Shown here: piece after piece, positions 1 to 64,000 of the stretch
Layout: each line of letters begins with the position of its first letter
How positions within the stretch are numbered: the stretch's first letter is position 1
Assembly: GCA_016342755.1 (NCBI GenBank)
Contig: JAEINS010000019.1
Location: forward strand, 1-64,000
DNA: 64,000 nucleotides
DNA from: Melioribacteraceae bacterium
GTDB lineage: Bacteria; Bacteroidota; Ignavibacteria; Ignavibacteriales; Melioribacteraceae
Direction of reading: 5' to 3'
Notes under the pieces: model-generated
The model's input: only the letters and a program-made list of their open reading frames with translations
What the model was told of the DNA's origin: nothing
Database searches by the model: none
Translations under genes and position numbers: made by a program

Positions 1-218
1 ATCAGTTTAAAATGGAAAAAGCTTCCCGAAAAGAGAAGCTTTTGTTGTGGGAGTACATGGATTCGAACCAAGGACCTTCCCGACTGAAGTCGGGACGCTC
101 AAAAGCAAAGTCTAATGTAAATATCTCAAACATGATTTTGGATCAGTTTAAAATGGAAAAAGCTTCCCGAAAAGAGAAGCTTTTGTTGTGGGAGTACATG
201 GATTCGAACCAAGGACCT
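1..218. repeat. Direct duplication of a 77-bp segment carrying the 3' half of tRNA-Val
   Basis: Bases 1-77 and 142-218 are identical, 141 bp apart. The unit holds a small hairpin (agcttcccg / gagaagct) and the T-arm plus 3' acceptor strand of a minus-strand tRNA-Val. The right copy continues into a complete tRNA. The left copy breaks off into a palindrome. The window starts inside the left copy, so the repeat may extend further left. Confidence 0.9.
48..100 (-). pseudogene. tRNA-Val remnant with a palindrome in place of the anticodon arm
   Basis: Reading the minus strand, bases 77-48 match the T-arm and acceptor 3' strand of the intact tRNA-Val exactly. The anticodon arm is replaced by a perfect inverted repeat, tcccgac-tgaa-gtcggga on the + strand (78-95). 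Beyond the shared cgctc (96-100) no D-arm or matching acceptor 5' strand exists. The anticodon loop would have six bases if a five-pair stem is kept, which is not canonical. I therefore read it as a remnant of a partial duplication, not a working tRNA. Confidence 0.75.
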
Positions 219-263
219 CCTGCTTGTAAGGCAGGCGCTCTAAACCAACTGAGCTATACTCCC
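189..263 (-). tRNA. tRNA-Val (anticodon UAC)
   Basis: The minus strand folds as a cloverleaf. The acceptor stem is GGGAGTA/TACTCCC with discriminator A, the D-arm contains AGCTCAGTTGG, the anticodon stem is CCTGC/GCAGG around CTTACAA, and the T-loop is TTCGAAT. The anticodon TAC reads Val codons. The T-stem has one T-T mismatch. CCA is not encoded. A short hairpin with a T-run follows downstream on the minus strand. Confidence 0.93.
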
Positions 264-417
264 ATCAAATATTGATGTCAAACATCATTTCAAAATTAGA
301 TTCTAAATTTATGGAGTTGTAAAATAAAATGCAATAGTAAAAATAACTTTTTTATCAGTTAGGACAAGTCTTAGCATTTTTTTATTTTTCCATTATAATC
401 AAATTTTCTTAATACTG

Positions 418-1095
418 ATGAAAAAACTATCTAAAAAAGCAAAACAAAACTTAGAACTAACAATTATAATAGCTATTGGAGTATTGAGTATACTTTTATG
501 GAATACTCCGGTTATATATCCAATAAAGCTGTTTGTAGTGTTGCTTCACGAAATAAGCCATGGAATTGCCGCCATTTTAACTGGCGGAGCAATAAGTGAA
601 ATAATAGTTTCGTATAATCTTGGCGGATTATGTAAAACCTATTCCGGAAATGAAATTGTAATTGCATCTGCCGGATATTTAGGAAGTCTGGTATTCGGAG
701 TCTGGATGTTTATGTCCGCATACAATTACAACCACAGCAGATGGCTTTGCAACGGATTGGCAATAATGTTTGTGATTGTAACAATTGCATTTATCTCAAA
801 TATTCTTGGTATCTTATTTGCGGTTATCTTTACGCTGGTTTTATTTCTATCACCAAGGTATTTTAATAAAACCGCTCATGTTTATGTGATGAAAGGGTTA
901 GGATTTGTAAGTTGTTTATATGTTTTGGTAGATATAAAAGAAGATTTATTAACACTTGAAAATAGAGTTACGGATGCACATATTTTAGCACAAATAACTG
1001 GTGTAAGTCATTTAGTTTGGGGTTTAACATGGTTCGTAATAACACTTGTCACCGTTTATTTCCTTCTTAAATTCAGTTATAAAAAGGGAATGTAA
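418..1095 (+). CDS. M50-family (M50B-like) membrane metallopeptidase
   Basis: This 225-residue integral membrane protein has about five or six hydrophobic segments. The first spans roughly residues 14-28. A zinc-binding HEISH motif (residues 44-48) sits at the start of a membrane helix, followed by a glycine-rich stretch, as in M50 intramembrane proteases and their M50B relatives. No PDZ domain is present, so it is not a full-length RseP. The M50B-like group is mostly uncharacterised, and the substrate is unknown. The next gene starts 19 bp downstream, so the two may be co-transcribed. The second zinc ligand motif (NxxPxxxLDG in classical M50) is not recognisable, which lowers confidence in protease activity. 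Confidence 0.72.
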   Translation: MKKLSKKAKQNLELTIIIAIGVLSILLWNTPVIYPIKLFVVLLHEISHGIAAILTGGAISEIIVSYNLGGLCKTYSGNEIVIASAGYLGSLVFGVWMFMSAYNYNHSRWLCNGLAIMFVIVTIAFISNILGILFAVIFTLVLFLSPRYFNKTAHVYVMKGLGFVSCLYVLVDIKEDLLTLENRVTDAHILAQITGVSHLVWGLTWFVITLVTVYFLLKFSYKKGM

Positions 1096-1114
1096 AAATT
1101 AAAGAAAGTATAAT

Positions 1115-1918
1115 ATGAGTTTAAAGATAAAAGTTTTAGGAAGTTCGTCTTCGGGTAACGCAACACTTATTTGGAACAGTAAAGGCGGGGTTTTAATTGA
1201 TTGTGGTTTTACTCTCAGGAATATGACTGAAAAATTAGAGGAAATCAATTTAAGTTTTAAGGATATTTCCTGTCTATTAATTTCACACATGCATTCAGAT
1301 CATGTTAATAATGCTGTTATAAACAGACTGGTTAATGAGAATATTCAGATATTATTGAATTACAAACTACTTGCTCCAATCCGGCAAAAATATTCAGCTA
1401 TAAATAAAGCGGTAAAAAAAGGATTAGTTAAATTATTTAATGAAGAAGAACTAATTGTAAACGGATTTAGAATTAAAAATTTCCAGGTCCCCCATGATTC
1501 ACATGGCGGATGTTATGGTTTTAACATTGTATATAACGGACAGAAAATTTCCATAGCAACGGATATTGGCTATTCTGATAATTCTATTATTGAACGATTT
1601 TATAACTCAGATTTAATTGTTCTTGAATCGAATCATGATGATGAAATGCTTCATAATTCCGGCAGACCGCATATGCTTATCGAAAGAATTAAAAATATTG
1701 GACATTTATCTAATGAACAATGTGGTGAAATTCTTTCTACAGTTGCAGAAAATTCTGAAAATATACCAAAACAGATTATTCTTGCGCATTTAAGTAAAGA
1801 ATGTAATACTCATGATAAAGCTATGAATATTGTTTCAGTCGCGCTTAAAGATAAAATTGATTCGGAAAATATTTATACAGCTCATCATTCTAAAGGAAGT
1901 GAAATATTGGAAGTTTAA
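1115..1918 (+). CDS. MBL-fold hydrolase of the WalJ/YycJ family
   Basis: This 267-residue cytoplasmic metallo-beta-lactamase-fold protein has the zinc-binding motif H58-x-H60-x-D62-H63 after an N-terminal GSSSSGN strand-turn. Further family marks are the VPHDSHGG segment, the LESNHD segment and the GHLSN segment towards the C-terminus. This order is typical of YycJ/WalJ proteins, which are proposed 5'-3' exonuclease-like hydrolases linked to cell-wall and replication control in Firmicutes. Here no WalKR genes are nearby, so the role is inferred from family membership only. The length matches the family. Confidence 0.85.
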   Translation: MSLKIKVLGSSSSGNATLIWNSKGGVLIDCGFTLRNMTEKLEEINLSFKDISCLLISHMHSDHVNNAVINRLVNENIQILLNYKLLAPIRQKYSAINKAVKKGLVKLFNEEELIVNGFRIKNFQVPHDSHGGCYGFNIVYNGQKISIATDIGYSDNSIIERFYNSDLIVLESNHDDEMLHNSGRPHMLIERIKNIGHLSNEQCGEILSTVAENSENIPKQIILAHLSKECNTHDKAMNIVSVALKDKIDSENIYTAHHSKGSEILEV

Positions 1919-1993
1919 TTTTAGTAAAACTGATTGATTAGTAGGACTGTCAATCTGTAATTAAAGTAGCTTGTTTTTTACTGTTGCAAATAA

Positions 1994-2014
1994 CGCGGAT
2001 TGCAAGCAATCCAC
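1994..2014. repeat. Short palindrome upstream of the PBP4-like gene
   Basis: The arms ggattgc and gcaatcc (1997-2003 and 2006-2012) are separated by only two bases. It lies in the 127-bp gap before the carboxypeptidase. It could be a dispersed REP-like element or an operator. No second copy was noticed in the window. Confidence 0.4.
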
Positions 2015-2045
2015 GATACAAATATAAATCTGCGATAAATATTTA

Positions 2046-3530
2046 ATGGGGAATATGAAAATGTTAAAAAAATTAGCTATTGTTTCATTTTTGTTATTTT
2101 TAGTTTCATGCGGAACTGTAAACACAGTTTCAAATGATTATGATCTTCTAAAACAAGAAATTGAAAATAAATTCACCGATACTTTATTTGCCCATGCTCA
2201 TTGGGGCGTTCTCATAAAATCTCTTGATACTGATGAAATCTGGTATGAACGAAACTCAGATAAAATGTTTATGCCTGCTTCCAACGAAAAAATCCTAACA
2301 ACTTCTTCCGCGTTAACAAAATTTGGTCCCGATTACAAATTCAAAACAATTCTTAAATATTACGGTGTTATTGAAGATTCAGCACTAAAAGGTGATCTGA
2401 TAGTCTGGGGAAATGGAGATCCGACTTTTTACACACGTCTTTACGATTCGCCCACAACTGTATTTGAAAGCTTTGCGGATTTCTTGATCTCAAAAGGGAT
2501 TTATATAATTGATGGGAATTTAATTGGTGATGATAATGCGTTTGACGATCAGCATATTGGAAATGGCTGGCCTTTAGATGGTTTAAGCGCATGGTATTTT
2601 GCTGAAGTTGGTCCGCTTCAGGTAAATGAAAATTATGTCGATCTTGAAATAATTCCGCCGGGGGATGAAAATTCAGAGTTAGAAATAATTCCTAATTTAG
2701 AGAGTAAATATTACACAATTAAAAATGAGATTATACTTTCTGATACCGGAAAAACCAGAGTCTACGCTTCAAGAGATTTTGGTACAAACGAAATTGTTAT
2801 AAAAGGGAATATGGCTTATGGAAGTAAACCCAGGACAATTTCGCCAACTATAACTAATCCTACAAAATTTTATGTAACCGTGTTGAAAGAGACATTTGAA
2901 AGAAAGGGAATTGAGATTACCGGGAAAGCTGTTGACTGTGACGACATTGAGAATTTTGAAAATAAATATGCTGTTCTAACTGAACTTTTTGTTCATAATT
3001 CTAAACCATTAAACGAAATCATAAAAGTGCTGATGAAAAAGAGCCAGAATGTTTATGCAGAAACTTACACACGTTTACTCGGATGGGAAGAATTTGGATT
3101 AGGCAGTTTTGAAAACGGCAGAAAAGTAGTTCAGAAGCAATTAAACAAGTTCGGAATAAATGAAAATGATTTTCAATATTCTGACGGATCGGGATTATCA
3201 AGATATAACTTTGTTAGTCCGAAGCAGATTGTAAAAATTCTGGAAGGAATGAAAGATACTGAATATTGGCAATACTGGATAGATGCTTTGCCGGTTGCCG
3301 GAGTAGACGGGACGTTAAAAAGCCGAATGAAGGGAACAAGAGCCGAAGGGAATGTGAAAGCCAAGACAGGAACTATTGCAAATGTGCGGGGATTGTCTGG
3401 TTATATTACAACTGAAAGCGGAGAAAATCTTGTATTTTCTTTCTTAATTAACGGACATTTAAGAACAAGTAAACAAACTGAACAAATTACAGATTCTGTG
3501 CTGGAATTAATTTCAAATTATTCCAGATAA
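2046..3530 (+). CDS. dacB: D-alanyl-D-alanine carboxypeptidase/endopeptidase, PBP4 type (peptidase S13)
   Basis: This 494-residue exported penicillin-binding protein trims or cleaves peptidoglycan cross-links. The N-terminus is a lipoprotein signal with lipobox LVSC (Cys22 from this start). The three active-site motifs are present: SNEK (Ser79, Lys82), the S13 signature DGSGLSRYN (about 380-388) and KTGT (440-443). The long stretch between motif 1 and motif 2 is usual for PBP4. The start could also be the in-frame ATG at 2055 or 2061; the GGGG at 2048-2051 would favour 2055. A 10-bp inverted repeat follows the stop codon. Confidence 0.9.
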   Translation: MGNMKMLKKLAIVSFLLFLVSCGTVNTVSNDYDLLKQEIENKFTDTLFAHAHWGVLIKSLDTDEIWYERNSDKMFMPASNEKILTTSSALTKFGPDYKFKTILKYYGVIEDSALKGDLIVWGNGDPTFYTRLYDSPTTVFESFADFLISKGIYIIDGNLIGDDNAFDDQHIGNGWPLDGLSAWYFAEVGPLQVNENYVDLEIIPPGDENSELEIIPNLESKYYTIKNEIILSDTGKTRVYASRDFGTNEIVIKGNMAYGSKPRTISPTITNPTKFYVTVLKETFERKGIEITGKAVDCDDIENFENKYAVLTELFVHNSKPLNEIIKVLMKKSQNVYAETYTRLLGWEEFGLGSFENGRKVVQKQLNKFGINENDFQYSDGSGLSRYNFVSPKQIVKILEGMKDTEYWQYWIDALPVAGVDGTLKSRMKGTRAEGNVKAKTGTIANVRGLSGYITTESGENLVFSFLINGHLRTSKQTEQITDSVLELISNYSR

Positions 3531-3585
3531 TTTGTAGAAAATAGATAAAATATTAAAAAATTTTCAAGAAATTTTTGTTTTAAAA

Positions 3586-3615
3586 ATTAAGTCAGTTTTG
3601 ATGTTCTGACTTAAT
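3586..3615 (+). terminator. Inverted repeat after dacB
   Basis: Perfect 10-bp arms, attaagtcag and ctgacttaat, enclose a 10-base loop 56 bp after the dacB stop. There is no clear T-run, so it may be a processing hairpin or an operator instead of an intrinsic terminator. Confidence 0.45.
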
Positions 3616-3723
3616 GTTATCAGCGACTTTTCTTTATTTTCATAATTACTTTTGCGATAAATGTAACTTCCCAATGTGAAAGAAAAAGCTTCAATTTTGT
3701 ATTAAGAAAATCTTTTTAGTTTG

Positions 3724-3755
3724 GTTGCTATTACATAAACGCAATACTATATTTT
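3724..3755 (+). promoter_or_regulatory. Candidate Bacteroidetes-type promoter of pruA
   Basis: GTTG (3724-3727), a 20-bp spacer and TATATTTT (3748-3755) resemble the TTTG / TAnnTTTG elements recognised by the primary sigma factor of Bacteroidetes. This would give a leader of about 50 bases before the GGAGG site of pruA. It was found by eye in AT-rich DNA, so chance matches are possible. Confidence 0.4.
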
Positions 3756-3811
3756 CGACAGTTTTTTCTTATAAATGTGATTTATGAAACTTAAAATGAC
3801 GGAGGTTTTTA

Positions 3812-5443
3812 ATGACTAATGCTTATTTTAGAGTGCCTGAACCGGTTAACGAACCAATTATGGCCTACACACCTGGGAGTCCAGAAAAAGAAGAGTTAAA
3901 AAGAACTATTCAGGAAATGAAATCTACTCAGATTGAAGTTCCAATTATCATAAACGGTGAAGCTGTAAAAACCGGTAATATGGCTGATATGAGAGTTCCT
4001 CATGATCATCAGGTATTATTAGGTACTTATCATAAAGCTGGCGAAAAAGAAGTTAACATGGCAATTGAAGCTGCTTTAGAAGCTAGAAAAGCCTGGTCAA
4101 AAATGCCTTGGGAACATCGTGCATCAATATTCTTAAAAGCTGCTGATTTATTAGCCGGTCCATGGAGACAAAGAATAAACGCCGCAACAATGCTTGGTCA
4201 GTCAAAAGTTGCATATCAGGCAGAAATTGATTCTGCATGTGAACTTATTGATTTCTGGAGATTTAACGCATTTTATATGGCTGAACTAATGGAAGAACAA
4301 CCATATTCGCCAGAAGGAATGTGGAACAGAGTTGATTACAGACCTTTAGAAGGTTTTGTATTTGCTGTAACTCCATTCAACTTTACATCAATTGCTGGTA
4401 ACTTACCAACTGCTCCTGCAATGGTAGGTAACGTTGCATTATGGAAACCTGCTTCTAGCTCAGTTTATTCTGGCTACTGGTTAATGAAATTATTAGAAGA
4501 AGCTGGTTTACCAAAAGGTGTTGTAAATTTTGTACCTGGTTCTGGCGGACAAGTTGGAAACCCGGTAATGGCAAGCCCGGATTTAGCTGGTATCCATTTT
4601 ACAGGTTCTACAGCTGTATTCCAAGGTATGTGGAAAACTGTTGGTGATAACTTAAGCAAGATGAAATATTATCCACGTATAGTTGGTGAAACTGGTGGTA
4701 AAGACTTTATCTTTGCTCATAACAGTGCTGATGTTCAAGCTTTAGCTATTGCTGCATTACGAGGTGCTTTTGAGTATCAGGGACAAAAATGTTCAGCTGC
4801 TTCAAGAATGTATGTTCCAAAATCAATCTGGGCAGAATTCAAAGAAATATATGTTGCTGCTGTAAACGAAATAAAAATGGGTGATCCTGAAGACTTTACG
4901 AACTTTATGGGTGCTGTAATTGATAAAAACGCTTTCAGAGATATTACTGGTTACATAGATTATGCTAAAGAATCTGATGAAGCTGAATTTATTACTGGTG
5001 GAAATTATGACGATTCGAAAGGTTACTTTATTGAGCCGACTACAATAGTTACTACTAATCCTAAATTCAAAACTATGGAAGAAGAAATCTTTGGTCCTGT
5101 ATTAACAATTTATGTTTATGAAGATGAAAAGTTTGATGAAGCTTTAGAGCTTTGCGATACAACTTCTCCATACGCATTAACTGGTGCTATTTGGGCGCAA
5201 GACAGATATGCTTTAATAAAAATGGCAGACAAATTAGAAAACACAGCTGGTAATTTTTATTTTAATGATAAACCTACTGGTGCGGTTGTTGGTCAGCAGC
5301 CTTTTGGTGGCGGTCGTGCTTCTGGCACTAATGATAAAGCTGGTTCTGCAATGAATATTTTACGCTGGATGACAGCCAGAACTATGAAAGAAACTTTCAA
5401 TCCTGCTAAAGAATGGAAATATCCTTTCATGTCTGAAAAATAA
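3812..5443 (+). CDS. pruA: L-glutamate gamma-semialdehyde (1-pyrroline-5-carboxylate) dehydrogenase
   Basis: This enzyme oxidises glutamate semialdehyde to glutamate with NAD+, the second step of proline degradation; arginine or ornithine breakdown can also feed it. The 543-residue protein is an aldehyde dehydrogenase of the P5CDH branch. Catalytic Cys327 lies in QGQKCSAAS, the general base Glu293 in GETGGKD, and FTGS and the FGGGRASGTNDKAG segment mark the NAD and substrate sites. A strong GGAGG precedes the ATG. No proline dehydrogenase domain is fused and none is adjacent. A UUCG-loop terminator follows the gene. The OTC/carbamate kinase genes about 13 kb downstream could supply ornithine-derived substrate, but that link is inference. 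Confidence 0.94.
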   Translation: MTNAYFRVPEPVNEPIMAYTPGSPEKEELKRTIQEMKSTQIEVPIIINGEAVKTGNMADMRVPHDHQVLLGTYHKAGEKEVNMAIEAALEARKAWSKMPWEHRASIFLKAADLLAGPWRQRINAATMLGQSKVAYQAEIDSACELIDFWRFNAFYMAELMEEQPYSPEGMWNRVDYRPLEGFVFAVTPFNFTSIAGNLPTAPAMVGNVALWKPASSSVYSGYWLMKLLEEAGLPKGVVNFVPGSGGQVGNPVMASPDLAGIHFTGSTAVFQGMWKTVGDNLSKMKYYPRIVGETGGKDFIFAHNSADVQALAIAALRGAFEYQGQKCSAASRMYVPKSIWAEFKEIYVAAVNEIKMGDPEDFTNFMGAVIDKNAFRDITGYIDYAKESDEAEFITGGNYDDSKGYFIEPTTIVTTNPKFKTMEEEIFGPVLTIYVYEDEKFDEALELCDTTSPYALTGAIWAQDRYALIKMADKLENTAGNFYFNDKPTGAVVGQQPFGGGRASGTNDKAGSAMNILRWMTARTMKETFNPAKEWKYPFMSEK

Positions 5444-5470
5444 AATCTTAGAAATATGTAGATGTGAGAA

Positions 5471-5498
5471 AGGCGAACTTCGGTTCGCCTTTTTTTTT
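5471..5498 (+). terminator. Intrinsic terminator of pruA
   Basis: An 8-bp stem (aggcgaac / gttcgcct) is capped by a UUCG tetraloop and followed by eight T residues. It could also stop minus-strand transcription from the DUF4870-type gene. Confidence 0.92.
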
Positions 5499-5513
5499 GT
5501 AAAGTTTTAGCAA

Positions 5514-5893
5514 CTACTTAATCAATCTCAAATTAAGCGGATATCTGTACCTTACGCCTTCGTTTGCTTTAATTGCACCGATTATTGTTACAATTAATAC
5601 AAATAGTCCTAATGCAATAAGAACAAAAATTCCGATTAATAAGAAAACCAGTATTACACCAATTATACCATAGATTAATACACTTATCTGGAAATTTAAA
5701 ACTTCTTTCCCCCCTGATCATCTACAAGAGGGAATTCATCTCTTTTCATCATCCAGATAATCATCGGTCCTACAATACTTCCAACTATTGGGATTACAAA
5801 TCCGGTAAAAGTAATTAAGTGGCAAAGCATTGCAAAAGTTCTTTCGTCGCGCGATGGAGTGTTGTTCTCATGAATTGTATTATTCTCTTCCAT
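5514..5893 (-). pseudogene. DUF4870-type small membrane protein, frameshifted at a G6 tract
   Basis: The minus strand encodes a DUF4870-like protein (ERTFAMLCHLITFTG, then a first membrane segment, then MMKRDEFPLVDDQG). After DQG the reading frame meets six G residues (+ strand C run near 5709-5714) and stops early as GGKKF. In another frame the sequence continues without a stop as KEVLNFQIS, two hydrophobic helices and RYRYPLNLRLIK, ending at 5514. One extra G, or two fewer, restores the whole family-length protein. The start at 5893 is preferred because GAGGG lies just upstream. It may be an assembly error, a real mutation or a slippage-controlled gene. Function is unknown. Confidence 0.8.
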
Positions 5894-6023
5894 AATTCCC
5901 TCGATTATTTGTTTATAATAATTGAAATATTCTTGTTTCATAAAATAATAATTATTTATAGAAATAAAATATTTTATATTTTTCAGTTTGAAATATTTTG
6001 ATTTACAAAAAACATGGTGATTT

Positions 6024-7358
6024 ATGGATGCAGTTATACTTGCAAGATTACAATTTGCAATGACTATCGGATTTCATTTCTTTTTTCCTCCCATTACTAT
6101 AGGACTTGCCTGGCTTTTAGTAATTGTTGAAACAATTGGCTGGCGAAAAAAAAATGAAATCTATGTAAAGATTGGAAAGTTTTTTGGGAAGATTTTAGCA
6201 CTTACATTTGCAGTTGGTGTTGCAACCGGAATTGTAATGGAATTTCAGTTCGGAACTAACTGGGCGGAATATTCAAAGTTTGTTGGTGATATTTTTGGTG
6301 CTCCTTTAGCGGCCGAAGGTGTATTCGCTTTTTTTCTTGAATCAGGATTTTTAGGTCTTTATCTCTTTGGAAGAGACAAGGTTTCTAAAGGTGTACATTG
6401 GTTCTCCGGACTTATGGTAGCACTTGGATCAACTATGTCTGCCTTCTGGATTTTAGTTGCAAACTCATGGCAACAGACTCCGGCCGGATTTGTATTGAGA
6501 AACGGCAGAGCAGAATTAACAAGTTTTTACGATGCTGTTTTTAATGAATCAATGCTAATCAGATTTTTCCATACAATTGATGCAGCTATAATTTCCGGAG
6601 CTTTTATAATGGCAGGTGTGGCGGCTTATTTCTTATTAAGAAAGCAGCATATTGAATTTTCAAAAGCCGCTATGAAGGTTGCTGTAATAGTTGGTATAAT
6701 TTCTTCCTTATTAGAATTATTCCCATTCGGGCATGAACACGCAAAGCAAGTTGCACAAACTCAGCCGGAAAAATTTGCAGCTATAGAAGGTTTATATAAC
6801 GAGGAAGATGGAAGCCCAATGGTACTTTTTGCATTGCCGTTCGATAATCCGCCAGAATTAAAAGGTGTTATCGAAATACCAGGTATTTTAGGTTATATGG
6901 TATTTGGTGATCCTGATGCAAAATTTTTAACACTAGCAGAAGTTCCTAAAGAAGATAGACCCCCACTTTGGTTAACCTTTGTATCATTCCATAACATGGT
7001 AATATTAGGAATGTATTTCATTGGCATAATGTTACTTGCCGGATATCTTATTAAGAAAGATAAACTCTGGGATAATAAATTAGTTCTAAAGGCGTTTGTA
7101 TGGTCAATGCCGCTACCACTTATTGCGTGTCAACTAGGATGGATAACAGCCGAAGTTGGCAGACAGCCATGGATAGTTTATAAAATGCTTAGAACAAGCG
7201 ATGCAATTTCTGTAACAGTATCAGCCGGGGAAATTCTTTTCTCTATAATTTTATTTGGTTTAATTTATTTGATGCTGGGTTCTTTGTACATTTTTCTTTT
7301 TAGAAATAAATTAAAACATGGTCCTGAACCGATTGAAGTTAAAGGGGAGGTGGCGTAA
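6024..7358 (+). CDS. cydA: Cytochrome bd quinol oxidase subunit I
   Basis: This is the heme-bearing subunit of the inner-membrane bd oxidase, which reduces O2 to water with electrons from quinol. The 444-residue polytopic protein has His18 in the first helix (heme ligand equivalent to His19 in E. coli) and the GHEHAKQVAQTQPEKFAAIEG region with the second conserved His and the quinol-loop QPEK. A GRQPW segment lies near the C-terminal helices. It is shorter than the 522-residue E. coli protein, as expected for the short Q-loop type. The stop TAA overlaps the ATG of cydB by one base, so the two are translationally coupled. No cydX or cydDC is nearby. Confidence 0.95.
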   Translation: MDAVILARLQFAMTIGFHFFFPPITIGLAWLLVIVETIGWRKKNEIYVKIGKFFGKILALTFAVGVATGIVMEFQFGTNWAEYSKFVGDIFGAPLAAEGVFAFFLESGFLGLYLFGRDKVSKGVHWFSGLMVALGSTMSAFWILVANSWQQTPAGFVLRNGRAELTSFYDAVFNESMLIRFFHTIDAAIISGAFIMAGVAAYFLLRKQHIEFSKAAMKVAVIVGIISSLLELFPFGHEHAKQVAQTQPEKFAAIEGLYNEEDGSPMVLFALPFDNPPELKGVIEIPGILGYMVFGDPDAKFLTLAEVPKEDRPPLWLTFVSFHNMVILGMYFIGIMLLAGYLIKKDKLWDNKLVLKAFVWSMPLPLIACQLGWITAEVGRQPWIVYKMLRTSDAISVTVSAGEILFSIILFGLIYLMLGSLYIFLFRNKLKHGPEPIEVKGEVA

Positions 7359-8377
7359 TGGATCTTAATATAATTTGGTTTATTCTTATTGCGGTTTTAA
7401 TTATTGGTTACGCAATTTTAGACGGATTCGATTTTGGAGTCGGAATCCTTCATCTATTTGCCAAAAATGAAAATGAAAAACGGATTGGAATAAATGCAAT
7501 TGCTCCGGTTTGGGATGGAAACGAAGTCTGGCTTCTTACTGCCGGCGGAGCTTTGTTCGCGGCATTTCCAATTGTTTATGCTTCAGTATTTAGCGGATTT
7601 TATATTGCAATTATGCTTCTGCTTGTCGCGCTAATTTTTAGAGCAGTATCAATGGAATTTCGTGGTAAAGTTGAATCTGAATCATGGCGAAAAACCTGGG
7701 ATGTTGCTTTTGGAATTGGAAGTACGCTTCCACCTGTATTATTTGGTGTTGCAATTGGTAATATAATTAGAGGAATTCCTCTAAATGCGAATCATGATTT
7801 TACCGGAACATTTTTATCGTTACTAAATCCTTACGCTGTATTAGTAGGAGTTCTTAGTTTAGTATTGTTTACAATGCACGGAGCTATTTATCTTACCATG
7901 AAAACTGAGGAAGAACATAAAACCAGAATGATAAATATTATCCCGACTTTATGGATAGCGTTTGTTACCATATATTTTGTTGTAACACTTTATTCAATTT
8001 TCGAATCAAAATTTTTGTTCGATGGAATTTTATCAAATCCAATATTCTGGATTACATTTCCGGTAATGATTGCAACAATAATTTTTATACCGGTCTTTGT
8101 TAAGTCAGGTAAATTTGGACGGGCGTTTTTATGTTCTTCAATTACAATTGCCGCAATGGTAACTTTAATGGCAATCGGGTTATTCCCGAATTTTGTACCG
8201 TCATTAAACGATAACTTAGCGCAAAGTTTAACTATATATAACGCGTCTTCTTCGCAAAGAACTCTTGAAACAATGTTATACATTGCTCTTCTGGGAATGC
8301 CTCTGGTAATTGGTTATACAAGTTTTATATATAGAATTTTCAAAGGGAAAGTTGTGTTGAATGAGGATAGTTATTAG
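7358..8377 (+). CDS. cydB: Cytochrome bd quinol oxidase subunit II
   Basis: The 339-residue partner of CydA has about eight or nine membrane helices. The N-terminal YAILDGFDFGVG and the VWDGNEVWLL segments are hallmark CydB motifs. The gene begins inside the cydA stop (TAATG) and ends before a strong terminator-like hairpin, so cydAB forms a two-gene operon. A high-affinity terminal oxidase of this kind commonly serves low-oxygen respiration or oxygen removal in anaerobes; which applies here cannot be told from the sequence. Confidence 0.95.
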   Translation: MDLNIIWFILIAVLIIGYAILDGFDFGVGILHLFAKNENEKRIGINAIAPVWDGNEVWLLTAGGALFAAFPIVYASVFSGFYIAIMLLLVALIFRAVSMEFRGKVESESWRKTWDVAFGIGSTLPPVLFGVAIGNIIRGIPLNANHDFTGTFLSLLNPYAVLVGVLSLVLFTMHGAIYLTMKTEEEHKTRMINIIPTLWIAFVTIYFVVTLYSIFESKFLFDGILSNPIFWITFPVMIATIIFIPVFVKSGKFGRAFLCSSITIAAMVTLMAIGLFPNFVPSLNDNLAQSLTIYNASSSQRTLETMLYIALLGMPLVIGYTSFIYRIFKGKVVLNEDSY

Positions 8378-8412
8378 AAGAAAGTTTACAGTTTTAAGTT
8401 AACGGTTTACAG

Positions 8413-8443
8413 AAGCCCAATGTTTAAAATGTTGGGCTTTTTA
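8413..8443 (+). terminator. Terminator of cydAB
   Basis: The stem aagcccaa / ttgggctt with an AT-rich loop is followed by a run of T residues, 36 bp after the cydB stop. Confidence 0.85.
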
Positions 8444-8841
8444 TATTGCCGCACATTCTAACTCTGCAAAGATCGTTCTAAGTGTAAAGGGAAGTTATTG
8501 GGATAATCTATTAAATAAGGATTAAATATAATTCTGGCAAAAATTATTTCATCAGAATACCTGATGTTTATTTCTTTGCAGCGGTAAAATCATTTACCCG
8601 TTTATCTAATTATCAGAGTTATATCTTCAAAATATTTTAACAGCAATGATAGATTGTCTTCATCATAAACTATAGCTTATCAAAGATAATAATTGAAACT
8701 TATTGAATATGATAAGCTGGAATGTTCTTCACAAATTCATTCTGCAATTTTGCAAGTAAATTGGACTTATATTATGCATATTAGTGGCATAAAAGATGAA
8801 ATATTCGGAAGATTATACTGTTAAGTTTGGAGAAACTATAA
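8444..8841. other. Non-coding stretch between cydB and the MFS gene
   Basis: About 400 bp with no convincing gene on either strand. The only structure seen is a 9-bp inverted repeat, agcttatca (8674-8682) and tgataagct (8710-8718), with a 27-base loop. A GGAGA ribosome-binding site for the next gene lies near 8829. Confidence 0.5.
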
Positions 8842-10131
8842 ATGTTAGAAATGCAAAAGAAGATTAGCAATTTATTTTATGCAGTTTTAAGTTTACCGGC
8901 AACCGCAATGGGTTTTGCGTTATCGGTTCAAATTTCGGCTTTAAGCTGGATTCTGGTTACAAAGTTTGGATTAGATCTTCACGAGATGGGAATTGTCTGG
9001 GCTGCTGGTCCAATTGCTGGTTTAATTGCTCAGCCTATTGTTGGATTAGTTAGTGATAACGTTTGGTTTTGGGGTGGAAGAAGAAGACCGTTCATTTTAA
9101 TTGGCGGTACGTTAGCCGCATTAATGCTTCTGGCACTGCCAAATATTGATATTATTAATACTTCGTTAGGATTGGACGCACTTTTAGGTGTTGCGATAGT
9201 AATTGCATTAACATTGGATTTATCAATCAATGTTAGTTTTAATCCTACAAGATCTATAATTGCTGATGTTACACCTGACGGAACTCCTAGAACAAAGGGT
9301 TATACTTGGATGCAGACAGTTTCGGGAAGCTTTGGTGTTTTGGCTTATGCAATTGGAGCAATCTTTGGTAACTTCTTTTTAATTTACTTTGGAGTCGGTC
9401 TTGTTTTCTTATTTAACATTGTTCCAATGTTCTTTATTGAAGAGCCAAAAGAATTAGTAAAGGCAGAAGATGATTCGAAAGAAGAGGGTTCTTCAAAAAC
9501 AAAATTAGGTGAATTTTTACAAGTCTGTTTTGCAAATGCATTTTCGTGGGTTGGTGTTCAGACAATGTTTGTATTCATAATAGCGTTTATAAGTCAGAAA
9601 ATAAATCAGACTCCGGAAGGCGCAACGGCTGAAATGATAGAGGCAATAGACGCAAAAACCGGGCAGATTATTTCAATTTCGTTTTTAGTATTAAATGCGA
9701 TTGGTGCTATATTACCGGCTTTAGTATTAGAACCGATTACTGAAAAAATTGGTCGTGTTAAGACTCAAATGGGGGCTGTTGCAGTAATGTCACTTGGATA
9801 TTTTCTTATAATATTTTTCGGTAACAGTGAATATTCTCTTTATACATTTATGGCAATTTGTGGAATTGGCTGGGCAGCAATTGTAAGTTTACCTTTTGCA
9901 ATTATGTCTGAAAAAGTTGATAAAAGCAGAATGGGATTTTTCATGGGAATGTTCAATTTATCAATTGTACTTCCACAGTTATTCGTAAGTCTTGTTGTTG
10001 GTTTATTTGTAGAAGAAGCGGCTGATAAATCAATTGTCTTTGTTATAAGTGGTATCTCATTAGCTATTTCTGCTGTTTTATGGCTGATTGTTAAAGAAGA
10101 AAAATCAATTCTTAAAGATATAGAAGATTAA
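8842..10131 (+). CDS. MFS transporter of the SLC45-like (sugar:proton symporter) type
   Basis: This 429-residue inner-membrane protein has about 12 helices. It carries the group's characteristic segment: a conserved AAGPIAGLIAQPIVG helix followed by SDNVWFWGGRRRPF, the loop 2-3 motif of SLC45/sucrose-type MFS proteins. Family members move disaccharides or other sugars with protons; the substrate here is unknown. GGAGA lies about eight bases before the ATG at 8842, with a second possible ATG at 8851. It stands alone between two terminators. A paralogue lies at 58664-60163 on the minus strand. No glycoside hydrolase is nearby to hint at a substrate. Confidence 0.8.
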   Translation: MLEMQKKISNLFYAVLSLPATAMGFALSVQISALSWILVTKFGLDLHEMGIVWAAGPIAGLIAQPIVGLVSDNVWFWGGRRRPFILIGGTLAALMLLALPNIDIINTSLGLDALLGVAIVIALTLDLSINVSFNPTRSIIADVTPDGTPRTKGYTWMQTVSGSFGVLAYAIGAIFGNFFLIYFGVGLVFLFNIVPMFFIEEPKELVKAEDDSKEEGSSKTKLGEFLQVCFANAFSWVGVQTMFVFIIAFISQKINQTPEGATAEMIEAIDAKTGQIISISFLVLNAIGAILPALVLEPITEKIGRVKTQMGAVAVMSLGYFLIIFFGNSEYSLYTFMAICGIGWAAIVSLPFAIMSEKVDKSRMGFFMGMFNLSIVLPQLFVSLVVGLFVEEAADKSIVFVISGISLAISAVLWLIVKEEKSILKDIED

Positions 10132-10161
10132 ATTTTTCTATCCCCACAGATAAATTTATTG

Positions 10162-10196
10162 AAAAACCTACGACATTTGTTGTGGGTTTTTCTGTT
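10162..10196 (+). terminator. Terminator after the MFS gene
   Basis: An imperfect stem (aaaaacctacgaca / tgttgtgggttttt) with a short loop ends in a T-rich tail, 31 bp after the stop. Confidence 0.75.
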
Positions 10197-10268
10197 TTAA
10201 ATAAAACCTTTCGCTTCTTGACCACATACTAATCATGATAAGTTAAAATTACATAAAGAATAAAAAGA

Positions 10269-10301
10269 TTTGTAAGTCTTTTCATTTTTTTTTTATTTTT
10301 G
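10269..10301 (+). promoter_or_regulatory. Candidate Bacteroidetes-type promoter of the TPR-AraC gene
   Basis: TTTG (10269-10272), a 21-bp spacer and TATTTTTG (10294-10301) match the TTTG / TAnnTTTG pattern fully. The gene starts 30 bp downstream, preceded by GAGGGG. Confidence 0.5.
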
Positions 10302-10330
10302 TGCAGTTAAAAGTCAGTTTAGAGGGGTAA

Positions 10331-12394
10331 ATGAGAAATTTTCTGTTTTTATTATTAATTCTTAATATTTGTTTGACTGCTACACAAATTAAACAAGATT
10401 CTTTATTTGAAAATATTTTTAGCATAATTGAACAAAGTAAAAAAAATGAGAATTGTGAAAGTTATAATGAATTGTTTAACATAATTTCAAATTCTCTGAT
10501 CTTAAAAGATACAACTTCAACTCTTGGTGCATTTTCTAGATTATCTTACCAATTTTACAATAATGAAGATTATTCAATTGCGAAAGATGCATATTCCATT
10601 ATATCTTCATATCATGAAAAGCAAAATAATATTAAAGCCGCAAACGATGCTTATTTCTATTTAGGCTGTATTTACAACGAATTATCAGATTTTAAAAATG
10701 CACTTAAATATCATATTAAAAGTAAAAATATAAGTAAAAGTTTTACACAGCATCAGTACGTTGTTGCTTCATATAAAGAAATAGCACTCACATACTTCCT
10801 TATGGAAGATTATTCCAATGCAAGAATTATGTTAGGAAAAGCAGTTTGCCTATCAGATAGCATTGGTTATTCAGGTATGAACGGAGCAATTTTTAACATG
10901 TATGGAAATATTTTTGATAAAGAAGGGAAGTTTGATGAATCAATAAAATTCTATAATAAAGCTCTTGTTGAATATCAGCGTACGGAATTTGCATCAAATA
11001 TTGCCGGTGTTTACAATAATATTGGAACTGTTTACGAAAATATGGGGCAGTTAGAAAAAGCAGCAGAATATTATTTGAACAGTGTTGAAATTAAAGAAGA
11101 ATTAAATCAAAAATATTCAGCTTCAATTACATATCAAAATTTAAGTAATGTCTTTGAGAGGATTGAGGATTTTGAAAAAGCGGAATTATATGCTGATAAA
11201 TCGTTACAAATTGCAGAGGAATTAAATCTGAGAATAACAATTAGTAATTCTTTAGATACTAAAGGGCGATTGAAATTTAAATTAGGTAAATATGAAAAAG
11301 CTCTTGAAATGTTTGATAGCAGTCTAGCAATTAAAAAGGAAACTCAGCTTATAGAAAGTATTGCTTTAACAAACATTATGAAAGCCAAAGTTTATAGATT
11401 TTTAGGAGAAAACCAGAAAGCTCTTGAATTACTGAAATTAGCTGAACAGAATTTAGTTAATTATGGAAGCAAATTAAACTTAGCGAATTGTTATCATGAA
11501 CTATCTGATCTTTATATTAAAACAGAAGAATTTGCAAATGCCTTGGAATATTCCAAAATGGCTTATGGAATATCTGACGAAATAGGTGCAAATTTATTAA
11601 AGAGCAAAACTGCAATGAATTTAAATTTACTTTTTAAGAAAGAAGGCAACTATAAAAAATCATTAGAGTTCCTTGAAGTTTCGCAAGCTATAAATGACAG
11701 CCTTTTTAATAAAGAAACAATCCGGAGTATTACAAAATCTGAAATGCAATATAATTTTGAAAAAGAAAAAAGTCTTTCAGCAAAAGAATACAATAAAGAA
11801 AAGGAGATTTTAATCGCTGAAATTGATCATCAAAAAGAACTCCGTAATTTTTTTGTAATTTCCTTTTTAATTGCAGCTATTCTGATGGCTGTTTTGATAA
11901 ATATGTTTTTAGCCAGAAGAAAAGCTTACAAAACACTGGTTCGCAAAAGTGCTGAATTATTAAAAAAAGACGAATGCAAAGATAGTGAAGAATCGGATGT
12001 GAAAAACAAATACAATAATTCAAAACTTGATAAAGAGTATTTGCGAGAATTACAATCAGAAATACACAGGCTTGTTTTGGAAGATAAAATTTACCTTGAT
12101 CCTGACCTAACAATTAAATCTCTTTCAGAAAAGATTAACACAAACTCGACTTATTTATCACAAACTATTAATTCTTTCTATGGAAAAAACTTTAATACAT
12201 TTATAAATGAGTTTCGAATTAAAGAAGCTCAGAAATTAATATTAGATGATATTCATGAAAGTATGTCAATTGAAGGAATCGCAGTTTCGGTCGGATTTAA
12301 TAATCGCACATCTTTTTCGGCTGCTTTTAAAAATTATACCGGAGTTACACCATCATTTTATATTAAAAGTAGAAGTGAAGTAATTTCAAACTAG
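10331..12394 (+). CDS. TPR-repeat membrane protein with C-terminal AraC-type DNA-binding domain
   Basis: The 687-residue protein begins with a signal sequence. It then has a long array of tetratricopeptide repeats (about residues 60-470, with clear copies such as GAIFNMYGNIFDKEGKFDES), a helical linker, one membrane helix at about 506-527 and a C-terminal AraC-family helix-turn-helix (about 590-680, with the second-helix region GVTPSFYIKSRS). This layout is typical of one-component regulators in Bacteroidetes, in which the periplasmic TPR part is thought to sense a ligand or protein and the cytoplasmic domain binds DNA. The target genes are unknown. The outer-membrane protein gene at 12564 is the nearest downstream candidate. 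A complete TAnnTTTG-type promoter lies upstream. Confidence 0.88.
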   Translation: MRNFLFLLLILNICLTATQIKQDSLFENIFSIIEQSKKNENCESYNELFNIISNSLILKDTTSTLGAFSRLSYQFYNNEDYSIAKDAYSIISSYHEKQNNIKAANDAYFYLGCIYNELSDFKNALKYHIKSKNISKSFTQHQYVVASYKEIALTYFLMEDYSNARIMLGKAVCLSDSIGYSGMNGAIFNMYGNIFDKEGKFDESIKFYNKALVEYQRTEFASNIAGVYNNIGTVYENMGQLEKAAEYYLNSVEIKEELNQKYSASITYQNLSNVFERIEDFEKAELYADKSLQIAEELNLRITISNSLDTKGRLKFKLGKYEKALEMFDSSLAIKKETQLIESIALTNIMKAKVYRFLGENQKALELLKLAEQNLVNYGSKLNLANCYHELSDLYIKTEEFANALEYSKMAYGISDEIGANLLKSKTAMNLNLLFKKEGNYKKSLEFLEVSQAINDSLFNKETIRSITKSEMQYNFEKEKSLSAKEYNKEKEILIAEIDHQKELRNFFVISFLIAAILMAVLINMFLARRKAYKTLVRKSAELLKKDECKDSEESDVKNKYNNSKLDKEYLRELQSEIHRLVLEDKIYLDPDLTIKSLSEKINTNSTYLSQTINSFYGKNFNTFINEFRIKEAQKLILDDIHESMSIEGIAVSVGFNNRTSFSAAFKNYTGVTPSFYIKSRSEVISN

Positions 12395-12563
12395 TTTGAT
12401 TATAGGCTGAAATTAAGCTTTATCAAACAAACTATTATAATTCTTGATAAGATTTATAAATCCTAACAACTACTTTTTGAATTTTGCCGCCTAGAAATTT
12501 ATCATTTGTTCAGATTTTTTTCGAATTAGTAGGTTTTCAAAATAAATAAAATCTGAGGTGGAA

Positions 12564-13214
12564 ATGAAAAGAGTAGTTTACGTTTTTATTGTAATTTTAG
12601 CAGTTCTGTTTTTTAACAATTCTATTTTTGCTCAAGCAAGTTCCGTTGGTTTTGGTGGTGGTATAATGTTAATGCAAGGTGATAATTCTGATGAATTTGA
12701 AACCGGATATTTCAACACTATTAGTTATGATAAAACTATAAATAGTTACCTGAAACTTAATGCATACTTTAGCTACAGTTATGTTTATTATGAGGAAGAA
12801 GCTGGATTCTTTGGGGCATATGTTGATAATGATATTATAACAATTGGGATTATGCCAAAGTTTTATACAAATTTGAGTGAAACTGCACAATTATATATAG
12901 CTCCTAATGTAGCTTATAGCAATGTAATGACATTAATGGAAATTTGGTCGCCTATCTTCGATATTGAAGATGAACCTTCTAAAAGTCTCTTTACATTTGG
13001 TGTAAATGCTGGTGTAGAAATTAAATTTTCAGAAAATTTTGGAATTGATGTTTTTGCAGCTTACAGCAATATGGATCTAGGAGAAGCTTTTAATGAACTT
13101 GAATTTGATATCGATTTAGGTTCTGGTTCCGGTATTTCTTCTTCTGATATGGATCCAATAGAAATTGAAACTTCAAACATTAATGCCGGAATTATTTTTA
13201 AGTATATATTTTAG
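12564..13214 (+). CDS. Small outer-membrane beta-barrel protein, unknown function
   Basis: The roughly 216-residue protein has a signal peptide ending in IFAQA and then alternating-hydrophobicity strands rich in Tyr, Phe and Asn, such as LKLNAYFSYSYVYY. It ends in a terminal strand with a C-terminal Phe (IFKYIF), as expected of an outer-membrane barrel. The ATG at 12564 is preferred over the GTG at 12558 because GAGGTG (12555-12560) sits just upstream of it. An acidic, Gly/Ser-rich segment near residues 185-200 may be an extracellular loop. No family was recognised. It follows the TPR-AraC regulator by 169 bp, so it could be its target, but nothing in the sequence proves this. Confidence 0.7.
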   Translation: MKRVVYVFIVILAVLFFNNSIFAQASSVGFGGGIMLMQGDNSDEFETGYFNTISYDKTINSYLKLNAYFSYSYVYYEEEAGFFGAYVDNDIITIGIMPKFYTNLSETAQLYIAPNVAYSNVMTLMEIWSPIFDIEDEPSKSLFTFGVNAGVEIKFSENFGIDVFAAYSNMDLGEAFNELEFDIDLGSGSGISSSDMDPIEIETSNINAGIIFKYIF

Positions 13215-13228
13215 TTTAATTCCCTTAT

Positions 13229-13256
13229 AGGCGTGAGTTTGAGGGGACTCATGCCT
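13229..13256. terminator. Hairpin between convergent genes
   Basis: The arms aggcgtgagt and actcatgcct (one mismatch) lie between the stop codons of the converging genes at 13214 and 13261, so it may terminate one or both. Confidence 0.65.
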
Positions 13257-13260
13257 CGTT

Positions 13261-13785
13261 TTATAATTCTTTTTTCATCAATAAATCTGTTTGTCTCTTT
13301 TCTCCCATCATAAAAATGTGAGTATCAAATTCCTCAAAGCCATTTTTCTTATAAAAGTTAACTGCTCTAAGATTTTTATCCCAGACTCCTAACCATATAA
13401 GATTAGTTCTCATTTTATTTGCTATTTCAATTGCATAATCCAGCAATTCTTGTCCAATTTTTTTTCCATGAAATTCTTTTAGAACATAAATCCTTTCAAT
13501 TTCCATTGCTAAATTATCTATATTCTCAGTTTGTGCATCAGCAAAATTCAATTTAAGATAACCAATTGTTTTGTCTTCAAGTTTTGCTAAGAAGAATTTT
13601 GAATTGTGGTTTTTAATTTGTTCTTCAAATACCGTTTTATTTAAATATTTATCCAGATAACCGTCTATTACTGGTTTGCTATTGAAAGGTGAAAAAGTTT
13701 CGGCAAATGTTATTCTTCCGATATTTACTAAAGTTTCAATATCATTTAAAGTAACATTAAGGAGTTTCAATTTTGAAATATTCAT
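13261..13785 (-). CDS. GNAT-family N-acetyltransferase
   Basis: The 174-residue cytoplasmic protein has the GNAT order. A beta-strand core ends in IERIYVLKEFHGKKIG, where the acetyl-CoA pyrophosphate loop (xxxxGKKIG) lies near residue 113. A helix follows, then LGVWDKNLRAVNFYKKNGF, the typical motif B. It would transfer an acetyl group from acetyl-CoA to an amine; the substrate cannot be told. It is a single gene converging on the outer-membrane protein gene. Confidence 0.88.
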   Translation of the reverse strand: MNISKLKLLNVTLNDIETLVNIGRITFAETFSPFNSKPVIDGYLDKYLNKTVFEEQIKNHNSKFFLAKLEDKTIGYLKLNFADAQTENIDNLAMEIERIYVLKEFHGKKIGQELLDYAIEIANKMRTNLIWLGVWDKNLRAVNFYKKNGFEEFDTHIFMMGEKRQTDLLMKKEL

Positions 13786-14227
13786 AATTATTAATAGTGA
13801 ATAAAATTAATGGAAAGAAAATTACAAAGTTATGAGCCCAGAATCATAAAAAAAACAAAAAAAATGAATAAAATTAAAATTTTAATTTTTAAGACGAAAT
13901 ACTACTTATACTGTAAATTTTTCGAGTAAAAAAGTTATATTACTTAATAAGATTTGTAAAAATAATTTTTACTTAAGTCTCGAAATATGTATTAGGCAAT
14001 AGGGTTTTGTTATGGGGGCAATGACTATTGCAAGTCGAATGGAATTTTATATTTTTGTCATATCAAATTAACAAAGTAACTTTTTTTTTTGACAAAAGGA
14101 TAAAATGATATTCAATTCTGAAATATTTACATTCTATCTGCAGAAATTAAATCTGTTTTTATGTTGTCATTGTCCGGATTATTAATACCCTGCCTTAAAT
14201 TTTCAACTATTAAAAAAGGAGACCATT
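13786..14227. other. Non-coding stretch upstream of glmS
   Basis: This 442-bp intergenic region is very AT-rich. It contains the candidate glmS promoter and a leader of about 160 bases that ends with AAGGAG before the start codon. No glmS ribozyme core, tRNA or convincing small gene was recognised. Confidence 0.5.
14027..14057 (+). promoter_or_regulatory. Candidate promoter of the glmS operon
   Basis: ATTG (14027-14030), a 19-bp spacer and TATTTTTG (14050-14057) fit the Bacteroidetes-type pattern. The transcript would carry a leader of about 160 bases. By-eye assignment. Confidence 0.4.
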
Positions 14228-16060
14228 ATGTGTGGTATAGTGGGTTATATCGGTGAGAAAAAATGTGCCCCAATAATTCTGGAAGGATTAAAAAGATTAG
14301 AATATAGAGGATACGATTCCGCAGGAATTAGTTTCTTAAATGGAAATAGTTCCGGTGTTGTTAAAAGTGTCGGGAAGGTTTCTATGCTTGAAGAAAAATT
14401 AGAGAACCAGTCTCTCGATTATTCCATAGGAATTGGTCATACCCGTTGGGCTACACATGGTGTTCCTAACGAAGTAAATGCACATCCGCATTTTAATACC
14501 GATAAAAGTATATACGTTATTCATAATGGCATAATTGAAAACTATCAGCCAATAAGAAAAAGATTAAAAGCAGAAGGTGTGGAATTTGTTTCTGATACTG
14601 ATTCGGAAGTTTTACCTCATCTAATAGATGGTTTTATTAAAAAGGGAATGTCTTTATTTGAAGCCGTTCGTTATTCCTTAAACGAAGTTCAGGGAACATA
14701 CGGAGTTGCTGTTATCTCAATAAACGAACCCGATAAAATTATTGTCGCAAAAAAAGGTTCTCCATTAGTTCTGGGTCTTGGTGTCGGAGAAACATTTATT
14801 GCTTCAGATGTTAATGCCCTTATAGCTCATACAAGCAGAATAGTTTATTTTGAAGATAATGAAATTGCTGAAGTTTATAAAGATAGATTTTACGCAAAAA
14901 CTATTACTGATGAAAAAATAGAAAAAGAGATAATAGAAGTAAAAATGGCTTTGGATGAAATAGATAAAGGCGGATATGATCACTTTATGATTAAAGAGAT
15001 TATGGAACAGCCGGAATCTATTTTCAATTCGATGAGAGGACGTTTATTACTGGGAGAGGGAACAGCAAGATTAGGCGGATTAGACGGTTTTGTTGAGCGT
15101 TTATGCGATTCGAAACGTATTATTCTTTCAGCTTGCGGTACTTCGTGGCATGCGTGCCTTGTTGGCGAATATATGCTTGAGCAGTTTGCGGAAATACCAA
15201 CGGAAGTTGAGTATGCATCAGAGCTGCGTTATAGAAACCCAATAATAAATCCGGATGATACTTTTATTTTTATTTCGCAAAGCGGCGAAACCGCTGATTC
15301 ACTTGCGGCAATGGAAGAGGCAAAACGAAGAGGAGCTTTAGTATTAGGTATCTGTAATGTTGTGGGTTCATCAATTGCCAGAAAAAGTGATGCCGGAGTT
15401 TATACCCATGCGGGACCAGAAATTGGAGTTGCTTCTACAAAAGCCTTTACATCGCAGTTGGTTGTACTTGCATTAATAACATTATTAATTGCAAGAAGAA
15501 GAAAAGTAAGTTTAGTTGATGGAATGAACATTATTCAGGAAATGAAAAAAATTCCACAAAAAGTTGAGAAAATCTTAAAGTTAAATGATCAAATAGAAAA
15601 GATTGCAGAAAATTTTGTTGATGCAAAAAACTTCCTTTATTTAGGAAGAGGCTATAATTTCCCCGTTGCTCTGGAAGGTGCATTAAAGCTTAAGGAAATT
15701 TCGTACATACATGCCGAAGGTTATCCTGCTGCTGAAATGAAACATGGTCCAATTGCATTAATAGATGAAAATATGCCTGCAATATTTATAGCTCCCAAAG
15801 ATTCCGTTTACGATAAGGTGATTAGCAATATTGAAGAAGTTAAGGCCAGGAACGGAAAAGTAATTGCAATAGCTAGTGAACAAGATGATAAAATAGACGA
15901 TTTAGTTGATTATGTAATTAAAGTACCCGATACAATTAGAATGTTAATGCCGATACTGACATCGATACCGTTACAGTTGTTGGCATATCATATAGCGGTA
16001 AAAAAAGGTCTAAATGTCGATCAGCCGCGAAATTTGGCAAAATCTGTCACAGTTGAATAA
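14228..16060 (+). CDS. glmS: Glutamine-fructose-6-phosphate aminotransferase (isomerising)
   Basis: This enzyme makes glucosamine-6-phosphate from fructose-6-phosphate and glutamine, the first step towards UDP-GlcNAc for peptidoglycan. The 610-residue protein has the class II amidotransferase N-terminus MCGIVGYIG with nucleophile Cys2 and the EYRGYDSAG loop. Two SIS sugar-isomerase domains follow (CGTSWHA and ISQSGETADS near 305-355), and the C-terminal tail DQPRNLAKSVTVE is invariant in GlmS. AAGGAG precedes the ATG. The next gene starts 12 bp after the stop, so glmS leads an operon with the COG2403 protein and carbamate kinase. Confidence 0.97.
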   Translation: MCGIVGYIGEKKCAPIILEGLKRLEYRGYDSAGISFLNGNSSGVVKSVGKVSMLEEKLENQSLDYSIGIGHTRWATHGVPNEVNAHPHFNTDKSIYVIHNGIIENYQPIRKRLKAEGVEFVSDTDSEVLPHLIDGFIKKGMSLFEAVRYSLNEVQGTYGVAVISINEPDKIIVAKKGSPLVLGLGVGETFIASDVNALIAHTSRIVYFEDNEIAEVYKDRFYAKTITDEKIEKEIIEVKMALDEIDKGGYDHFMIKEIMEQPESIFNSMRGRLLLGEGTARLGGLDGFVERLCDSKRIILSACGTSWHACLVGEYMLEQFAEIPTEVEYASELRYRNPIINPDDTFIFISQSGETADSLAAMEEAKRRGALVLGICNVVGSSIARKSDAGVYTHAGPEIGVASTKAFTSQLVVLALITLLIARRRKVSLVDGMNIIQEMKKIPQKVEKILKLNDQIEKIAENFVDAKNFLYLGRGYNFPVALEGALKLKEISYIHAEGYPAAEMKHGPIALIDENMPAIFIAPKDSVYDKVISNIEEVKARNGKVIAIASEQDDKIDDLVDYVIKVPDTIRMLMPILTSIPLQLLAYHIAVKKGLNVDQPRNLAKSVTVE

Positions 16061-16071
16061 TTGGAGGTTAA

Positions 16072-17391
16072 ATGTCTAAAAGAAATGTAATTATTATGGG
16101 TGCGGCCGGCCGCGATTTTCATAACTTCAATGTATACTTTAGAGACAACGAAGATTATAATGTTGTTGCATTTACAGCTACTCAAATTCCTAATATTGAT
16201 GGAAGGGAATATCCTGCTGAATTAGCCGGCAGACTTTATCCTAAAGGAATCAAAATATATGAAGAGTCTGAGTTAGTTAATCTTATTAAAAAATTTGATG
16301 CCGATGAAGTAGTATTTTCGTATTCAGATGTTCCATTCGAATATGTAATGACTAAAGCATCAATTGTAAATGCTGCTGGAATTTCTTTTAGATTACTAGG
16401 CGGCGAAGAGACTATGGTTAAAAGTACAAAACCGGTTGTTGCTGTTTTAGCTGTCAGAACAGGCTGCGGTAAATCTCAAACTTCAAGAAAAGTTGTTGAA
16501 GTATTAAATGCGCACGGTAAAAAAGTTGTTGCAATCAGGCACCCAATGCCTTACGGTGATTTAGTAAAGCAAAAAGTTCAAAGATTTGCGGAACTTGAAG
16601 ATCTTAAAAAACATGAATGTACTATTGAAGAAATTGAAGAATATGAACCACATATAGCAACAGGTGGTATTATTTACTCTGGTGTTGATTATGAAGCAAT
16701 TTTACGCGAAGCTGAAAAAGAAGCAGATGTAATTCTTTGGGATGGCGGTAATAACGATATGTCGTTTTATAAAGCTGATTGTACAATGACAGTTTGCGAT
16801 CCATTAAGACCAGGGCATGAAATGTCATATTACCCGGGAAATACTTCTTTAAGATTAGCTGATGCCGCAATTATAAATAAAATTGATACAGCATGGCCAG
16901 AAGATATTCAGGAAGTTAGAGATAATATAATGGCTGTTAATCCTACAGCAACAATTATTGAAGCTGCTTCTCCGTTAACAGTTGAAAACCCCGAAATTAT
17001 TAGAGGCAAAAGAGTTTTGGTTGTTGAAGACGGTCCTACATTAACTCATGGCGAAATGCAGTTTGGCGCCGGAACCGTTGCAGCCCAAAAAATGGGTGCG
17101 GCTGAAATAGTTGATCCTCGTCCATATACCGTTGCATCAATTACAAAAACATTCGAAAAATATCCGGAAATTGGCGTTCTTCTTCCGGCAATGGGTTATG
17201 GCGAACAGCAAATGAAAGATCTTGAAGATACTATTAATGCAGTTGATTGTGATTCGGTTGTAATAGGTACTCCAATTGATTTAGGCAGGATTCTAAAAAT
17301 AAACAAACCTTCAACCCGTGTAAAATACGATTTACAAGAAATTGGAAATATTACTGTAGAAACAATATTGAAAGAAAAAGGAATTATATGA
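16072..17391 (+). CDS. COG2403-type P-loop protein (annotated in databases as GTPase or cyclic 2,3-diphosphoglycerate synthase-like)
   Basis: The 439-residue cytoplasmic protein starts with a nucleotide-binding-like strand (NVIIMGAAGRDFHNFN). At about residues 130-140 it has a P-loop variant, AVRTGCGKSQTS. Further segments such as LWDGGNNDMSF and VNKID-like AAIINKIDTAWPEDI suggest a SIMIBI-type NTPase. Relatives include archaeal cyclic 2,3-diphosphoglycerate synthetase, but the function in bacteria is not established. It overlaps the carbamate kinase gene by four bases (ATGA) and follows glmS by 12 bp. Tight coupling to arcC suggests a role in carbamoyl-phosphate, arginine or nucleotide-precursor metabolism. 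I would not assign the cPGS reaction. Confidence 0.75.
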   Translation: MSKRNVIIMGAAGRDFHNFNVYFRDNEDYNVVAFTATQIPNIDGREYPAELAGRLYPKGIKIYEESELVNLIKKFDADEVVFSYSDVPFEYVMTKASIVNAAGISFRLLGGEETMVKSTKPVVAVLAVRTGCGKSQTSRKVVEVLNAHGKKVVAIRHPMPYGDLVKQKVQRFAELEDLKKHECTIEEIEEYEPHIATGGIIYSGVDYEAILREAEKEADVILWDGGNNDMSFYKADCTMTVCDPLRPGHEMSYYPGNTSLRLADAAIINKIDTAWPEDIQEVRDNIMAVNPTATIIEAASPLTVENPEIIRGKRVLVVEDGPTLTHGEMQFGAGTVAAQKMGAAEIVDPRPYTVASITKTFEKYPEIGVLLPAMGYGEQQMKDLEDTINAVDCDSVVIGTPIDLGRILKINKPSTRVKYDLQEIGNITVETILKEKGII

Positions 17392-18329
17392 AAAAATTAG
17401 CAGTTGTAGCTTTTGGCGGAAACGCCTTGTTACGTGGAGACGAAGTCGGGACGATTGAAGAGCAGGAGAAGAATACTAAAGATAGTTGTGAGAAATTAGT
17501 TGGTTTGCTGAAGAATGATTATAATCTAATTATAACTCATGGAAACGGACCACAGGTTGGGAATATTTTATTACGTAACGAAGCCGGATACAATACCTAC
17601 AAAATTGCTAAAATGCCTTTAGATATTTGTGTAGCTGATTCCCAAGGAGGAATCGGCTTCATGATTGAAAGACAGATGAGAAATGTATTGAATGAATCAG
17701 AAATAGAAAAAAATGTGATTACATTGGTTACTCAAGTTTTAGTAGATAGAAATGATGAAGCATTCGAGAATCCAACAAAACCTGTTGGTGCTTTTTATCT
17801 AAAAGAAGAAGCTGATCTTCTTTCTACATCAAATGGATGGACGTTCAAAGAAGATCCTCGTAAAAGAGGATGGCGTCGTGTAGTTGCATCTCCAAAACCA
17901 ATGGATGTATTTAATAATGTACTTATTAAAAGTTTATCAGAAGCTGGAAATATTGTAATAGCAGCCGGTGGCGGTGGTGTTCCGGTATATAGACATGAGA
18001 ACAATTACCTTGAAGCAATAGAAGCTGTTATTGATAAAGATCTTGCTTCTGCTCTTTTAGCAAGACAAATTGGTGCTGATCAGTTATTTATAATTACCGA
18101 TGTGCCAAAAGCGTATATCAATTTCAATAAGCCAAATCAAAAAGCTCTTGATACAATTACAGTTGAAGAAGCAAAAAAATATGTTGCTGAAGGACAATTT
18201 GCTGCCGGCAGTATGGGACCCAAAATTAATGCGGCAATAAATTTTGTAGAAAACGGCGGCAGTGAAGCAATTATAACTGAAGCAAAGGAACTTGAAAAAG
18301 ATAATTGCGGAACAAGAATAGTTAAATAA
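17388..18329 (+). CDS. arcC: Carbamate kinase
   Basis: This enzyme interconverts carbamoyl phosphate plus ADP with carbamate plus ATP; in fermenting bacteria it usually makes ATP from citrulline-derived carbamoyl phosphate. The 313-residue protein has the amino-acid-kinase fold with AFGGNALL near the N-terminus, HGNGPQVGN at about 46-54, the AAGGGGVPVY loop and the C-terminal GSMGPKINAA segment. All are diagnostic of ArcC. It overlaps the upstream COG2403 gene by four bases. A strong terminator separates it from the OTC gene, so OTC may be transcribed separately or by read-through. Confidence 0.95.
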   Translation: MKKLAVVAFGGNALLRGDEVGTIEEQEKNTKDSCEKLVGLLKNDYNLIITHGNGPQVGNILLRNEAGYNTYKIAKMPLDICVADSQGGIGFMIERQMRNVLNESEIEKNVITLVTQVLVDRNDEAFENPTKPVGAFYLKEEADLLSTSNGWTFKEDPRKRGWRRVVASPKPMDVFNNVLIKSLSEAGNIVIAAGGGGVPVYRHENNYLEAIEAVIDKDLASALLARQIGADQLFIITDVPKAYINFNKPNQKALDTITVEEAKKYVAEGQFAAGSMGPKINAAINFVENGGSEAIITEAKELEKDNCGTRIVK

Positions 18330-18356
18330 AATTTGAAATTTTAATACATTTGTATT

Positions 18357-18389
18357 GGCATTAAAACAATCTGTTTTAATGCCTTTTTT
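18357..18389 (+). terminator. Intrinsic terminator between arcC and the OTC gene
   Basis: A perfect 12-bp stem, ggcattaaaaca / tgttttaatgcc, with a 3-base loop is followed by six T residues. Confidence 0.93.
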
Positions 18390-18425
18390 ATTGAGACAAT
18401 AATTTGAATATATAGGAGTTAAGAA

Positions 18426-19427
18426 ATGGCATTTAATTTAAGAAACAGAAATTTTCTGAAATTGCTTGATTTCACCCCAAAGGAAATTAAGTTCTTACTA
18501 GATCTTTCAAAAGAATTAAAAACAGCAAAATATACCGGAACTGAAACTCAAAAGTTGAAAGGGAAGAATGTAGTTCTTCTGTTTGCAAAAGACTCAACAA
18601 GAACCAGATGTGCTTTTGAAGTTGCCGCAATGGATCAGGGAGCCGGTGTAACTTATCTTGGACCAGCAGGATCGCAGATGGGTAAAAAAGAATCGATGAA
18701 AGATACTGCAAGAGTTCTGGGAAGAATGTATGACGGTATTGAATATAGAGGATTTGGGCAAGATATAGTTGAAGAACTTGGCGCACATGCCGGAGTACCT
18801 GTATGGAACGGATTAACAAACGAATATCATCCAACCCAAATTTTAGCTGATTTCCTTACAATTATGGAACACTCAGATAAACCATTAAGCGAAGTTACTT
18901 TATCATATTTAGGCGATGCAAGAAACAATATGGGTAATTCTTTAATGGTTGGCTGTGCAAAAATGGGAATGAACTTTAGAGCAGTTGCTCCCAAAGATCT
19001 ATGGCCGGAAGAAGGGTTAGTTAAGCAATGCGAAGAAATTGCTAAACAAACCGGCGCAACAATTACATTAACTGATGATCCTGTTGCCGGTGTAAAAGGT
19101 TCTGATTTCCTATATACTGACGTTTGGGTATCAATGGGTGAACCGGATGAAGTCTGGGAACAGAGAATTAAAGTTATGACTCCATACCAAATAAATATGG
19201 AAATGATCAAAAACACTGGTAATCCCGGCGTGAAGTTTATGCATTGTTTACCTGCTTTCCATAATAAAGAAACTACAGTTGGTGAAGAAATATTCCAGAA
19301 ATTTGGTCTGGATTCTATGGAAGTTTCTGAGGATGTTTTTGAATCAGAACACTCAATTGTTTTTGATGAAGCTGAAAACAGACTCCACACTATTAAGGCT
19401 GTAATGGTTGCAACTTTAGGTTCGTAA
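18426..19427 (+). CDS. argF: Ornithine carbamoyltransferase
   Basis: This enzyme joins ornithine and carbamoyl phosphate to citrulline, or runs in reverse in the deiminase pathway. The 333-residue protein carries the carbamoyl-phosphate site STRTRCAFE (from Ser57), the ornithine site DVWVSMGE and the HCLP motif (273-276) with the catalytic Cys. The length and the neighbouring carbamate kinase resemble catabolic ArcB. However, no arginine deiminase gene lies in the window, so catabolic or biosynthetic use cannot be decided; the symbol is therefore provisional. AGGAG precedes the ATG. Confidence 0.93.
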
Positions 19428-19445
19428 GACAATAAATATATTAAG

Positions 19446-19477
19446 CCGCATTTATAAATAAAAATTTGCGGTTTTTT
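19446..19477 (+). terminator. Terminator of the OTC gene
   Basis: The stem ccgca...tgcgg with an AT-rich extension is followed by ttttttatt, 18 bp after the stop. Confidence 0.7.
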
Positions 19478-19485
19478 ATTTATAG

Positions 19486-19516
19486 TTTGGAATTTATTTC
19501 CCAAAGTTATAAATTT
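19486..19516 (+). promoter_or_regulatory. Candidate promoter of the first tRNA-Phe
   Basis: TTTG (19486-19489), a 20-bp spacer and TAAATTT (19510-19516) end 13 bp before the tRNA. The second tRNA-Phe has the same layout with the same distances, which supports the assignment. Confidence 0.6.
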
Positions 19517-19529
19517 CGAATCTCAATAA

Positions 19530-19602
19530 GGGCAGATAGCTCAGTTGGTAGAGCAAAGGACTGAAAATCCTTGTGTCGGCGGTTCGATTCCGTCTCTGCC
19601 CA
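19530..19602 (+). tRNA. tRNA-Phe (anticodon GAA), copy 1
   Basis: A 73-base cloverleaf. The acceptor is GGGCAGA/TCTGCCC with discriminator A, the D-arm contains AGCTCAGTTGG, the anticodon stem AAGGA/TCCTT encloses CTGAAAA (anticodon GAA), the variable loop is GTGTC, and the T-loop is TTCGATT. CCA is not encoded. A terminator follows immediately. Confidence 0.97.
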
Positions 19603-19604
19603 CG

Positions 19605-19633
19605 AAAAAACCGGTGATAGCCGGTCTTTTTTT
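19605..19633 (+). terminator. Terminator of tRNA-Phe copy 1
   Basis: The stem accgg / ccggt with a 6-base loop is followed by cttttttt. Confidence 0.85.
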
Positions 19634-19673
19634 ATAAAAAAACAAAAAATATTTAAATAAAATTATTAAAGCT

Positions 19674-19704
19674 CTTGAATCTAAGTTCAAAAAACTATAA
19701 ATTT
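19674..19704 (+). promoter_or_regulatory. Candidate promoter of the second tRNA-Phe
   Basis: CTTG (19674-19677), a 20-bp spacer and TAAATTT (19698-19704) end 13 bp before the tRNA, the same geometry as for copy 1. Confidence 0.6.
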
Positions 19705-19717
19705 ATTTTCTCAATAA

Positions 19718-19790
19718 GGGCGGATAGCTCAGTTGGTAGAGCAAAGGACTGAAAATCCTTGTGTCGGCGGTTCGATTCCGTCTCCGCCCA
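19718..19790 (+). tRNA. tRNA-Phe (anticodon GAA), copy 2
   Basis: Identical to copy 1 except for a compensated change in the acceptor stem: GGGCGGA/TCCGCCC replaces GGGCAGA/TCTGCCC. The A-T pair becomes G-C at positions 5 and 68. It has its own promoter candidate and terminator, so it is an independent unit and not part of a tRNA operon. Confidence 0.97.
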
Positions 19791-19793
19791 CAG

Positions 19794-19821
19794 AAAAGAG
19801 ATTCTAACGAATCTCTTTTTC
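19794..19821 (+). terminator. Terminator of tRNA-Phe copy 2
   Basis: The stem agagattc / gaatctct (extended by A-T pairs) with a taac loop is followed by a T-run. Confidence 0.88.
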
Positions 19822-19902
19822 TATTTTAAACCACTCTTAAAACTTCTAAATAAGATAATTATCTAATCCTATTCTTGCAAAATAGATTACATCAGCATAC
19901 AT

Positions 19903-22900
19903 TTGAAGTTTACAAAATATAAATCGGGTCATTTGAAAAAGATTTTATTCCCAATAGCGATATTCTTTGTTATTATCTCTTGTATAAAGGGACAAGAATT
20001 AAATAGGAATAATTATGTAACCGATACTTTAAAAATTAATTTTGATAATCTGTATAAAGTCAATTCATTAAATATAATCCCATTTTCAGAGACTATTGAA
20101 CTTAGAGATAAACTGCTGCAAAAAAGTGATTACCATTTTAACTATAAAACCGCTCAGTTTTCAATTTCCGATAGCTTACAATATTCAATATTCGATACAC
20201 TCTTTATAACTTACCAGACAATAAAACTATCCTTCCAAAAAGAATATAAGCGCAGATCATTGCTTGTACAGTACGATGATAGGTTTCAGGATACCGTAAA
20301 AGTTATAAAAGAAAATCAATCAGCTTTTACAAGTGAGGATATATTTGGCGGAGATTTAAAAAAAAGTGGCTCAATTATAAGAGGATTTACAGTTGGCAGC
20401 AATAAAGATTTTTCGGTTAACAGCGGATTAAGATTACAGCTTTCCGGTAAAATTTCAGATGATATTGAGATTGTTGCCGCGCTGTCTGATGAAAACACGC
20501 CAATACAGCCGGAAGGCAATACAGAAAGGCTGGAAGAACTGGACAAAGTTTTTATTGAAGTAAGACATCCAAATGCAACGGGTACTTTTGGTGATTACAG
20601 CTATAATATTAAAGGAACTGAATTTGGAAGAATCGAAAGAAAGCTTCAGGGGTTTAAAGGTGAATTAAAATCGGATGATCATAATATTACATTTGCGTTT
20701 GCCGGATCGAGAGGTAAGTATAATACAAATCAGTTTAACGGAATTGAAGGAGTTCAGGGTCCGTATCGTTTATCTGGCGAAAACAACGAGAGAAATATAA
20801 TTGTAATTGCCGGTAGTGAAAAAGTGTTTATAGATGGGGAGCAAATGAAGCGGGGTGAGAATAATGAATATACTATTGAATATGCCAATGCTCAGATTAC
20901 ATTTACTCCGAATAAACTAATTACTTCCGCAAGCAGAATATCTGTTGACTTTGAATATACTGACCGTAAATATAATCGTAATTTTTTGGCCGCTTCAACT
21001 GAATCCAAATTTTTTAATAATAAGGTAGAAGTTAAGTTTAATTTTTTTCAGGAAGGAGATGATCAGGATTCCCCGATTGATATTATTCTTTCCGATAATG
21101 AAAAAGAGATTTTAAAAAATGCTGGTGATAATATTGCAGATGCAACTATTTCTGGGATTTCAATTGCGCCGGAAGATTCATTAGGCAATATAAATGGTTA
21201 CTATTCTAAAGTTGATACAATTATTAATGGTGAGAAGTTAATTTATTTTAAATACAATCCGGGTAGCGATAAAGCTATATATAATGGTACTTTCAGTTAT
21301 GTTGGCGAATTAAAAGGTGATTATAAAATGATTAGTCTGGGCAGATACGAATTTGTAGGTATAAAACTAGGTTCTTATTTGCCCATTAAATATTTACCAA
21401 TGCCGCAATTAAAACAAATGGGAAACGTATATATATCGGCATCTCCATTAGATAAATTGAAAATTGATTTGGAATTAGCCGGGAGTAAACTTGATCTAAA
21501 CAGGTTTTCTAACATAGATGATAATAGCAATTTTGGATTTTCAAGAAATATAAGTGTCAAGCTGGAACAGTATAATCTAAAACTGAATAATAAAAATTAT
21601 GGTATTATATCACTCGGCTATAAAGACAGATTTGTTGGTGAAAAATATAATTCGCTGGATAGAATAAATAGCATTGAATATGATCGTGAGTACAATATAG
21701 CTGATAATAGCAAAGGTGATGAGGTTTTACGTGAGGTTAATTTATTATATAATCCCATCCCGATAGTTTCTGTTAGCGGGCAGTATGGTTTAGTTGATAA
21801 AGATAATTTTACTTCGAATAGATATATTGGGAAATTATCGGTTGATAAAAAAAACGAATATTCTGCTTATTATAACATGGATTTTGTTAATACAGAAACT
21901 GGTTATCTTACAACCGATTGGACAAGGCAAGTTGCGGAGGCTTCTTTCTTCTACGGAAGTTTTAAACCCGGAGCCGAGTTTAAGTTTGAAAATAAAAAGG
22001 AAAAGTTTTCGAATAGTGATTCACTTCTAAATAACAGCAATAAGTTTGCTGAATTTAGTCCATATCTGCAAATAGCCAAATTATATGGTGTTAATCTGGC
22101 TGTTAAATATTCTTTGCGCAATGAATATTATCCTATAAATGGAAAGCTTGAAAAAGAATCGGAGGCTGTTTCTAAATCGCTGGAACTTGATTACAAACCA
22201 AACAGCAAAGTAACTTCATCATTAAATCTGACTTTTAGAGAAAAATCATTTACTGAAAAGTTTAAAGAAATTGGTGAACTTAATAACGAATCGGTTTTAA
22301 TCAACTCAAGAACCCGCTTAAGATTATTTGATGATTTTGTTACCGGAAATATTTTTTATGAAGCATCTTCTCAAAGATCAGCCAGTTTGGAGAGGGTATT
22401 TCTAAGAGTGCCACAGGGAACAGGCAATTATAATTATCTTGGTGATCTGAATAACAACGGAGTTGCGGAGGAAAAGGAATTTGAGCCAGTTTTGTTTGAT
22501 GGTGATTTTATTGTAACTACAATTCCAACTGATGAATTATTTCCTGTAATTGATCTTAAATTAGATACACGGTGGCAATTGGATTTTAAGAAAGTGATAA
22601 AAGATAATTCTTTTATTGGAGCTTTATTAAACCCGGTTTCAACAGAGACATTTGTCAGAGTAAGTGAAAACAGTAAGGAAACTGATACTAAAAAAATATA
22701 TCTATTAAATTTTTCAAGTTTTCAAAATGCGGAAACTACTGTAAGAGGATCAAATCTTTTTCAGCAGGATATAATTTTATTTAAAAACAGCAGTAGTTTT
22801 TCATTAAGGTTCAGGTATTTGGAAAGGAAAAATTTAAGTCAATTTGCCGGAGGAGTTGAAAGCGGATATTACAATGAAAAAAGTATTAGAACAAGATGGA

Positions 22901-23391
22901 AGCTGGTAAAAGAAATTAGCAACCAAACGGAATATTTGTACAAGATTGATAATGTTGCTGCTCCAATTACCAGCAATAGAGCAAGAAATGTTTTTTCCAG
23001 CAATATTTCATCTGACTTTTCTTATAGACCTTATGGCAAGCTGGAAATAGGTTTTAAACTTAAATATGCCAGAACAGAAGATAGTTTCCCTAGTGAGCCA
23101 ACAATAATTGATATAAATGAACAAACAATTAGAATAAATTATTCACTTGCCGGTAAAGGCAGAGTAAGAATTGAAGCAGAGAGGAAGGAACTTTTATCTG
23201 ATGCAGATCCGGTAAATATTCCTTTTGAGGTGACAAACGGAAATCGTTTAGGCAAAAATTATTTCTGGCGATTAAATTTTGATTACAGGATTGCAAGTAA
23301 TTTGCAGTCGTCAGTTAGTTATCAGGGTAGAATACAAGGCGGAAGTGATACAATACATACAATGAGGGCAGAAGTTAAAGCCTATTTTTAA
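19903..23391 (+). CDS. Large outer-membrane/surface protein, unknown function
   Basis: This protein of up to 1162 residues has an N-terminal signal sequence (hydrophobic ILFPIAIFFVIISC, which could be a lipobox or a normal signal ending near KGQ). The body is rich in alternating strands, Asn and aromatic residues, consistent with an outer-membrane barrel. A segment near residues 150-215 (RGFTVGSNKDFSVNSGLRL, then ENTPIQPEGNTERLEELDKVFIE) recalls a motif I associate with uncharacterised large Bacteroidetes surface proteins, possibly SprA-related. That is a memory-level resemblance and not proven. The first codon is TTG. A second TTG at 19933 would give a cleaner MKKILFPIA signal. No Shine-Dalgarno site is evident. 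The C-terminus ends in VKAYF, a typical barrel end. Confidence 0.7.
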   Translation: MKFTKYKSGHLKKILFPIAIFFVIISCIKGQELNRNNYVTDTLKINFDNLYKVNSLNIIPFSETIELRDKLLQKSDYHFNYKTAQFSISDSLQYSIFDTLFITYQTIKLSFQKEYKRRSLLVQYDDRFQDTVKVIKENQSAFTSEDIFGGDLKKSGSIIRGFTVGSNKDFSVNSGLRLQLSGKISDDIEIVAALSDENTPIQPEGNTERLEELDKVFIEVRHPNATGTFGDYSYNIKGTEFGRIERKLQGFKGELKSDDHNITFAFAGSRGKYNTNQFNGIEGVQGPYRLSGENNERNIIVIAGSEKVFIDGEQMKRGENNEYTIEYANAQITFTPNKLITSASRISVDFEYTDRKYNRNFLAASTESKFFNNKVEVKFNFFQEGDDQDSPIDIILSDNEKEILKNAGDNIADATISGISIAPEDSLGNINGYYSKVDTIINGEKLIYFKYNPGSDKAIYNGTFSYVGELKGDYKMISLGRYEFVGIKLGSYLPIKYLPMPQLKQMGNVYISASPLDKLKIDLELAGSKLDLNRFSNIDDNSNFGFSRNISVKLEQYNLKLNNKNYGIISLGYKDRFVGEKYNSLDRINSIEYDREYNIADNSKGDEVLREVNLLYNPIPIVSVSGQYGLVDKDNFTSNRYIGKLSVDKKNEYSAYYNMDFVNTETGYLTTDWTRQVAEASFFYGSFKPGAEFKFENKKEKFSNSDSLLNNSNKFAEFSPYLQIAKLYGVNLAVKYSLRNEYYPINGKLEKESEAVSKSLELDYKPNSKVTSSLNLTFREKSFTEKFKEIGELNNESVLINSRTRLRLFDDFVTGNIFYEASSQRSASLERVFLRVPQGTGNYNYLGDLNNNGVAEEKEFEPVLFDGDFIVTTIPTDELFPVIDLKLDTRWQLDFKKVIKDNSFIGALLNPVSTETFVRVSENSKETDTKKIYLLNFSSFQNAETTVRGSNLFQQDIILFKNSSSFSLRFRYLERKNLSQFAGGVESGYYNEKSIRTRWKLVKEISNQTEYLYKIDNVAAPITSNRARNVFSSNISSDFSYRPYGKLEIGFKLKYARTEDSFPSEPTIIDINEQTIRINYSLAGKGRVRIEAERKELLSDADPVNIPFEVTNGNRLGKNYFWRLNFDYRIASNLQSSVSYQGRIQGGSDTIHTMRAEVKAYF

Positions 23392-23424
23392 TAGTTATTT
23401 GTTAATTAAAAATTAAGGATATAA

Positions 23425-23895
23425 ATGCGGGTAGTTTCAAATCTAATAGAAGCTCATATTTTTAGAATTGTAAATAATAAAATGGAGTTTCTTCTATTAA
23501 AAAGATCAGAAAAAGATATTTTTCCAAATGTCTGGCAAATGGTAACCGGAACAATAAAAAAAAGTGAGAAGGCTTTTAATACTGCCATTCGTGAGATTAA
23601 AGAAGAAACATGCATAACTCCATTAAAGTTTTGGGTTGTACCTAATGTAAATTCTTTTTATAATCCTAATCTCGATCATGTATGTATGGTTCCGGTGTTT
23701 GCCGCACAAGTTAAAAACAATTGTTCTGTGGCTCTTTCTGATGAACACACGGAGTTTCAGTGGCTTCAAAAAGAGGAAGCAAAAAAACTTTTAGCATGGC
23801 CGGGACAAAGAGATTCTGTAGATATTATTTATAATTATTTCATGAATGAAAAATCATTTCTTAAATTTGTAGATATAAGTGAAAATTTAATTTAA
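23425..23895 (+). CDS. Nudix hydrolase
   Basis: The 156-residue cytoplasmic protein has the Nudix box, running from GTIKKSEKAF to REIKEETCI. It matches Gx5Ex7REUxEExGU except that the last Gly is Cys. Such enzymes hydrolyse nucleoside-diphosphate-linked compounds. The size and the N-terminal RVVSNLIEAHIFR segment resemble dihydroneopterin-triphosphate pyrophosphatase-like members, but the substrate is not certain. AAGGA precedes the ATG. The PfkB gene follows after 13 bp and the mtnA gene overlaps it, so the three probably form one operon. Confidence 0.88.
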   Translation: MRVVSNLIEAHIFRIVNNKMEFLLLKRSEKDIFPNVWQMVTGTIKKSEKAFNTAIREIKEETCITPLKFWVVPNVNSFYNPNLDHVCMVPVFAAQVKNNCSVALSDEHTEFQWLQKEEAKKLLAWPGQRDSVDIIYNYFMNEKSFLKFVDISENLI

Positions 23896-23908
23896 CAAGG
23901 AGAATAAA

Positions 23909-24826
23909 TTGGGATTATTAGTAGTCGGTTCAATTGGTTTAGATGATATTGAAACACCTTTTGATAAAATAGAAAATGCTCTGGGTGGTTCATCAACATA
24001 TATTTCATTAACCTCAAGTTATTTTACCGGTCCGGTACAACTGGTTGGTGTAGTTGGTGAAGACTTCGATGAGAAATATATTAAAATGTTTGAAGATTAT
24101 AATATTGATCTTGAAGGTCTGCAAATCATCAAAGGTGGAAAGACTTTCCGCTGGGGTGGTAAATATCATTACGATCTAAACGTACGGGATACACTTTTTA
24201 CTGAATTGAATGTATTTGAAAATTTCAATCCTATTATTCCTGATAAATTTAAAAAGAGCAAGTTTGTTATACTTGGTAATATTATGCCGAAACTTCAACT
24301 TGATGTTTTGGATCAGTTAGAAGACCCTAAATTTATTGTATGCGATACAATGAATTTGTGGATAGATATAGCTAAAGATGATCTTCTTGAAGTTATAAAA
24401 CGTGTTCATGTATTGATTATAAACGATTCTGAAGCACGTATGTTAGCCGAAGAACCTAATTTGATTAAAGCCGCAAAAGTAATTAGAGAAATGGGGCCGG
24501 AGTTTTTAATTATTAAAAAGGGAGAACATGGTGCGCTATTGTTCTCAGAAGATAAAATCTTTTCTGCTCCTGCTTATCCAATGGAGGATATATATGATCC
24601 TACAGGTGCGGGTGATTCTTTTGCAGGCGGTTTTACTGCGTTTTTACATAAGACCCAGGACTTAAGTTTTGAAAACATGAAAAGAGCTGTTGTTTATGGC
24701 AGTGCTATGGCATCATTCTGTGTTGAAGAATTTAGTACAATTGGTTTAGAGGATTTATCACAGTTAAAAATTCAAGACAGATTTAGAGAATTTAAAGAAT
24801 TATCAAGGTTCGATGAAAATGAGTAG
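23909..24826 (+). CDS. PfkB-family sugar/nucleoside kinase
   Basis: The 305-residue ribokinase-type protein has an N-terminal GSIGLDDIETPF segment, the substrate-lid region with LGGSSTYISLTSS, and near residues 229-241 the PfkB signature DPTGAGDSFAGGF, with the catalytic Asp in GAGD. It starts at TTG with AAGGAG seven bases upstream. Its 3' end overlaps the start of mtnA, a strong sign of a shared pathway. Candidate substrates are methylthioribose, 5-deoxyribose or ribose-1-phosphate: PfkB kinases are paired functionally with MtnA-like isomerases in the Thermococcus nucleoside pathway. The choice is inference. Confidence 0.88.
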   Translation: MGLLVVGSIGLDDIETPFDKIENALGGSSTYISLTSSYFTGPVQLVGVVGEDFDEKYIKMFEDYNIDLEGLQIIKGGKTFRWGGKYHYDLNVRDTLFTELNVFENFNPIIPDKFKKSKFVILGNIMPKLQLDVLDQLEDPKFIVCDTMNLWIDIAKDDLLEVIKRVHVLIINDSEARMLAEEPNLIKAAKVIREMGPEFLIIKKGEHGALLFSEDKIFSAPAYPMEDIYDPTGAGDSFAGGFTAFLHKTQDLSFENMKRAVVYGSAMASFCVEEFSTIGLEDLSQLKIQDRFREFKELSRFDENE

Positions 24827-25823
24827 TTTCTTAAGTATTGATTTTCAAGATGATCAGCTGGTTTTAATTGATCAGACAAAACTTCCTTTAGTAGAAGAAT
24901 ATATAAAAACCGATGAACTAGAACGTATATCGGTTGCAATTGAAAGACTTGAAGTAAGAGGTGCTCCTGCAATAGGAATTACAGCCGCATACGCAATTGC
25001 CCTTGCGTTAAAAGGAGTTTCATGTAATGTAGATGAAGTATTTAATTCAGCCTATAAAAGACTGGCTTCCACTAGACCAACAGCAGTAAATCTATTTTGG
25101 GCACTCGATGAAATGAGATCGGTTTTTGAAGCTAATAAAAACAAGCCGGATATTTATGGAATATTGTTAGAAGCCGCAAAACAGATACATCAGGATGATA
25201 TTGAAATGTGTAATGCAATGGGAAAAAACGGACTTGGAATTTTTGAAAAAAAATCGAACGTACTAACTCATTGTAATACAGGCAGATTAGCAACCGGTGG
25301 CGAAGGAACAGCTTTTAGTGTTATTAAAACCGGTTATGAAAACGGTTTGGTTAAGTTTGTTTACTCCGATGAAACCCGTCCTTTACTTCAAGGATCGAGA
25401 TTAACCGCATTTGAACTAGCAAAAAACGGAATCCCTTTTGCGATGAATACCGATTCTACTGCTGCCGTTCTTATGAAAGAAGACAAAGTTGATTTAGTAA
25501 TTACCGGAGCTGACAGAATTGCGGTTAATGGAGATTCGGCTAATAAAATTGGTACTTATAACCTGGCTGTGCTTTGTAAACATCATAATATCCCTTTTTA
25601 TATAACAGCGCCAACTACAACTATTGATCTTAAAATTGAAACCGGCAATAAAATTAAAATAGAGGAAAGAGGCAGGGAAGAAATAAACCAAATTAAGAAT
25701 GTGCAAGTTACAAGACCGGAATATGATGTTTATTCCCCGGCTTTTGATGTAACTCCTAATGAATTAATATCCGGGATAATTACTGAAAAGGCATTGCACA
25801 GACCACCATATAATTTCAAATAA
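24813..25823 (+). CDS. mtnA: S-methyl-5-thioribose-1-phosphate isomerase (MtnA/eIF2B-like family)
   Basis: This enzyme converts the aldose 5-methylthioribose-1-phosphate to the ketose form in methionine salvage. The 336-residue protein shows the family motifs RGAPAIGITAAYA (about 50-62), LTHCNTGRLATGG with the catalytic Cys, YSDETRPLLQGSRLT and ITGADRIAVNGDSANKIGT with the catalytic Asp. Closely related ribose-1,5-bisphosphate isomerases share these motifs, so the substrate could differ. The start is ATG 24813 or ATG 24819, both inside the upstream kinase gene. No other methionine-salvage genes (mtnB, mtnC, mtnD or mtnW) are adjacent. Confidence 0.9.
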   Translation: MKMSSFLSIDFQDDQLVLIDQTKLPLVEEYIKTDELERISVAIERLEVRGAPAIGITAAYAIALALKGVSCNVDEVFNSAYKRLASTRPTAVNLFWALDEMRSVFEANKNKPDIYGILLEAAKQIHQDDIEMCNAMGKNGLGIFEKKSNVLTHCNTGRLATGGEGTAFSVIKTGYENGLVKFVYSDETRPLLQGSRLTAFELAKNGIPFAMNTDSTAAVLMKEDKVDLVITGADRIAVNGDSANKIGTYNLAVLCKHHNIPFYITAPTTTIDLKIETGNKIKIEERGREEINQIKNVQVTRPEYDVYSPAFDVTPNELISGIITEKALHRPPYNFK

Positions 25824-25836
25824 TATTATATAATCT

Positions 25837-25870
25837 AAAGATGACATCTTCTTAAAAGATGTCATCTTTT
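25837..25870 (+). terminator. Hairpin terminator after mtnA; member of a dispersed palindrome family
   Basis: The arms aaagatgacatctt and aaagatgtcatcttt form a long stem followed by T residues. A near-identical hairpin lies at 37975-38007, and half copies occur at 49118 and 50380. The in-frame ATG at 25859 lies inside this hairpin, which argues against it as the recO start. Confidence 0.85.
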
Positions 25871-25888
25871 ATATTGCGTAAAAACAAC

Positions 25889-26623
25889 ATGTCTCAAATT
25901 ATAAAAACAAAAGCAATAGTATTAAAGAAAGTTGATTTCAGCGATTCGAGCAGAATTGCAACTTTATTTACAGAAGAATTTGGGAAAATGTCTTTTATAA
26001 TTAAAGGTGCCAGATCAGCAAAATCAAAAATTGGTATGCTTATAGACACCTTTAATGTTTTGCAAATAGTCTTTTATAAAAAGCCGGGTCGCGATGTTCA
26101 AATTATTACACAGGCCGATCTAATTAAACATCATACTAAAATTATGGAAGATCTGGAAAAACTTAAATATGCCTCTGCTGTTATAGAACTCCTATTAAAA
26201 CTTACCGTTGAAGAAGAAATTCATTCTAAACTATTTATTGGGAGCGAAAAAATCCTAAAACTGTTTAATGAATCAAATGATATGAAGTTCTTGTTTTTAA
26301 AATATTTGATGTTCATCACAAAAGATATTGGTTATGAAATAAATTTAGAGTCCTGTTCTATATGCGAAACCCCGTTTTCTAAAACAAAATCGATGAAATA
26401 TAACCATGAAATTGGAATGATGTGTTACAGTTGCGGCAAAGACAGAGTTTATACTAACGAATTTTCTTTGGAACTTTTTAATTTATTAGCTAGTCTAAGC
26501 TCCAGAAATAATGAAAGTCGTGGTAGTGATGCTGATATAAACAGGCTTATTAATTTCCTTGAAAGATTTTTAATGTATCATATTCAAGAATTTAACGGGA
26601 TAAAGTCATTACACATTTTTTGA
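25889..26623 (+). CDS. recO: DNA repair protein RecO
   Basis: RecO helps load RecA onto SSB-coated single-stranded DNA in the RecFOR pathway. The 244-residue protein has the N-terminal OB-fold start IIKTKAIVLKKVDFSDSSR and the central helical region. Near the middle it has a four-Cys zinc site (CSIC and CYSC). The ATG at 25889 is chosen because the upstream ATG at 25859 sits within a terminator hairpin and the family begins with this Met-Ser-Gln-Ile-Ile-Lys pattern. The HtrA gene follows 27 bp later with its own GGAGG. Confidence 0.92.
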   Translation: MSQIIKTKAIVLKKVDFSDSSRIATLFTEEFGKMSFIIKGARSAKSKIGMLIDTFNVLQIVFYKKPGRDVQIITQADLIKHHTKIMEDLEKLKYASAVIELLLKLTVEEEIHSKLFIGSEKILKLFNESNDMKFLFLKYLMFITKDIGYEINLESCSICETPFSKTKSMKYNHEIGMMCYSCGKDRVYTNEFSLELFNLLASLSSRNNESRGSDADINRLINFLERFLMYHIQEFNGIKSLHIF

Positions 26624-26650
26624 TGATTTACTTTTTATACGGAGGTAGTT

Positions 26651-28177
26651 ATGAAATTTAATAAACTTATGGGAACATTTGCACTTGTGTTAATCGGTGT
26701 TATTTTTGGTGCGGTATTAGTTTCCAACTTTGGATGGGTAAGACCAAGCTCTGCCGAGGTTCAAATTGGTTCGGATAAAGCGCCGGTAAAAACTGTTAAT
26801 ATAGATGCTGTTAATTTTAACAATGCTTTTATTGAAGTAGCTGAAAAAGTTAACCCTTCTATAGTTCAGATAAAAGTTGTTACAACAAGAAAAATGGAAA
26901 ATCCTCATAAAGACATGGAATTTTTCTTCCCGTTCAAATTTAAAGATAACATGCCGCAGCAGCAAGTTGGCGGCGGCAGCGGAATTTTAATTTCGAATGA
27001 GGGATATATTCTTACTAATAATCACGTTGTTGAAAATGCGGACGATGTTGAAGTTACTTTGCATGACAAAAGAAAATTTGATGCTAAAGTTATTGGTACA
27101 GATCCTATGACAGATTTAGCAGTAATTAAAATTGAAGGTGATAATTTAGTAGTTGCGCATTTAGGTAATTCAGACGATGCTAAAATTGGACAGTGGGTAA
27201 TGGCAGTTGGTAATCCTCTTTCATTTGCTTCAACTGTAACAGCCGGTATTATTAGTGCTAAAAACAGAAGTCTAAATATAATTCAGGGTAAAGACGGCTA
27301 TTCGGGAATTGAAAATTTCATCCAGACTGATGCGGCAATTAATCCTGGAAACAGCGGTGGCGCTTTAGTTGATTTAACCGGATCGGTAATAGGAATAAAC
27401 ACCGCAATTGCTACTAACGGAATGCAGAGCAGTTATATTGGTTATGGATTTGCAATTCCTATGAACCTGGCAAAAGCAGTGGCAGAAGACTTAATTGAGA
27501 ATGGTTCAGTTAGACGCGGTTATATAGGAGTTCTTTTAGGTGAAGTTACAGACGCAATAGCAAAATATCATGGATTTGATACACCTAAAGGTATTTTATT
27601 TAATAGTATTATGGAAGACGGCGCGGCTGCAGAAGCCGATATTAAAGATGGCGATATTCTATTAGAAATTGATGATCGTGAAATCAATTCAATTGGTGAT
27701 CTTCAAAGTTACGTTGCGAGCCAAAGAGCCGGTGATGAAGTTAAATTGAAGCTTTTCCGTGACGGTGAGGAGATAGTTAGAAAAGTAGTTCTTAAAGCCA
27801 GAGATGATGAAAAATCTCCATCAATTGCGGCAGATAAAAAAGAAAATAAATCTGAAGATAGTAGTAAACTGAAAGTAAAAGAGTACGAGAAACTTGGAAT
27901 GACAGTTAAAAACTTAACTGACGAACAAAAAGAAAAATTCGACTTAAAATACGGAATACTAGTATCCGATGTAAAAATGTATGGAAATGCCTACGATCAA
28001 AGATTATTAAAAGGCACAATTATTCTTGAAGTTGATAAAATAGAAGTTGCGGCAGTTGGTGATTTCGACGAAATAATTGAGGCAAAAAAAGGTAAATCAA
28101 TATTAATGAGAGTTGTTGATATTGATAATGAGGGGAATCAGAGAAAAAGATTTATTGGCTTAGATATACCGGAATAA
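26651..28177 (+). CDS. HtrA/DegP-like periplasmic serine protease (Do family)
   Basis: The 508-residue envelope protease or chaperone has an N-terminal hydrophobic anchor or signal (about 8-28) and a trypsin-like domain with the triad His125 (NNHVVEN), Asp155 (TDLAVIKI) and Ser235 (GNSGGAL). Two PDZ domains follow: GYIGVLLGEV onwards (about 295-390) and a second at about 415-505. A charged Lys/Glu/Ser-rich linker near residues 395-415 separates them. It would degrade or refold misfolded exported proteins. GGAGG lies just before the ATG. A terminator follows the stop. Confidence 0.94.
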   Translation: MKFNKLMGTFALVLIGVIFGAVLVSNFGWVRPSSAEVQIGSDKAPVKTVNIDAVNFNNAFIEVAEKVNPSIVQIKVVTTRKMENPHKDMEFFFPFKFKDNMPQQQVGGGSGILISNEGYILTNNHVVENADDVEVTLHDKRKFDAKVIGTDPMTDLAVIKIEGDNLVVAHLGNSDDAKIGQWVMAVGNPLSFASTVTAGIISAKNRSLNIIQGKDGYSGIENFIQTDAAINPGNSGGALVDLTGSVIGINTAIATNGMQSSYIGYGFAIPMNLAKAVAEDLIENGSVRRGYIGVLLGEVTDAIAKYHGFDTPKGILFNSIMEDGAAAEADIKDGDILLEIDDREINSIGDLQSYVASQRAGDEVKLKLFRDGEEIVRKVVLKARDDEKSPSIAADKKENKSEDSSKLKVKEYEKLGMTVKNLTDEQKEKFDLKYGILVSDVKMYGNAYDQRLLKGTIILEVDKIEVAAVGDFDEIIEAKKGKSILMRVVDIDNEGNQRKRFIGLDIPE

Positions 28178-28201
28178 TTAATTATTGAAATTAAAATTAC
28201 A

Positions 28202-28232
28202 AAAGCGTCTAAATTATTTAGGCGCTTTTTTT
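28202..28232 (+). terminator. Terminator of the HtrA gene
   Basis: The stem aaagcgtctaaa / tttaggcgcttt (one wobble pair) with a three-base loop is followed by T residues. A TATATTTG element (28232-28239), which could serve as the -7 box for aroC, begins at its end. Confidence 0.87.
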
Positions 28233-28269
28233 ATATTTGCATATTCATTTAAACTTTATTGGTACTTTT

Positions 28270-29484
28270 ATGATTAGATATTTAACTTCTGGAGAATCAC
28301 ACGGGAAAGCCTTAACAACAATTATCGAGGGATTTCCATCAAATTTGAAAATTGAAAATGAATATATAAATACTCATTTAAAAAGGAGGCAAATGGGCTA
28401 CGGCCGCGGTGCAAGAATGAAAATGGAACCTGATACTGCCGAAATAATTTCGGGTATTAGATTTCAAAAAACACTTGGCTCACCAATTTGCCTAAGAATT
28501 GATAATAAGGATTGGGAAAACTGGACTGATATAATGACTTCCGGCAAACCTAAAGAGAAGCCTGAGAAAATAACCATTCCCCGTCCCGGACACGCTGATT
28601 TAGTTGGTGTTTCCAAATATAATTTTGACGACATACGAAATTCCATTGATAGATCGAGCGCCAGAGAAACTGCTGCCAGAGTAGCCGCATGTACAATGGC
28701 TCGCAGGCTTTTAGAAGAATTTGGAATTTCAGTTGGCAGTTTTGTTGAAAGTATTGGCGGTATTTATCCTGCAAGAAATTATTCGAAAAAACTTTTTGAT
28801 AATAGTTTAGATAAGGATTTTAAAGGCTGGGATCTTTCAGATAAATCAGATAAAAGTGATGTTCGTGTATTTGAGAAATCACAAGAAGAAAAGATCATAA
28901 AAAAAATACAATTGGCAAAAAAGAAAGGTGATACACTGGGCGGAACTTTTTATACAGTCGCAACCGGTGTCCCATTAGGTCTTGGAAGTTTTGTTCACTT
29001 CGATAGAAAGTTAAGTGCCGCGATAGCCAGAGATATTATGTCTATAAACGCTGTTAAGGGTGTTGAAATTGGAAAAGGCTTTGATACCGCTGAACAGTTT
29101 GGTTCTGTTTCGCACGATGAAATCTGTAATGATGAAAATGGAATTAGCCGCAGATCAAACAGAGCCGGCGGAATTGAAGGCGGAATAAGCACAGGGCTGC
29201 CAATTATTGTTAGAACTGCAATGAAACCTATTGCCACACTTATGTCGCCAATTGGAACTGTAGATTTAAAAAGTATGGACGAGATGGAATCGAGACGTGA
29301 ACGCAGTGATTTTGTTGCTGTTCCTGCATGTGCTGTTATAAGTGAAGCTGTTTTAAGCTGGACTTTAGCGGAATTTTTCATCGAAAAATTTGGCGGTGAT
29401 TCGATTGAAGAGATGAAGGATAATTATAAAAATTATGTTAACAAGTTAAAGAAAAGAGTATCAAAAAATTTTAATGTAAAGTAA
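28270..29484 (+). CDS. aroC: Chorismate synthase
   Basis: This enzyme makes chorismate from EPSP with reduced FMN, the last step of the shikimate pathway. The protein of about 404 residues starts with the invariant IRYLTSGESHGKAL. It continues with GYGRGARMKME (FMN and phosphate contacts), RPGHADLVGVSKY, the DIRNSIDRSSARETAARVA motif and the ISTGLPI region. The ATG at 28270 gives the family N-terminus; the upstream TTG at 28237 would add an unusual extension. The next gene begins 9 bp after the stop. Confidence 0.96.
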   Translation: MIRYLTSGESHGKALTTIIEGFPSNLKIENEYINTHLKRRQMGYGRGARMKMEPDTAEIISGIRFQKTLGSPICLRIDNKDWENWTDIMTSGKPKEKPEKITIPRPGHADLVGVSKYNFDDIRNSIDRSSARETAARVAACTMARRLLEEFGISVGSFVESIGGIYPARNYSKKLFDNSLDKDFKGWDLSDKSDKSDVRVFEKSQEEKIIKKIQLAKKKGDTLGGTFYTVATGVPLGLGSFVHFDRKLSAAIARDIMSINAVKGVEIGKGFDTAEQFGSVSHDEICNDENGISRRSNRAGGIEGGISTGLPIIVRTAMKPIATLMSPIGTVDLKSMDEMESRRERSDFVAVPACAVISEAVLSWTLAEFFIEKFGGDSIEEMKDNYKNYVNKLKKRVSKNFNVK

Positions 29485-29493
29485 GAGATCTAA

Positions 29494-30138
29494 ATGTTAA
29501 ATATAAAGAAATTTGTTTTCAGTGCTTTTGCTGAAAATACATACGTTTTATGGGACGATGTGTCAAATGAAACTGCTATAATTGATCCGGGTTGTAATGA
29601 TAAAAATGAAGAAGATATTTTAAGCAATTATATAGAAGAAAACAACTTATCAGTTAAATATATTTTAATTACTCATTGCCATATCGATCATATCTTTGGA
29701 AATAAATTTGTAAAAGAAAAATATAATTGTCCATTACTTGTTCCGGAGAAAGATGAATATTTAATGGATTTGATGATTGATGTTGCTAAAGGTTATGGTG
29801 TTAATTTTACAGCTTCGCCTAAAGCTGACGGATATCTTTCTGAAAACGAAATCTTAAAATTAGGTGATGAGGAAATTAAAATCCTTTCAACCCCGGGTCA
29901 TTCACCAGGCGAAGTCTGTTTATATTCCGAGAAAAATAAAATATGTATTACCGGCGATGTTCTTTTTAAAGAAAGTATTGGAAGAACAGATCTCTGGGAA
30001 GGAAATTTAGATACACTTATAGAATCAATTAAAACGAAACTTCTTACATTACCGGGCGATACAAAGATTTATCCTGGTCATGGAGAAGCCAGTACAATTG
30101 AGATGGAAATTTTGAATAATCCTTTCTTAAAAAGATAA
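29494..30138 (+). CDS. MBL-fold hydrolase, glyoxalase II-like
   Basis: The 214-residue protein has metal ligands T60-H61-C-H63-I-D65-H66, then TPGHSPGE, the GDVLF segment with the bridging Asp and a final YPGHGEAS. This is the order found in hydroxyacylglutathione-hydrolase-like small MBL proteins. The C-terminal substrate domain of true glyoxalase II is missing. It may hydrolyse a thioester or a related compound, but the substrate is unknown. It is likely co-transcribed with aroC. Confidence 0.88.
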   Translation: MLNIKKFVFSAFAENTYVLWDDVSNETAIIDPGCNDKNEEDILSNYIEENNLSVKYILITHCHIDHIFGNKFVKEKYNCPLLVPEKDEYLMDLMIDVAKGYGVNFTASPKADGYLSENEILKLGDEEIKILSTPGHSPGEVCLYSEKNKICITGDVLFKESIGRTDLWEGNLDTLIESIKTKLLTLPGDTKIYPGHGEASTIEMEILNNPFLKR

Positions 30139-30323
30139 AATTTAGCACTTTAATTAATAATTTTTCTTTCGAAAGTAACCTTGGAACAAAATCTATAAAT
30201 TAGTATTTAGGTTTTCAACGGTAAAGAAAACAAGGGGTTACAAGTTTTATATAAATTAAAACTTGATAATATTTGTGTAACACGTTAAATTGTATAAACA
30301 TTTTTTGGAGTATAAGAGTTTAG

Positions 30324-33098
30324 ATGAAATATAAATTTTTAGCAGTTTTAAGTTTGTTACTTATTTCCTCATGTTCAGTTTTTGAAAATTTCAGTAATAA
30401 TACCCCTTCAATACAGCAGGATTCGGTTGCTGTAATTGAAACTTCAGTTATTGTAAATAATTTTCTTGAAGATGCAAGGCAGTGTTATGTACTTGCTCTT
30501 AATCATAAGAATAAGGGAAATATTGATGAAGCATTAAATAATTTTGATGAGGCTTTATCGTATATAAACCGGTTAAGTTATTTTACCGGAATTGACGAGA
30601 ACGTTTCCTACATTGAACTTGAAGGCGCAATTGTTGAAGACTATCAGGATTTTATTGATACTCTTGAAGAACTTCCAGAAAATGCCTCTAATTTTGCGCT
30701 TGAAAAATGGATGGATAAAAATATTCCTGAAATTCAGATAGATAATGAAGAAGAAATAAGTGAAGAAACAGATTCTTCCGATGTGATTGTTGTAGGTGAT
30801 TTTAAGTTAGAAATAAACAGACACGTTGAAAGATATATTGAAGCTTATACCGGAAAATATAGAAAAACAATGAGAAACTGGCTTAGCCGTTCCGGAAAAT
30901 ACTTTCCGATGATGGCCAAAATTTTTGCTGAAGAAAATGTTCCCCAGCAATTAATATTTTTAAGTATGCCGGAAAGCGGATTAAATCCTCATGCAAGATC
31001 CTGGGCAAGAGCCGTGGGTTTGTGGCAGTTTATTAAAAGTACCGGTCGTTATTATGATTTAAAAACAGATTTCTATATTGATGAAAGAAGAGATCCTGAA
31101 AAAGCCACAAGAGCCGCCGCCCAACACTTAAGAGATCTTTATACAACTTATGGAAGCTGGTACAACGCTTTAGCCACTTATAACTGTAGTCCGGCCAGAG
31201 TTAAACGCTCCATGAGATATGCCGGCAGTAATGATTTTTGGAAATACAGAAGATATCTTCCGAGAGAAACCAGAAATTATGTTCCTCAATATATTGCTGT
31301 TACTTTAATTGCTACCCAGCTAGAAAAATATGGTTTTGCGGATATTAAATATGAAAAGCCGTACGAGTATAAAATACATAAGATTAATGAAGGAATTGAT
31401 CTAAATGTTTTAGCAAAATGCGCGGGCATATCTTATAATACATTGAAGGACATGAACCCGGAAATTATTCAGCATCATACACCAAGAAACTATGCCGGGG
31501 GGTATCCGCTTAAAGTTCCAGCAAAAAACTATGACGCTTTTGTTGAAAATCTTGAAAGTATTCCGGCTGAAGCAAAACTTCAGTATGTAATTCATACAGT
31601 TAGAAAAGGTGAAACACTTTCCGGGATTGCCCAAAAATATAAAGTGCAATTATCTAATCTGGCTAAGTTCAATAATATATCACTAAGAACTAAAATACAT
31701 CCAAAACGGGAATTAAAAATACCTACATCAAACTTTAAGAATATAAATTTTGAGTTAAGTACCGATATCATTGCTGCATCGGAAGATGAAAATTATACAA
31801 CCGAAGCTCCTTATCAATTTAAGCTTACTACTGAAACAGATGATACTGAATTGTTGAAAATATATAGAGAGCAATCTGGTGAAAATACGGAAGTTATAAT
31901 TCCGGAAGGGAAAATAGCGGTTGATTATAAAGTTAAACGTTTTGATAAACTTGTAGATATAGCACAAATGTTTGATGTAAGAACTTCTGACTTAAGAAAC
32001 TGGAACGGATTGCCTTATACATCGTATGTGAAAATTGGGCAGGTGTTAAAGATTTATGTTGAAGAAGAAAAGAAAGAATATTACGCTACAATTGATGAGT
32101 TATCGAGAGGCGATAAGTTAAAGATACTTTATGCTTCATCAGAAGGCTCATGGATTACTCACAAGATTAGAAGTGGCGAAACGCTTGGTCATATTGCCAT
32201 GAAATATGGTGTTAGAGTTAGTCAGCTAAAAAAATGGAATAATCTTAACACCAGCAGGATTTATAAAGGCAAAAAGATTAGAATATTTGCCGGTTCTGGA
32301 AGCGGTTTAGCGGCATCGGGTTCTGAAAGCACTTCATCCGATGTTCCGGCAAATGGGAAATATAAAGTCAGAAGCGGAGATTCATTAGAAAAGATTGCTA
32401 AGAAGTTTGGAACAACTATCAGCAATTTAAAGGAATTGAATAATTTAACGTCTAATAAAATTATTGCTGGCAAAACTCTGGCTGTTACAAATAAAACAAA
32501 GTCTGTTGCATCAGCCGATAATTCTGCAAACAGTAATGCTTTTAAGTATAAAATTAAACGCGGCGATACAATTAGCGAAATTGCTGAAAATTATAAAGTT
32601 TCAACAAAAAATCTGAGAGCCTGGAACAATCTTAAAGGGAATAATATTGTAGTTGGTAAAACTTTAACTATTTATTCTAATATTGAAGAAGATACAAATG
32701 TTGAAAATAATTCCCCAAGAAATGAAGTTGTAAAAGCTGATACAAAAGTTGAAACAACGGATGCCGATGAAATTTCATATACGGTTAAAAAGAATGATAC
32801 TCTTGGTCATATAGCTGAATTATACAATATTAGAGCTAGAGATATTCGCAGATGGAACGGTATTAGAGGAAGTAATATAAAAGTCGGACAAAGATTAAAA
32901 ATTTATCCAAATAAAAAATCCTCGAACAATACAATTACCGCCGATGTAAAAATTCACAGAGTTCAGAGTGGAGATTCTTTAATCTTAATAGCAAAAAAAT
33001 ATAAAGTCAGAGTTTCTGAAATTAAAGAGTGGAACGATCTTAAAAGTAATAAGATAAGAATCGGACAAAAAATTAGGATTTTGAAAAATCAGATATAA
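30324..33098 (+). CDS. MltD-type lytic transglycosylase lipoprotein with seven LysM repeats
   Basis: The 924-residue protein cleaves peptidoglycan glycan strands. It has a lipoprotein signal with lipobox ISSC (Cys17). An acidic linker follows, then an SLT catalytic domain at about 200-330 with catalytic Glu217 in MPESGLNP and the GLWQFIKSTG and YNALATYNCSP motifs. A degenerate LysM-like segment (about 350-405) precedes seven LysM modules starting near residues 420, 533, 609, 678, 739, 817 and 875. Most have the GDTL-type core and an NN-L-x(5)-I-x-x-G-x-x-L end. MltD usually has one to four LysMs, so this copy is expanded. The linkers are Ser/Asn-rich. Confidence 0.93.
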   Translation: MKYKFLAVLSLLLISSCSVFENFSNNTPSIQQDSVAVIETSVIVNNFLEDARQCYVLALNHKNKGNIDEALNNFDEALSYINRLSYFTGIDENVSYIELEGAIVEDYQDFIDTLEELPENASNFALEKWMDKNIPEIQIDNEEEISEETDSSDVIVVGDFKLEINRHVERYIEAYTGKYRKTMRNWLSRSGKYFPMMAKIFAEENVPQQLIFLSMPESGLNPHARSWARAVGLWQFIKSTGRYYDLKTDFYIDERRDPEKATRAAAQHLRDLYTTYGSWYNALATYNCSPARVKRSMRYAGSNDFWKYRRYLPRETRNYVPQYIAVTLIATQLEKYGFADIKYEKPYEYKIHKINEGIDLNVLAKCAGISYNTLKDMNPEIIQHHTPRNYAGGYPLKVPAKNYDAFVENLESIPAEAKLQYVIHTVRKGETLSGIAQKYKVQLSNLAKFNNISLRTKIHPKRELKIPTSNFKNINFELSTDIIAASEDENYTTEAPYQFKLTTETDDTELLKIYREQSGENTEVIIPEGKIAVDYKVKRFDKLVDIAQMFDVRTSDLRNWNGLPYTSYVKIGQVLKIYVEEEKKEYYATIDELSRGDKLKILYASSEGSWITHKIRSGETLGHIAMKYGVRVSQLKKWNNLNTSRIYKGKKIRIFAGSGSGLAASGSESTSSDVPANGKYKVRSGDSLEKIAKKFGTTISNLKELNNLTSNKIIAGKTLAVTNKTKSVASADNSANSNAFKYKIKRGDTISEIAENYKVSTKNLRAWNNLKGNNIVVGKTLTIYSNIEEDTNVENNSPRNEVVKADTKVETTDADEISYTVKKNDTLGHIAELYNIRARDIRRWNGIRGSNIKVGQRLKIYPNKKSSNNTITADVKIHRVQSGDSLILIAKKYKVRVSEIKEWNDLKSNKIRIGQKIRILKNQI

Positions 33099-33122
33099 TA
33101 GCTAAGTTACATATCTAAATTA

Positions 33123-33247
33123 TGCCGTAGGGGTGCTTCTTTGTGAGGCTGAGAATATACCCTTGAACCTGATCCGGATAATACCGGCGTAGGAAAACGA
33201 ATCTAATTTGTTATTGCCGTTTTCCTTTTTTGGAGAAACGGCTTTTT
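33123..33247 (+). promoter_or_regulatory. TPP riboswitch (THI element) with attenuator
   Basis: The core runs from about 33125 to 33199. It has the conserved taggggtgc, ggctgaga, acccttgaacctgat and the final ataccggcgtagga segments. Downstream, gccgttttcc (33216-33225) pairs with ggagaaacggc (33232-33242) and is followed by T residues, forming a terminator. The element's own 3' end, ggaaaacg (33192-33199), is perfectly complementary to cgttttcc (33218-33225), which is the terminator's 5' arm. This is a textbook antiterminator switch: with TPP bound the terminator forms and the thiamin-uptake operon is turned off. Confidence 0.96.
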
Positions 33248-33272
33248 ACTTTTAAACAAATTGGAGAAAAAA

Positions 33273-35777
33273 ATGAGAAAAATTGTTTTATTATTGGTGT
33301 TGTTTAGTTCGTATCTAATTGCGCAAAATAAGTCTATAAACGGATTTGTTTTAGATGCAATGGATAATCATCCGCTGCAATATGCAAATGTTTATTTAGA
33401 GAAAGAGGGGATTGGTGTTTCTACAAATAAGAATGGCCAATTTATTTTAGAGGGCAAAATTGAAAACAATGATATTTTAACAATTAGTTTTGTTGGATAT
33501 GAATCGGACAAAATCTTAGTAAGTGATTTCCTTTCGTCCGGTAATAATGAAATTAAATTGCGAAGTAAAGTTATTTCTAGTCAGACTGTTTTAATAGAAG
33601 CTTCATTTGGCAAAGACCGAGTTTCCAAACCTAACACGGCAAATGTTACCCGCAGACAGATTGAAAAAAATTATGTTAAGCAGGAAGTCCCGGAATATTT
33701 GAGTTATTTCCCATCAACATCATTTTATTCCGAAGGCGGAACAAACATTGGCTACAATTATTTAAGTATCCGCGGATTTGACCAGAGAAGAATTTCAGTT
33801 GCTGTAAACGGTATTCCCCAGAATGATCCTGAAGATAATAATTTATATTGGGTGAACTTACCCGGTCTATTAAATAACACAGAACTTATTCAGGTACAAA
33901 GAGGAGCCGGAGCCGGTGTAATAGGGTATCCTTCAATTGGCGGTGCTATAAACATTGTTACATCTAACTTTTCCGATAAACCGAAATTTGAACTAAGTAC
34001 TTTGTACGGATCATACAATACCAGAAAATACCGTGCTGCATTTTCAAGCGGTTTAATTGATAAAAAATATTCATTCTCAGTCGATGTATCACATTTAATG
34101 TCTGACGGATATAAAGATGAAAACTGGATGAATGCAAAGTCATATCATATTTCGGCGGTCCGTTATGATGAAAATCTTACATCACAAATAAACATTTACG
34201 GCGGTCCGTTTGAAGACGGATTAGTTTATACAGGAATTGCAAAATTTGCCGTTAAGGATAAAGATTTAAGAAAAAAGAACTATTCGTACTGGACTCAGCA
34301 AAATGGCGAATATACATGGACAACACCAAGAAAACCGGAAGAAAAAGAAGCGTTTTCGCAGCCGCATTATGAATTATTAAATGAATACAAGGTTAATGAT
34401 GATCTTAAATTTAATTCAGCATTATTTTTAGTATTTGGCGATGGCTATTTTGATTATGATGGTTCATGGACAATATGGGAAAATGATTATTATAGACTTA
34501 ACCAGAATGGTTACGGCGAGGATCAGATTCCCCAGAATGCAATTATAAGAGCAATGGTTGAAAATACACAATTTGGCTGGATACCAAGGATGAGCTGGAA
34601 TCATGGTAACGGACAGTTTATTGCGGGATTAGAATTAAGAAAACATCGTTCAGTTCATTGGGGAAGTATTCAGTACGCGGAGAATCTGCCTTCTGGTGTC
34701 GATCAGGAATATAAATATTATTATTACAAAGGCGGAAAAGATATAATAAACTTTTTTGTGAATGAGAATTATGAGTTAAATGAAAAACTTTCAGTTTTAG
34801 CAGAAGCTCAAATAGCTTATCATAACTATAAAATTTTTGATGAAAAATATGTGGGCAATGAATTTGATATTGATGGCTTATACTTAAATCCTAAATTTGG
34901 TATAAACTATAAAGTTAATGAAACAATTAATTCGTTTATAACCGCTGCTTATATTACCCGTGAGCCACGGTTGAAAAATTATTATGATGCGGCGGAATCA
35001 AGCGGAGGTGCGGTTCCCCAGTTTAATAAAAACAATGACGGAACATTTGATTTTGAAGATCCGTTAGTTAAGCCTGAAAGTATGCTGGATATTGAGCTTG
35101 GCGCGACTTTAACTAAAAAAGATTATAGTTTATCGGCTAATTTGTTTTATATGAACTTTAGTGATGAAATTGTAAAAAAAGGTCAGCTAGATAGATTTGG
35201 TCAGCCAATAACTGGTAATGTTGATAAAACAATTCATACTGGAATTGAGTTAAGTGGATCGGTTAAACTTGGTAAATATTTTACATTTATTGCTAATGGT
35301 ACTTATAGTAAAAATTATATTTCTGAAGGATCTGCTTACTTAAAATGGTATTCACCTATTCATGATGGTCCTGATGCACAAGGTGTAGAAATTGATCTTA
35401 AAGATAATGCAATTAGCGGATTTCCGGAATTAATGTTTAACGGAATCTTAAAGTTTGATTACGAAAACTTTTCATCTGAATTAACCGTAAAATATATGGG
35501 CGATTTTAGAAGCGATAATTATGATGATAAATTAACTTCAATACTTTCAAAATATCCCGGCATTATTGGTTATGACGACAACAAAGTTGATTCATATTTT
35601 GTTGTGAATTTCTATACCAGTTTTGAAATGAACTTGAACCCGGCTTTACAGAATGTTAAATTATTTGTTCAGGTAAATAACGTTTTAGATGAATTATATG
35701 CGGCTTATGCGGTAGGAGAAGAATTTTTCCCGGCTGCCGAAAGAAACATTAGTACTGGTATTCAGATAGGTTTATAA
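33273..35777 (+). CDS. TonB-dependent outer-membrane receptor, probably for thiamin
   Basis: The roughly 834-residue outer-membrane protein has a signal peptide ending SSYLIAQ. A carboxypeptidase-regulatory-like domain at about 20-105 includes ANVYLEKEGIGVSTNKNGQF. A TonB plug at about 115-235 has YLSIRGFDQRRISVAVNG and GGAINIVTS, and a 22-strand-type barrel runs to the end. GGAG six bases upstream favours ATG 33273 over TTG 33261. The gene lies directly behind a TPP riboswitch and is followed by thiamin pyrophosphokinase and a symporter, so thiamin or a thiamin derivative is the likely ligand. The family assignment is firm and the substrate is inference from context. Confidence 0.92.
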   Translation: MRKIVLLLVLFSSYLIAQNKSINGFVLDAMDNHPLQYANVYLEKEGIGVSTNKNGQFILEGKIENNDILTISFVGYESDKILVSDFLSSGNNEIKLRSKVISSQTVLIEASFGKDRVSKPNTANVTRRQIEKNYVKQEVPEYLSYFPSTSFYSEGGTNIGYNYLSIRGFDQRRISVAVNGIPQNDPEDNNLYWVNLPGLLNNTELIQVQRGAGAGVIGYPSIGGAINIVTSNFSDKPKFELSTLYGSYNTRKYRAAFSSGLIDKKYSFSVDVSHLMSDGYKDENWMNAKSYHISAVRYDENLTSQINIYGGPFEDGLVYTGIAKFAVKDKDLRKKNYSYWTQQNGEYTWTTPRKPEEKEAFSQPHYELLNEYKVNDDLKFNSALFLVFGDGYFDYDGSWTIWENDYYRLNQNGYGEDQIPQNAIIRAMVENTQFGWIPRMSWNHGNGQFIAGLELRKHRSVHWGSIQYAENLPSGVDQEYKYYYYKGGKDIINFFVNENYELNEKLSVLAEAQIAYHNYKIFDEKYVGNEFDIDGLYLNPKFGINYKVNETINSFITAAYITREPRLKNYYDAAESSGGAVPQFNKNNDGTFDFEDPLVKPESMLDIELGATLTKKDYSLSANLFYMNFSDEIVKKGQLDRFGQPITGNVDKTIHTGIELSGSVKLGKYFTFIANGTYSKNYISEGSAYLKWYSPIHDGPDAQGVEIDLKDNAISGFPELMFNGILKFDYENFSSELTVKYMGDFRSDNYDDKLTSILSKYPGIIGYDDNKVDSYFVVNFYTSFEMNLNPALQNVKLFVQVNNVLDELYAAYAVGEEFFPAAERNISTGIQIGL

Positions 35778-35795
35778 TTATTTAAAATTATGGTG

Positions 35796-35868
35796 TGCCA
35801 TTTCGAATTAGGAATGACTGAGAAATCTAAAAAAACAGATCTCTCACAAAAAGATGTTCGAGATGACA
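35796..35868. repeat. Imperfect long palindrome inside the thiamin operon
   Basis: The outer arms tgccatttcgaa and ttcgagatgaca pair at 10 of 12 positions, and the inner arms tgagaaatct and agatctctca at 9 of 10. It lies between the receptor and thiamin pyrophosphokinase genes. It resembles the TCATTTCGA...GAGAAATCT dispersed repeats I know from Bacteroidetes genomes. It may attenuate or stabilise the operon mRNA. Confidence 0.65.
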
Positions 35869-35935
35869 AACAAATATTTACAAACTTCCAAGGTTTTTAA
35901 ACCCTGAATGTTTGAAGAAAGAAACTGGATTATAT

Positions 35936-36598
35936 ATGAAAAAGTGCATTATACTTGCAAATGGTAAAACACCTAAGAAAAGTGTTATAAAGTATTTGGA
36001 AAGTATAGGATATAACACGCTTATCTGTGCAGATGGCGGTGCGGATTCCGCTTTTAAATTAAAATTAATCCCTGATTATATTATTGGGGATTTAGATTCT
36101 GTTTCAGAAAAAACATTAGAATATTATTCTGATAAATGCGAAATTATTAGATATGAAAGACAAAATGATACTGATGTTGAGAAGTGTCTGAAGTTTGCAA
36201 TAAAGAAGAAATTTAATGAAATTATTTTACTTGGTGCAACCGGCAACCGCTTAGATCATTCTTTTTGTAATCTTGGTATTGTACTTAAATTTTTTGAAAA
36301 AGTTAAAATCAGAATCATTCATGAAAAATCATATCTTGAAGCTGTTAAGGGGAAAATAGAATTTAACGCAGTTGCTAACGAAACTATCTCTCTTTATGGC
36401 TTTGATTCAGGAACAAAAATAAAATCATCCGGATTAAAATATCCCCTCAAAAATATATCGCTTCCGTTTGGAGAAAAAGAAAGCACTAGTAATGTTGCCA
36501 GTTCTGATAAAGTTAAACTTTCAATAAAAGGCGGAAAGATTTTTATAATTAGGGATTATAAAACTATGAGGGAAAATGGTTTCATTTGCGGTTCTTGA
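35936..36598 (+). CDS. thiN: Thiamin pyrophosphokinase
   Basis: This enzyme converts imported thiamin to TPP with ATP. The protein of about 220 residues has the family motifs ADGGADSAF (about 30-38), DYIIGDLDSVS, the RQNDTDVEKCL segment and GATGNRLDHSFCNLG. The C-terminal beta domain binds thiamin. The ATG at 35936 is preferred over TTG 35912 because the protein family begins with this Lys-Lys-Cys-Ile-Ile segment. Its 3' end overlaps the symporter gene by 23 bp. Its position under a TPP riboswitch supports the role directly. Confidence 0.92.
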   Translation: MKKCIILANGKTPKKSVIKYLESIGYNTLICADGGADSAFKLKLIPDYIIGDLDSVSEKTLEYYSDKCEIIRYERQNDTDVEKCLKFAIKKKFNEIILLGATGNRLDHSFCNLGIVLKFFEKVKIRIIHEKSYLEAVKGKIEFNAVANETISLYGFDSGTKIKSSGLKYPLKNISLPFGEKESTSNVASSDKVKLSIKGGKIFIIRDYKTMRENGFICGS

Positions 36599-37964
36599 TA
36601 TTGTAATTATTATACTGTTTTTTCTTATTGTTATCTTAATTGGTTTTTTTGCCGGAAGAAATGATAAAGATTCGGCCGACGGGTTTTTACTCTCTGGAAG
36701 GAAAGTGGGATTAACTCTTTTTATTCTTACTACGGTTTCAACATGGTATGGCGGAATTCTCGGAGTTGGTGAATTTTCTTATAGATACGGAGTCGCAAGC
36801 TGGTTTACACAGGGATTTCCATATTATGTATTTGCCATTATTTTTGCCTTATTATTTGCGAAAAAGATAAACAAATCTAAACTTTATACAATCCCGGATA
36901 AAATTGAAGAAACATACGGCAAAACTGCGGGATTGTTAACGGCAATTTTAATTTTTATTCTTGTCTCCCCGGCACCTTATTTACTGATGGTTGGAAATCT
37001 TCTTACACTAATATTTGACATCCCGATTTTTATAAGTCTTATTTTAGGACTACTAATTTCAATAGTTTATTTATTGAAAAGCGGTTATAAAGCGGATCTT
37101 TATACTGATGTCTTTCAATTTTTTGTAATGTTTATTGGTTTTATAATTATTTGTATTGTTGCCGTTTCTAATTTTGGCGGAATTAAATTTCTTTCTGCAA
37201 ATTTACCTGCGCAGCATCTAACATTATCCGGCGGAAACTCATTCACCTTTATTCTGGTCTGGTTTTTTATTGCATTATGGACCTTTACCGATCCGGGTTT
37301 TCATCAGAGATGTTATTCTGCAAAGAATGGAGGCGTTGCAAAAAAAGGTATTATAATTTCAGTCGGGCTATGGATTTTATTTGATTTCCTTACAAATACA
37401 ACCGGTTTATACACAGTTGCAATATTACCTAATCTTGAAAATCCTGTAAATGCTTTCCCAATGCTGGCTGAGAAAATTCTGAGCCCGGGATTAAAAGGAA
37501 TTTTTTATGCGGCGCTTTTTGCTACAATTATATCAACCCTAAACAGTTTTTTATTTTTAAGTGCAACAACGTTTGGGCGCGATTTTATATTCAAGTACAC
37601 AAAAGCAAAAGATGAAAGTAAAATCCCTAATTATACCCGTATAGGTTTAGCAATAACTGCTGTAATTGCTGTTATAATGGCACTTTTATTTCCATCGGTA
37701 ATTGAACTTTGGTACACAGTTGGAAGCATATGTATTCCGGGAATTATATTTCTAATCTTTGGCGCATATTATTCAAAACTTAGAATTAATAATAATTACG
37801 CTATTGCTGAAATTTTAGCTGGAAGTATTTCAAGTTCAGTCTGGTATTTTTTACGTCCTCAGTTTATTGGGATACAGATAATATATGAAATAGAGCCTAT
37901 GATAGTTGGATTAGCAGCAGCGGGAGTTGTGCATCTTACTGGTATTCTGAAAAAAGATTTCTAA
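36576..37964 (+). CDS. Sodium:solute symporter (SSS family), probable thiamin importer
   Basis: The 462-residue inner-membrane protein has about 13 helices. SSS features include DGFLLSGRKVGL after the first helix, TVSTWYGGILGVGE (sodium-site helix region) and the central FTDPGFHQRCYSAKN segment. SSS proteins drive uptake of solutes such as pantothenate, proline or sugars with Na+. Location in a TPP-riboswitch operon, overlapping thiN by 23 bp, makes thiamin or a thiamin precursor the likely cargo. GAGGG precedes the ATG. In many Bacteroidetes the equivalent position is held by PnuT, so this is a non-homologous replacement if the inference holds. Confidence 0.88.
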   Translation: MVSFAVLDIVIIILFFLIVILIGFFAGRNDKDSADGFLLSGRKVGLTLFILTTVSTWYGGILGVGEFSYRYGVASWFTQGFPYYVFAIIFALLFAKKINKSKLYTIPDKIEETYGKTAGLLTAILIFILVSPAPYLLMVGNLLTLIFDIPIFISLILGLLISIVYLLKSGYKADLYTDVFQFFVMFIGFIIICIVAVSNFGGIKFLSANLPAQHLTLSGGNSFTFILVWFFIALWTFTDPGFHQRCYSAKNGGVAKKGIIISVGLWILFDFLTNTTGLYTVAILPNLENPVNAFPMLAEKILSPGLKGIFYAALFATIISTLNSFLFLSATTFGRDFIFKYTKAKDESKIPNYTRIGLAITAVIAVIMALLFPSVIELWYTVGSICIPGIIFLIFGAYYSKLRINNNYAIAEILAGSISSSVWYFLRPQFIGIQIIYEIEPMIVGLAAAGVVHLTGILKKDF

Positions 37965-37974
37965 GGTAAAAAGT

Positions 37975-38007
37975 AAAGATGACATCTTTTAAAAAGATGT
38001 CATCTTT
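37975..38007. terminator. Hairpin between the symporter and tyrS; second copy of the dispersed palindrome
   Basis: The arms aaagatgacatcttt and aaagatgtcatcttt (15 bp each) with a three-base loop lie between convergent genes. It matches the hairpin at 25837-25870 and probably acts as a bidirectional terminator. Confidence 0.8.
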
Positions 38008-38029
38008 AAATAACAATAATCACACAAAA

Positions 38030-39256
38030 TTATTTTACAAGTAACTTTATAAATTTTCTCTTGCCAACCTTAAGGATTTTCTCAGAATCAAATTTAACTA
38101 CTGATTTAAAATCCGTTATTTTTTCACTGTCTAATGTTACTCCACCTTGTTGAACTAACCTGCGAGCTTCACCTTTAGAAAGGGAGAATTTAATTTCAAC
38201 AATTAAATCTAATAAACCAATTTCTTCTAAAGTTGGAGTATATTCTGGGATATCATCTGGAATATCCTTTTTAATAAAAATTTTATCGAAGGCTTCCTGA
38301 GCTTCCAAACCTTTTCCTTCACCATGGTACATATCCACAAGTTTACGAGCAAGATCACGCTTAATATTTCTTGGATTTACTGAATCATTCTCTAAATTTG
38401 ATTTCAAACTTGCTAATTCTTCATTGGTAATGTCTGTCGCCAATTCGTAATATGTATAAATTAAATTGTCTGGTATTGAAAGAGTTTTTCCGAACATATC
38501 GTTTGGTGCGTCATCAAGACCAATGTAATTATCATACGATTTACTCATTTTCTCAACACCGTCAGTTCCAACCAAAATAGGCATTGTTAAAATAACCTGG
38601 GGTTCCATTCCATATTCGCGCTGAATATCACGGCCGACAAGTAAATTAAATTTCTGATCAGTTCCGCCAAGTTCCACATCAGCTTCAATTGCTACTGAAT
38701 CGTATGCCTGAGCAAGCGGATAAAGAATTTCGTGCATACTAATTGGAACTCCGCCTTTGTAACGTTTTGTAAAATCATCGCGTTCCAGCATTCTGGCAAC
38801 TGTATATCTCGAAGCTAATTTAATAACATCTTCAAAACTCATTTTCCCAAGCCAATCGGAATTATAAACCAGCTTAGTTTTTTCATTATCTAAAATTTTT
38901 GAGGCCTGTTCAACATAAGACTTTGCGTTTTCTCTACTTTGTTCAAAAGTAAGAGGCGGACGTGTACTGTTTCTTCCAGTCGGATCGCCAATCATTCCGG
39001 TAAAATCACCAATTAATAAAATTGCCTGATGACCTAATTTTTGGAACTGTGCTAATTTTCTAAGAACAACAGAGTGACCAAGATGTAAATCGGGCCGTGT
39101 CGGGTCGCATCCTAACTTAATATTTAGCGGTTTATTTTCTTTTAGAGATTTTTCAAGTTTCTTTGCTAATTCCTCTTCGGGAATAATTTCAGAAGTTCCT
39201 CTTTTAATAAAATCCATCTGTTCGTTTACAGAGGGGAATAAAATTTTATCACTCAA
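38030..39256 (-). CDS. tyrS: Tyrosyl-tRNA synthetase
   Basis: This enzyme charges tRNA-Tyr. The 408-residue class I synthetase has the HIGH-type motif HLGH in [14 protein letters not shown] and the KMSKS motif in [11 protein letters not shown]-terminal S4 RNA-binding domain ends the protein (about 345-405, with [14 protein letters not shown]). The [10 protein letters not shown] and KMSKSYDN sequences place it with the TyrZ-like bacterial subgroup. It follows smpB by 44 bp on the same strand, and the two probably form one transcript. Confidence 0.95.
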
Positions 39257-39300
39257 TTTATTTCTCCAATAATTAAAACTTTGTAAATTTTAGATTTAGG

Positions 39301-39759
39301 TTAGTTTTTTAGATACCTGTCAAGATCTCTTTTTACATCGCGTTCTTTTATATCGTCACGTTTATCATAAGATTTTTTACCTTTACACAAACCTAATTCA
39401 ACTTTAACTTTCCCATTCAAAAAATATAAACGCAAGGGAACCAGAGTATGGCCTTTCTCATTTATTTTTGAACTGAGTTTTTTGATTTCACGTTTGTTTA
39501 GAAGTAATTTTCTTATACGAAGAGGATCATGATTATTGATATTGCCAAAATCATAAACTCCAATGTGAGCGCTGTTTAACCATACTTCGTTGTTTTTTAT
39601 AGAAGCATAAGCATCGGAAAGGTTTGCTTTATTTTGTCGTAAAGCTTTAACTTCAGTACCAAGTAAAACAATACCGGCTTCATAACTTTGTATAACAAAG
39701 TAATCGTGCCGTGCTTTCCGATTTACTGTAATATTTTTTTCTACTATTTTTTCTGACAT
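39301..39759 (-). CDS. smpB: SsrA-binding protein SmpB
   Basis: SmpB brings tmRNA to stalled ribosomes for trans-translation. The 152-residue protein has the family segments NRKARHDYFVIQSYEAGIVLLGTEVKALR, read in order from about residue 11, then AHIGVYDFGN and RKLLLNKREI. The basic C-terminal tail (GKKSYDKRDDIKERD) enters the decoding centre. No tmRNA gene was recognised nearby. Confidence 0.96.
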   Translation of the reverse strand: MSEKIVEKNITVNRKARHDYFVIQSYEAGIVLLGTEVKALRQNKANLSDAYASIKNNEVWLNSAHIGVYDFGNINNHDPLRIRKLLLNKREIKKLSSKINEKGHTLVPLRLYFLNGKVKVELGLCKGKKSYDKRDDIKERDVKRDLDRYLKN

Positions 39760-39941
39760 AATAATTCAAATTAAAAGAAACAAAAATATTAAAATTACAC
39801 TAGAAATGTTACATTACTGTATAATTAAATAATAATCTTTTAACAATTCCTATATATTCCGAATTGAAGAGGTTAAAATATCACTTTATTTTGATATATA
39901 TTTTATTAGTTTATTATTTATATAATGTGAAAGGAAAGAAT

Positions 39942-40160
39942 ATGCCATCGATGTGTACAAAATGTTTTGCCTGCAGACATTTTAAGTATTCAAAAACTTC
40001 GGATGTTTTTAAGTGCGCAGCGTTCCCAGATAAAATCCCTAATGAAATTTTATTCGGAGATTTTGAACATAACAGACTTCACCCCCAACAAAACAACTCT
40101 GTTTTATTTGAACCCATAGGGGTAGTAGTTAAAGAAAAATTTATATCCCAATCAGTTTAA
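39942..40160 (+). CDS. Small cysteine-rich protein, unknown function
   Basis: The roughly 72-residue protein starts MPSMCTKCFACRHF. Four Cys and one late His, in the pattern C-x2-C-x2-C-R-H followed by KCAAFPDKIPNEILFG and a final H, suggest a zinc-binding or iron-sulfur knuckle. The ATG at 39942 is chosen because GGAAAG lies just upstream; the longer TTG start at 39864 would add a hydrophobic stretch. I do not know a function. Similar short proteins with a C..FP..IP..I..G pattern seem familiar from other anaerobes, but I cannot name the family. Confidence 0.6.
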   Translation: MPSMCTKCFACRHFKYSKTSDVFKCAAFPDKIPNEILFGDFEHNRLHPQQNNSVLFEPIGVVVKEKFISQSV

Positions 40161-40168
40161 CAAGACAA

Positions 40169-40492
40169 CTAAGCTTCTAATAACTTTAATACCTGATCTG
40201 GTGATAAATTAACCTGAGATTTTTCTGCTGTTTTTCCATCATTTAACATAGCAACCATTGCCTCTTGCAATGTTTGCAGTGCCTCATCATAGCTAGAAAT
40301 AGGGTTGTTTTTCCCTGAATCAATAGCTTCTGATTTAATCTGAAGTTCTTCAGCACCTGACATTAAGTCTTTTTTATCAACAAGAACGTTGGCTTTTGGC
40401 TCTTGTTTAGTTTCGGTTTTTCTGGATTGATTTGTGACCGGTTTCCCTGCCGGATTTAAACTTCCCTGTCCAGTAACATTTCCTATTCCCAT
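40169..40492 (-). CDS. Small hydrophilic protein, unknown function
   Basis: The 107-residue protein has no Cys and no membrane segment. Residues 1-45 are Gly/Asn/Lys-rich and probably disordered. A helical region follows (SYDEALQTLQEAMVAMLNDG), and the C-terminus SPDQVLKLLEA could be a short interaction motif. A perfect AGGAGG lies before the ATG, which supports that it is a real, well-translated gene. It was compared by eye with FlgM-like anti-sigma factors, without a convincing match. Confidence 0.6.
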   Translation of the reverse strand: MGIGNVTGQGSLNPAGKPVTNQSRKTETKQEPKANVLVDKKDLMSGAEELQIKSEAIDSGKNNPISSYDEALQTLQEAMVAMLNDGKTAEKSQVNLSPDQVLKLLEA

Positions 40493-40766
40493 TTTTGCCT
40501 CCTTGCAAAATGCAATATTATTAGGTATAACTTTCCTAACAAATTATCGGCAGCTAATTAAAAAACTTTAGCGAAAAAATAAAAAATATTTTAATGTGTT
40601 TTTGGATTGGATTAAGCAATTAAAATAAAAAGACGACAATATCTCAAAATGTGTTTTATCTGTTAAAAGAGTTTAGTTACGTTTATATATTGGAATGATA
40701 TTCACCTTTAAAATTACCAAATAGTTTTTTACCTTAAGTTTTATAATTTAATTAACTCGCAATTAA

Positions 40767-42980
40767 ATGGAATTTCTTTTGAAGATTTTTTTTAAAAATA
40801 AAAACTACATTATAATCCTATTTCTTTTAATGATCTATGCGGGTAATATTTTTGGGCAATTTTATAGAGATAGTTTATTAGTTCAAATATCTAAGCTTTC
40901 AGACTCGGAGAAATTAACTGAATCAAATAAACTTGCAAATAAATATAGACGTGATGATCCGAGGACGGCAATTGTATTTGGGGATATAGCTCTCGATTTG
41001 GCAATAAAATCTAGTAATTTAGAAGAACAAGGAAAAGCCCTTGCTAATTTGGGTTCATCGTATTTTCTGCTTCAGGAAAATTCGAAGGCAATAGATTATT
41101 TAACCAGAGGCAAAAATATTGCCGCAGACATTGAGGACTATAACACACTGGCAATTTGCTATCAGAATTTAGGTTTCTCTTATAAATATGATACTAATTT
41201 TTCTGAGGCTATAGAATTTTTTCAGCAATCGATTACTTTATGGGAAGAAATTGGTAATAGTGAAAGGGAAATTGCTGCATCTCTTTCGGCAATTGCCAAT
41301 ATTTATAGAGTATTTGATAATTATTCCGGGGCAATTGATCTTTACTTAGAAGCACTGGATTTATACAAACGAATGAATTTTGAAGAAGGAGTAGCCTGGA
41401 TTGATTTTAACATCGGGGTACTTTATAAAAAAAGTCAAAACCATCTAAAGGCTCATACTTATTTAACACGAGCGCTTAATAAGTACACAGAATTAAATGA
41501 TAAATCTGCTGTTGATAATAAAAACGGCATTGCAATGTGTTATTCGCAGCTTGCAAGTGTTGAAAGAAAATTAGGGAATTTTGAAAAAGCAATTGAGATT
41601 GGAGAGAAAGCTCTAAATTTTAGATTAGAATCTGGAATAAAATCCGTAATTGCCGAAGAATATAGTAATCTTGGAAGAATATATTTTGATATTGGTAATA
41701 TTGATATAGCAAAAAAATATTTAGAAGAAGGTTATCAATATAAAATTGAATCGAATGATAATAACGGGATGGCGATTATCTTAAGATATTTAGCTCTTAT
41801 CGCATTAAAAAATAACGAGTTAAAAAAGGGTGATCAATATTTAGCAATTGCTCTTGAAAAAGCTTCACAGTCTAATTCATTATTAAATTTGCAGGATATA
41901 TATCAGACTTATTCTGAAATATATGAAAAACGGGGTTTATACAAAAAATCTTTGGAAATGAATAAATTATTTATGACTTACAAAGACAGTATTTTTAGTG
42001 ATGAAAACTCGAGAAAGATTTTAATTAAGGAAATTGAATATAAATCTCATAAAAAAGAAGAAGAGAACCAGGCGTTAAGAGCCGAAAACAGGATTAAAGA
42101 GCTTGAAATAAATGAAGAAAGAGTTTATAGCAATTTATTATTGGTTATAACTCTATCTATTATTGTTTTGGTTATTTTGTTTTATTCTAAGTATAGAAAT
42201 CAGAAAACGGCTAATGCTGAGATTGATAAACAAAAAGAAGAGTTAGATAGTAAAAATAAAGAACTTTTAGAAATTGCTACTAAACTTACCGAAAGTAATG
42301 CGGAAAAAGATAAATTTTTCTCAATAATTTCTCATGATCTAAAAAGTCCGTTTACATCTTTATTGGGTTATTCTAAATTACTAAGTGAAAATTATGTGGA
42401 TTTTAACAAAGAAGAAATTCAGGATATTGTTTCTTCAATGTATTCGGGTATTAAAAATGTTTATCAATTAATTGAAGATCTGCTTTCATGGGCAAATACA
42501 CAGACTGGTAAAGTTGATTTCTTTCCAAAAGAATTAGTTCTTAAAGAAATAGTTGAGAATGTAATTGATCTGACAAAAAGAACTGCTGAAACTAAAGGGA
42601 TTAATGTTGATTCAGATATAAATCCGAAACATATTGTAATTGCTGATAAAAATATGCTAAATTCGATCTTGAGAAATTTGCTAACCAATGCTATAAAATT
42701 TTCAAAAAATAATGATTATATTTATATCTCATCAATTATAGAAGATAAATTTATTAAAGTAGTTGTTCAGGATTCCGGAATAGGAATAAATGATGAAGAT
42801 CTGATTGATATTTTTAAGCTTGATGTAAGAAAATCGCGGATTGGAACAATGAATGAAAAAGGAACTGGATTAGGACTTACTATGTGCCGGGAGTTTGTAG
42901 AAAAAAATGGCGGTAAGATTTGGGTCGAAAGTAAAGAGAACAGCGGTACAACTTTTTATTTTACACTAAAAACAAATTAG
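40767..42980 (+). CDS. TPR-repeat sensor histidine kinase
   Basis: The 737-residue membrane kinase has a signal or first membrane helix at about 13-30. A periplasmic array of tetratricopeptide repeats follows (about 60-420), then a coiled segment, a membrane helix at about 455-475 and a second coiled linker. The HisKA domain has the phosphorylated His523 in SIISHDLKSPF. The HATPase domain shows NLLTNAIKFS (N box), DSGIGI (G1) and GTGLGLTM (G2). No response regulator is adjacent, so its partner is unknown. Its sensory half resembles that of the TPR-AraC protein at 10331, so both may read similar envelope cues. Confidence 0.93.
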   Translation: MEFLLKIFFKNKNYIIILFLLMIYAGNIFGQFYRDSLLVQISKLSDSEKLTESNKLANKYRRDDPRTAIVFGDIALDLAIKSSNLEEQGKALANLGSSYFLLQENSKAIDYLTRGKNIAADIEDYNTLAICYQNLGFSYKYDTNFSEAIEFFQQSITLWEEIGNSEREIAASLSAIANIYRVFDNYSGAIDLYLEALDLYKRMNFEEGVAWIDFNIGVLYKKSQNHLKAHTYLTRALNKYTELNDKSAVDNKNGIAMCYSQLASVERKLGNFEKAIEIGEKALNFRLESGIKSVIAEEYSNLGRIYFDIGNIDIAKKYLEEGYQYKIESNDNNGMAIILRYLALIALKNNELKKGDQYLAIALEKASQSNSLLNLQDIYQTYSEIYEKRGLYKKSLEMNKLFMTYKDSIFSDENSRKILIKEIEYKSHKKEEENQALRAENRIKELEINEERVYSNLLLVITLSIIVLVILFYSKYRNQKTANAEIDKQKEELDSKNKELLEIATKLTESNAEKDKFFSIISHDLKSPFTSLLGYSKLLSENYVDFNKEEIQDIVSSMYSGIKNVYQLIEDLLSWANTQTGKVDFFPKELVLKEIVENVIDLTKRTAETKGINVDSDINPKHIVIADKNMLNSILRNLLTNAIKFSKNNDYIYISSIIEDKFIKVVVQDSGIGINDEDLIDIFKLDVRKSRIGTMNEKGTGLGLTMCREFVEKNGGKIWVESKENSGTTFYFTLKTN

Positions 42981-43073
42981 TTAAAAGGTTCATTTTTCAA
43001 TATTTTAGTTTTGCCAATACAAAAAAATATACGTAACTTTATGGCTAAAAATTTTTTCAATTTGGTGAAATAA

Positions 43074-44243
43074 ATGAGCAGATTTCCCGGAGTTGATTAC
43101 TATAATACGGAAGAACTTTTTTCTGAAGAAGAAATAATGGTAAGGGATTCCGTCCGTGAATTTGTAACTTCAGAAGTACTTCCAATAATTGAGATTAACT
43201 ATCAAAAATCAGCTTTTCCTAAAGATTTAATTCCCAAACTAGCAGAACTTGGAATTTTTGGTATGACATTACCCGAAAAATATGGTTGTGCTGAAATGAA
43301 TAATATGTCTTACGGACTTGTTATGCAGGAATTGGAAAGAGGAGACAGCGGAGTTAGAAGTTTTGCTTCAGTCCAAAGTGCATTGGTTATGTATCCAATC
43401 TACCAATTTGGTTCTGAAAAGCAAAAACAGAAGTGGCTTCCTAAATTAGCATCTGCTGAAGTAATTGGCTGTTTCGGATTAACTGAACCTGACTTTGGAT
43501 CTAATCCCGGCGGATTAGTAACTAAAGCTGAAAAGGTTGATGGCGGTTATAAACTTAATGGCGCCAAAATGTGGATTACAAATGGTTCAATTGCTGATAT
43601 TGCAATAGTCTGGGCAAAATTGGATAATTTAATTCATGGATTTATTGTTGAAAAAGAATTTGATGGTTTTTCTTCCCCGGAAATGAAAGAGAAACATTCA
43701 TTAAAAGCTTCTATTACTTCCGAGCTTGTTTTGGATGATGTTTTTGTCCCGGATGAAAATAAATTACCAAATACTTCGGGATTAAAATCAGCGCTTATGT
43801 GTTTAAATCAGGCAAGATTTGGAATTGCCTGGGGTGTTGTCGGATCAATGATGGAATGTTATAATTGCGCGTTAGATTATTCTAAATCCCGAATTCAATT
43901 TAATAAGCCAATTTCTTCATTTCAGATAACCCAGCAGAAATTAGTAAATATGCTAAACGAAATTACAAAAGCACAGCTTTTAAATTGGCGTTTAGCAAAA
44001 CTTAAAGATGATAATAAATTAAAATATCCACAAGTTTCGTTAGCTAAACGTAATAATTGTGAACAGTCACTTATTGTTGCCAGGGAAGCAAGAGAAATTT
44101 TAGGAGCTAATGGAATTTTAAGTGAATATCCTGTTATGAGGCATGCCGCCAACCTGGAATCGGTTAAAACCTATGAAGGTACTCATGAGATGCATACTCT
44201 TATTTTAGGAGAAGACATAACAGGAATGCCTGCGTTTGAATAA
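43074..44243 (+). CDS. Acyl-CoA dehydrogenase, glutaryl-CoA dehydrogenase-like
   Basis: The 389-residue FAD enzyme oxidises an acyl-CoA at the alpha-beta bond. Key segments are [16 protein letters not shown] (FAD/substrate), [15 protein letters not shown], and the catalytic-base region [15 protein letters not shown] with Glu368. The TEPDFGSNP segment and the position of the YEGTH motif fit the glutaryl-CoA dehydrogenase subgroup. In anaerobes such enzymes may not decarboxylate, and the acyl chain is uncertain. No ETF genes are nearby. A terminator separates it from guaB. Confidence 0.9.
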
Positions 44244-44248
44244 TTAGG

Positions 44249-44272
44249 AGATCACCATGCGTGATCTTTTTT
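44249..44272 (+). terminator. Terminator of the acyl-CoA dehydrogenase gene
   Basis: The stem agatcac / gtgatct with a catgc loop and six T residues lies directly before guaB. Its T-run overlaps a possible GTG start of guaB at 44261, which argues for the internal ATG. Confidence 0.88.
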
Positions 44273-44290
44273 CATAAATATGAGGTTCTT

Positions 44291-45766
44291 ATGAAAAACA
44301 AAATAGTTTATGAAGGATTAACCTTCGATGATATTCTTTTAATTCCGGCAAGATCGGAAGTATTACCAAGGGATACTGATGTTTCGGCTTATTTAACAAA
44401 AGAAATAAAGTTAAATATTCCCATTTTATCTGCCGCAATGGATACTGTAACTGAATCGAGAATGGCAATTGCTATGGCTGCCCAGGGTGGTTTAGGTATA
44501 ATCCACAAAAATATGTCTATTGAAAGACAAGCTGAAGAGGTAGATAAAGTTAAAAGATCAGAAAGTGGAATGATTGTAGACCCAATAACAATTTCACCTG
44601 ATATAACTGTTTCGGAAGCACTTCAGATAATGAGAAAATATAGAATTTCCGGAATCCCGATTATTGATGACGCTCATAAATTAATTGGGATTTTAACAAA
44701 TCGTGATCTAAGATTTGAGCTGAATGTTAAGCAGGCAGTTAGAGATATTATGACAAAGGATAATCTTATAACAGCTCCGCAGGGAACTACTTTAGAACAG
44801 GCTGAAATCCTTTTACAGAAACATAGAATTGAAAAACTTCCGGTTGTTGATGATAATGGAGTTCTAAAAGGATTAATAACATTCAAGGATATTTCAAAGA
44901 AAAAGAAATTCCCAAATGCGTGCAAAGATGATTTAGGCAGATTAAGAGTCGGAGCGGGTGTTGGAGTAACTCCTGATACAATGGACAGAGTTGAGGCTTT
45001 AGTGAATAATAAGGCTGATGTTATTGTAGTTGATACTGCACACGGACATTCTGTGGGTGTTATTAATATGGTTAAACAAATCCGTCAGAAATATAAAGAT
45101 ATTCAGTTAGTTGCCGGTAATATAGTAACTAAAGAAGCAGCTTTGGAATTAGTTGAAGCTGGTGTTAACGCGGTTAAAGTTGGAATTGGCGCCGGATCAA
45201 TCTGTACAACCCGTGTTGTTGCCGGTGTTGGTGTTCCCCAAATAAGTGCTGTTATGGAAGTTGCTGAAGCTCTTAAAGGAATGGAAATTCCTGTTATAGC
45301 TGATGGCGGTGTTAAACTGACTGGTGATATTCCTAAAGCAATTGCTGCCGGAGCTGATACAATTATGATTGGCGGAATGCTTGCCGGTGTTGATGAAACA
45401 CCTGGCGAAAAAGTTTTATTTGAAGGAAGAAGTTTTAAAGTTTATCGCGGTATGGGATCTCTTGGTGCTATGAAGCAGGGAAGTTCTGATAGATATTTCC
45501 AGGATGCAGAAGAAGATATTAAAAAATTAGTTCCTGAAGGTGTTGAAGGAAGAGTTCCGTATAAAGGATTATTGAGTGACACTGTTTATCAGTTTATTGG
45601 CGGATTAAGAGCCGCAATGGGTTATTGCGGTGTTAGAACTATAAAAGAGATGCAGGATAACGCAAAGTTTGTTAAAATAAGTAGTGCAAGTTTAAGAGAG
45701 AGTCATCCGCATGATGTTATTATAACAAAAGAATCTCCTAATTATCAATCTAAGATGAGTTATTAA
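44291..45766 (+). CDS. guaB: Inosine-5'-monophosphate dehydrogenase
   Basis: This enzyme oxidises IMP to XMP with NAD+, the committed step of GMP synthesis. The roughly 491-residue protein begins with the family sequence [24 protein letters not shown]-domain pair is inserted at about 95-205, and the catalytic loop [17 protein letters not shown] carries the active-site Cys near residue 305. The C-terminal flap has [12 protein letters not shown]. The ATG at 44291 is preferred: GAGG is six bases upstream, and the longer GTG start lies in a terminator hairpin. The glycosyltransferase gene starts 4 bp after the stop. Confidence 0.96.
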
Positions 45767-45770
45767 TAGT

Positions 45771-47060
45771 ATGTTTAAAGTATTAGTACTGGCATATTAT
45801 TTCCCTCCCATGGGGCTAAGCGGAGTTCAGCGTACGTTGAAATTCACTAAGTATATGAAACAGTTCAATTGGGAGCCAACTGTAATTACATGCGGAAATA
45901 CCGGATATTTTGCGCACGATTATTCACTTCTTAAAGAAGCAGAAGATGCCGGGATTAGAATTATTAGAACAGAATCATTCGATCCAAATTCTTTATTGAA
46001 GAAGTATGGAACTATTACAATGCCCCGGGAGATTGTCCGTAAAACTCTCAGCAAAATAAGCAAAACTGTTTTAATACCCGATAACAAGATTTCCTGGGCT
46101 AATAAAGCTTATAAAAAAGCAAAAGAACTTTTACAGACTGAAAAATATGATGCTATTTTTACAACAATCCCTCCATATTCGTCCTTTGTTTCGGCTGCAA
46201 AGTTGAAACAAGAATTTGGAATACCCTTGTTTGTAGATTACCGTGATTTATGGTATGGAAATCATTTTGCCTTTTATCCAACTCCGTATCACAGAGTAAA
46301 ACACAAGAAACTTGAAGCTAATTCTCTAAGATTATGCGATAAAACTATTGTGGTAAATAGGAAAATTAAAGAGAAGCTTTTAGAATATTATCCGTTTTTA
46401 AAACATGATGATGTTGTAATTATTTCTCACGGGTATGATTCGGCTGATTTTGAAAACCTGGTAAAATTACCCAAAACAAATAAAAAAATGCAGTTAACTT
46501 ATTCCGGTATTTTCTATGAAATGATTACTCCAAAATATTTCTTAAAGGCTTTTAAAGAAATAACTAAAGAAAGACCTGATATTGCTGCTAATATTGAACT
46601 AAATTTTATCGGTCATTTTAGAAAAGAAAATCATAAACTTGTTAAGAAACTGGGTCTTCAGCAGTTTGTAAAAGACCATGGCTACATGGATCATAAAGAA
46701 ATGCTGCGCAGACTTGTAATGAGCGATGTCTTATGGATGATGATTGGAAAAAGCAAAAACACCGATACAGTTACTGCCGGAAAGCTTTTTGAGTATTTTG
46801 GCACCAGAAAACCGATAATTGTTTCTGTCCCGGAAGGAGCTTCAAAATTTAATGCTAATGAATATGGTGCGTCTTTTATAACGGAACCGGATAATATAAC
46901 AGAAATTAAAGAAGCAATAATTAAAGTCCATACGCTTTATAAAGCCGGAGAACTTCCCAAGCCAAATGAAGAGTTTATAGAAAGTTTAGACAGAAAAAAT
47001 TTGACAGAAAGGTTAACAACTGAATTTCAATTTTTTATTAAGGAAGAAGTATTAATATGA
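45771..47060 (+). CDS. Glycosyltransferase, GT-B fold (GT4-like)
   Basis: The 429-residue cytoplasmic or membrane-associated enzyme opens with LVLAYYFPPMGLSGVQRT, the glycine-rich loop of GT4-type enzymes. In the C-terminal half ISHGYDSADF and GKLFEYFGTRKPIIVSVPEG occupy the sugar-nucleotide site. It probably transfers a sugar to a surface polysaccharide or glycolipid; donor and acceptor are unknown. It is sandwiched between guaB and purD with 4-bp spacing and a 4-bp overlap, so it is transcribed with purine genes without an obvious functional link. Confidence 0.87.
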   Translation: MFKVLVLAYYFPPMGLSGVQRTLKFTKYMKQFNWEPTVITCGNTGYFAHDYSLLKEAEDAGIRIIRTESFDPNSLLKKYGTITMPREIVRKTLSKISKTVLIPDNKISWANKAYKKAKELLQTEKYDAIFTTIPPYSSFVSAAKLKQEFGIPLFVDYRDLWYGNHFAFYPTPYHRVKHKKLEANSLRLCDKTIVVNRKIKEKLLEYYPFLKHDDVVIISHGYDSADFENLVKLPKTNKKMQLTYSGIFYEMITPKYFLKAFKEITKERPDIAANIELNFIGHFRKENHKLVKKLGLQQFVKDHGYMDHKEMLRRLVMSDVLWMMIGKSKNTDTVTAGKLFEYFGTRKPIIVSVPEGASKFNANEYGASFITEPDNITEIKEAIIKVHTLYKAGELPKPNEEFIESLDRKNLTERLTTEFQFFIKEEVLI

Positions 47061-48343
47061 ATGTAGTTTTAATTGGATCAGGCGGAAGGGAGCATGCTCT
47101 TGCCCGTAAAATATCTAAGAGTAAATCTTTATCAAAATTATATATTTTGCCTGGCAATCCTGGTACGGGAGCATTAGGCGAAAATGTAAATGTTGATGTT
47201 TCCAACTTTGATGAAACTTATAATTTCTGTTTTGAAAATGAAATTTCTTTTGTAATTATTGGTCCGGAGCAGCCATTGGTTGATGGACTTGGAGATTTTC
47301 TGATAGAAAAAGGATTAAAGGTTTTTGGTCCGACTAAGGCAGCCGCGCAAATTGAAGGTGATAAATCTTTCTCTAAAAACTTAATGAAGAATTATGGAAT
47401 CCCGACCGCATCCTTTGAAGTGTTTGATAAAGAAGATTATGAGAATGCTTTAACTTATGTAAAAACAGCAAAGTATCCGTTAGTTGTTAAAGCATCGGGT
47501 TTAGCTGCCGGTAAAGGTGTTCTAATTTGTGAAGACCAGAATTCAGCCGTCTCGGCGATAAAAGAATGTTTTAAAGACGGAGCATTTGGAGCAGCCGGAG
47601 ATAAAGTTGTTGTTGAAGAATTTATGTACGGATTTGAAGCGTCACTTTTCGCGATTACAGATGGAACCGATTTTATATCACTCCCGATTGCCCAGGATCA
47701 TAAAAGAATTGGTGACGGGGATACCGGGAAAAATACCGGCGGAATGGGAGCATATGCTCCGGCACCGTTGGTTGATTCAAAGCTTCAGGAAGAAGTTGAA
47801 AAGATAATAATACAGCCGACTCTTGACGCAATGAAATCTGAAAATGCTCCGTTTGTCGGTTGTTTATATTGCGGATTAATGATTACATCAGAAGGTCCGA
47901 AAGTTGTTGAATTTAACTGCAGATTTGGTGATCCGGAAACACAGGTAGTTTTACCCCTTTTAGAAGGCGATTTTTTACAATTATTATATTCCGCTGCTGC
48001 TGGTAAAATTGATAAGAACTCGGTTAAATATTCCGGCGGAGCAGCAATTTGTGTGGTGGCATCTTCAAAAGGTTATCCGGGTTCATACAAAAAAGGTTTA
48101 AAAATTACTGGAATTGAGGACGCAGAATCTGAGGAAATTGTTGTATACCATGCCGGAACAAAAAAAGAGGGAAATGATATTGTTACTTCTGGCGGGCGAG
48201 TTTTAGGTGTTACGGCAGTATCTAAAGAAAATGATTTAAAAGCATGTAAAACAAAAGCTTACGAAGGAATAGATAAAATAAAATTTGATGGTATTTATTT
48301 TAGAAAAGATATATCTGATAAAGCTTTTCAAAATTTAGACTGA
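47057..48343 (+). CDS. purD: Phosphoribosylamine-glycine ligase (GAR synthetase)
   Basis: This enzyme joins phosphoribosylamine and glycine with ATP in purine synthesis. The 428-residue ATP-grasp protein has the N-terminal GSGGREHALA loop, the PGNPGTGA segment, GPEQPLVDG, KASGLAAGKGV (ATP lid), KNTGGMGAYAPAP and the metal-binding EFNCRFGDPETQ. All are PurD signatures. It overlaps the glycosyltransferase by four bases (ATGA), and guaB of the same nucleotide pathway lies two genes upstream. Confidence 0.97.
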   Translation: MNVVLIGSGGREHALARKISKSKSLSKLYILPGNPGTGALGENVNVDVSNFDETYNFCFENEISFVIIGPEQPLVDGLGDFLIEKGLKVFGPTKAAAQIEGDKSFSKNLMKNYGIPTASFEVFDKEDYENALTYVKTAKYPLVVKASGLAAGKGVLICEDQNSAVSAIKECFKDGAFGAAGDKVVVEEFMYGFEASLFAITDGTDFISLPIAQDHKRIGDGDTGKNTGGMGAYAPAPLVDSKLQEEVEKIIIQPTLDAMKSENAPFVGCLYCGLMITSEGPKVVEFNCRFGDPETQVVLPLLEGDFLQLLYSAAAGKIDKNSVKYSGGAAICVVASSKGYPGSYKKGLKITGIEDAESEEIVVYHAGTKKEGNDIVTSGGRVLGVTAVSKENDLKACKTKAYEGIDKIKFDGIYFRKDISDKAFQNLD

Positions 48344-48352
48344 TTTTCTATT

Positions 48353-48380
48353 GTAGAGACGAGGCATGCCTCGTCTCTAC
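48353..48380. repeat. 28-bp perfect palindrome, copy A (REP-like)
   Basis: Each half is gtagagacgaggca. It lies 9 bp after the purD stop and just upstream of the RAYT gene. Its flanks (ttctatt on the left, ggataaa on the right) match the reverse complement of the flanks of copies C and D, so it is in the opposite orientation. Confidence 0.95.
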
Positions 48381-48416
48381 GGATAAATGATTTTTGAATA
48401 ATTGTTAAGGGCAAGA

Positions 48417-48986
48417 GTGGCAAAATTCAAAGGTGAATTCAGAGTTGAATCATCAAGATTAAAATCGTGGGATTATTCTACACCAGGTTGGTATTTTGTG
48501 ACAATTTGTGTTAAGGATAACAAAAATTGTTTCGGAGCAGTTGATGACTATAATGTTAAGTTAAATAACATTGGTGAAATTGTTGAATTGTTTTGGAAAG
48601 AAATACCAGATCATTATAATTTTGTTGAATTGGATGAATTTGTCGTTATGCCAGATCATTTTCATGCAATTATTATTTTGAATGAACAAAGTAATGTTGA
48701 GGTAAAACATAAAAAAAATATTAATAATGTAGAGACGGGGCATGCCCCGTCTCTACGGATTAAAAGGACAATTACATTAGGTAACATAATTGGGTCATTC
48801 AAATCAGCAGTAACAAAAAATATTTATAAAAATTGTCATTTAAATTTCTCATGGCAGACACGATTTTATGATAGAATTATCCGCAACGAAAGAGAATTAT
48901 TTAATATCAGAAAATATATTTCACAAAATCCGTTAAAATGGGAGTTAGACAAAGATTCCCCGAGTAATTGTGTTTTTGATAAGTAA
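48417..48986 (+). CDS. REP-associated tyrosine transposase (RAYT, Y1/IS200-like)
   Basis: The roughly 189-residue single-strand nuclease of the HUH family acts on palindromic REP sequences. HFH (His81, His83 from this start) in VMPDHFHAIIIL is the metal site, and the catalytic Tyr167 lies in IRKYISQNP. The N-terminal WDYSTPGWYFVTICV segment is typical of RAYTs. GTG 48417 with AAGGG five bases upstream is preferred over TTG 48402. Palindrome copies flank the gene, and one copy (48729-48756) lies inside the reading frame, encoding VETGHAPSLR between the HUH motif and the Tyr helix. The frame stays open, so the protein may still work. Confidence 0.9.
   Translation: MAKFKGEFRVESSRLKSWDYSTPGWYFVTICVKDNKNCFGAVDDYNVKLNNIGEIVELFWKEIPDHYNFVELDEFVVMPDHFHAIIILNEQSNVEVKHKKNINNVETGHAPSLRIKRTITLGNIIGSFKSAVTKNIYKNCHLNFSWQTRFYDRIIRNERELFNIRKYISQNPLKWELDKDSPSNCVFDK
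48729..48756. repeat. 28-bp palindrome, copy B, inside the RAYT coding region
   Basis: Each half is gtagagacggggca. It differs from copies A, C and D by a symmetrical pair of changes that keeps the palindrome perfect. It is read in frame in the transposase gene. Confidence 0.95.
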
Positions 48987-49041
48987 AAATATGATTTTAT
49001 AAAAATTAAAACTGTAGCGACGTTAAATTTGTGTTGTTAAT

Positions 49042-49128
49042 TTAAATATACGTTTATCATGTAGAGACGAGGCATGCCTCGTCTCTACAATAGAAGGATT
49101 TGTTTCAGCTCAAAACCGATGTCATCTT
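49042..49128. repeat. 87-bp dispersed repeat with palindrome copy C
   Basis: It contains the 28-bp palindrome at 49061-49088 and ends in a gatgtcatctt half-site. It matches 50304-50390 with six differences in 87 bases, in the same orientation. It lies between the RAYT gene and the converging phosphoesterase gene. Confidence 0.93.
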
Positions 49129-49139
49129 TTTTTGCAATA

Positions 49140-50033
49140 CTATTTCAACTCAAAAGAATGTTCAAGTTTATATTCGCCGCCATTTGAATCATCTCTGTAA
49201 ACATCAAAAGTAAGATAATCTTTAAATACATGAAATTTAAGAAAAGTACTCGGAGCACCTTTATCGCCAACTCCACGGCTATGTCCAACATCAATCTGAT
49301 TTACACCGTTTATCTTTGCAAAAGAGAAGTTATGTGTATGTCCGCAAATGTACGCTAATACATTTTCTTGCCGGAGTAACATTTGGAATCTGTGACTAGT
49401 TTCGGCATGAGCGTCTAAATTATCGCCTTTATGACGGTGTCTGCCGTTATCATGATCCGGAAGTGAAACTATAGGTTCGTGTCCAATTACAAGTTTTATT
49501 TGTTTATCGGAATTTTGCAAATCGTTTTTAAGCCAGTAATAGACTGAATCCCGAACATCGCCGTTTGTACCAACATCCGAAGTATCATTAAAATACTGAT
49601 TAATTACAGCAAAATGTACATTCTCAAAATCGAATGAATAAGTAGTTTCTTCACAGTTTTTTGGGCCGCGGTTAATTATGTTTTTTAGTGAATCTTTCCC
49701 AAAATTTCGCAGCCATTCCATATCCTCATCAGTTTCTGATTCATGATTACCAACAACAGGATACCAGGGGTAATCTTCGCCAATAACGCTTTTTATTGTG
49801 TTATAAACATGCCATGGAGGATCAATATCTCCGGGACTTATCATAAATTTCCCTTGCCCAAGTTTTTTAATCGCTTCACAAGTTCCATAGAAATATTGTG
49901 AATTTTGATATTCCGGTTCAGCGTAATTTCTCATATCGGCAGTTGCTTCGAATGAGAATATTTCTATCTGGGCAATTGTGTAATTAGTTGATAATAATGT
50001 TAGAATAATAATTATTGGTGCAAAACGTTTCAT
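49140..50033 (-). CDS. Secreted calcineurin-like metallophosphoesterase
   Basis: The 297-residue exported protein has a signal peptide ending NYTIAQ. It has the metallophosphatase motifs in order: an early Asp (EATADMRN, unusual in place of the common D-x-H), ISPGDIDPP (GD), VVGNHESE (GNHE), VIGHEPIV (GH) and CGHTHNFS (GHxH). Such enzymes bind two metals and hydrolyse phosphate esters; the substrate is unknown. It is the only gene between the two direct 87-bp repeats at 49042 and 50304. The first motif ends in D-x-R, so the second metal ligand may be altered. Confidence 0.86.
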   Translation of the reverse strand: MKRFAPIIIILTLLSTNYTIAQIEIFSFEATADMRNYAEPEYQNSQYFYGTCEAIKKLGQGKFMISPGDIDPPWHVYNTIKSVIGEDYPWYPVVGNHESETDEDMEWLRNFGKDSLKNIINRGPKNCEETTYSFDFENVHFAVINQYFNDTSDVGTNGDVRDSVYYWLKNDLQNSDKQIKLVIGHEPIVSLPDHDNGRHRHKGDNLDAHAETSHRFQMLLRQENVLAYICGHTHNFSFAKINGVNQIDVGHSRGVGDKGAPSTFLKFHVFKDYLTFDVYRDDSNGGEYKLEHSFELK

Positions 50034-50496
50034 ATATGACTCTAATATTTTTTATTGAATAAAGAAGTATAACAAAAAGTTAAATTATATTATTGGAATT
50101 AATTGGGTTTGTCTGGTTGTAAGTTTTCTAGACTAAGGAAAGATGACATATATCAGCAAGAGATCCAACTCCTGAATAAAGATCACGTTAAAAAAAACGC
50201 CATTAAATTTACGAATTAAAGACACAAACATATAAGTGGTTTAGCCGGTTGAAAGAATAAATAGTTTAATATTTTTAACCCCGGAGGTTTTTAAGACCTT
50301 GGATTAAATATACGTTTATCACGTAGAGACGAGGCATGCCTCGTCTCTACAATAAAAGGATTTGTCTCAGTTCAAAAGTGATGTCATCTTGTTTTTTTGT
50401 AATGTTCTACAAAACTCTCTCCTCAATACAATAGAACCATTTCCCAATTAAGATATTATGTCGTATATTTTAAGTTAATAAAACTTAGGATTTGAA
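50034..50496. other. Repeat-rich intergenic region without a gene
   Basis: This 463-bp stretch holds fragments of several repeat families. They include ggttgtaagttttct (about 50113-50127, also near 58602), a hairpin-like ccggaggtttttaagaccttgg (50281-50302), and the 87-bp repeat copy D. No open reading frame or RNA gene was recognised. The HydE gene's promoter should lie near its right end. Confidence 0.6.
50304..50390. repeat. 87-bp dispersed repeat with palindrome copy D
   Basis: A direct repeat of 49042-49128 (six mismatches), with the 28-bp palindrome at 50323-50350 and a terminal gatgtcatctt half-site. Together the two copies bracket the phosphoesterase gene. Confidence 0.93.
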
Positions 50497-51546
50497 GTGT
50501 TAACAAAAGAAGAAATCATTGCGTATCTGCAAACTTCTGATGAAGAATCTCAAAAAGAACTTTTCGAAAAAGCCAGCCAGGTTAAGACCAATCTGTTAGG
50601 AAAAAATGTTTATTTACGCGGAATTATTGAGCTGAGTAATATTTGCCAGAAAGATTGTTATTACTGCGGAATTAGGAAATCAAATAAAAATGTTAACAGA
50701 TATTTAATGATAGAAGATGAAATTCTTAAATCGGCTGAGTGGGCATATAAAGCCGGTTATGCTTCAATTGTACTTCAGTCTGGTGAGAGAACCGACGATA
50801 AATTTGTTAGAACTATTAGTGATGTATTAAAAGAAATTAAAAAACTTTCGGACGGAAAACTTAGAGTAACACTTTCGCTTGGCGAACAGGAAAAAGAAGT
50901 TTATAAATGCTGGTATAATCTGGGTGCCCATAGATATTTGTTAAGAATTGAATCATCAAATAAAGATCTATATCACTTTATTCATCCAAAGGAATATTCA
51001 TTTGAGAAAAGATTAGAATGTCTGAATAATCTGAAAGAAATCGGTTATCAGCTTGGAACCGGTGTTATGATAGGACTTCCGCACCAGACTTACGAAGATT
51101 TAGCGAATGATATTCTGTTTTTCAAAAAACTTGATGTTGATATGGTTGGGATGGGTCCGTATCTTGAACACAAAGATACACCGCTGCCTGATAAAGATAC
51201 AATAATTGTTAAGAATAAAGAGGAACTTTATCATCTTGGATTAAGAATGATTTCTGTTTTAAGATTAACAATGCCAACAATAAATATAGCCGCAACAACT
51301 GCTCTGCAAGCGTTAAATAGTTTTGGAAGAGAAAAGGGAATTCTCTGCGGTGCTAATGTTTTTATGCCTAATATTTCTGAAGGCGAATATAGACCAAGTT
51401 ATCAGTTATACGATAATAAACCATGTATTGATGAAACTTCAACAGAATGTCTCGATTGTGTGGGAAAACGGATTGAAATGATTGGGGAAAAAGTGGCTTT
51501 TGATGAATGGGGAGATTCTCTTCATTTTAGAGAACGAAATTGTTAG
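50497..51546 (+). CDS. hydE: [FeFe]-hydrogenase maturase HydE-like radical SAM enzyme
   Basis: HydE is a radical SAM enzyme that helps build the dithiomethylamine-bridged diiron centre of [FeFe]-hydrogenase. The 349-residue protein has the radical SAM triad C50-x3-C54-x2-C57 in CQKDCYYCGIRK. It also has an accessory cluster motif C310-x7-C318-x2-C321 at positions nearly equal to those in Thermotoga maritima HydE. The length fits the family. PylB-like relatives are an alternative, but the C-terminal Cys motif favours HydE. The start is GTG with AGGA upstream. hydF, hydG and hydrogenase genes are not in the window. Confidence 0.85.
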   Translation: MLTKEEIIAYLQTSDEESQKELFEKASQVKTNLLGKNVYLRGIIELSNICQKDCYYCGIRKSNKNVNRYLMIEDEILKSAEWAYKAGYASIVLQSGERTDDKFVRTISDVLKEIKKLSDGKLRVTLSLGEQEKEVYKCWYNLGAHRYLLRIESSNKDLYHFIHPKEYSFEKRLECLNNLKEIGYQLGTGVMIGLPHQTYEDLANDILFFKKLDVDMVGMGPYLEHKDTPLPDKDTIIVKNKEELYHLGLRMISVLRLTMPTINIAATTALQALNSFGREKGILCGANVFMPNISEGEYRPSYQLYDNKPCIDETSTECLDCVGKRIEMIGEKVAFDEWGDSLHFRERNC

Positions 51547-51762
51547 TTCGCAAAATGAAAATTATTTCAAATCCTTGTATTTTGAAAATTAGGAAAAAAG
51601 TTTTTATATCCTCTTTAAAAACTTAACTTTTAATGTATAAAATATTAAATTTGTAATTCAAAAATTAGATATTACGTTAATATATAAATATTTATACGTT
51701 TGTCTCAAAATTTATGCGATAAAATTAAACAATGTACTTAACAACAATTACATGATAAAATT

Positions 51763-54700
51763 ATGCAGATAACAGGAAAACAAATATCCAGTCTACGCGT
51801 AGATGCAAAAGATTTTATTAACCTTTATGCTTCTTTAGGCGGAAGAGCCGAAAACTTTATTCCAGACCATATTTTAAGCAGTTTAAAGAATTTTGTCAGG
51901 ATTTGTCATGAAGAACCAATTGATCCGGCAAAACAGCAGGCTGAGATAAATAAATATATTCTTGAGCTTAAAGAACTAATTCCCGGGTACACAGATGTTT
52001 CGTTAATGCTGTTTCCGCACGAGGATTCTAAAGCTTTTCAATATCGTTCTAAGAAACAAAGTTTTGAAAACAGGCTGAAGTATTTCATTGATACCGAATC
52101 GGTTGATGATAAAACTAAAGAGCAGACTATAAATATTTTGAATACACATGATTATTCTGTCGGGACTCCGCCTGTAAGTCAGGCACATTTGGATCTGATG
52201 TACAAACTATGTCTTGGTGATGATGTTCAGGAATTAAGAAAATTCCGTGATGTAATTGGTGTTATAGGCGATGTTGAAGAAGCTCAGTGGAACTATTTTA
52301 TGGATGTTCTTGAGCAAATGATAATTCAGTCTTCGCATTATACAACTGCCGCTGAAAAAACTGATTTCTTAAATAGAACCAATCTGACGGTTAATTTTAA
52401 GGGTCTTAACGGATTTATAAAAACAGTTGTCGGTGGTGGATCGGATACAGTAATTGGATTGTTAAGTGAAGAAGTATTTGATGAAAGTGCGGTTAAAGTA
52501 ATTGAATTTAAAAATGGTGAAGACTTATTTAATAAGATTAAAACTGATAGAACAAGCATATTTATTGTTAAGGTTAAAAATATGCGCACTAACATTTTTA
52601 ATGAGAAAAAATGGTTCCCGTATTTAACCAGATTAGTTATAGTTGATGATTCACCGGAATCGGGAAGTACAAATACATCGCTGGTATTTTGTTTTCATAA
52701 TAAAATTATAAACACACTTAATAAAGTTCATACAAAAAAATTAGGCGCGTTAGCTAATAGTCAGCTTAACTTACGATTGATACTGGACAAAGTTAATTTA
52801 GATAATCTTGAAACTTTTAGAAAATGTACTGAATCTAAAATTGCGGATTACGAAGAGGAACTTAAAGAACTTAAAACTGAGCAGTTGGGTGAAGATAAAA
52901 ATCTTCTTAAAGATATAAACCTGTTCAAGTTCAATGAGTTTGCAAAGCAAATTATAAAAGATAAATATGCAATAACAAAACTGCATGATTATATAGTGCT
53001 GGTTCAGAACTGTAAAGATCCTAAAAAGCTGAAGAAACAGAATTCTGAATTAATAAATGAATTTGAAACCAGAACCAAAGCTTATTTTTATTCGAATATA
53101 GAACAGGTTAAGATTGCTACCATTGTAGAAGGCGGTGGTAGAAGTCAGATTAGAACTTACGGAAAATATTTACTGCAAAGAAAGTTAAAAGCACTAAATC
53201 CTAAGATTATTGAAAAATGCCAGACTATAATTGATATTATACCGGATAACTATCAGAGAACTTTAAATAATCATTTTCATAAAAATTTTGGAATCAATTT
53301 ATTCTTAGAAAAATATAAAGAGTATATAACTAAAGTTGAAAATGAAGCCGATAACAAAGGCAGATTTAAGAATCTGCTGATTGATCTTGGTATTAAAGAG
53401 GCTTATGATAAGAAATCAGCTGATGAACAAAATATTATTAAGGACTTTGTAAGTAATCTTAGCAATCTGGAAATAACGTCTATAGCTGATGATGTGCAGA
53501 TGATAATCCGTGACATCCTTTCTGATAGTGTTTTAATGCCGTACATTCTTTTTAATCAGGAAGCATCCTGGGAATATAAAGATCTTTTCCCGGAAGACAG
53601 ATTTGATATAAATCCGTTTGATCTTGAAATAGGATTGAATGCCAGCAAACACATCGATTTTGAAAGACTGCATCATCGTTTAAGCAGAATGAAAAATACA
53701 TTCCAATTATTTGATGATACTGGAAACCTTTGGGATAGATTCTGCGAAAACTTAACTATAATTATCAATGATCCGTCTAACCCTTCCGGTTATACCGATT
53801 TTAATGATGTTTCGCTTATCAAATTCTTGAAGTTCTTAAACAACAGTAAAATAACGCTTTTACTTGATGAAGCTTACAATGACGCGATTAAAGTTGATGA
53901 TCCGGACGAACCAAAATGGAGAACCATTTCCAGATATATAATGAACAATATTAGTTCGTTAACAAACATTAGTGTAGTTTCTTCATTATCAACAACAAAA
54001 AACTTAGGCGCAACCGGAAGCAGATTAGGATCTATTGTTGCAACTCCGGCCAGAACTGATGTTATTAACTTTGCAAAGAAACAAAATGGAACTGAGAAAG
54101 GGAATACAAATTCTCTTTATATGCTGGTTAACACTATTGAAGCCGCTCAGTTAGCTAAGAAAATTAAAGACAGAATGGAATCTGAACTTCCAAAAGAAGC
54201 TTCAAGATTTAAAATTAAAGCCAGAATTGAAAAATATATAATTGATGAAATTGAGAGTTTCAACGATAACAAAGCTATAGTTAAGCAGGGAAAAGCAATT
54301 AAAAGATTCTCGCCGTTCGAAGGAAGTCCGTTGCATCTTTTCTTGCTTGAAGAATTATCGAGCCTGGATAAACTGGATGTTTTAGATTTACCGGATGATT
54401 TTAAGTATAAAGGAGAACCTTTCTTTAAGTATTATCAAAGCCATTTAGTAAAAGAGATAAATAAATTTAGAGTTAATAAAAATTTTAGAAGTGAATCTTT
54501 AAAACGTTTGAAGCTATCGAAAAAAGTTGCGGCAAAAGTTATTGAAGACAGATTTGAACAGTTTGGAGAAATACTTCCTTCGGATGGTTCTTATTTATTT
54601 AATATTCAATTAAAAGAATTTTTCTCCTATCAGGATCTTGAAAAGTTTACTAAAGTACTTGCCCGGGAAAGAGGAATTGCTGTAATACCTTACCAGACTG

Positions 54701-57700
54701 GCTTTTTACGTTTTTCACTTGGTGATTATATTGAAGGGACAAGTCAGAGTTATGAGGTTTTTGAAAAAGAACTAGAGAATGCTCTCAATATAGTTCTCAA
54801 ATATTGGGAGGAGTTTTATTCAGTAAAATCGAAAAATGAAAACAAAGAGAAACGTTCTGAAGATATTCTTAAAGAAATTTTTGCAACTGTATCTGACAAA
54901 GAATTTATAAATAATGTTTTAACAGACTTTAATATTGTTAAAAACATTAAGAAAAAAGGAAAGGGAAGTCTGGCAATAAGTAATATTATGACTTTATATC
55001 ACGCCTTCCCAAAAGACTGTGGTGTAAGTATAAATACAATTGCCGATTCTAAAAATTCAGTTTTTGAGTTTTATGAAAACGTTGGAAAATGCAGAGACCT
55101 TAACAGTTTTATAGAAAGTAAAGCCTTCACAAAAGTATACGAAAACTTGCTGCCTCAGATTTATAAAAATATTCCTCAGATCAAAAACCTTGATTATAAC
55201 ACGGTTATATCTAAGTATGGTAAACCAACTATACTAAAATATATAAATAATAAGATGTCGTTTAAGCCAAATGATTTTGTACTTGATGATCCTGATGAAA
55301 GGAACATAATGACAGAGATTTTAATTGAGCTTGAAAAAATTCTTTTCTCTGACGCTAAAGTAAAGATAATGGCGTTAAATGCCAGTGATGATATTGCTTC
55401 CGATAAAGCAAAACTTGAAGGAACAAATATAATTCTTCGAAAATATATTCAGGAATTACTTATTCATTTTAATCTTCCTTTTGAGCAGCCGTCACAGGAA
55501 CCTACAATAGAAGATATTATTAACAAATCGGTTGTTGTCTTTAAAGATGTTGTTGGTGCAAGTGTAAGCGAATTTAATTTAGTTCAGTATCTGCACGGGT
55601 TTGTAAACAAAATTAGTTTTAACGCGGGCGATGAATCCTTTACATCAAAGATTGACGGTTATGTCCGTAAAGTATTAAACGATGCTGTTATGGAATCTTC
55701 TGATTCTACTGCAAATAGATTATTGAAGTTCTATATGTTAAAGCTCAATAATAACTTTGTAAACAGACTTCAGCCTAAAATAAGCAAGTGGTATAAAGAG
55801 TTTGCGAAGACAGATGAACTTGAAGTTAAAATGTTCAACGAACAATTTGTTTTTAATATTGTTGAAAGTGAAATTGAACAGATTATAAATGATATAATTA
55901 TTTTGAAGGATCTTAAAATAACAGAAGATCAGGTACACAAAAATGTTCGTGATGTTGTTCTGTTTTTTATAGGATTAATGAACAAAACTAAATCGACAGA
56001 ATATTATGATAAGTATAATCACACATTAATTAAGTTTGTTGAAACAAGTTTCAGAGAGCAGAACTCATACCTGAATGAAATGATTCAGCACGGCTTAACC
56101 ATTCATAGTAATTTAGACAACAGATTAGATACGCTTGAAAAATTTGAAGACGGTTCACTTAAGTGGATTGACGATGTTATGAAAAAGTGCGGTGTAATTG
56201 GGTCTGAACAACCTGTACAAACTCATACACGCATTGTAACTGATGCAAAGAAACGTGAATATCCTTTCCACAAAATTGACAGGAAAGAAACCTGTAAAGA
56301 AAATGTTGATCAGAATAGAAATGATTATATTAAGAATTTAGATACCAAACTTCGTTCGGGATTTTTTGGGCGCAGAGTTGCTAATTTTGTTGAGCACATG
56401 GATCCGAATGATTATAGATGTAAAGTAATTAAGCATGGTTTAGTTAAGGTACTATACGTTATTCAGAAGTCGTACATAAAATATCTTACTGATAACTACA
56501 GATTATTAACTGCCGATGAATTATCGCTGGATGATCTTAAAGATTTTGTGCCGGATGTAATCTTGTTCTACGGTGCTCCTGAAAAGGTTATTTCTTATCC
56601 GCAAATTGGATACTTCGATTTAAAAGGACCTTTTGGAAATATTAAAACTTTAGTTACACCGCTTAAAAAGAAAGTGGATTATTTTGGCGATATAAAGAAA
56701 CCCTGGCTTACGATGATAAATGAAAAAGTTAAGGAAATGGGAGGAATGCCTGTTCACGGTTCTTTATTTGCAATTGAAGAAGAAGACGGAAGTGTATTTG
56801 TTGTTCAGATAGAAGGTGACAGCGGTGTTGGTAAATCTGAAATGCTTGCGGCTATGATGCTTAAATGGCTTCGTAATGATTTGCCTGGTATTAGATCGAT
56901 AAAACTGATTGCCGGAGATATGTTTTTTGTATTCCCGGATAAAGATGGAAATCTTTATGGTGTTGGAACTGAAGACGGTGATTTTTCAAGAGTAACTGAT
57001 TTTGATCCGGACTTTATTAAGTATTACAATTCGCTGTTTGAAAGCGCAGCCGACAGCAACGTTGAAGATCTTAATTCGAGAAGTACAATTAGCGGACTTT
57101 GTGATATTAAGATGCCGTATAAGATTGATATAATGCTTACTGCGAGCAATTATGGCCGTGAAGAAGCTGGTATTACCAGATATAAAAATCCGGAAAATTT
57201 CTTGTTGTATCGTGATTCGCATGGCGAAAGAAAAGAGAAAGCAACAAGTTCTGATAATCCTCATTTCCAAAGAACATTGTTGAGATATTCTGGTGATAAA
57301 GATATTGTTGAAGTTCTTGATAAACATGGAAATTATCTTGATGATATTCTTGATTGGGAAAAAGATGAATTTACAAATATGTTCTATTTATGTTCTTCAT
57401 ATAAACTGATGGACAGAATTGATGTTGAAGAAGTTGTAAATCAAATTTTTAACAAGAAGGAATTTGTTCATACTAACGGTAAAAAATATAAAATTAAAGA
57501 TGTTAAATTCGATATTATTAAAAACAGATTCCTTGCTTCGGTAAAATCAACTCCGGTTGATGAAGAAGAATCTGTTGCTACAGAAATTCAGATTACAAGA
57601 GCTTTATTTAGCGGAATATTTAATTCATTAGCAAGTACACCTGCCGGTCAGCCTTTTATTGCTGAAGAAGGTCAGTATGAAATTACTAAGAGTCTTGTAA

Positions 57701-58428
57701 ATATCTTAAAAGGCGGTGATAAAGAAAAAGGGCACGGAAAACATATCCAGCTTGGTATTTTATCAACTGATCTTGGCAGGAAAGGTAAAGAGATTACAGG
57801 TCCTCAGGCAGCGGCGCAGGATATGATTAAAATGATTCAGGAAGTTAGAATTGCTAAGCCTGAAATTAACGCGAATAAAAATCTTGTTCAAAAAGCTGTT
57901 TATGAAAAATATGAACATGTGTTTAAAGAGAATCAGCATAACTCCGAAGTATGTAGAAATAACTTTTACTTATTTCAATTAGAACAAATGAGAAAAGCTA
58001 AATTTGTTAGAATGGATAATCTGAAAGAGAGTGTTGATTTATCAAATATAAAAGGTTTTGTTCAGGTTGATGCTGGTAAGGAGTTTAGCCCGTTATTAGT
58101 TACTCCAAATATAAACGTAGAGCTAAACGGCTTTACAGAAACTTACGAACAACTAATGAGCCTTCCGGGTAATATTGAGTTTGCTGAAGAGTTTTATCAG
58201 AACACAGATAAATTATATGTTGCAGAAGGTTACAACAAAGCAACTATTGAAAATAATATGATTCTGCAATTGCTTCTGCTTAATGGTTATTTAACTATTG
58301 AAGATTTAACTAAAGGCAGAATTACTGAAAAGGTAAACAGGGAAACTTTAGCGGCTGCAAAATATGCTGTTGTTAAAAAGTTGTCAGATTCTAAAACTGC
58401 TGAAAAGAAAAAAATAAGTAAAAAATAA
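51763..58428 (+). CDS. Giant protein: PLP aminotransferase fused to an HprK/PEPCK-type P-loop kinase domain
   Basis: The 2221-residue, soluble-looking protein (no signal, no membrane helices) has two recognisable parts. First, a fold-type I aminotransferase at about 640-1010: Asn673 in NDPSNPSG, Asp702 and Tyr705 in LLLDEAY, PLP Lys746 and Arg754 in STTKNLGATGSRLG, and carboxylate-binding Arg983 in FLRFSLGD. A possible PLP-phosphate loop GGGSDT is at 224-229, implying an insertion of about 360 residues. Second, a kinase-like domain from about 1640: His1665 in VHGSLFAI, Walker A GDSGVGKSE (1685-1693) and Asp1719 in LIAGDMFF. This matches the HPr kinase order HG...GDSGxGKSE...xD. Residues 1-200 and 1050-1600 are helical and unassigned. 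It is probably monocistronic. The catalytic reaction is unknown. Confidence 0.8.
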   Translation: MQITGKQISSLRVDAKDFINLYASLGGRAENFIPDHILSSLKNFVRICHEEPIDPAKQQAEINKYILELKELIPGYTDVSLMLFPHEDSKAFQYRSKKQSFENRLKYFIDTESVDDKTKEQTINILNTHDYSVGTPPVSQAHLDLMYKLCLGDDVQELRKFRDVIGVIGDVEEAQWNYFMDVLEQMIIQSSHYTTAAEKTDFLNRTNLTVNFKGLNGFIKTVVGGGSDTVIGLLSEEVFDESAVKVIEFKNGEDLFNKIKTDRTSIFIVKVKNMRTNIFNEKKWFPYLTRLVIVDDSPESGSTNTSLVFCFHNKIINTLNKVHTKKLGALANSQLNLRLILDKVNLDNLETFRKCTESKIADYEEELKELKTEQLGEDKNLLKDINLFKFNEFAKQIIKDKYAITKLHDYIVLVQNCKDPKKLKKQNSELINEFETRTKAYFYSNIEQVKIATIVEGGGRSQIRTYGKYLLQRKLKALNPKIIEKCQTIIDIIPDNYQRTLNNHFHKNFGINLFLEKYKEYITKVENEADNKGRFKNLLIDLGIKEAYDKKSADEQNIIKDFVSNLSNLEITSIADDVQMIIRDILSDSVLMPYILFNQEASWEYKDLFPEDRFDINPFDLEIGLNASKHIDFERLHHRLSRMKNTFQLFDDTGNLWDRFCENLTIIINDPSNPSGYTDFNDVSLIKFLKFLNNSKITLLLDEAYNDAIKVDDPDEPKWRTISRYIMNNISSLTNISVVSSLSTTKNLGATGSRLGSIVATPARTDVINFAKKQNGTEKGNTNSLYMLVNTIEAAQLAKKIKDRMESELPKEASRFKIKARIEKYIIDEIESFNDNKAIVKQGKAIKRFSPFEGSPLHLFLLEELSSLDKLDVLDLPDDFKYKGEPFFKYYQSHLVKEINKFRVNKNFRSESLKRLKLSKKVAAKVIEDRFEQFGEILPSDGSYLFNIQLKEFFSYQDLEKFTKVLARERGIAVIPYQTGFLRFSLGDYIEGTSQSYEVFEKELENALNIVLKYWEEFYSVKSKNENKEKRSEDILKEIFATVSDKEFINNVLTDFNIVKNIKKKGKGSLAISNIMTLYHAFPKDCGVSINTIADSKNSVFEFYENVGKCRDLNSFIESKAFTKVYENLLPQIYKNIPQIKNLDYNTVISKYGKPTILKYINNKMSFKPNDFVLDDPDERNIMTEILIELEKILFSDAKVKIMALNASDDIASDKAKLEGTNIILRKYIQELLIHFNLPFEQPSQEPTIEDIINKSVVVFKDVVGASVSEFNLVQYLHGFVNKISFNAGDESFTSKIDGYVRKVLNDAVMESSDSTANRLLKFYMLKLNNNFVNRLQPKISKWYKEFAKTDELEVKMFNEQFVFNIVESEIEQIINDIIILKDLKITEDQVHKNVRDVVLFFIGLMNKTKSTEYYDKYNHTLIKFVETSFREQNSYLNEMIQHGLTIHSNLDNRLDTLEKFEDGSLKWIDDVMKKCGVIGSEQPVQTHTRIVTDAKKREYPFHKIDRKETCKENVDQNRNDYIKNLDTKLRSGFFGRRVANFVEHMDPNDYRCKVIKHGLVKVLYVIQKSYIKYLTDNYRLLTADELSLDDLKDFVPDVILFYGAPEKVISYPQIGYFDLKGPFGNIKTLVTPLKKKVDYFGDIKKPWLTMINEKVKEMGGMPVHGSLFAIEEEDGSVFVVQIEGDSGVGKSEMLAAMMLKWLRNDLPGIRSIKLIAGDMFFVFPDKDGNLYGVGTEDGDFSRVTDFDPDFIKYYNSLFESAADSNVEDLNSRSTISGLCDIKMPYKIDIMLTASNYGREEAGITRYKNPENFLLYRDSHGERKEKATSSDNPHFQRTLLRYSGDKDIVEVLDKHGNYLDDILDWEKDEFTNMFYLCSSYKLMDRIDVEEVVNQIFNKKEFVHTNGKKYKIKDVKFDIIKNRFLASVKSTPVDEEESVATEIQITRALFSGIFNSLASTPAGQPFIAEEGQYEITKSLVNILKGGDKEKGHGKHIQLGILSTDLGRKGKEITGPQAAAQDMIKMIQEVRIAKPEINANKNLVQKAVYEKYEHVFKENQHNSEVCRNNFYLFQLEQMRKAKFVRMDNLKESVDLSNIKGFVQVDAGKEFSPLLVTPNINVELNGFTETYEQLMSLPGNIEFAEEFYQNTDKLYVAEGYNKATIENNMILQLLLLNGYLTIEDLTKGRITEKVNRETLAAAKYAVVKKLSDSKTAEKKKISKK

Positions 58429-58474
58429 ACTCAAAAGAGAAGATGAATCTTTTCTTTGTTTATTAAATTTTAAA

Positions 58475-58502
58475 AGAGCCTTACAAAATGTTGTAGGGCT
58501 CT
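58475..58502 (+). terminator. Hairpin downstream of the giant gene
   Basis: The stem agagccttacaa / ttgtagggctct (one mismatch) encloses a four-base loop. Only a weak T-run follows (gctgtttt). Confidence 0.65.
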
Positions 58503-58617
58503 GCTGTTTTAACTGATCTTTTTGCGTTAACCAATAACTTCAGTTCTTGGTTTTTGAAGTAATACAAACTTAATTCCTAACGGGTTCAATCGGTTTTGTA
58601 CGGTTGTAAGTTTTCTA

Positions 58618-58642
58618 AAACCCACGACTAAAGTCATGGGTT
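58618..58642. repeat. Palindrome with a gactaaagtc core
   Basis: The arms acccacgact and agtcatgggt (one mismatch) lie downstream of the minus-strand MFS gene. The core resembles gactgaagtc of the palindrome at 78-95, and the preceding ggttgtaagttttct also occurs near 50113. It probably belongs to a dispersed family. Confidence 0.6.
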
Positions 58643-58663
58643 AACGGCATTAACAAAGCAGAG

Positions 58664-60163
58664 TTAATTCTTATCGTCTACTTTTATAACTAATATAGCG
58701 GCAATAAACATAGATATTCCACCCAGCATGAGTGCATAAATAGCTTCGCCAGCGAATATGTTTTTCACAAAAAAGCCTAATATAGCGGCGGCTGTTATCT
58801 GAGGAATTACAATAAAGAAATTGAATATTCCCATATAAACTCCCATCTTGTGCGACGGGATAGATCCAGTAAGAATTGCATAAGGCATAGCCAAAATTGA
58901 AGCCCATGCTAATCCAATTCCAAGTTCTGAAATTAAAAGTAAATTGGGATCTTTTATAACATAGAACGATAATAATCCAATTCCGCCGACAACTAAACTT
59001 ATTGAATGAACTAGTTTTCTGCTTGTCCTGCTTGCAAGCCACATTATAAAAAATGCCATCACTGCGGCAAACCCATTATAAACAGACATAAGAACACCAA
59101 CCCAGTCGGCACCTTCATTATAAAGAGCTGATGAAGTATCTGTAGCTCCGTAAATGTGTCTGGTAACAGCAGAAGTTGTATATATCCACATTGCAAACAA
59201 AGCAAACCATGAAAAGAATTGTACGTATGAAAGTTGAATCATGGTTTTAGGCATTTTATAAAGGTCGTTAAGTACTTCAACTAATCCATTTTCAGTTTTA
59301 TTATTTTTTGTTAAAAGTCCGACGATAATCTGAACCGCTCCGAAAAGGATGATCCCGCCGAAAAAAGTACCAAGTCCGAAATCCATAAAAATGAAAAAGT
59401 AAAATAGAGCAAATAAAATAATTCCGGTTAAAGACCAAATTATACCATTCTTAAAAAGCTTGTTTTCAGAAATTAGTTCATTATCAGAATTATTGCTATT
59501 CGGATCTGAATTCTCATCTTGTGCGAACTGTTTAAGTTCTTCTGGCGAATATTCTTTAGAACTTATAACCGTCCATAATACAGCTAAAAAGAAAACAGCT
59601 CCTCCAATATAAAACGCAAGTTTAACCGACTCGGGTATTTCGCCTTCCGGTGCAGTATTACTAATGTTAAACCAGTTAGTCATCATCCATGGTAATGCGG
59701 AAGCAACAATTGCACCTATGCCAATGAAAAAACTCTGCATCGAAAATCCTACTGTGCGCTGTTCGGATGGAAGCATATCGCCAACAAACGCGCGGAAAGG
59801 TTCCATAGATATATTTATAGATGCATCCATTATCCAAAGCATTCCGGCAGCAACCCAAAGAACGGGCGAGTTTGGCATTATAAAAAGGGCAATAGATGCC
59901 AGAATTGCACCGGCAAGAAAATAAGGTCTTCTTCTTCCTAATCTATTCCAGGTTCTATCACTCATGTATCCTATAATTGGCTGTATAATTAGTCCGGTAA
60001 CGGGAGCCGCAATCCATAAAATAGGGATTTCATCAATGTTTGCACCAAGAGTTTCAAAAATTCTACTTACGTTTGCATTCTGAAGAGCAAATCCAAATTG
60101 AATTCCGAGAAATCCAAAACTCATATTCCATATTTGCCAAAAACTTAATTTTGATTTTTGCAT
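58664..60163 (-). CDS. MFS transporter of the SLC45-like type, second paralogue
   Basis: The 499-residue inner-membrane protein has about 12 helices. It shares with the transporter at 8842 the segment LWIAAPVTGLIIQPIIGYMSDR followed by GRRRPYFLAG. Between helices 6 and 7 it has a longer cytoplasmic loop rich in Asp/Asn/Ser (about 215-240). SLC45-like proteins are sugar:proton symporters, but the substrate is not known. AGGAT lies upstream of the ATG on the minus strand. It is not linked to sugar-degrading genes and is transcribed divergently from the pabB-pabC fusion. Confidence 0.8.
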   Translation of the reverse strand: MQKSKLSFWQIWNMSFGFLGIQFGFALQNANVSRIFETLGANIDEIPILWIAAPVTGLIIQPIIGYMSDRTWNRLGRRRPYFLAGAILASIALFIMPNSPVLWVAAGMLWIMDASINISMEPFRAFVGDMLPSEQRTVGFSMQSFFIGIGAIVASALPWMMTNWFNISNTAPEGEIPESVKLAFYIGGAVFFLAVLWTVISSKEYSPEELKQFAQDENSDPNSNNSDNELISENKLFKNGIIWSLTGIILFALFYFFIFMDFGLGTFFGGIILFGAVQIIVGLLTKNNKTENGLVEVLNDLYKMPKTMIQLSYVQFFSWFALFAMWIYTTSAVTRHIYGATDTSSALYNEGADWVGVLMSVYNGFAAVMAFFIMWLASRTSRKLVHSISLVVGGIGLLSFYVIKDPNLLLISELGIGLAWASILAMPYAILTGSIPSHKMGVYMGIFNFFIVIPQITAAAILGFFVKNIFAGEAIYALMLGGISMFIAAILVIKVDDKN

Positions 60164-60342
60164 TTTTTAATCCTTGTTAACACAGTTTTAAAACAATATT
60201 TATAACATAAAATGTACCATTGTTAAAAGTTGAAAATATAGTGCTGAATTGTGAATTAAGATTTAGAACTTCTTAAAAGCAATAATATCCGCTTATTGTT
60301 TTTAATAAGGCAATAACTTGTTAAATTTACTTTATAAAAAAT

Positions 60343-62190
60343 ATGAAAATTGACGAAATATTAAATATAGTTAGCTCTAAAGAGAATTCAGCATTCTTTT
60401 ACACTTCTCAAAATAATAGTGCCGGCAAATCAATATTATTTAATGGCAAAGCCGTAAAGATTGAATCATACAGATTAAGTGATATAGCTGAAGCATTGCA
60501 CGAAGTTGAAGAGAAAGTAAAGAAAGGATTTATTGGATATGGTTTTATTTGTTATGAATCCGGTTATGCCTTCGAAAATACTCTTAGTGAATTAGTTGAT
60601 GATAAGTTTATTAAACCTTTACTGAAATTTTGTTTTTTTGATAAAAAAGATGTTTCGTTTTTTAGTAAGAATGATATTGACTTTTCAAACGCTCCCGATA
60701 TTTTAAGAAATCTGAAATATGATATTTCGGATTTTAAATTAAGTACTTCTCAAAAAAAATATACTGAAGATATTAAGAAGATTAAGAGAGAGATAGCTGA
60801 GGGAAATACTTATCAGGTTAATTATACCGCAAATAGTCAGTTCGTTTTTAATGGTAACACTAGCCACTTATTTCTTCACCTTTTGTTTAATCAATCGGCA
60901 TCCTATTGTGCTTTTATAAACAATGAAGATGAGATGATTTTATCGGCTTCACCAGAACTGTTTTTCCACCAGTCTGGCAGCACAATTATTACACGACCAA
61001 TGAAAGGAACCATTAAAAGAGGGAAATGTTTAGAAGAAGACTTTAAACGGAAAGTTGAATTAGAAGAAAGCAGTAAAAATAAAGCAGAAAATATTATGAT
61101 TGTTGATCTGCTTAGAAATGATTTTGGACGGATATCAAAATTCAATAAAGTGTTGGCTGAAAATATTTTTAGAATTGAAAAATATGAATCTCTTTATCAA
61201 ATGACATCTACAGTAAAAGGGGAGCTGCAAGACAAAAGCCTAAAATCTATTTTTGAAAATACTTTCCCTTGCGGATCAATTACCGGAGCTCCTAAAATTA
61301 GTACAATGAAAATTATACGCAAATTAGAAAATCGTGACAGAGGTATTTATACCGGAGCAATTGGAATTACAGATGCTGAAAGTTCCCATTTTAACGTTGC
61401 TATCCGTACTATCAAAATTAATATAAACGGCTTGGGAGAAATGGGTATTGGCAGCGGTGTTATTTGGGATAGTGATCCATTAGAGGAATATGAGGAAGCA
61501 AAATTAAAAGCGAAATTTCTTACTTCTCCTAACAGTTATTTCGAAATATTTGAATCTATGCTTTTGGAAAACGGGACAGTTTTTTTACTTGAGAAACACA
61601 TAGAGAGACTTAAAGATACGGCTGATTATTTTTTATTCAGATTTGAAGAAAAAAAAATTATTGATGCAATAAACAAGAAAATCAATTCTCTTAATGGCGG
61701 AAGTAAATATAAATTAAAACTGATTCTCAATAAGTGGGGACTAATAAATATCGAGTCATCACCTATATTGGTAAATATGAGTGGGGTTAAAGTACTACTG
61801 TCAGACAAAAGAACAGATTCGGATAACAAGTTTCAATATTTCAAAACTACAAATCGCCAATTATATAATGGCGAATTTCAGTTAGCCAAATTGAATAATT
61901 ACGATGAAGTGATTTTCCTGAATGAAAAAGGAGAAGTAGCAGAAGGCAGTTTTACAAATATATTTATCAAACAAGAAAATGGTGTTTTTACCCCTCAAAT
62001 TTCTTCGGGTATTCTTAATGGAGTATTCAGAAAATTTTTGCTTGAACAAAATAAAACGTATTCAGAAAAAGTTCTTACAATTGATGACTTGAGATCAGCT
62101 AAAGAAATATTTTTAACAAACTCAGTTAGAAAAACCATCTCTGTTAGCGAACTTAAAATTTCTGACCAAGAAATACTCATATATAGCTAA
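60343..62190 (+). CDS. pabBC: Aminodeoxychorismate synthase component I fused to aminodeoxychorismate lyase (PabB-PabC)
   Basis: The 615-residue fusion makes 4-aminobenzoate for folate. Residues 1-405 are the chorismate-binding PabB domain, with the core segments ITRPMKGTIKRG, NIMIVDLLRNDFGRI, PCGSITGAPKISTMKII and GIGSGVIWDSDPLEEYEE. Residues about 410-615 are a class IV PLP aminotransferase-type lyase with GEVAEGSFTNIFI and the following FTPQISSGILNG substrate loop. Such fusions are known in many bacteria. No pabA (glutaminase) gene is adjacent, so the amidotransferase subunit must be elsewhere or shared with TrpG. Confidence 0.93.
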   Translation: MKIDEILNIVSSKENSAFFYTSQNNSAGKSILFNGKAVKIESYRLSDIAEALHEVEEKVKKGFIGYGFICYESGYAFENTLSELVDDKFIKPLLKFCFFDKKDVSFFSKNDIDFSNAPDILRNLKYDISDFKLSTSQKKYTEDIKKIKREIAEGNTYQVNYTANSQFVFNGNTSHLFLHLLFNQSASYCAFINNEDEMILSASPELFFHQSGSTIITRPMKGTIKRGKCLEEDFKRKVELEESSKNKAENIMIVDLLRNDFGRISKFNKVLAENIFRIEKYESLYQMTSTVKGELQDKSLKSIFENTFPCGSITGAPKISTMKIIRKLENRDRGIYTGAIGITDAESSHFNVAIRTIKININGLGEMGIGSGVIWDSDPLEEYEEAKLKAKFLTSPNSYFEIFESMLLENGTVFLLEKHIERLKDTADYFLFRFEEKKIIDAINKKINSLNGGSKYKLKLILNKWGLINIESSPILVNMSGVKVLLSDKRTDSDNKFQYFKTTNRQLYNGEFQLAKLNNYDEVIFLNEKGEVAEGSFTNIFIKQENGVFTPQISSGILNGVFRKFLLEQNKTYSEKVLTIDDLRSAKEIFLTNSVRKTISVSELKISDQEILIYS

Positions 62191-62268
62191 ATGTTTAAAT
62201 AAACTGGATTAGTTAAAGATTGTTATCTTAAATTTTCATATCTTTTAAAAAAAATTATTTTAATCTTT

Positions 62269-63309
62269 ATGGCACATAATCAAGATACAACCGATAGAAA
62301 AATAGATCATATTCGTTTATGTCTGAACGAAGATGTCGCTTTTAAAAACAAAAGCAACGGTTTCGATAAATATAGTTTTGAACATGATGCTTCCACGGAA
62401 GTTGATATTCATAGTATAGATCTGGAAACGGATTTCTTTGGAAAGACAATTGATCTTCCGTTCATGATTTCGTCTATGACTGGCGGTGCTAATGGAAGTT
62501 TTAAAATAAATGAGGATCTTGCTGTTGTTGCCAATAAATTAAATATTCCAATTGGTGTCGGAAGTCAGAGACAAGCACTGGAAAATAAGTTTCATCACGA
62601 TTCTTATAAAATAATAAAAGAAGTGTCCGGCAAAGTTCCAATTATTGCTAATATAGGAGCTGCGCAGGTTGCAAAAGGTTTAGCCAAAAAAGAAATTGAT
62701 CTGATATTAAACATAATTGAAGCGGATGCCCTTATCATTCATCTTAATCCGCTGCAAGAATTAATTCAAAAAGACGGGAATATATATTTCAAAGGGTTGG
62801 CCGATGAAATTGAAAATTTAGTTAAGGAAATTGAAATCCCGATTGTTATAAAAGAAGTCGGTTCCGGAATTAGTAAAAGTGTTGCTAATAAATTCTTAAA
62901 TATTGGTGTAAAAGGAATTGATGTTGCCGGAGCAGGCGGAACCAGCTGGGCGGGAGTTGAATATTTACGAAACGGTAAGAAGGAAACGCCTTATTGGGAT
63001 TGGGGTTTGCCAACTTCGTATTGTTTAAGAAAGGTTAGAGAGCTAAAAGTTGAATTCGATTTTATGTTAATCGGTTCTGGCGGTGTTAATTCGGGAACTG
63101 AAATTGCAAAAGCAATTGCGTTGGGAGCCGATGTTACCGCCTCAGCAAGGATTGTTTTAAAAACTTTGGCTGAAACCGGAGTTGACAAAACTGTGTTATT
63201 AATTGAGAATTGGTTTAAAACTCTTAAAGAAATAATGTACTTAACAGGCTGCCAGACTCTTAAAGAATTTAAAAATGTGAATATGATAAAAAGTGGAGAT
63301 ATATATTGA
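62269..63309 (+). CDS. fni: Isopentenyl-diphosphate delta-isomerase, type 2
   Basis: This FMN- and NAD(P)H-dependent enzyme interconverts IPP and DMAPP. The 346-residue TIM-barrel protein has ISSMTGGANGSFKINEDLA, the GVGSQRQAL segment, IANIGAAQVAKG, the HLNPLQELIQKDG motif and AGAGGTSWAGVEYLR, all of which are IDI-2 signatures. The gene ends in TTGA, which overlaps the TTG start of the prenyl synthase, so the two isoprenoid genes are translationally coupled. Confidence 0.95.
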   Translation: MAHNQDTTDRKIDHIRLCLNEDVAFKNKSNGFDKYSFEHDASTEVDIHSIDLETDFFGKTIDLPFMISSMTGGANGSFKINEDLAVVANKLNIPIGVGSQRQALENKFHHDSYKIIKEVSGKVPIIANIGAAQVAKGLAKKEIDLILNIIEADALIIHLNPLQELIQKDGNIYFKGLADEIENLVKEIEIPIVIKEVGSGISKSVANKFLNIGVKGIDVAGAGGTSWAGVEYLRNGKKETPYWDWGLPTSYCLRKVRELKVEFDFMLIGSGGVNSGTEIAKAIALGADVTASARIVLKTLAETGVDKTVLLIENWFKTLKEIMYLTGCQTLKEFKNVNMIKSGDIY

Positions 63310-64000
63310 GCCTGAATAAAAAAGATAAGTTTTTAGTTAAGCTTGAAAAGGAAGTTATAAAATTAGACAAAAAGTTTTCGAAGTTATTAGAAAAGAAAAA
63401 ACCGGTTTCTTTGTATGAGCCTTGTAATTATATATTATCGAGCGGTGGAAAAAGATTACGACCTTATTTGCTTTTGGTTGCGGCTAAATCTGTTGGCGGT
63501 GAATTTAAGAACGCTTATAATGCGGCAATGGCGGTTGAGATACTGCATAATTTTACATTAGTCCATGATGATATTATGGATAATGCCGATAAAAGAAGAG
63601 GCAGAACAACACTTCATGTTAGAAATGATCTAAGTACAGCAATACTTGCCGGCGATACTCTGTTTGCGGTAGCTTATGAAAGTCTTCTTAAAGATTGTAA
63701 TGAAAATCATAAAGAAGTAGTTTCAACTTTTACTGATTGCATTATAAAAGTTTGTGAAGGACAAAGTTTAGATAAAGAATTTGAAATCAGGAAAGATGTA
63801 AATCTATCAGAATATAAAACAATGATACATGATAAAACTGCCGCATTGTTAGAAGCTTCATGTTCTATTGGTGCTCAAATTGCAAACGGAACTAAAGAAG
63901 AGGTAAAGGCTCTTTCTCAATTCGGTAAAAATTTAGGTTTAGCTTTTCAAATTCAGGATGATCTCTTAGATATAATGGGCAATGAAGAGGAGTTTGGCAA
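63306..64000 (+). CDS. Polyprenyl diphosphate synthase, probably GGPP/FPP type (runs off the window)
   Basis: An open frame of 231 complete codons from TTG 63306 to the window end, translated by hand. It shows SGGKRLRPYLL, the first Asp-rich motif D88-D-I-M-D92 in VHDDIMDNADKRRGR and the second in IQDDLLDIMG. The protein condenses IPP onto allylic diphosphates. Phe83 is five residues before the first Asp and there is no two-residue insertion in the first motif. That pattern is known for archaeal-like (type I) geranylgeranyl diphosphate synthases, so GGPP is a likely product. The C-terminus of about 90 residues is missing. Confidence 0.93.
   Translation, partial: MSLNKKDKFLVKLEKEVIKLDKKFSKLLEKKKPVSLYEPCNYILSSGGKRLRPYLLLVAAKSVGGEFKNAYNAAMAVEILHNFTLVHDDIMDNADKRRGRTTLHVRNDLSTAILAGDTLFAVAYESLLKDCNENHKEVVSTFTDCIIKVCEGQSLDKEFEIRKDVNLSEYKTMIHDKTAALLEASCSIGAQIANGTKEEVKALSQFGKNLGLAFQIQDDLLDIMGNEEEFG

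Follow-up and report, generated by a model that had tools for sequence, protein, structure and literature searches.

The phosphoenolpyruvate (PEP)-oxaloacetate node is among the best-studied points of metabolism, and it is served by the ATP- and GTP-dependent PEP carboxykinases (PEPCK; PF01293 and PF00821; 9e32, 3dt2 and 1j3b), which carry the motifs Y-x-G-x-x-K-K and H-x-S, a P-loop, a metal Asp and N-x-R in that order. HPr kinase/phosphorylase (HprK; PF07475), which is able to use pyrophosphate (PPi), has a P-loop of the form G-D-S-G-x-G-K-S-E preceded by His-Gly-Ser. PPi-dependent PEPCK (EC 4.1.1.38) has a size near ~1200 residues. The review PMC8100219 describes it as occurring in limited but diverse bacteria, most of which also carry an ATP/GTP-PEPCK, and as evolutionarily unrelated to ATP/GTP-PEPCK.

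Within a window of 64,000 nucleotides from a Melioribacteraceae bacterium (the whole stretch of DNA that was analysed), one gene encodes a giant protein in which a fold-type I aminotransferase and a PEPCK-like domain are joined. The PEPCK-like domain keeps the PEPCK motifs in order and resembles the fold over PEPCK residues 10-549, but it scores below the PF01293 cut-off, spells its P-loop as HprK does, is fused, and has Gly at one acidic position and Arg replacing Lys at 1743. It shares with HprK the P-loop and the preceding His-Gly-Ser, whereas its PEPCK-type upstream N-lobe and Y-x-G-x-x-K-K set it apart. It may resemble PPi-PEPCK in its patchy occurrence alongside ATP-PEPCK and its large size. 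The other half appears to retain the complete fold of the fold-type I aminotransferases (PF00155; 1o4s, HisC 3ftb, ACC synthase) along with their cofactor and carboxylate residues; it differs from them in carrying ~565 additional residues, which spacing places near 196-490 and between R754 and R983, in a partial fit to the PF00155 profile and in its fusion to a PEPCK-like domain.

A plasmid search returned one distant PEPCK-like protein, AYP99509.1 of L. fermentum (569 aa), annotated as phosphoenolpyruvate carboxykinase. It is 28% identical to the giant protein across 290 aligned columns, with E 2e-8 when the collection was searched and 2e-16 when the two were compared singly, and has Y-F-G-x-x-K-K, H-G-S, G-D-S-G-x-G-K-S-E, D-M and N-x-R in common with it; unlike the giant protein it is stand-alone and lacks an aminotransferase, its function is assigned from annotation alone, and it too falls below the PF01293 cut-off. 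None of the titles listed from an open-access library concerns an aminotransferase-PEPCK fusion, which agrees with an earlier sequence-only reading of this DNA that knew of no described enzyme with an aminotransferase-kinase pairing.

A conserved giant gene, its distribution and its neighbours

The sequence-only reading had proposed a single uninterrupted gene of 2221 residues, and one ATG open reading frame is indeed present (Table 1), with Asn673, Asp702, Tyr705, Lys746, Arg754, Arg983, His1665, GDSGVGKSE (1685-1693) and Asp1719 each at the position it had been given. Together with the window protein, 43 complete homologues make up a family of 2193-2244 aa carried by Bacteroidota, Ignavibacteriota and Calditrichota. 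Conservation was counted over 44 rows, the window protein plus the 43 complete homologous frames; left out were L001 (the window itself), L057 (which shares a contig with L002), L004-L006 (matches cut by contig ends) and 12 of 54 loci with contig-end cuts or, for L029, a broken frame. All the residues named by the earlier reader were identical in 44/44 rows, the PLP lysine and the Walker A lysine thus being conserved together. The giant gene is under purifying selection, with dN/dS of ~0.02-0.16 in every segment for pairs with estimable dS (dS was saturated in some or all segments of three of the seven pairs). Joining of a fold-type I aminotransferase to a P-loop domain of the HprK/PEPCK superfamily, as the earlier reader had recognized, is a well-supported architecture that has been kept together across relatives.

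Table 1. Features of the giant gene, with nucleotide positions in the window
Feature	Residues	Positions	Strand	Basis
Whole gene, ATG to stop	2221 aa	51763..58428	+	Single open frame; 43 full-length homologues close in length
N-terminal part of predicted aminotransferase fold; invariant G134-T-P-P and Y193-T194	128-195	52144..52347	+	Several VIA rows start at 127-129 versus chain residues 21-32; conservation; boundary approximate
Putative insertion within aminotransferase fold; alternating strands/helices at 219-327, then helical; invariant E456-G-G-G-R460	~196-490	52348..53232	+	Boundaries inferred from spacing versus normal aminotransferase
Rest of predicted aminotransferase; W603, N673, D702, Y705, K746, R754, R983	~491-1020	53233..54822	+	Pfam, conservation, Foldseek/VIA, alignment
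Lys746, expected PLP Schiff-base lysine	746	53998..54000	+	44/44; aligned with S-K lysine of host's own aminotransferase
Mostly helical stretch; includes least conserved part (1241-1400)	~1021-1444	54823..56094	+	Structure model, conservation
Predicted PEP-carboxykinase-like fold	~1445-2033	56095..57861	+	Model, Foldseek, VIA, sequence and profile alignment, conservation
Y-F-G-D-I-K-K, PEPCK-type substrate/metal motif; Y, G, K, K invariant	1640-1646	56680..56700	+	Sequence alignment, conservation; model pLDDT < 50 at 1639-1642
P-loop G-D-S-G-V-G-K-S-E, HprK-type spelling	1685-1693	56815..56841	+	44/44; model pLDDT < 50 at 1687-1689
C-terminal extension, mostly helical	~2034-2221	57862..58425	+	Structure model

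With the C-terminal half as query, 2/395 genomes of a phylum sample and 4/294 of a class sample matched; the N-terminal half matched 3/245 genomes of a class sample, and 5 of 58 near relatives matched, the own genome being included in each count. AYP99509.1 used as query found the giant gene only, in 2/296 genomes. No split or single-domain version was seen in the genomes searched, all matches lying in frames of ~2200 codons or in frames cut by a contig end; no relative of the window protein was found in viral contigs, nor of the PEPCK-like domain in phage records.

No conserved operon was seen, and the neighbourhoods differ except that ridA lies tail-to-tail, less than 500 bases downstream, in 8/44 of them, in two distant groups (one case Pfam-confirmed). 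RidA clears reactive intermediates of PLP enzymes; we count this adjacency as weak support because it was noticed after all the neighbours had been viewed. The aspartate user asnB lies upstream in 4/44 neighbourhoods, all of a single clade. Ten of the 38 nearest neighbours listed (20 loci) were checked against Pfam; nine fell into nine different kinds (transposase, DUF3843, zinc transporter, RNase Y, peroxidase, AAA, Asn synthase, RidA and MFS) and one gave no match.

The aminotransferase half

In the AlphaFold prediction, a complete fold-type I aminotransferase spans residues ~128-1020 and is split by a large insertion, so that its start lies near residue 128, not near 640 as the sequence-only reading had placed it. 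The first third of the protein, which that reading had left unassigned along with the middle third, is consequently in part aminotransferase, and residues 1445-1640 fall within the N-lobe described below; ~196-490, 1021-1444 and 2034-2221 still carry no assignment. Foldseek matched the aminotransferase to 131 PDB chains at E <= 0.001, and nearly all of the 50 matches listed were named as PLP enzymes of the same fold. VIA aligned the predicted model with T. maritima aspartate aminotransferase 1o4s at Z 16.6 (360/384 residues, rmsd 3.6) and with 3ftb at Z 15.9 (326/334 residues, inside model residues 128..1018). Pfam Aminotran_1_2 (PF00155) matched residues 628-808 above its cut-off (E 1.4e-9; 38 bits versus 19.7), covering the middle of the profile only (125-271 of 361), and hhalign of the PLP domain against the host's own aminotransferases gave P 2.5e-9, compared with 0.09-0.61 for nine off-target profile pairs. 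K746, D702, Y705, N673, R754, R983 and the stacking aromatic W603 were present in 44/44 rows.

The fold matches are not confined to aspartate aminotransferases but also include HisC, ACC synthase and C-S lyases, among others, so several specificities would fit. By eye, the acidic pair D576-D577 is unusual, lying in a loop that usually reads like N-E-A. The secondary structure of the insertion had suggested a degenerate second aminotransferase (190-500), which hhalign did not support (P 0.11); Pfam on the 44 insertion sequences yielded nothing consistent, the commonest match being FapA (17/44, best E 0.00081), which we read as chance.

The PEPCK-like half

The AlphaFold model of the C-terminal half is of moderate quality (pLDDT 74.9, pTM 0.61) and predicts a two-lobed PEPCK-like fold, with residues 1445-1640 within the N-lobe. 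Foldseek returned 72 matches at E <= 0.001, of which the best 50 were all PEPCK (best E 2.7e-5), although the TM-scores of the best PEPCK row were low (0.15 by query, 0.27 by target). VIA aligned residues 1445-2033 with PEPCK 10-549 (349 residues, rmsd 5.0) at Z 13.7, a value to be read with caution because a largely helical model can reach a best Z of ~14 even when Foldseek gives it no clear match; 50/50 among the matches listed were PEPCK. HprK and PPi-PEPCK were absent among the 50 matches listed by each method, an absence that is no evidence against either. Neither half of the protein was placed in an unrelated fold by structure prediction and Foldseek.

The whole PEPCK motif set (Y-x-G-x-x-K-K, H-x-S, P-loop K-S/T, metal Asp and N-x-R) is present, and Y1640, G1642, K1645, K1646, H1665, S1667, K1691, S1692, D1719, R1743, N1771 and R1773 were invariant in 44/44 rows. 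Model pLDDT is below 50 at 1488-1529, 1639-1642, 1687-1689, 1741-1776 and 1819-1831, stretches that hold R1490, Y1640, the P-loop centre, R1743 to R1773 and the lid, so several of the motif equivalences rest on sequence. Alignment to ATP-PEPCK 1j3b supports the motif positions, itself at only E 0.42. Gly1718 occupies, in 43/44 rows, a position that is acidic in PEPCK and which we take to be Asp268 of the E. coli enzyme.

Profile comparisons were mixed. Hhalign against the ATP-PEPCK of the host's relatives gave P 4.3e-5, compared with 0.34-0.6 for other parts of the giant protein against the same profile, while global-mode profile alignment of the domain with PEPCK gave nothing useful (6 columns) and in PDB profile searches 1j3b ranked below both Rab11 and an unrelated protein. 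PF01293 (PEPCK_ATP) scored 11.9 bits on the window protein, below its curated cut-off of 26.5, and we therefore name the domain PEPCK-like and do not file it as PEPCK; across the family 17/44 members matched at E <= 0.1 (best 0.0034). PF07475 (Hpr_kinase_C) gave no match to the window protein at E <= 0.1, and matched 11/44 members at that threshold (best 0.0012). All Pfam matches to the 44 C-terminal domains were weak, with the P-loop families NACHT (42/44) and nSTAND3 (23) ahead of these two.

An HprK identity was considered, since the HprK profile beat PEPCK in hhalign (P 1e-6 versus 4e-5, both profiles shallow) and the P-loop is spelled in the HprK manner, yet a fold match that spans an entire PEPCK, together with PEPCK-type motifs ahead of the P-loop, tipped the balance against it. 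The sequence-only reading had offered either a PEPCK-like reaction or an HprK-like protein kinase; given that whole-PEPCK match and the PEPCK-type substrate and metal positions, the former is favoured and the protein kinase disfavoured.

Proposed function and alternatives

We reasoned, with belief and doubt almost in balance, that the giant protein is a stand-alone bifunctional enzyme joining an amino acid, most likely aspartate, to PEP through oxaloacetate; the ~900 residues without an assignment were counted against this. We infer the substrates (aspartate, oxaloacetate, PEP), metal ligands, direction, donor and channelling as follows. The PLP domain (fold-type I, Lys746) would transaminate a dicarboxylic amino acid; from aspartate this would give oxaloacetate, the product that a PEPCK could take up. 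The PEPCK-fold domain would then decarboxylate and phosphorylate oxaloacetate to PEP, its metal presumably being bound by Lys1646, His1665 and Asp1719 while loop 1685-1693 would carry the phosphoryl donor, either a nucleotide or PPi; in the carboxylating direction, PEP plus CO2 would give oxaloacetate, to be aminated to aspartate. With both sites on one chain, labile and scarce oxaloacetate might be handed over without release. The more specific claim, that one chain interconverts aspartate and PEP either way, hands oxaloacetate between its sites and adds another kind of PEPCK to the ATP- and GTP-dependent ones, is put forward more tentatively still. On this view aspartate, a keto acid and a phosphoryl donor would yield PEP, CO2 and an amino acid, and the reverse would make the protein a CO2-fixing aspartate synthase.

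Elsewhere the host encodes a true HprK, an ATP-PEPCK and 13 further genes that match PF00155. With that ATP-PEPCK and those 13 genes already there, the giant enzyme would be dispensable for the ordinary reactions, which counts against the proposal. Presence of a host PEPCK also fits an unlikely, yet not negligible, alternative in which the two domains act sequentially on another substrate, an amino or keto acid that is not oxaloacetate being phosphorylated by the kinase half and then transaminated, decarboxylated or put through an elimination by the PLP half. The HprK-type P-loop is consistent with this, as are the PDB profile matches of the N-terminal half (three, all ACC synthases) and the weak best NCBIfam matches of the PLP domain, among them GntC cyclodehydratase, CobD and tyrosine transaminase; CobD is a PLP enzyme acting on threonine phosphate. 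Against it, there is no obvious reason why a kinase with some unrelated substrate should need the invariant Y-x-G-x-x-K-K, H-x-S and N-x-R.

It is improbable that the aminotransferase is fused to a PPi-dependent PEPCK (EC 4.1.1.38 type), of which 1021-1444 and 2034-2221 would be the extra parts. The C-terminal half, at ~1200 residues, is close to the size of that enzyme, and an HprK-type P-loop would suit PPi. PMC8100219 describes PPi-PEPCK as mostly co-occurring with ATP/GTP-PEPCK, as in this host, but also as unrelated to it, whereas the giant domain aligns with ATP/GTP-PEPCK.

We regard as very doubtful a sensor arrangement in which an amino-acid-binding, non-catalytic PLP domain sets an HprK- or PEPCK-like phosphotransferase, or the reverse: sensor domains are common and D576-D577 is unusual, but the residues for PLP chemistry, beyond binding, are invariant, the domain matches a whole PEPCK and no conserved neighbour emerged as a candidate protein substrate. 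A decayed or artefactual fusion, to which the broken frame of L029 (1/54 loci) and a 3' remnant of a second gene copy in L025 might point, is refuted by conservation, with 43 complete homologues near one length and the low dN/dS where estimable.

If the aspartate-PEP proposal is true, the PEP-oxaloacetate node would have a fused enzyme, running from aspartate to PEP or the other way, of which we found no report; it would probably serve to contain oxaloacetate, and would give a divergent PEPCK-like family its first functional context. Two named strains of Ancylomarina, apparently isolates, are among the carriers, which makes a direct test possible.

Architecture and distribution of the giant protein

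The placing of an aminotransferase and a PEPCK-like site in one chain, proposed by the sequence-only reading as an aminotransferase fused to an HprK/PEPCK-like kinase, is well supported, and every residue named in that reading was found at its position in the open reading frame and the alignment. Giant-gene homologues were present in 5 of 58 near-relative genomes, the host's own counted among the five, and the sister of the window protein was that of genome G004. Wider sampling showed a patchy distribution: the gene was found in 2 of 395 genomes at phylum level and in 4 of 294 at class level, the host's own included. One scan of GTDB species genomes yielded 54 loci, 55-74% identical to the window protein; this count is a lower bound, because the scan requires exact short peptides near residues 172-186 and may miss more distant members. 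Record titles named Bacteroidota/Bacteroidetes (or families of it), Ignavibacteriae, Calditrichota and Chlorobiota, and all records but two from Ancylomarina (A. euxinus M1P and Ancylomarina sp. DW003) bore a MAG label. Twelve of the 54 loci were excluded, being truncated at contig ends or, in L029, broken in frame between residues 417 and 464, either by sequencing error or by decay. With L057 also excluded because it shares a contig with L002, 43 complete non-redundant homologues (2193-2244 aa) plus the window protein gave 44 rows. No half-length versions were seen, save matches truncated at contig ends, in the near relatives, in the phylum and class samples searched with the C-terminal half, or in a class sample searched with the N-terminal half.

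The following residues of the two sites were identical in all 44 rows: Asn673, Asp702, Tyr705, Lys746, Arg754 and Arg983 in the aminotransferase part, and His1665, G1685 to E1693 and Asp1719 in the other, such that the PLP lysine (Lys746) and the P-loop are conserved together. Also invariant were G134-T-P-P, D576-D577 and W603, as well as T1489-R1490, Y1640, G1642, K1645-K1646, S1667, R1743, N1771 and R1773; the most variable stretch was 1241-1400. Pairwise dN/dS was approximately 0.02-0.16 in every segment with estimable dS (seven pairs, in three of which dS was saturated in some or all segments).

Coordinates of the giant gene and of other features discussed
Feature	Sequence	Coordinates	Strand	Basis or remark
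Giant gene, ATG ORF, 2221 aa	window	51763-58428	+	ORF listing of the window
HydE-type [FeFe]-hydrogenase maturase radical SAM gene	window	50497-51546	+	directly upstream of giant gene
Chorismate-binding enzyme fused to class IV aminotransferase (PabB-PabC type)	window	60343-62190		close downstream of giant gene
Small putative REP-associated (Y1-type) transposase	window	48402-48986		by eye
Giant gene in two frames	L029 (MAG)	587-7062
Giant-gene 3' remnant, then second ridA	L025	17307-17573 and 17739-18131		remnant of 81 aa
Stand-alone annotated PEPCK, 569 aa	L089 (CP033373.1, L. fermentum plasmid)	5377-7086

A split aminotransferase

Pfam matched Aminotran_1_2 at residues 628-808 (E 1.4e-9), and NCBIfam gave weak aminotransferase-type matches only. 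When its profile was aligned with aminotransferases from the host itself, W603, N673, DEAY 702-705, K746 and R754 paired with their counterparts (P 2.5e-9; nine off-target pairs, 0.09-0.61). By spacing against one of these enzymes (L093), the interval from G134 to the D576-D577 loop is longer by approximately 380 residues, and that from R754 to R983 by approximately 100.

A model of residues 1-1200, built from 44 sequences, had a mean pLDDT of 81.5 and a pTM of 0.79, with pLDDT below 50 around N673. Fold-type I enzymes headed its Foldseek matches in the PDB (best E 1.5e-6); TM-scores were low, because the fold is split. VIA, a structure-alignment program, aligned it with 1o4s (Z 16.6, rmsd 3.6, 360 of 384 residues, model 71 to 1017) and 3ftb (Z 15.9, rmsd 3.3, 326 of 334 residues, model 128 to 1018). 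Since whole aminotransferases are aligned, the predicted core, longer than a normal one by roughly 565 residues, starts near residue 128; the complete fold-type I match thus stands, and part of the first third of the protein is predicted to belong to the aminotransferase.

A divergent PEPCK-like domain

Neither an HPr-kinase nor a PEPCK family was among the Pfam matches listed for the whole window protein, and the P-loop drew a sub-threshold NACHT match. Searches with the 44 domains gave weak matches only (NACHT 42 of 44, nSTAND3 23, PEPCK_ATP 17, Hpr_kinase_C 11), and a profile search of PDB sequences placed 1j3b (E 0.42) under an oligosaccharyltransferase subunit and Rab11. Profile alignment, with all profiles shallow, gave P 4.3e-5 for ATP-PEPCK of the host's relatives and 1e-6 for HprK; in global mode no alignment with PEPCK was obtained. 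The alignment with ATP-PEPCK paired the motifs Y-A-G-E-I-K-K, M-H-C-S-A-N and G-L-S-G-T-G-K-T (the P-loop) with Y1640-F-G-D-I-K-K, V-H-G-S and G-D-S-G-V-G-K-S, respectively. With low confidence, and partly by eye, E-G-G-C-Y-A-K, N-T-R and I-M-L-T-A-D may correspond to E1737-D-G-D-F-S-R, N1771-S-R and I-M-L-T-A-S. The giant protein differs from ATP-PEPCK in having Arg in place of Lys at 1743; Gly1718, present in 43 of 44 rows, occupies a position at which ATP-PEPCK carries Asp. We equate R1490 with R65 of E. coli PEPCK as a suggestion only.

The predicted fold pointed to PEPCK. For a model of residues 1022-2221 (mean pLDDT 74.9, pTM 0.61), all 50 Foldseek matches listed were PEPCK (best E 2.7e-5, with low TM-scores for the best match, 0.15 by query and 0.27 by target), as were all 50 VIA rows listed; residues 1445-2033 aligned with 10-549 of PEPCK 9e32 (Z 13.7, rmsd 5.0, 349 residues). 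The residue equivalences rest on sequence, because pLDDT fell below 50 at 1488-1529, 1639-1642, 1687-1689, 1741-1776 and 1819-1831.

The divergent L. fermentum protein annotated as PEPCK, just under the Pfam cut-off (24 vs 26.5 bits), was 28% identical to the PEPCK-like domain over 290 columns and shared all these motifs. It forms a bridge between PEPCK and the giant's C-terminal domain; no other matching plasmid records were found.

Proposed reaction and genome context

Each part is of a known kind; no description of the aminotransferase-PEPCK pairing, the giant size or the split aminotransferase was found in the open-access literature searched, in agreement with the sequence-only reading, which knew of no described enzyme with this pairing. 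A complete aminotransferase site, of a kind making keto acids, and a complete PEPCK-like site in one chain would meet most simply at oxaloacetate, and for this reason we favour an aspartate-oxaloacetate-PEP enzyme, working in one direction or the other with a nucleotide or PPi as the possible phosphoryl donor; the chances that this putative assignment is correct are roughly even. Fusion of the two sites would limit the loss of oxaloacetate. Alternatively, the PEPCK-like half may act on a different phosphorylated substrate, the kinase half may be a PPi-dependent PEPCK, or one domain may be a sensor for the other.

The host carries a separate HprK, a separate ATP-PEPCK and 13 further PF00155-matching genes (14 matches with the giant gene). 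No conserved neighbours were seen across the neighbourhoods compared, and the upstream gap was 114-806 bases in the 19 of 20 loci having an upstream ORF of at least 90 aa. In 8 of 44 neighbourhoods, from two distant groups, a ridA gene lay downstream and tail-to-tail, within 500 bases (three changes on the tree, excluding three rows lacking enough flank). In four of 44, all in one clade (L046, L025, L051 and L032), asnB (asparagine synthase, 554 aa) preceded the giant gene on its own strand, at a distance of 134-307 bases. The L025 remnant, 49% identical to residues 2127-2207, lies approximately 8 kb from the intact giant gene and its ridA, and the preceding ORF runs into it; either loss of a duplicate or misassembly could account for it. 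The putative transposase of the window lies amid metabolic genes.
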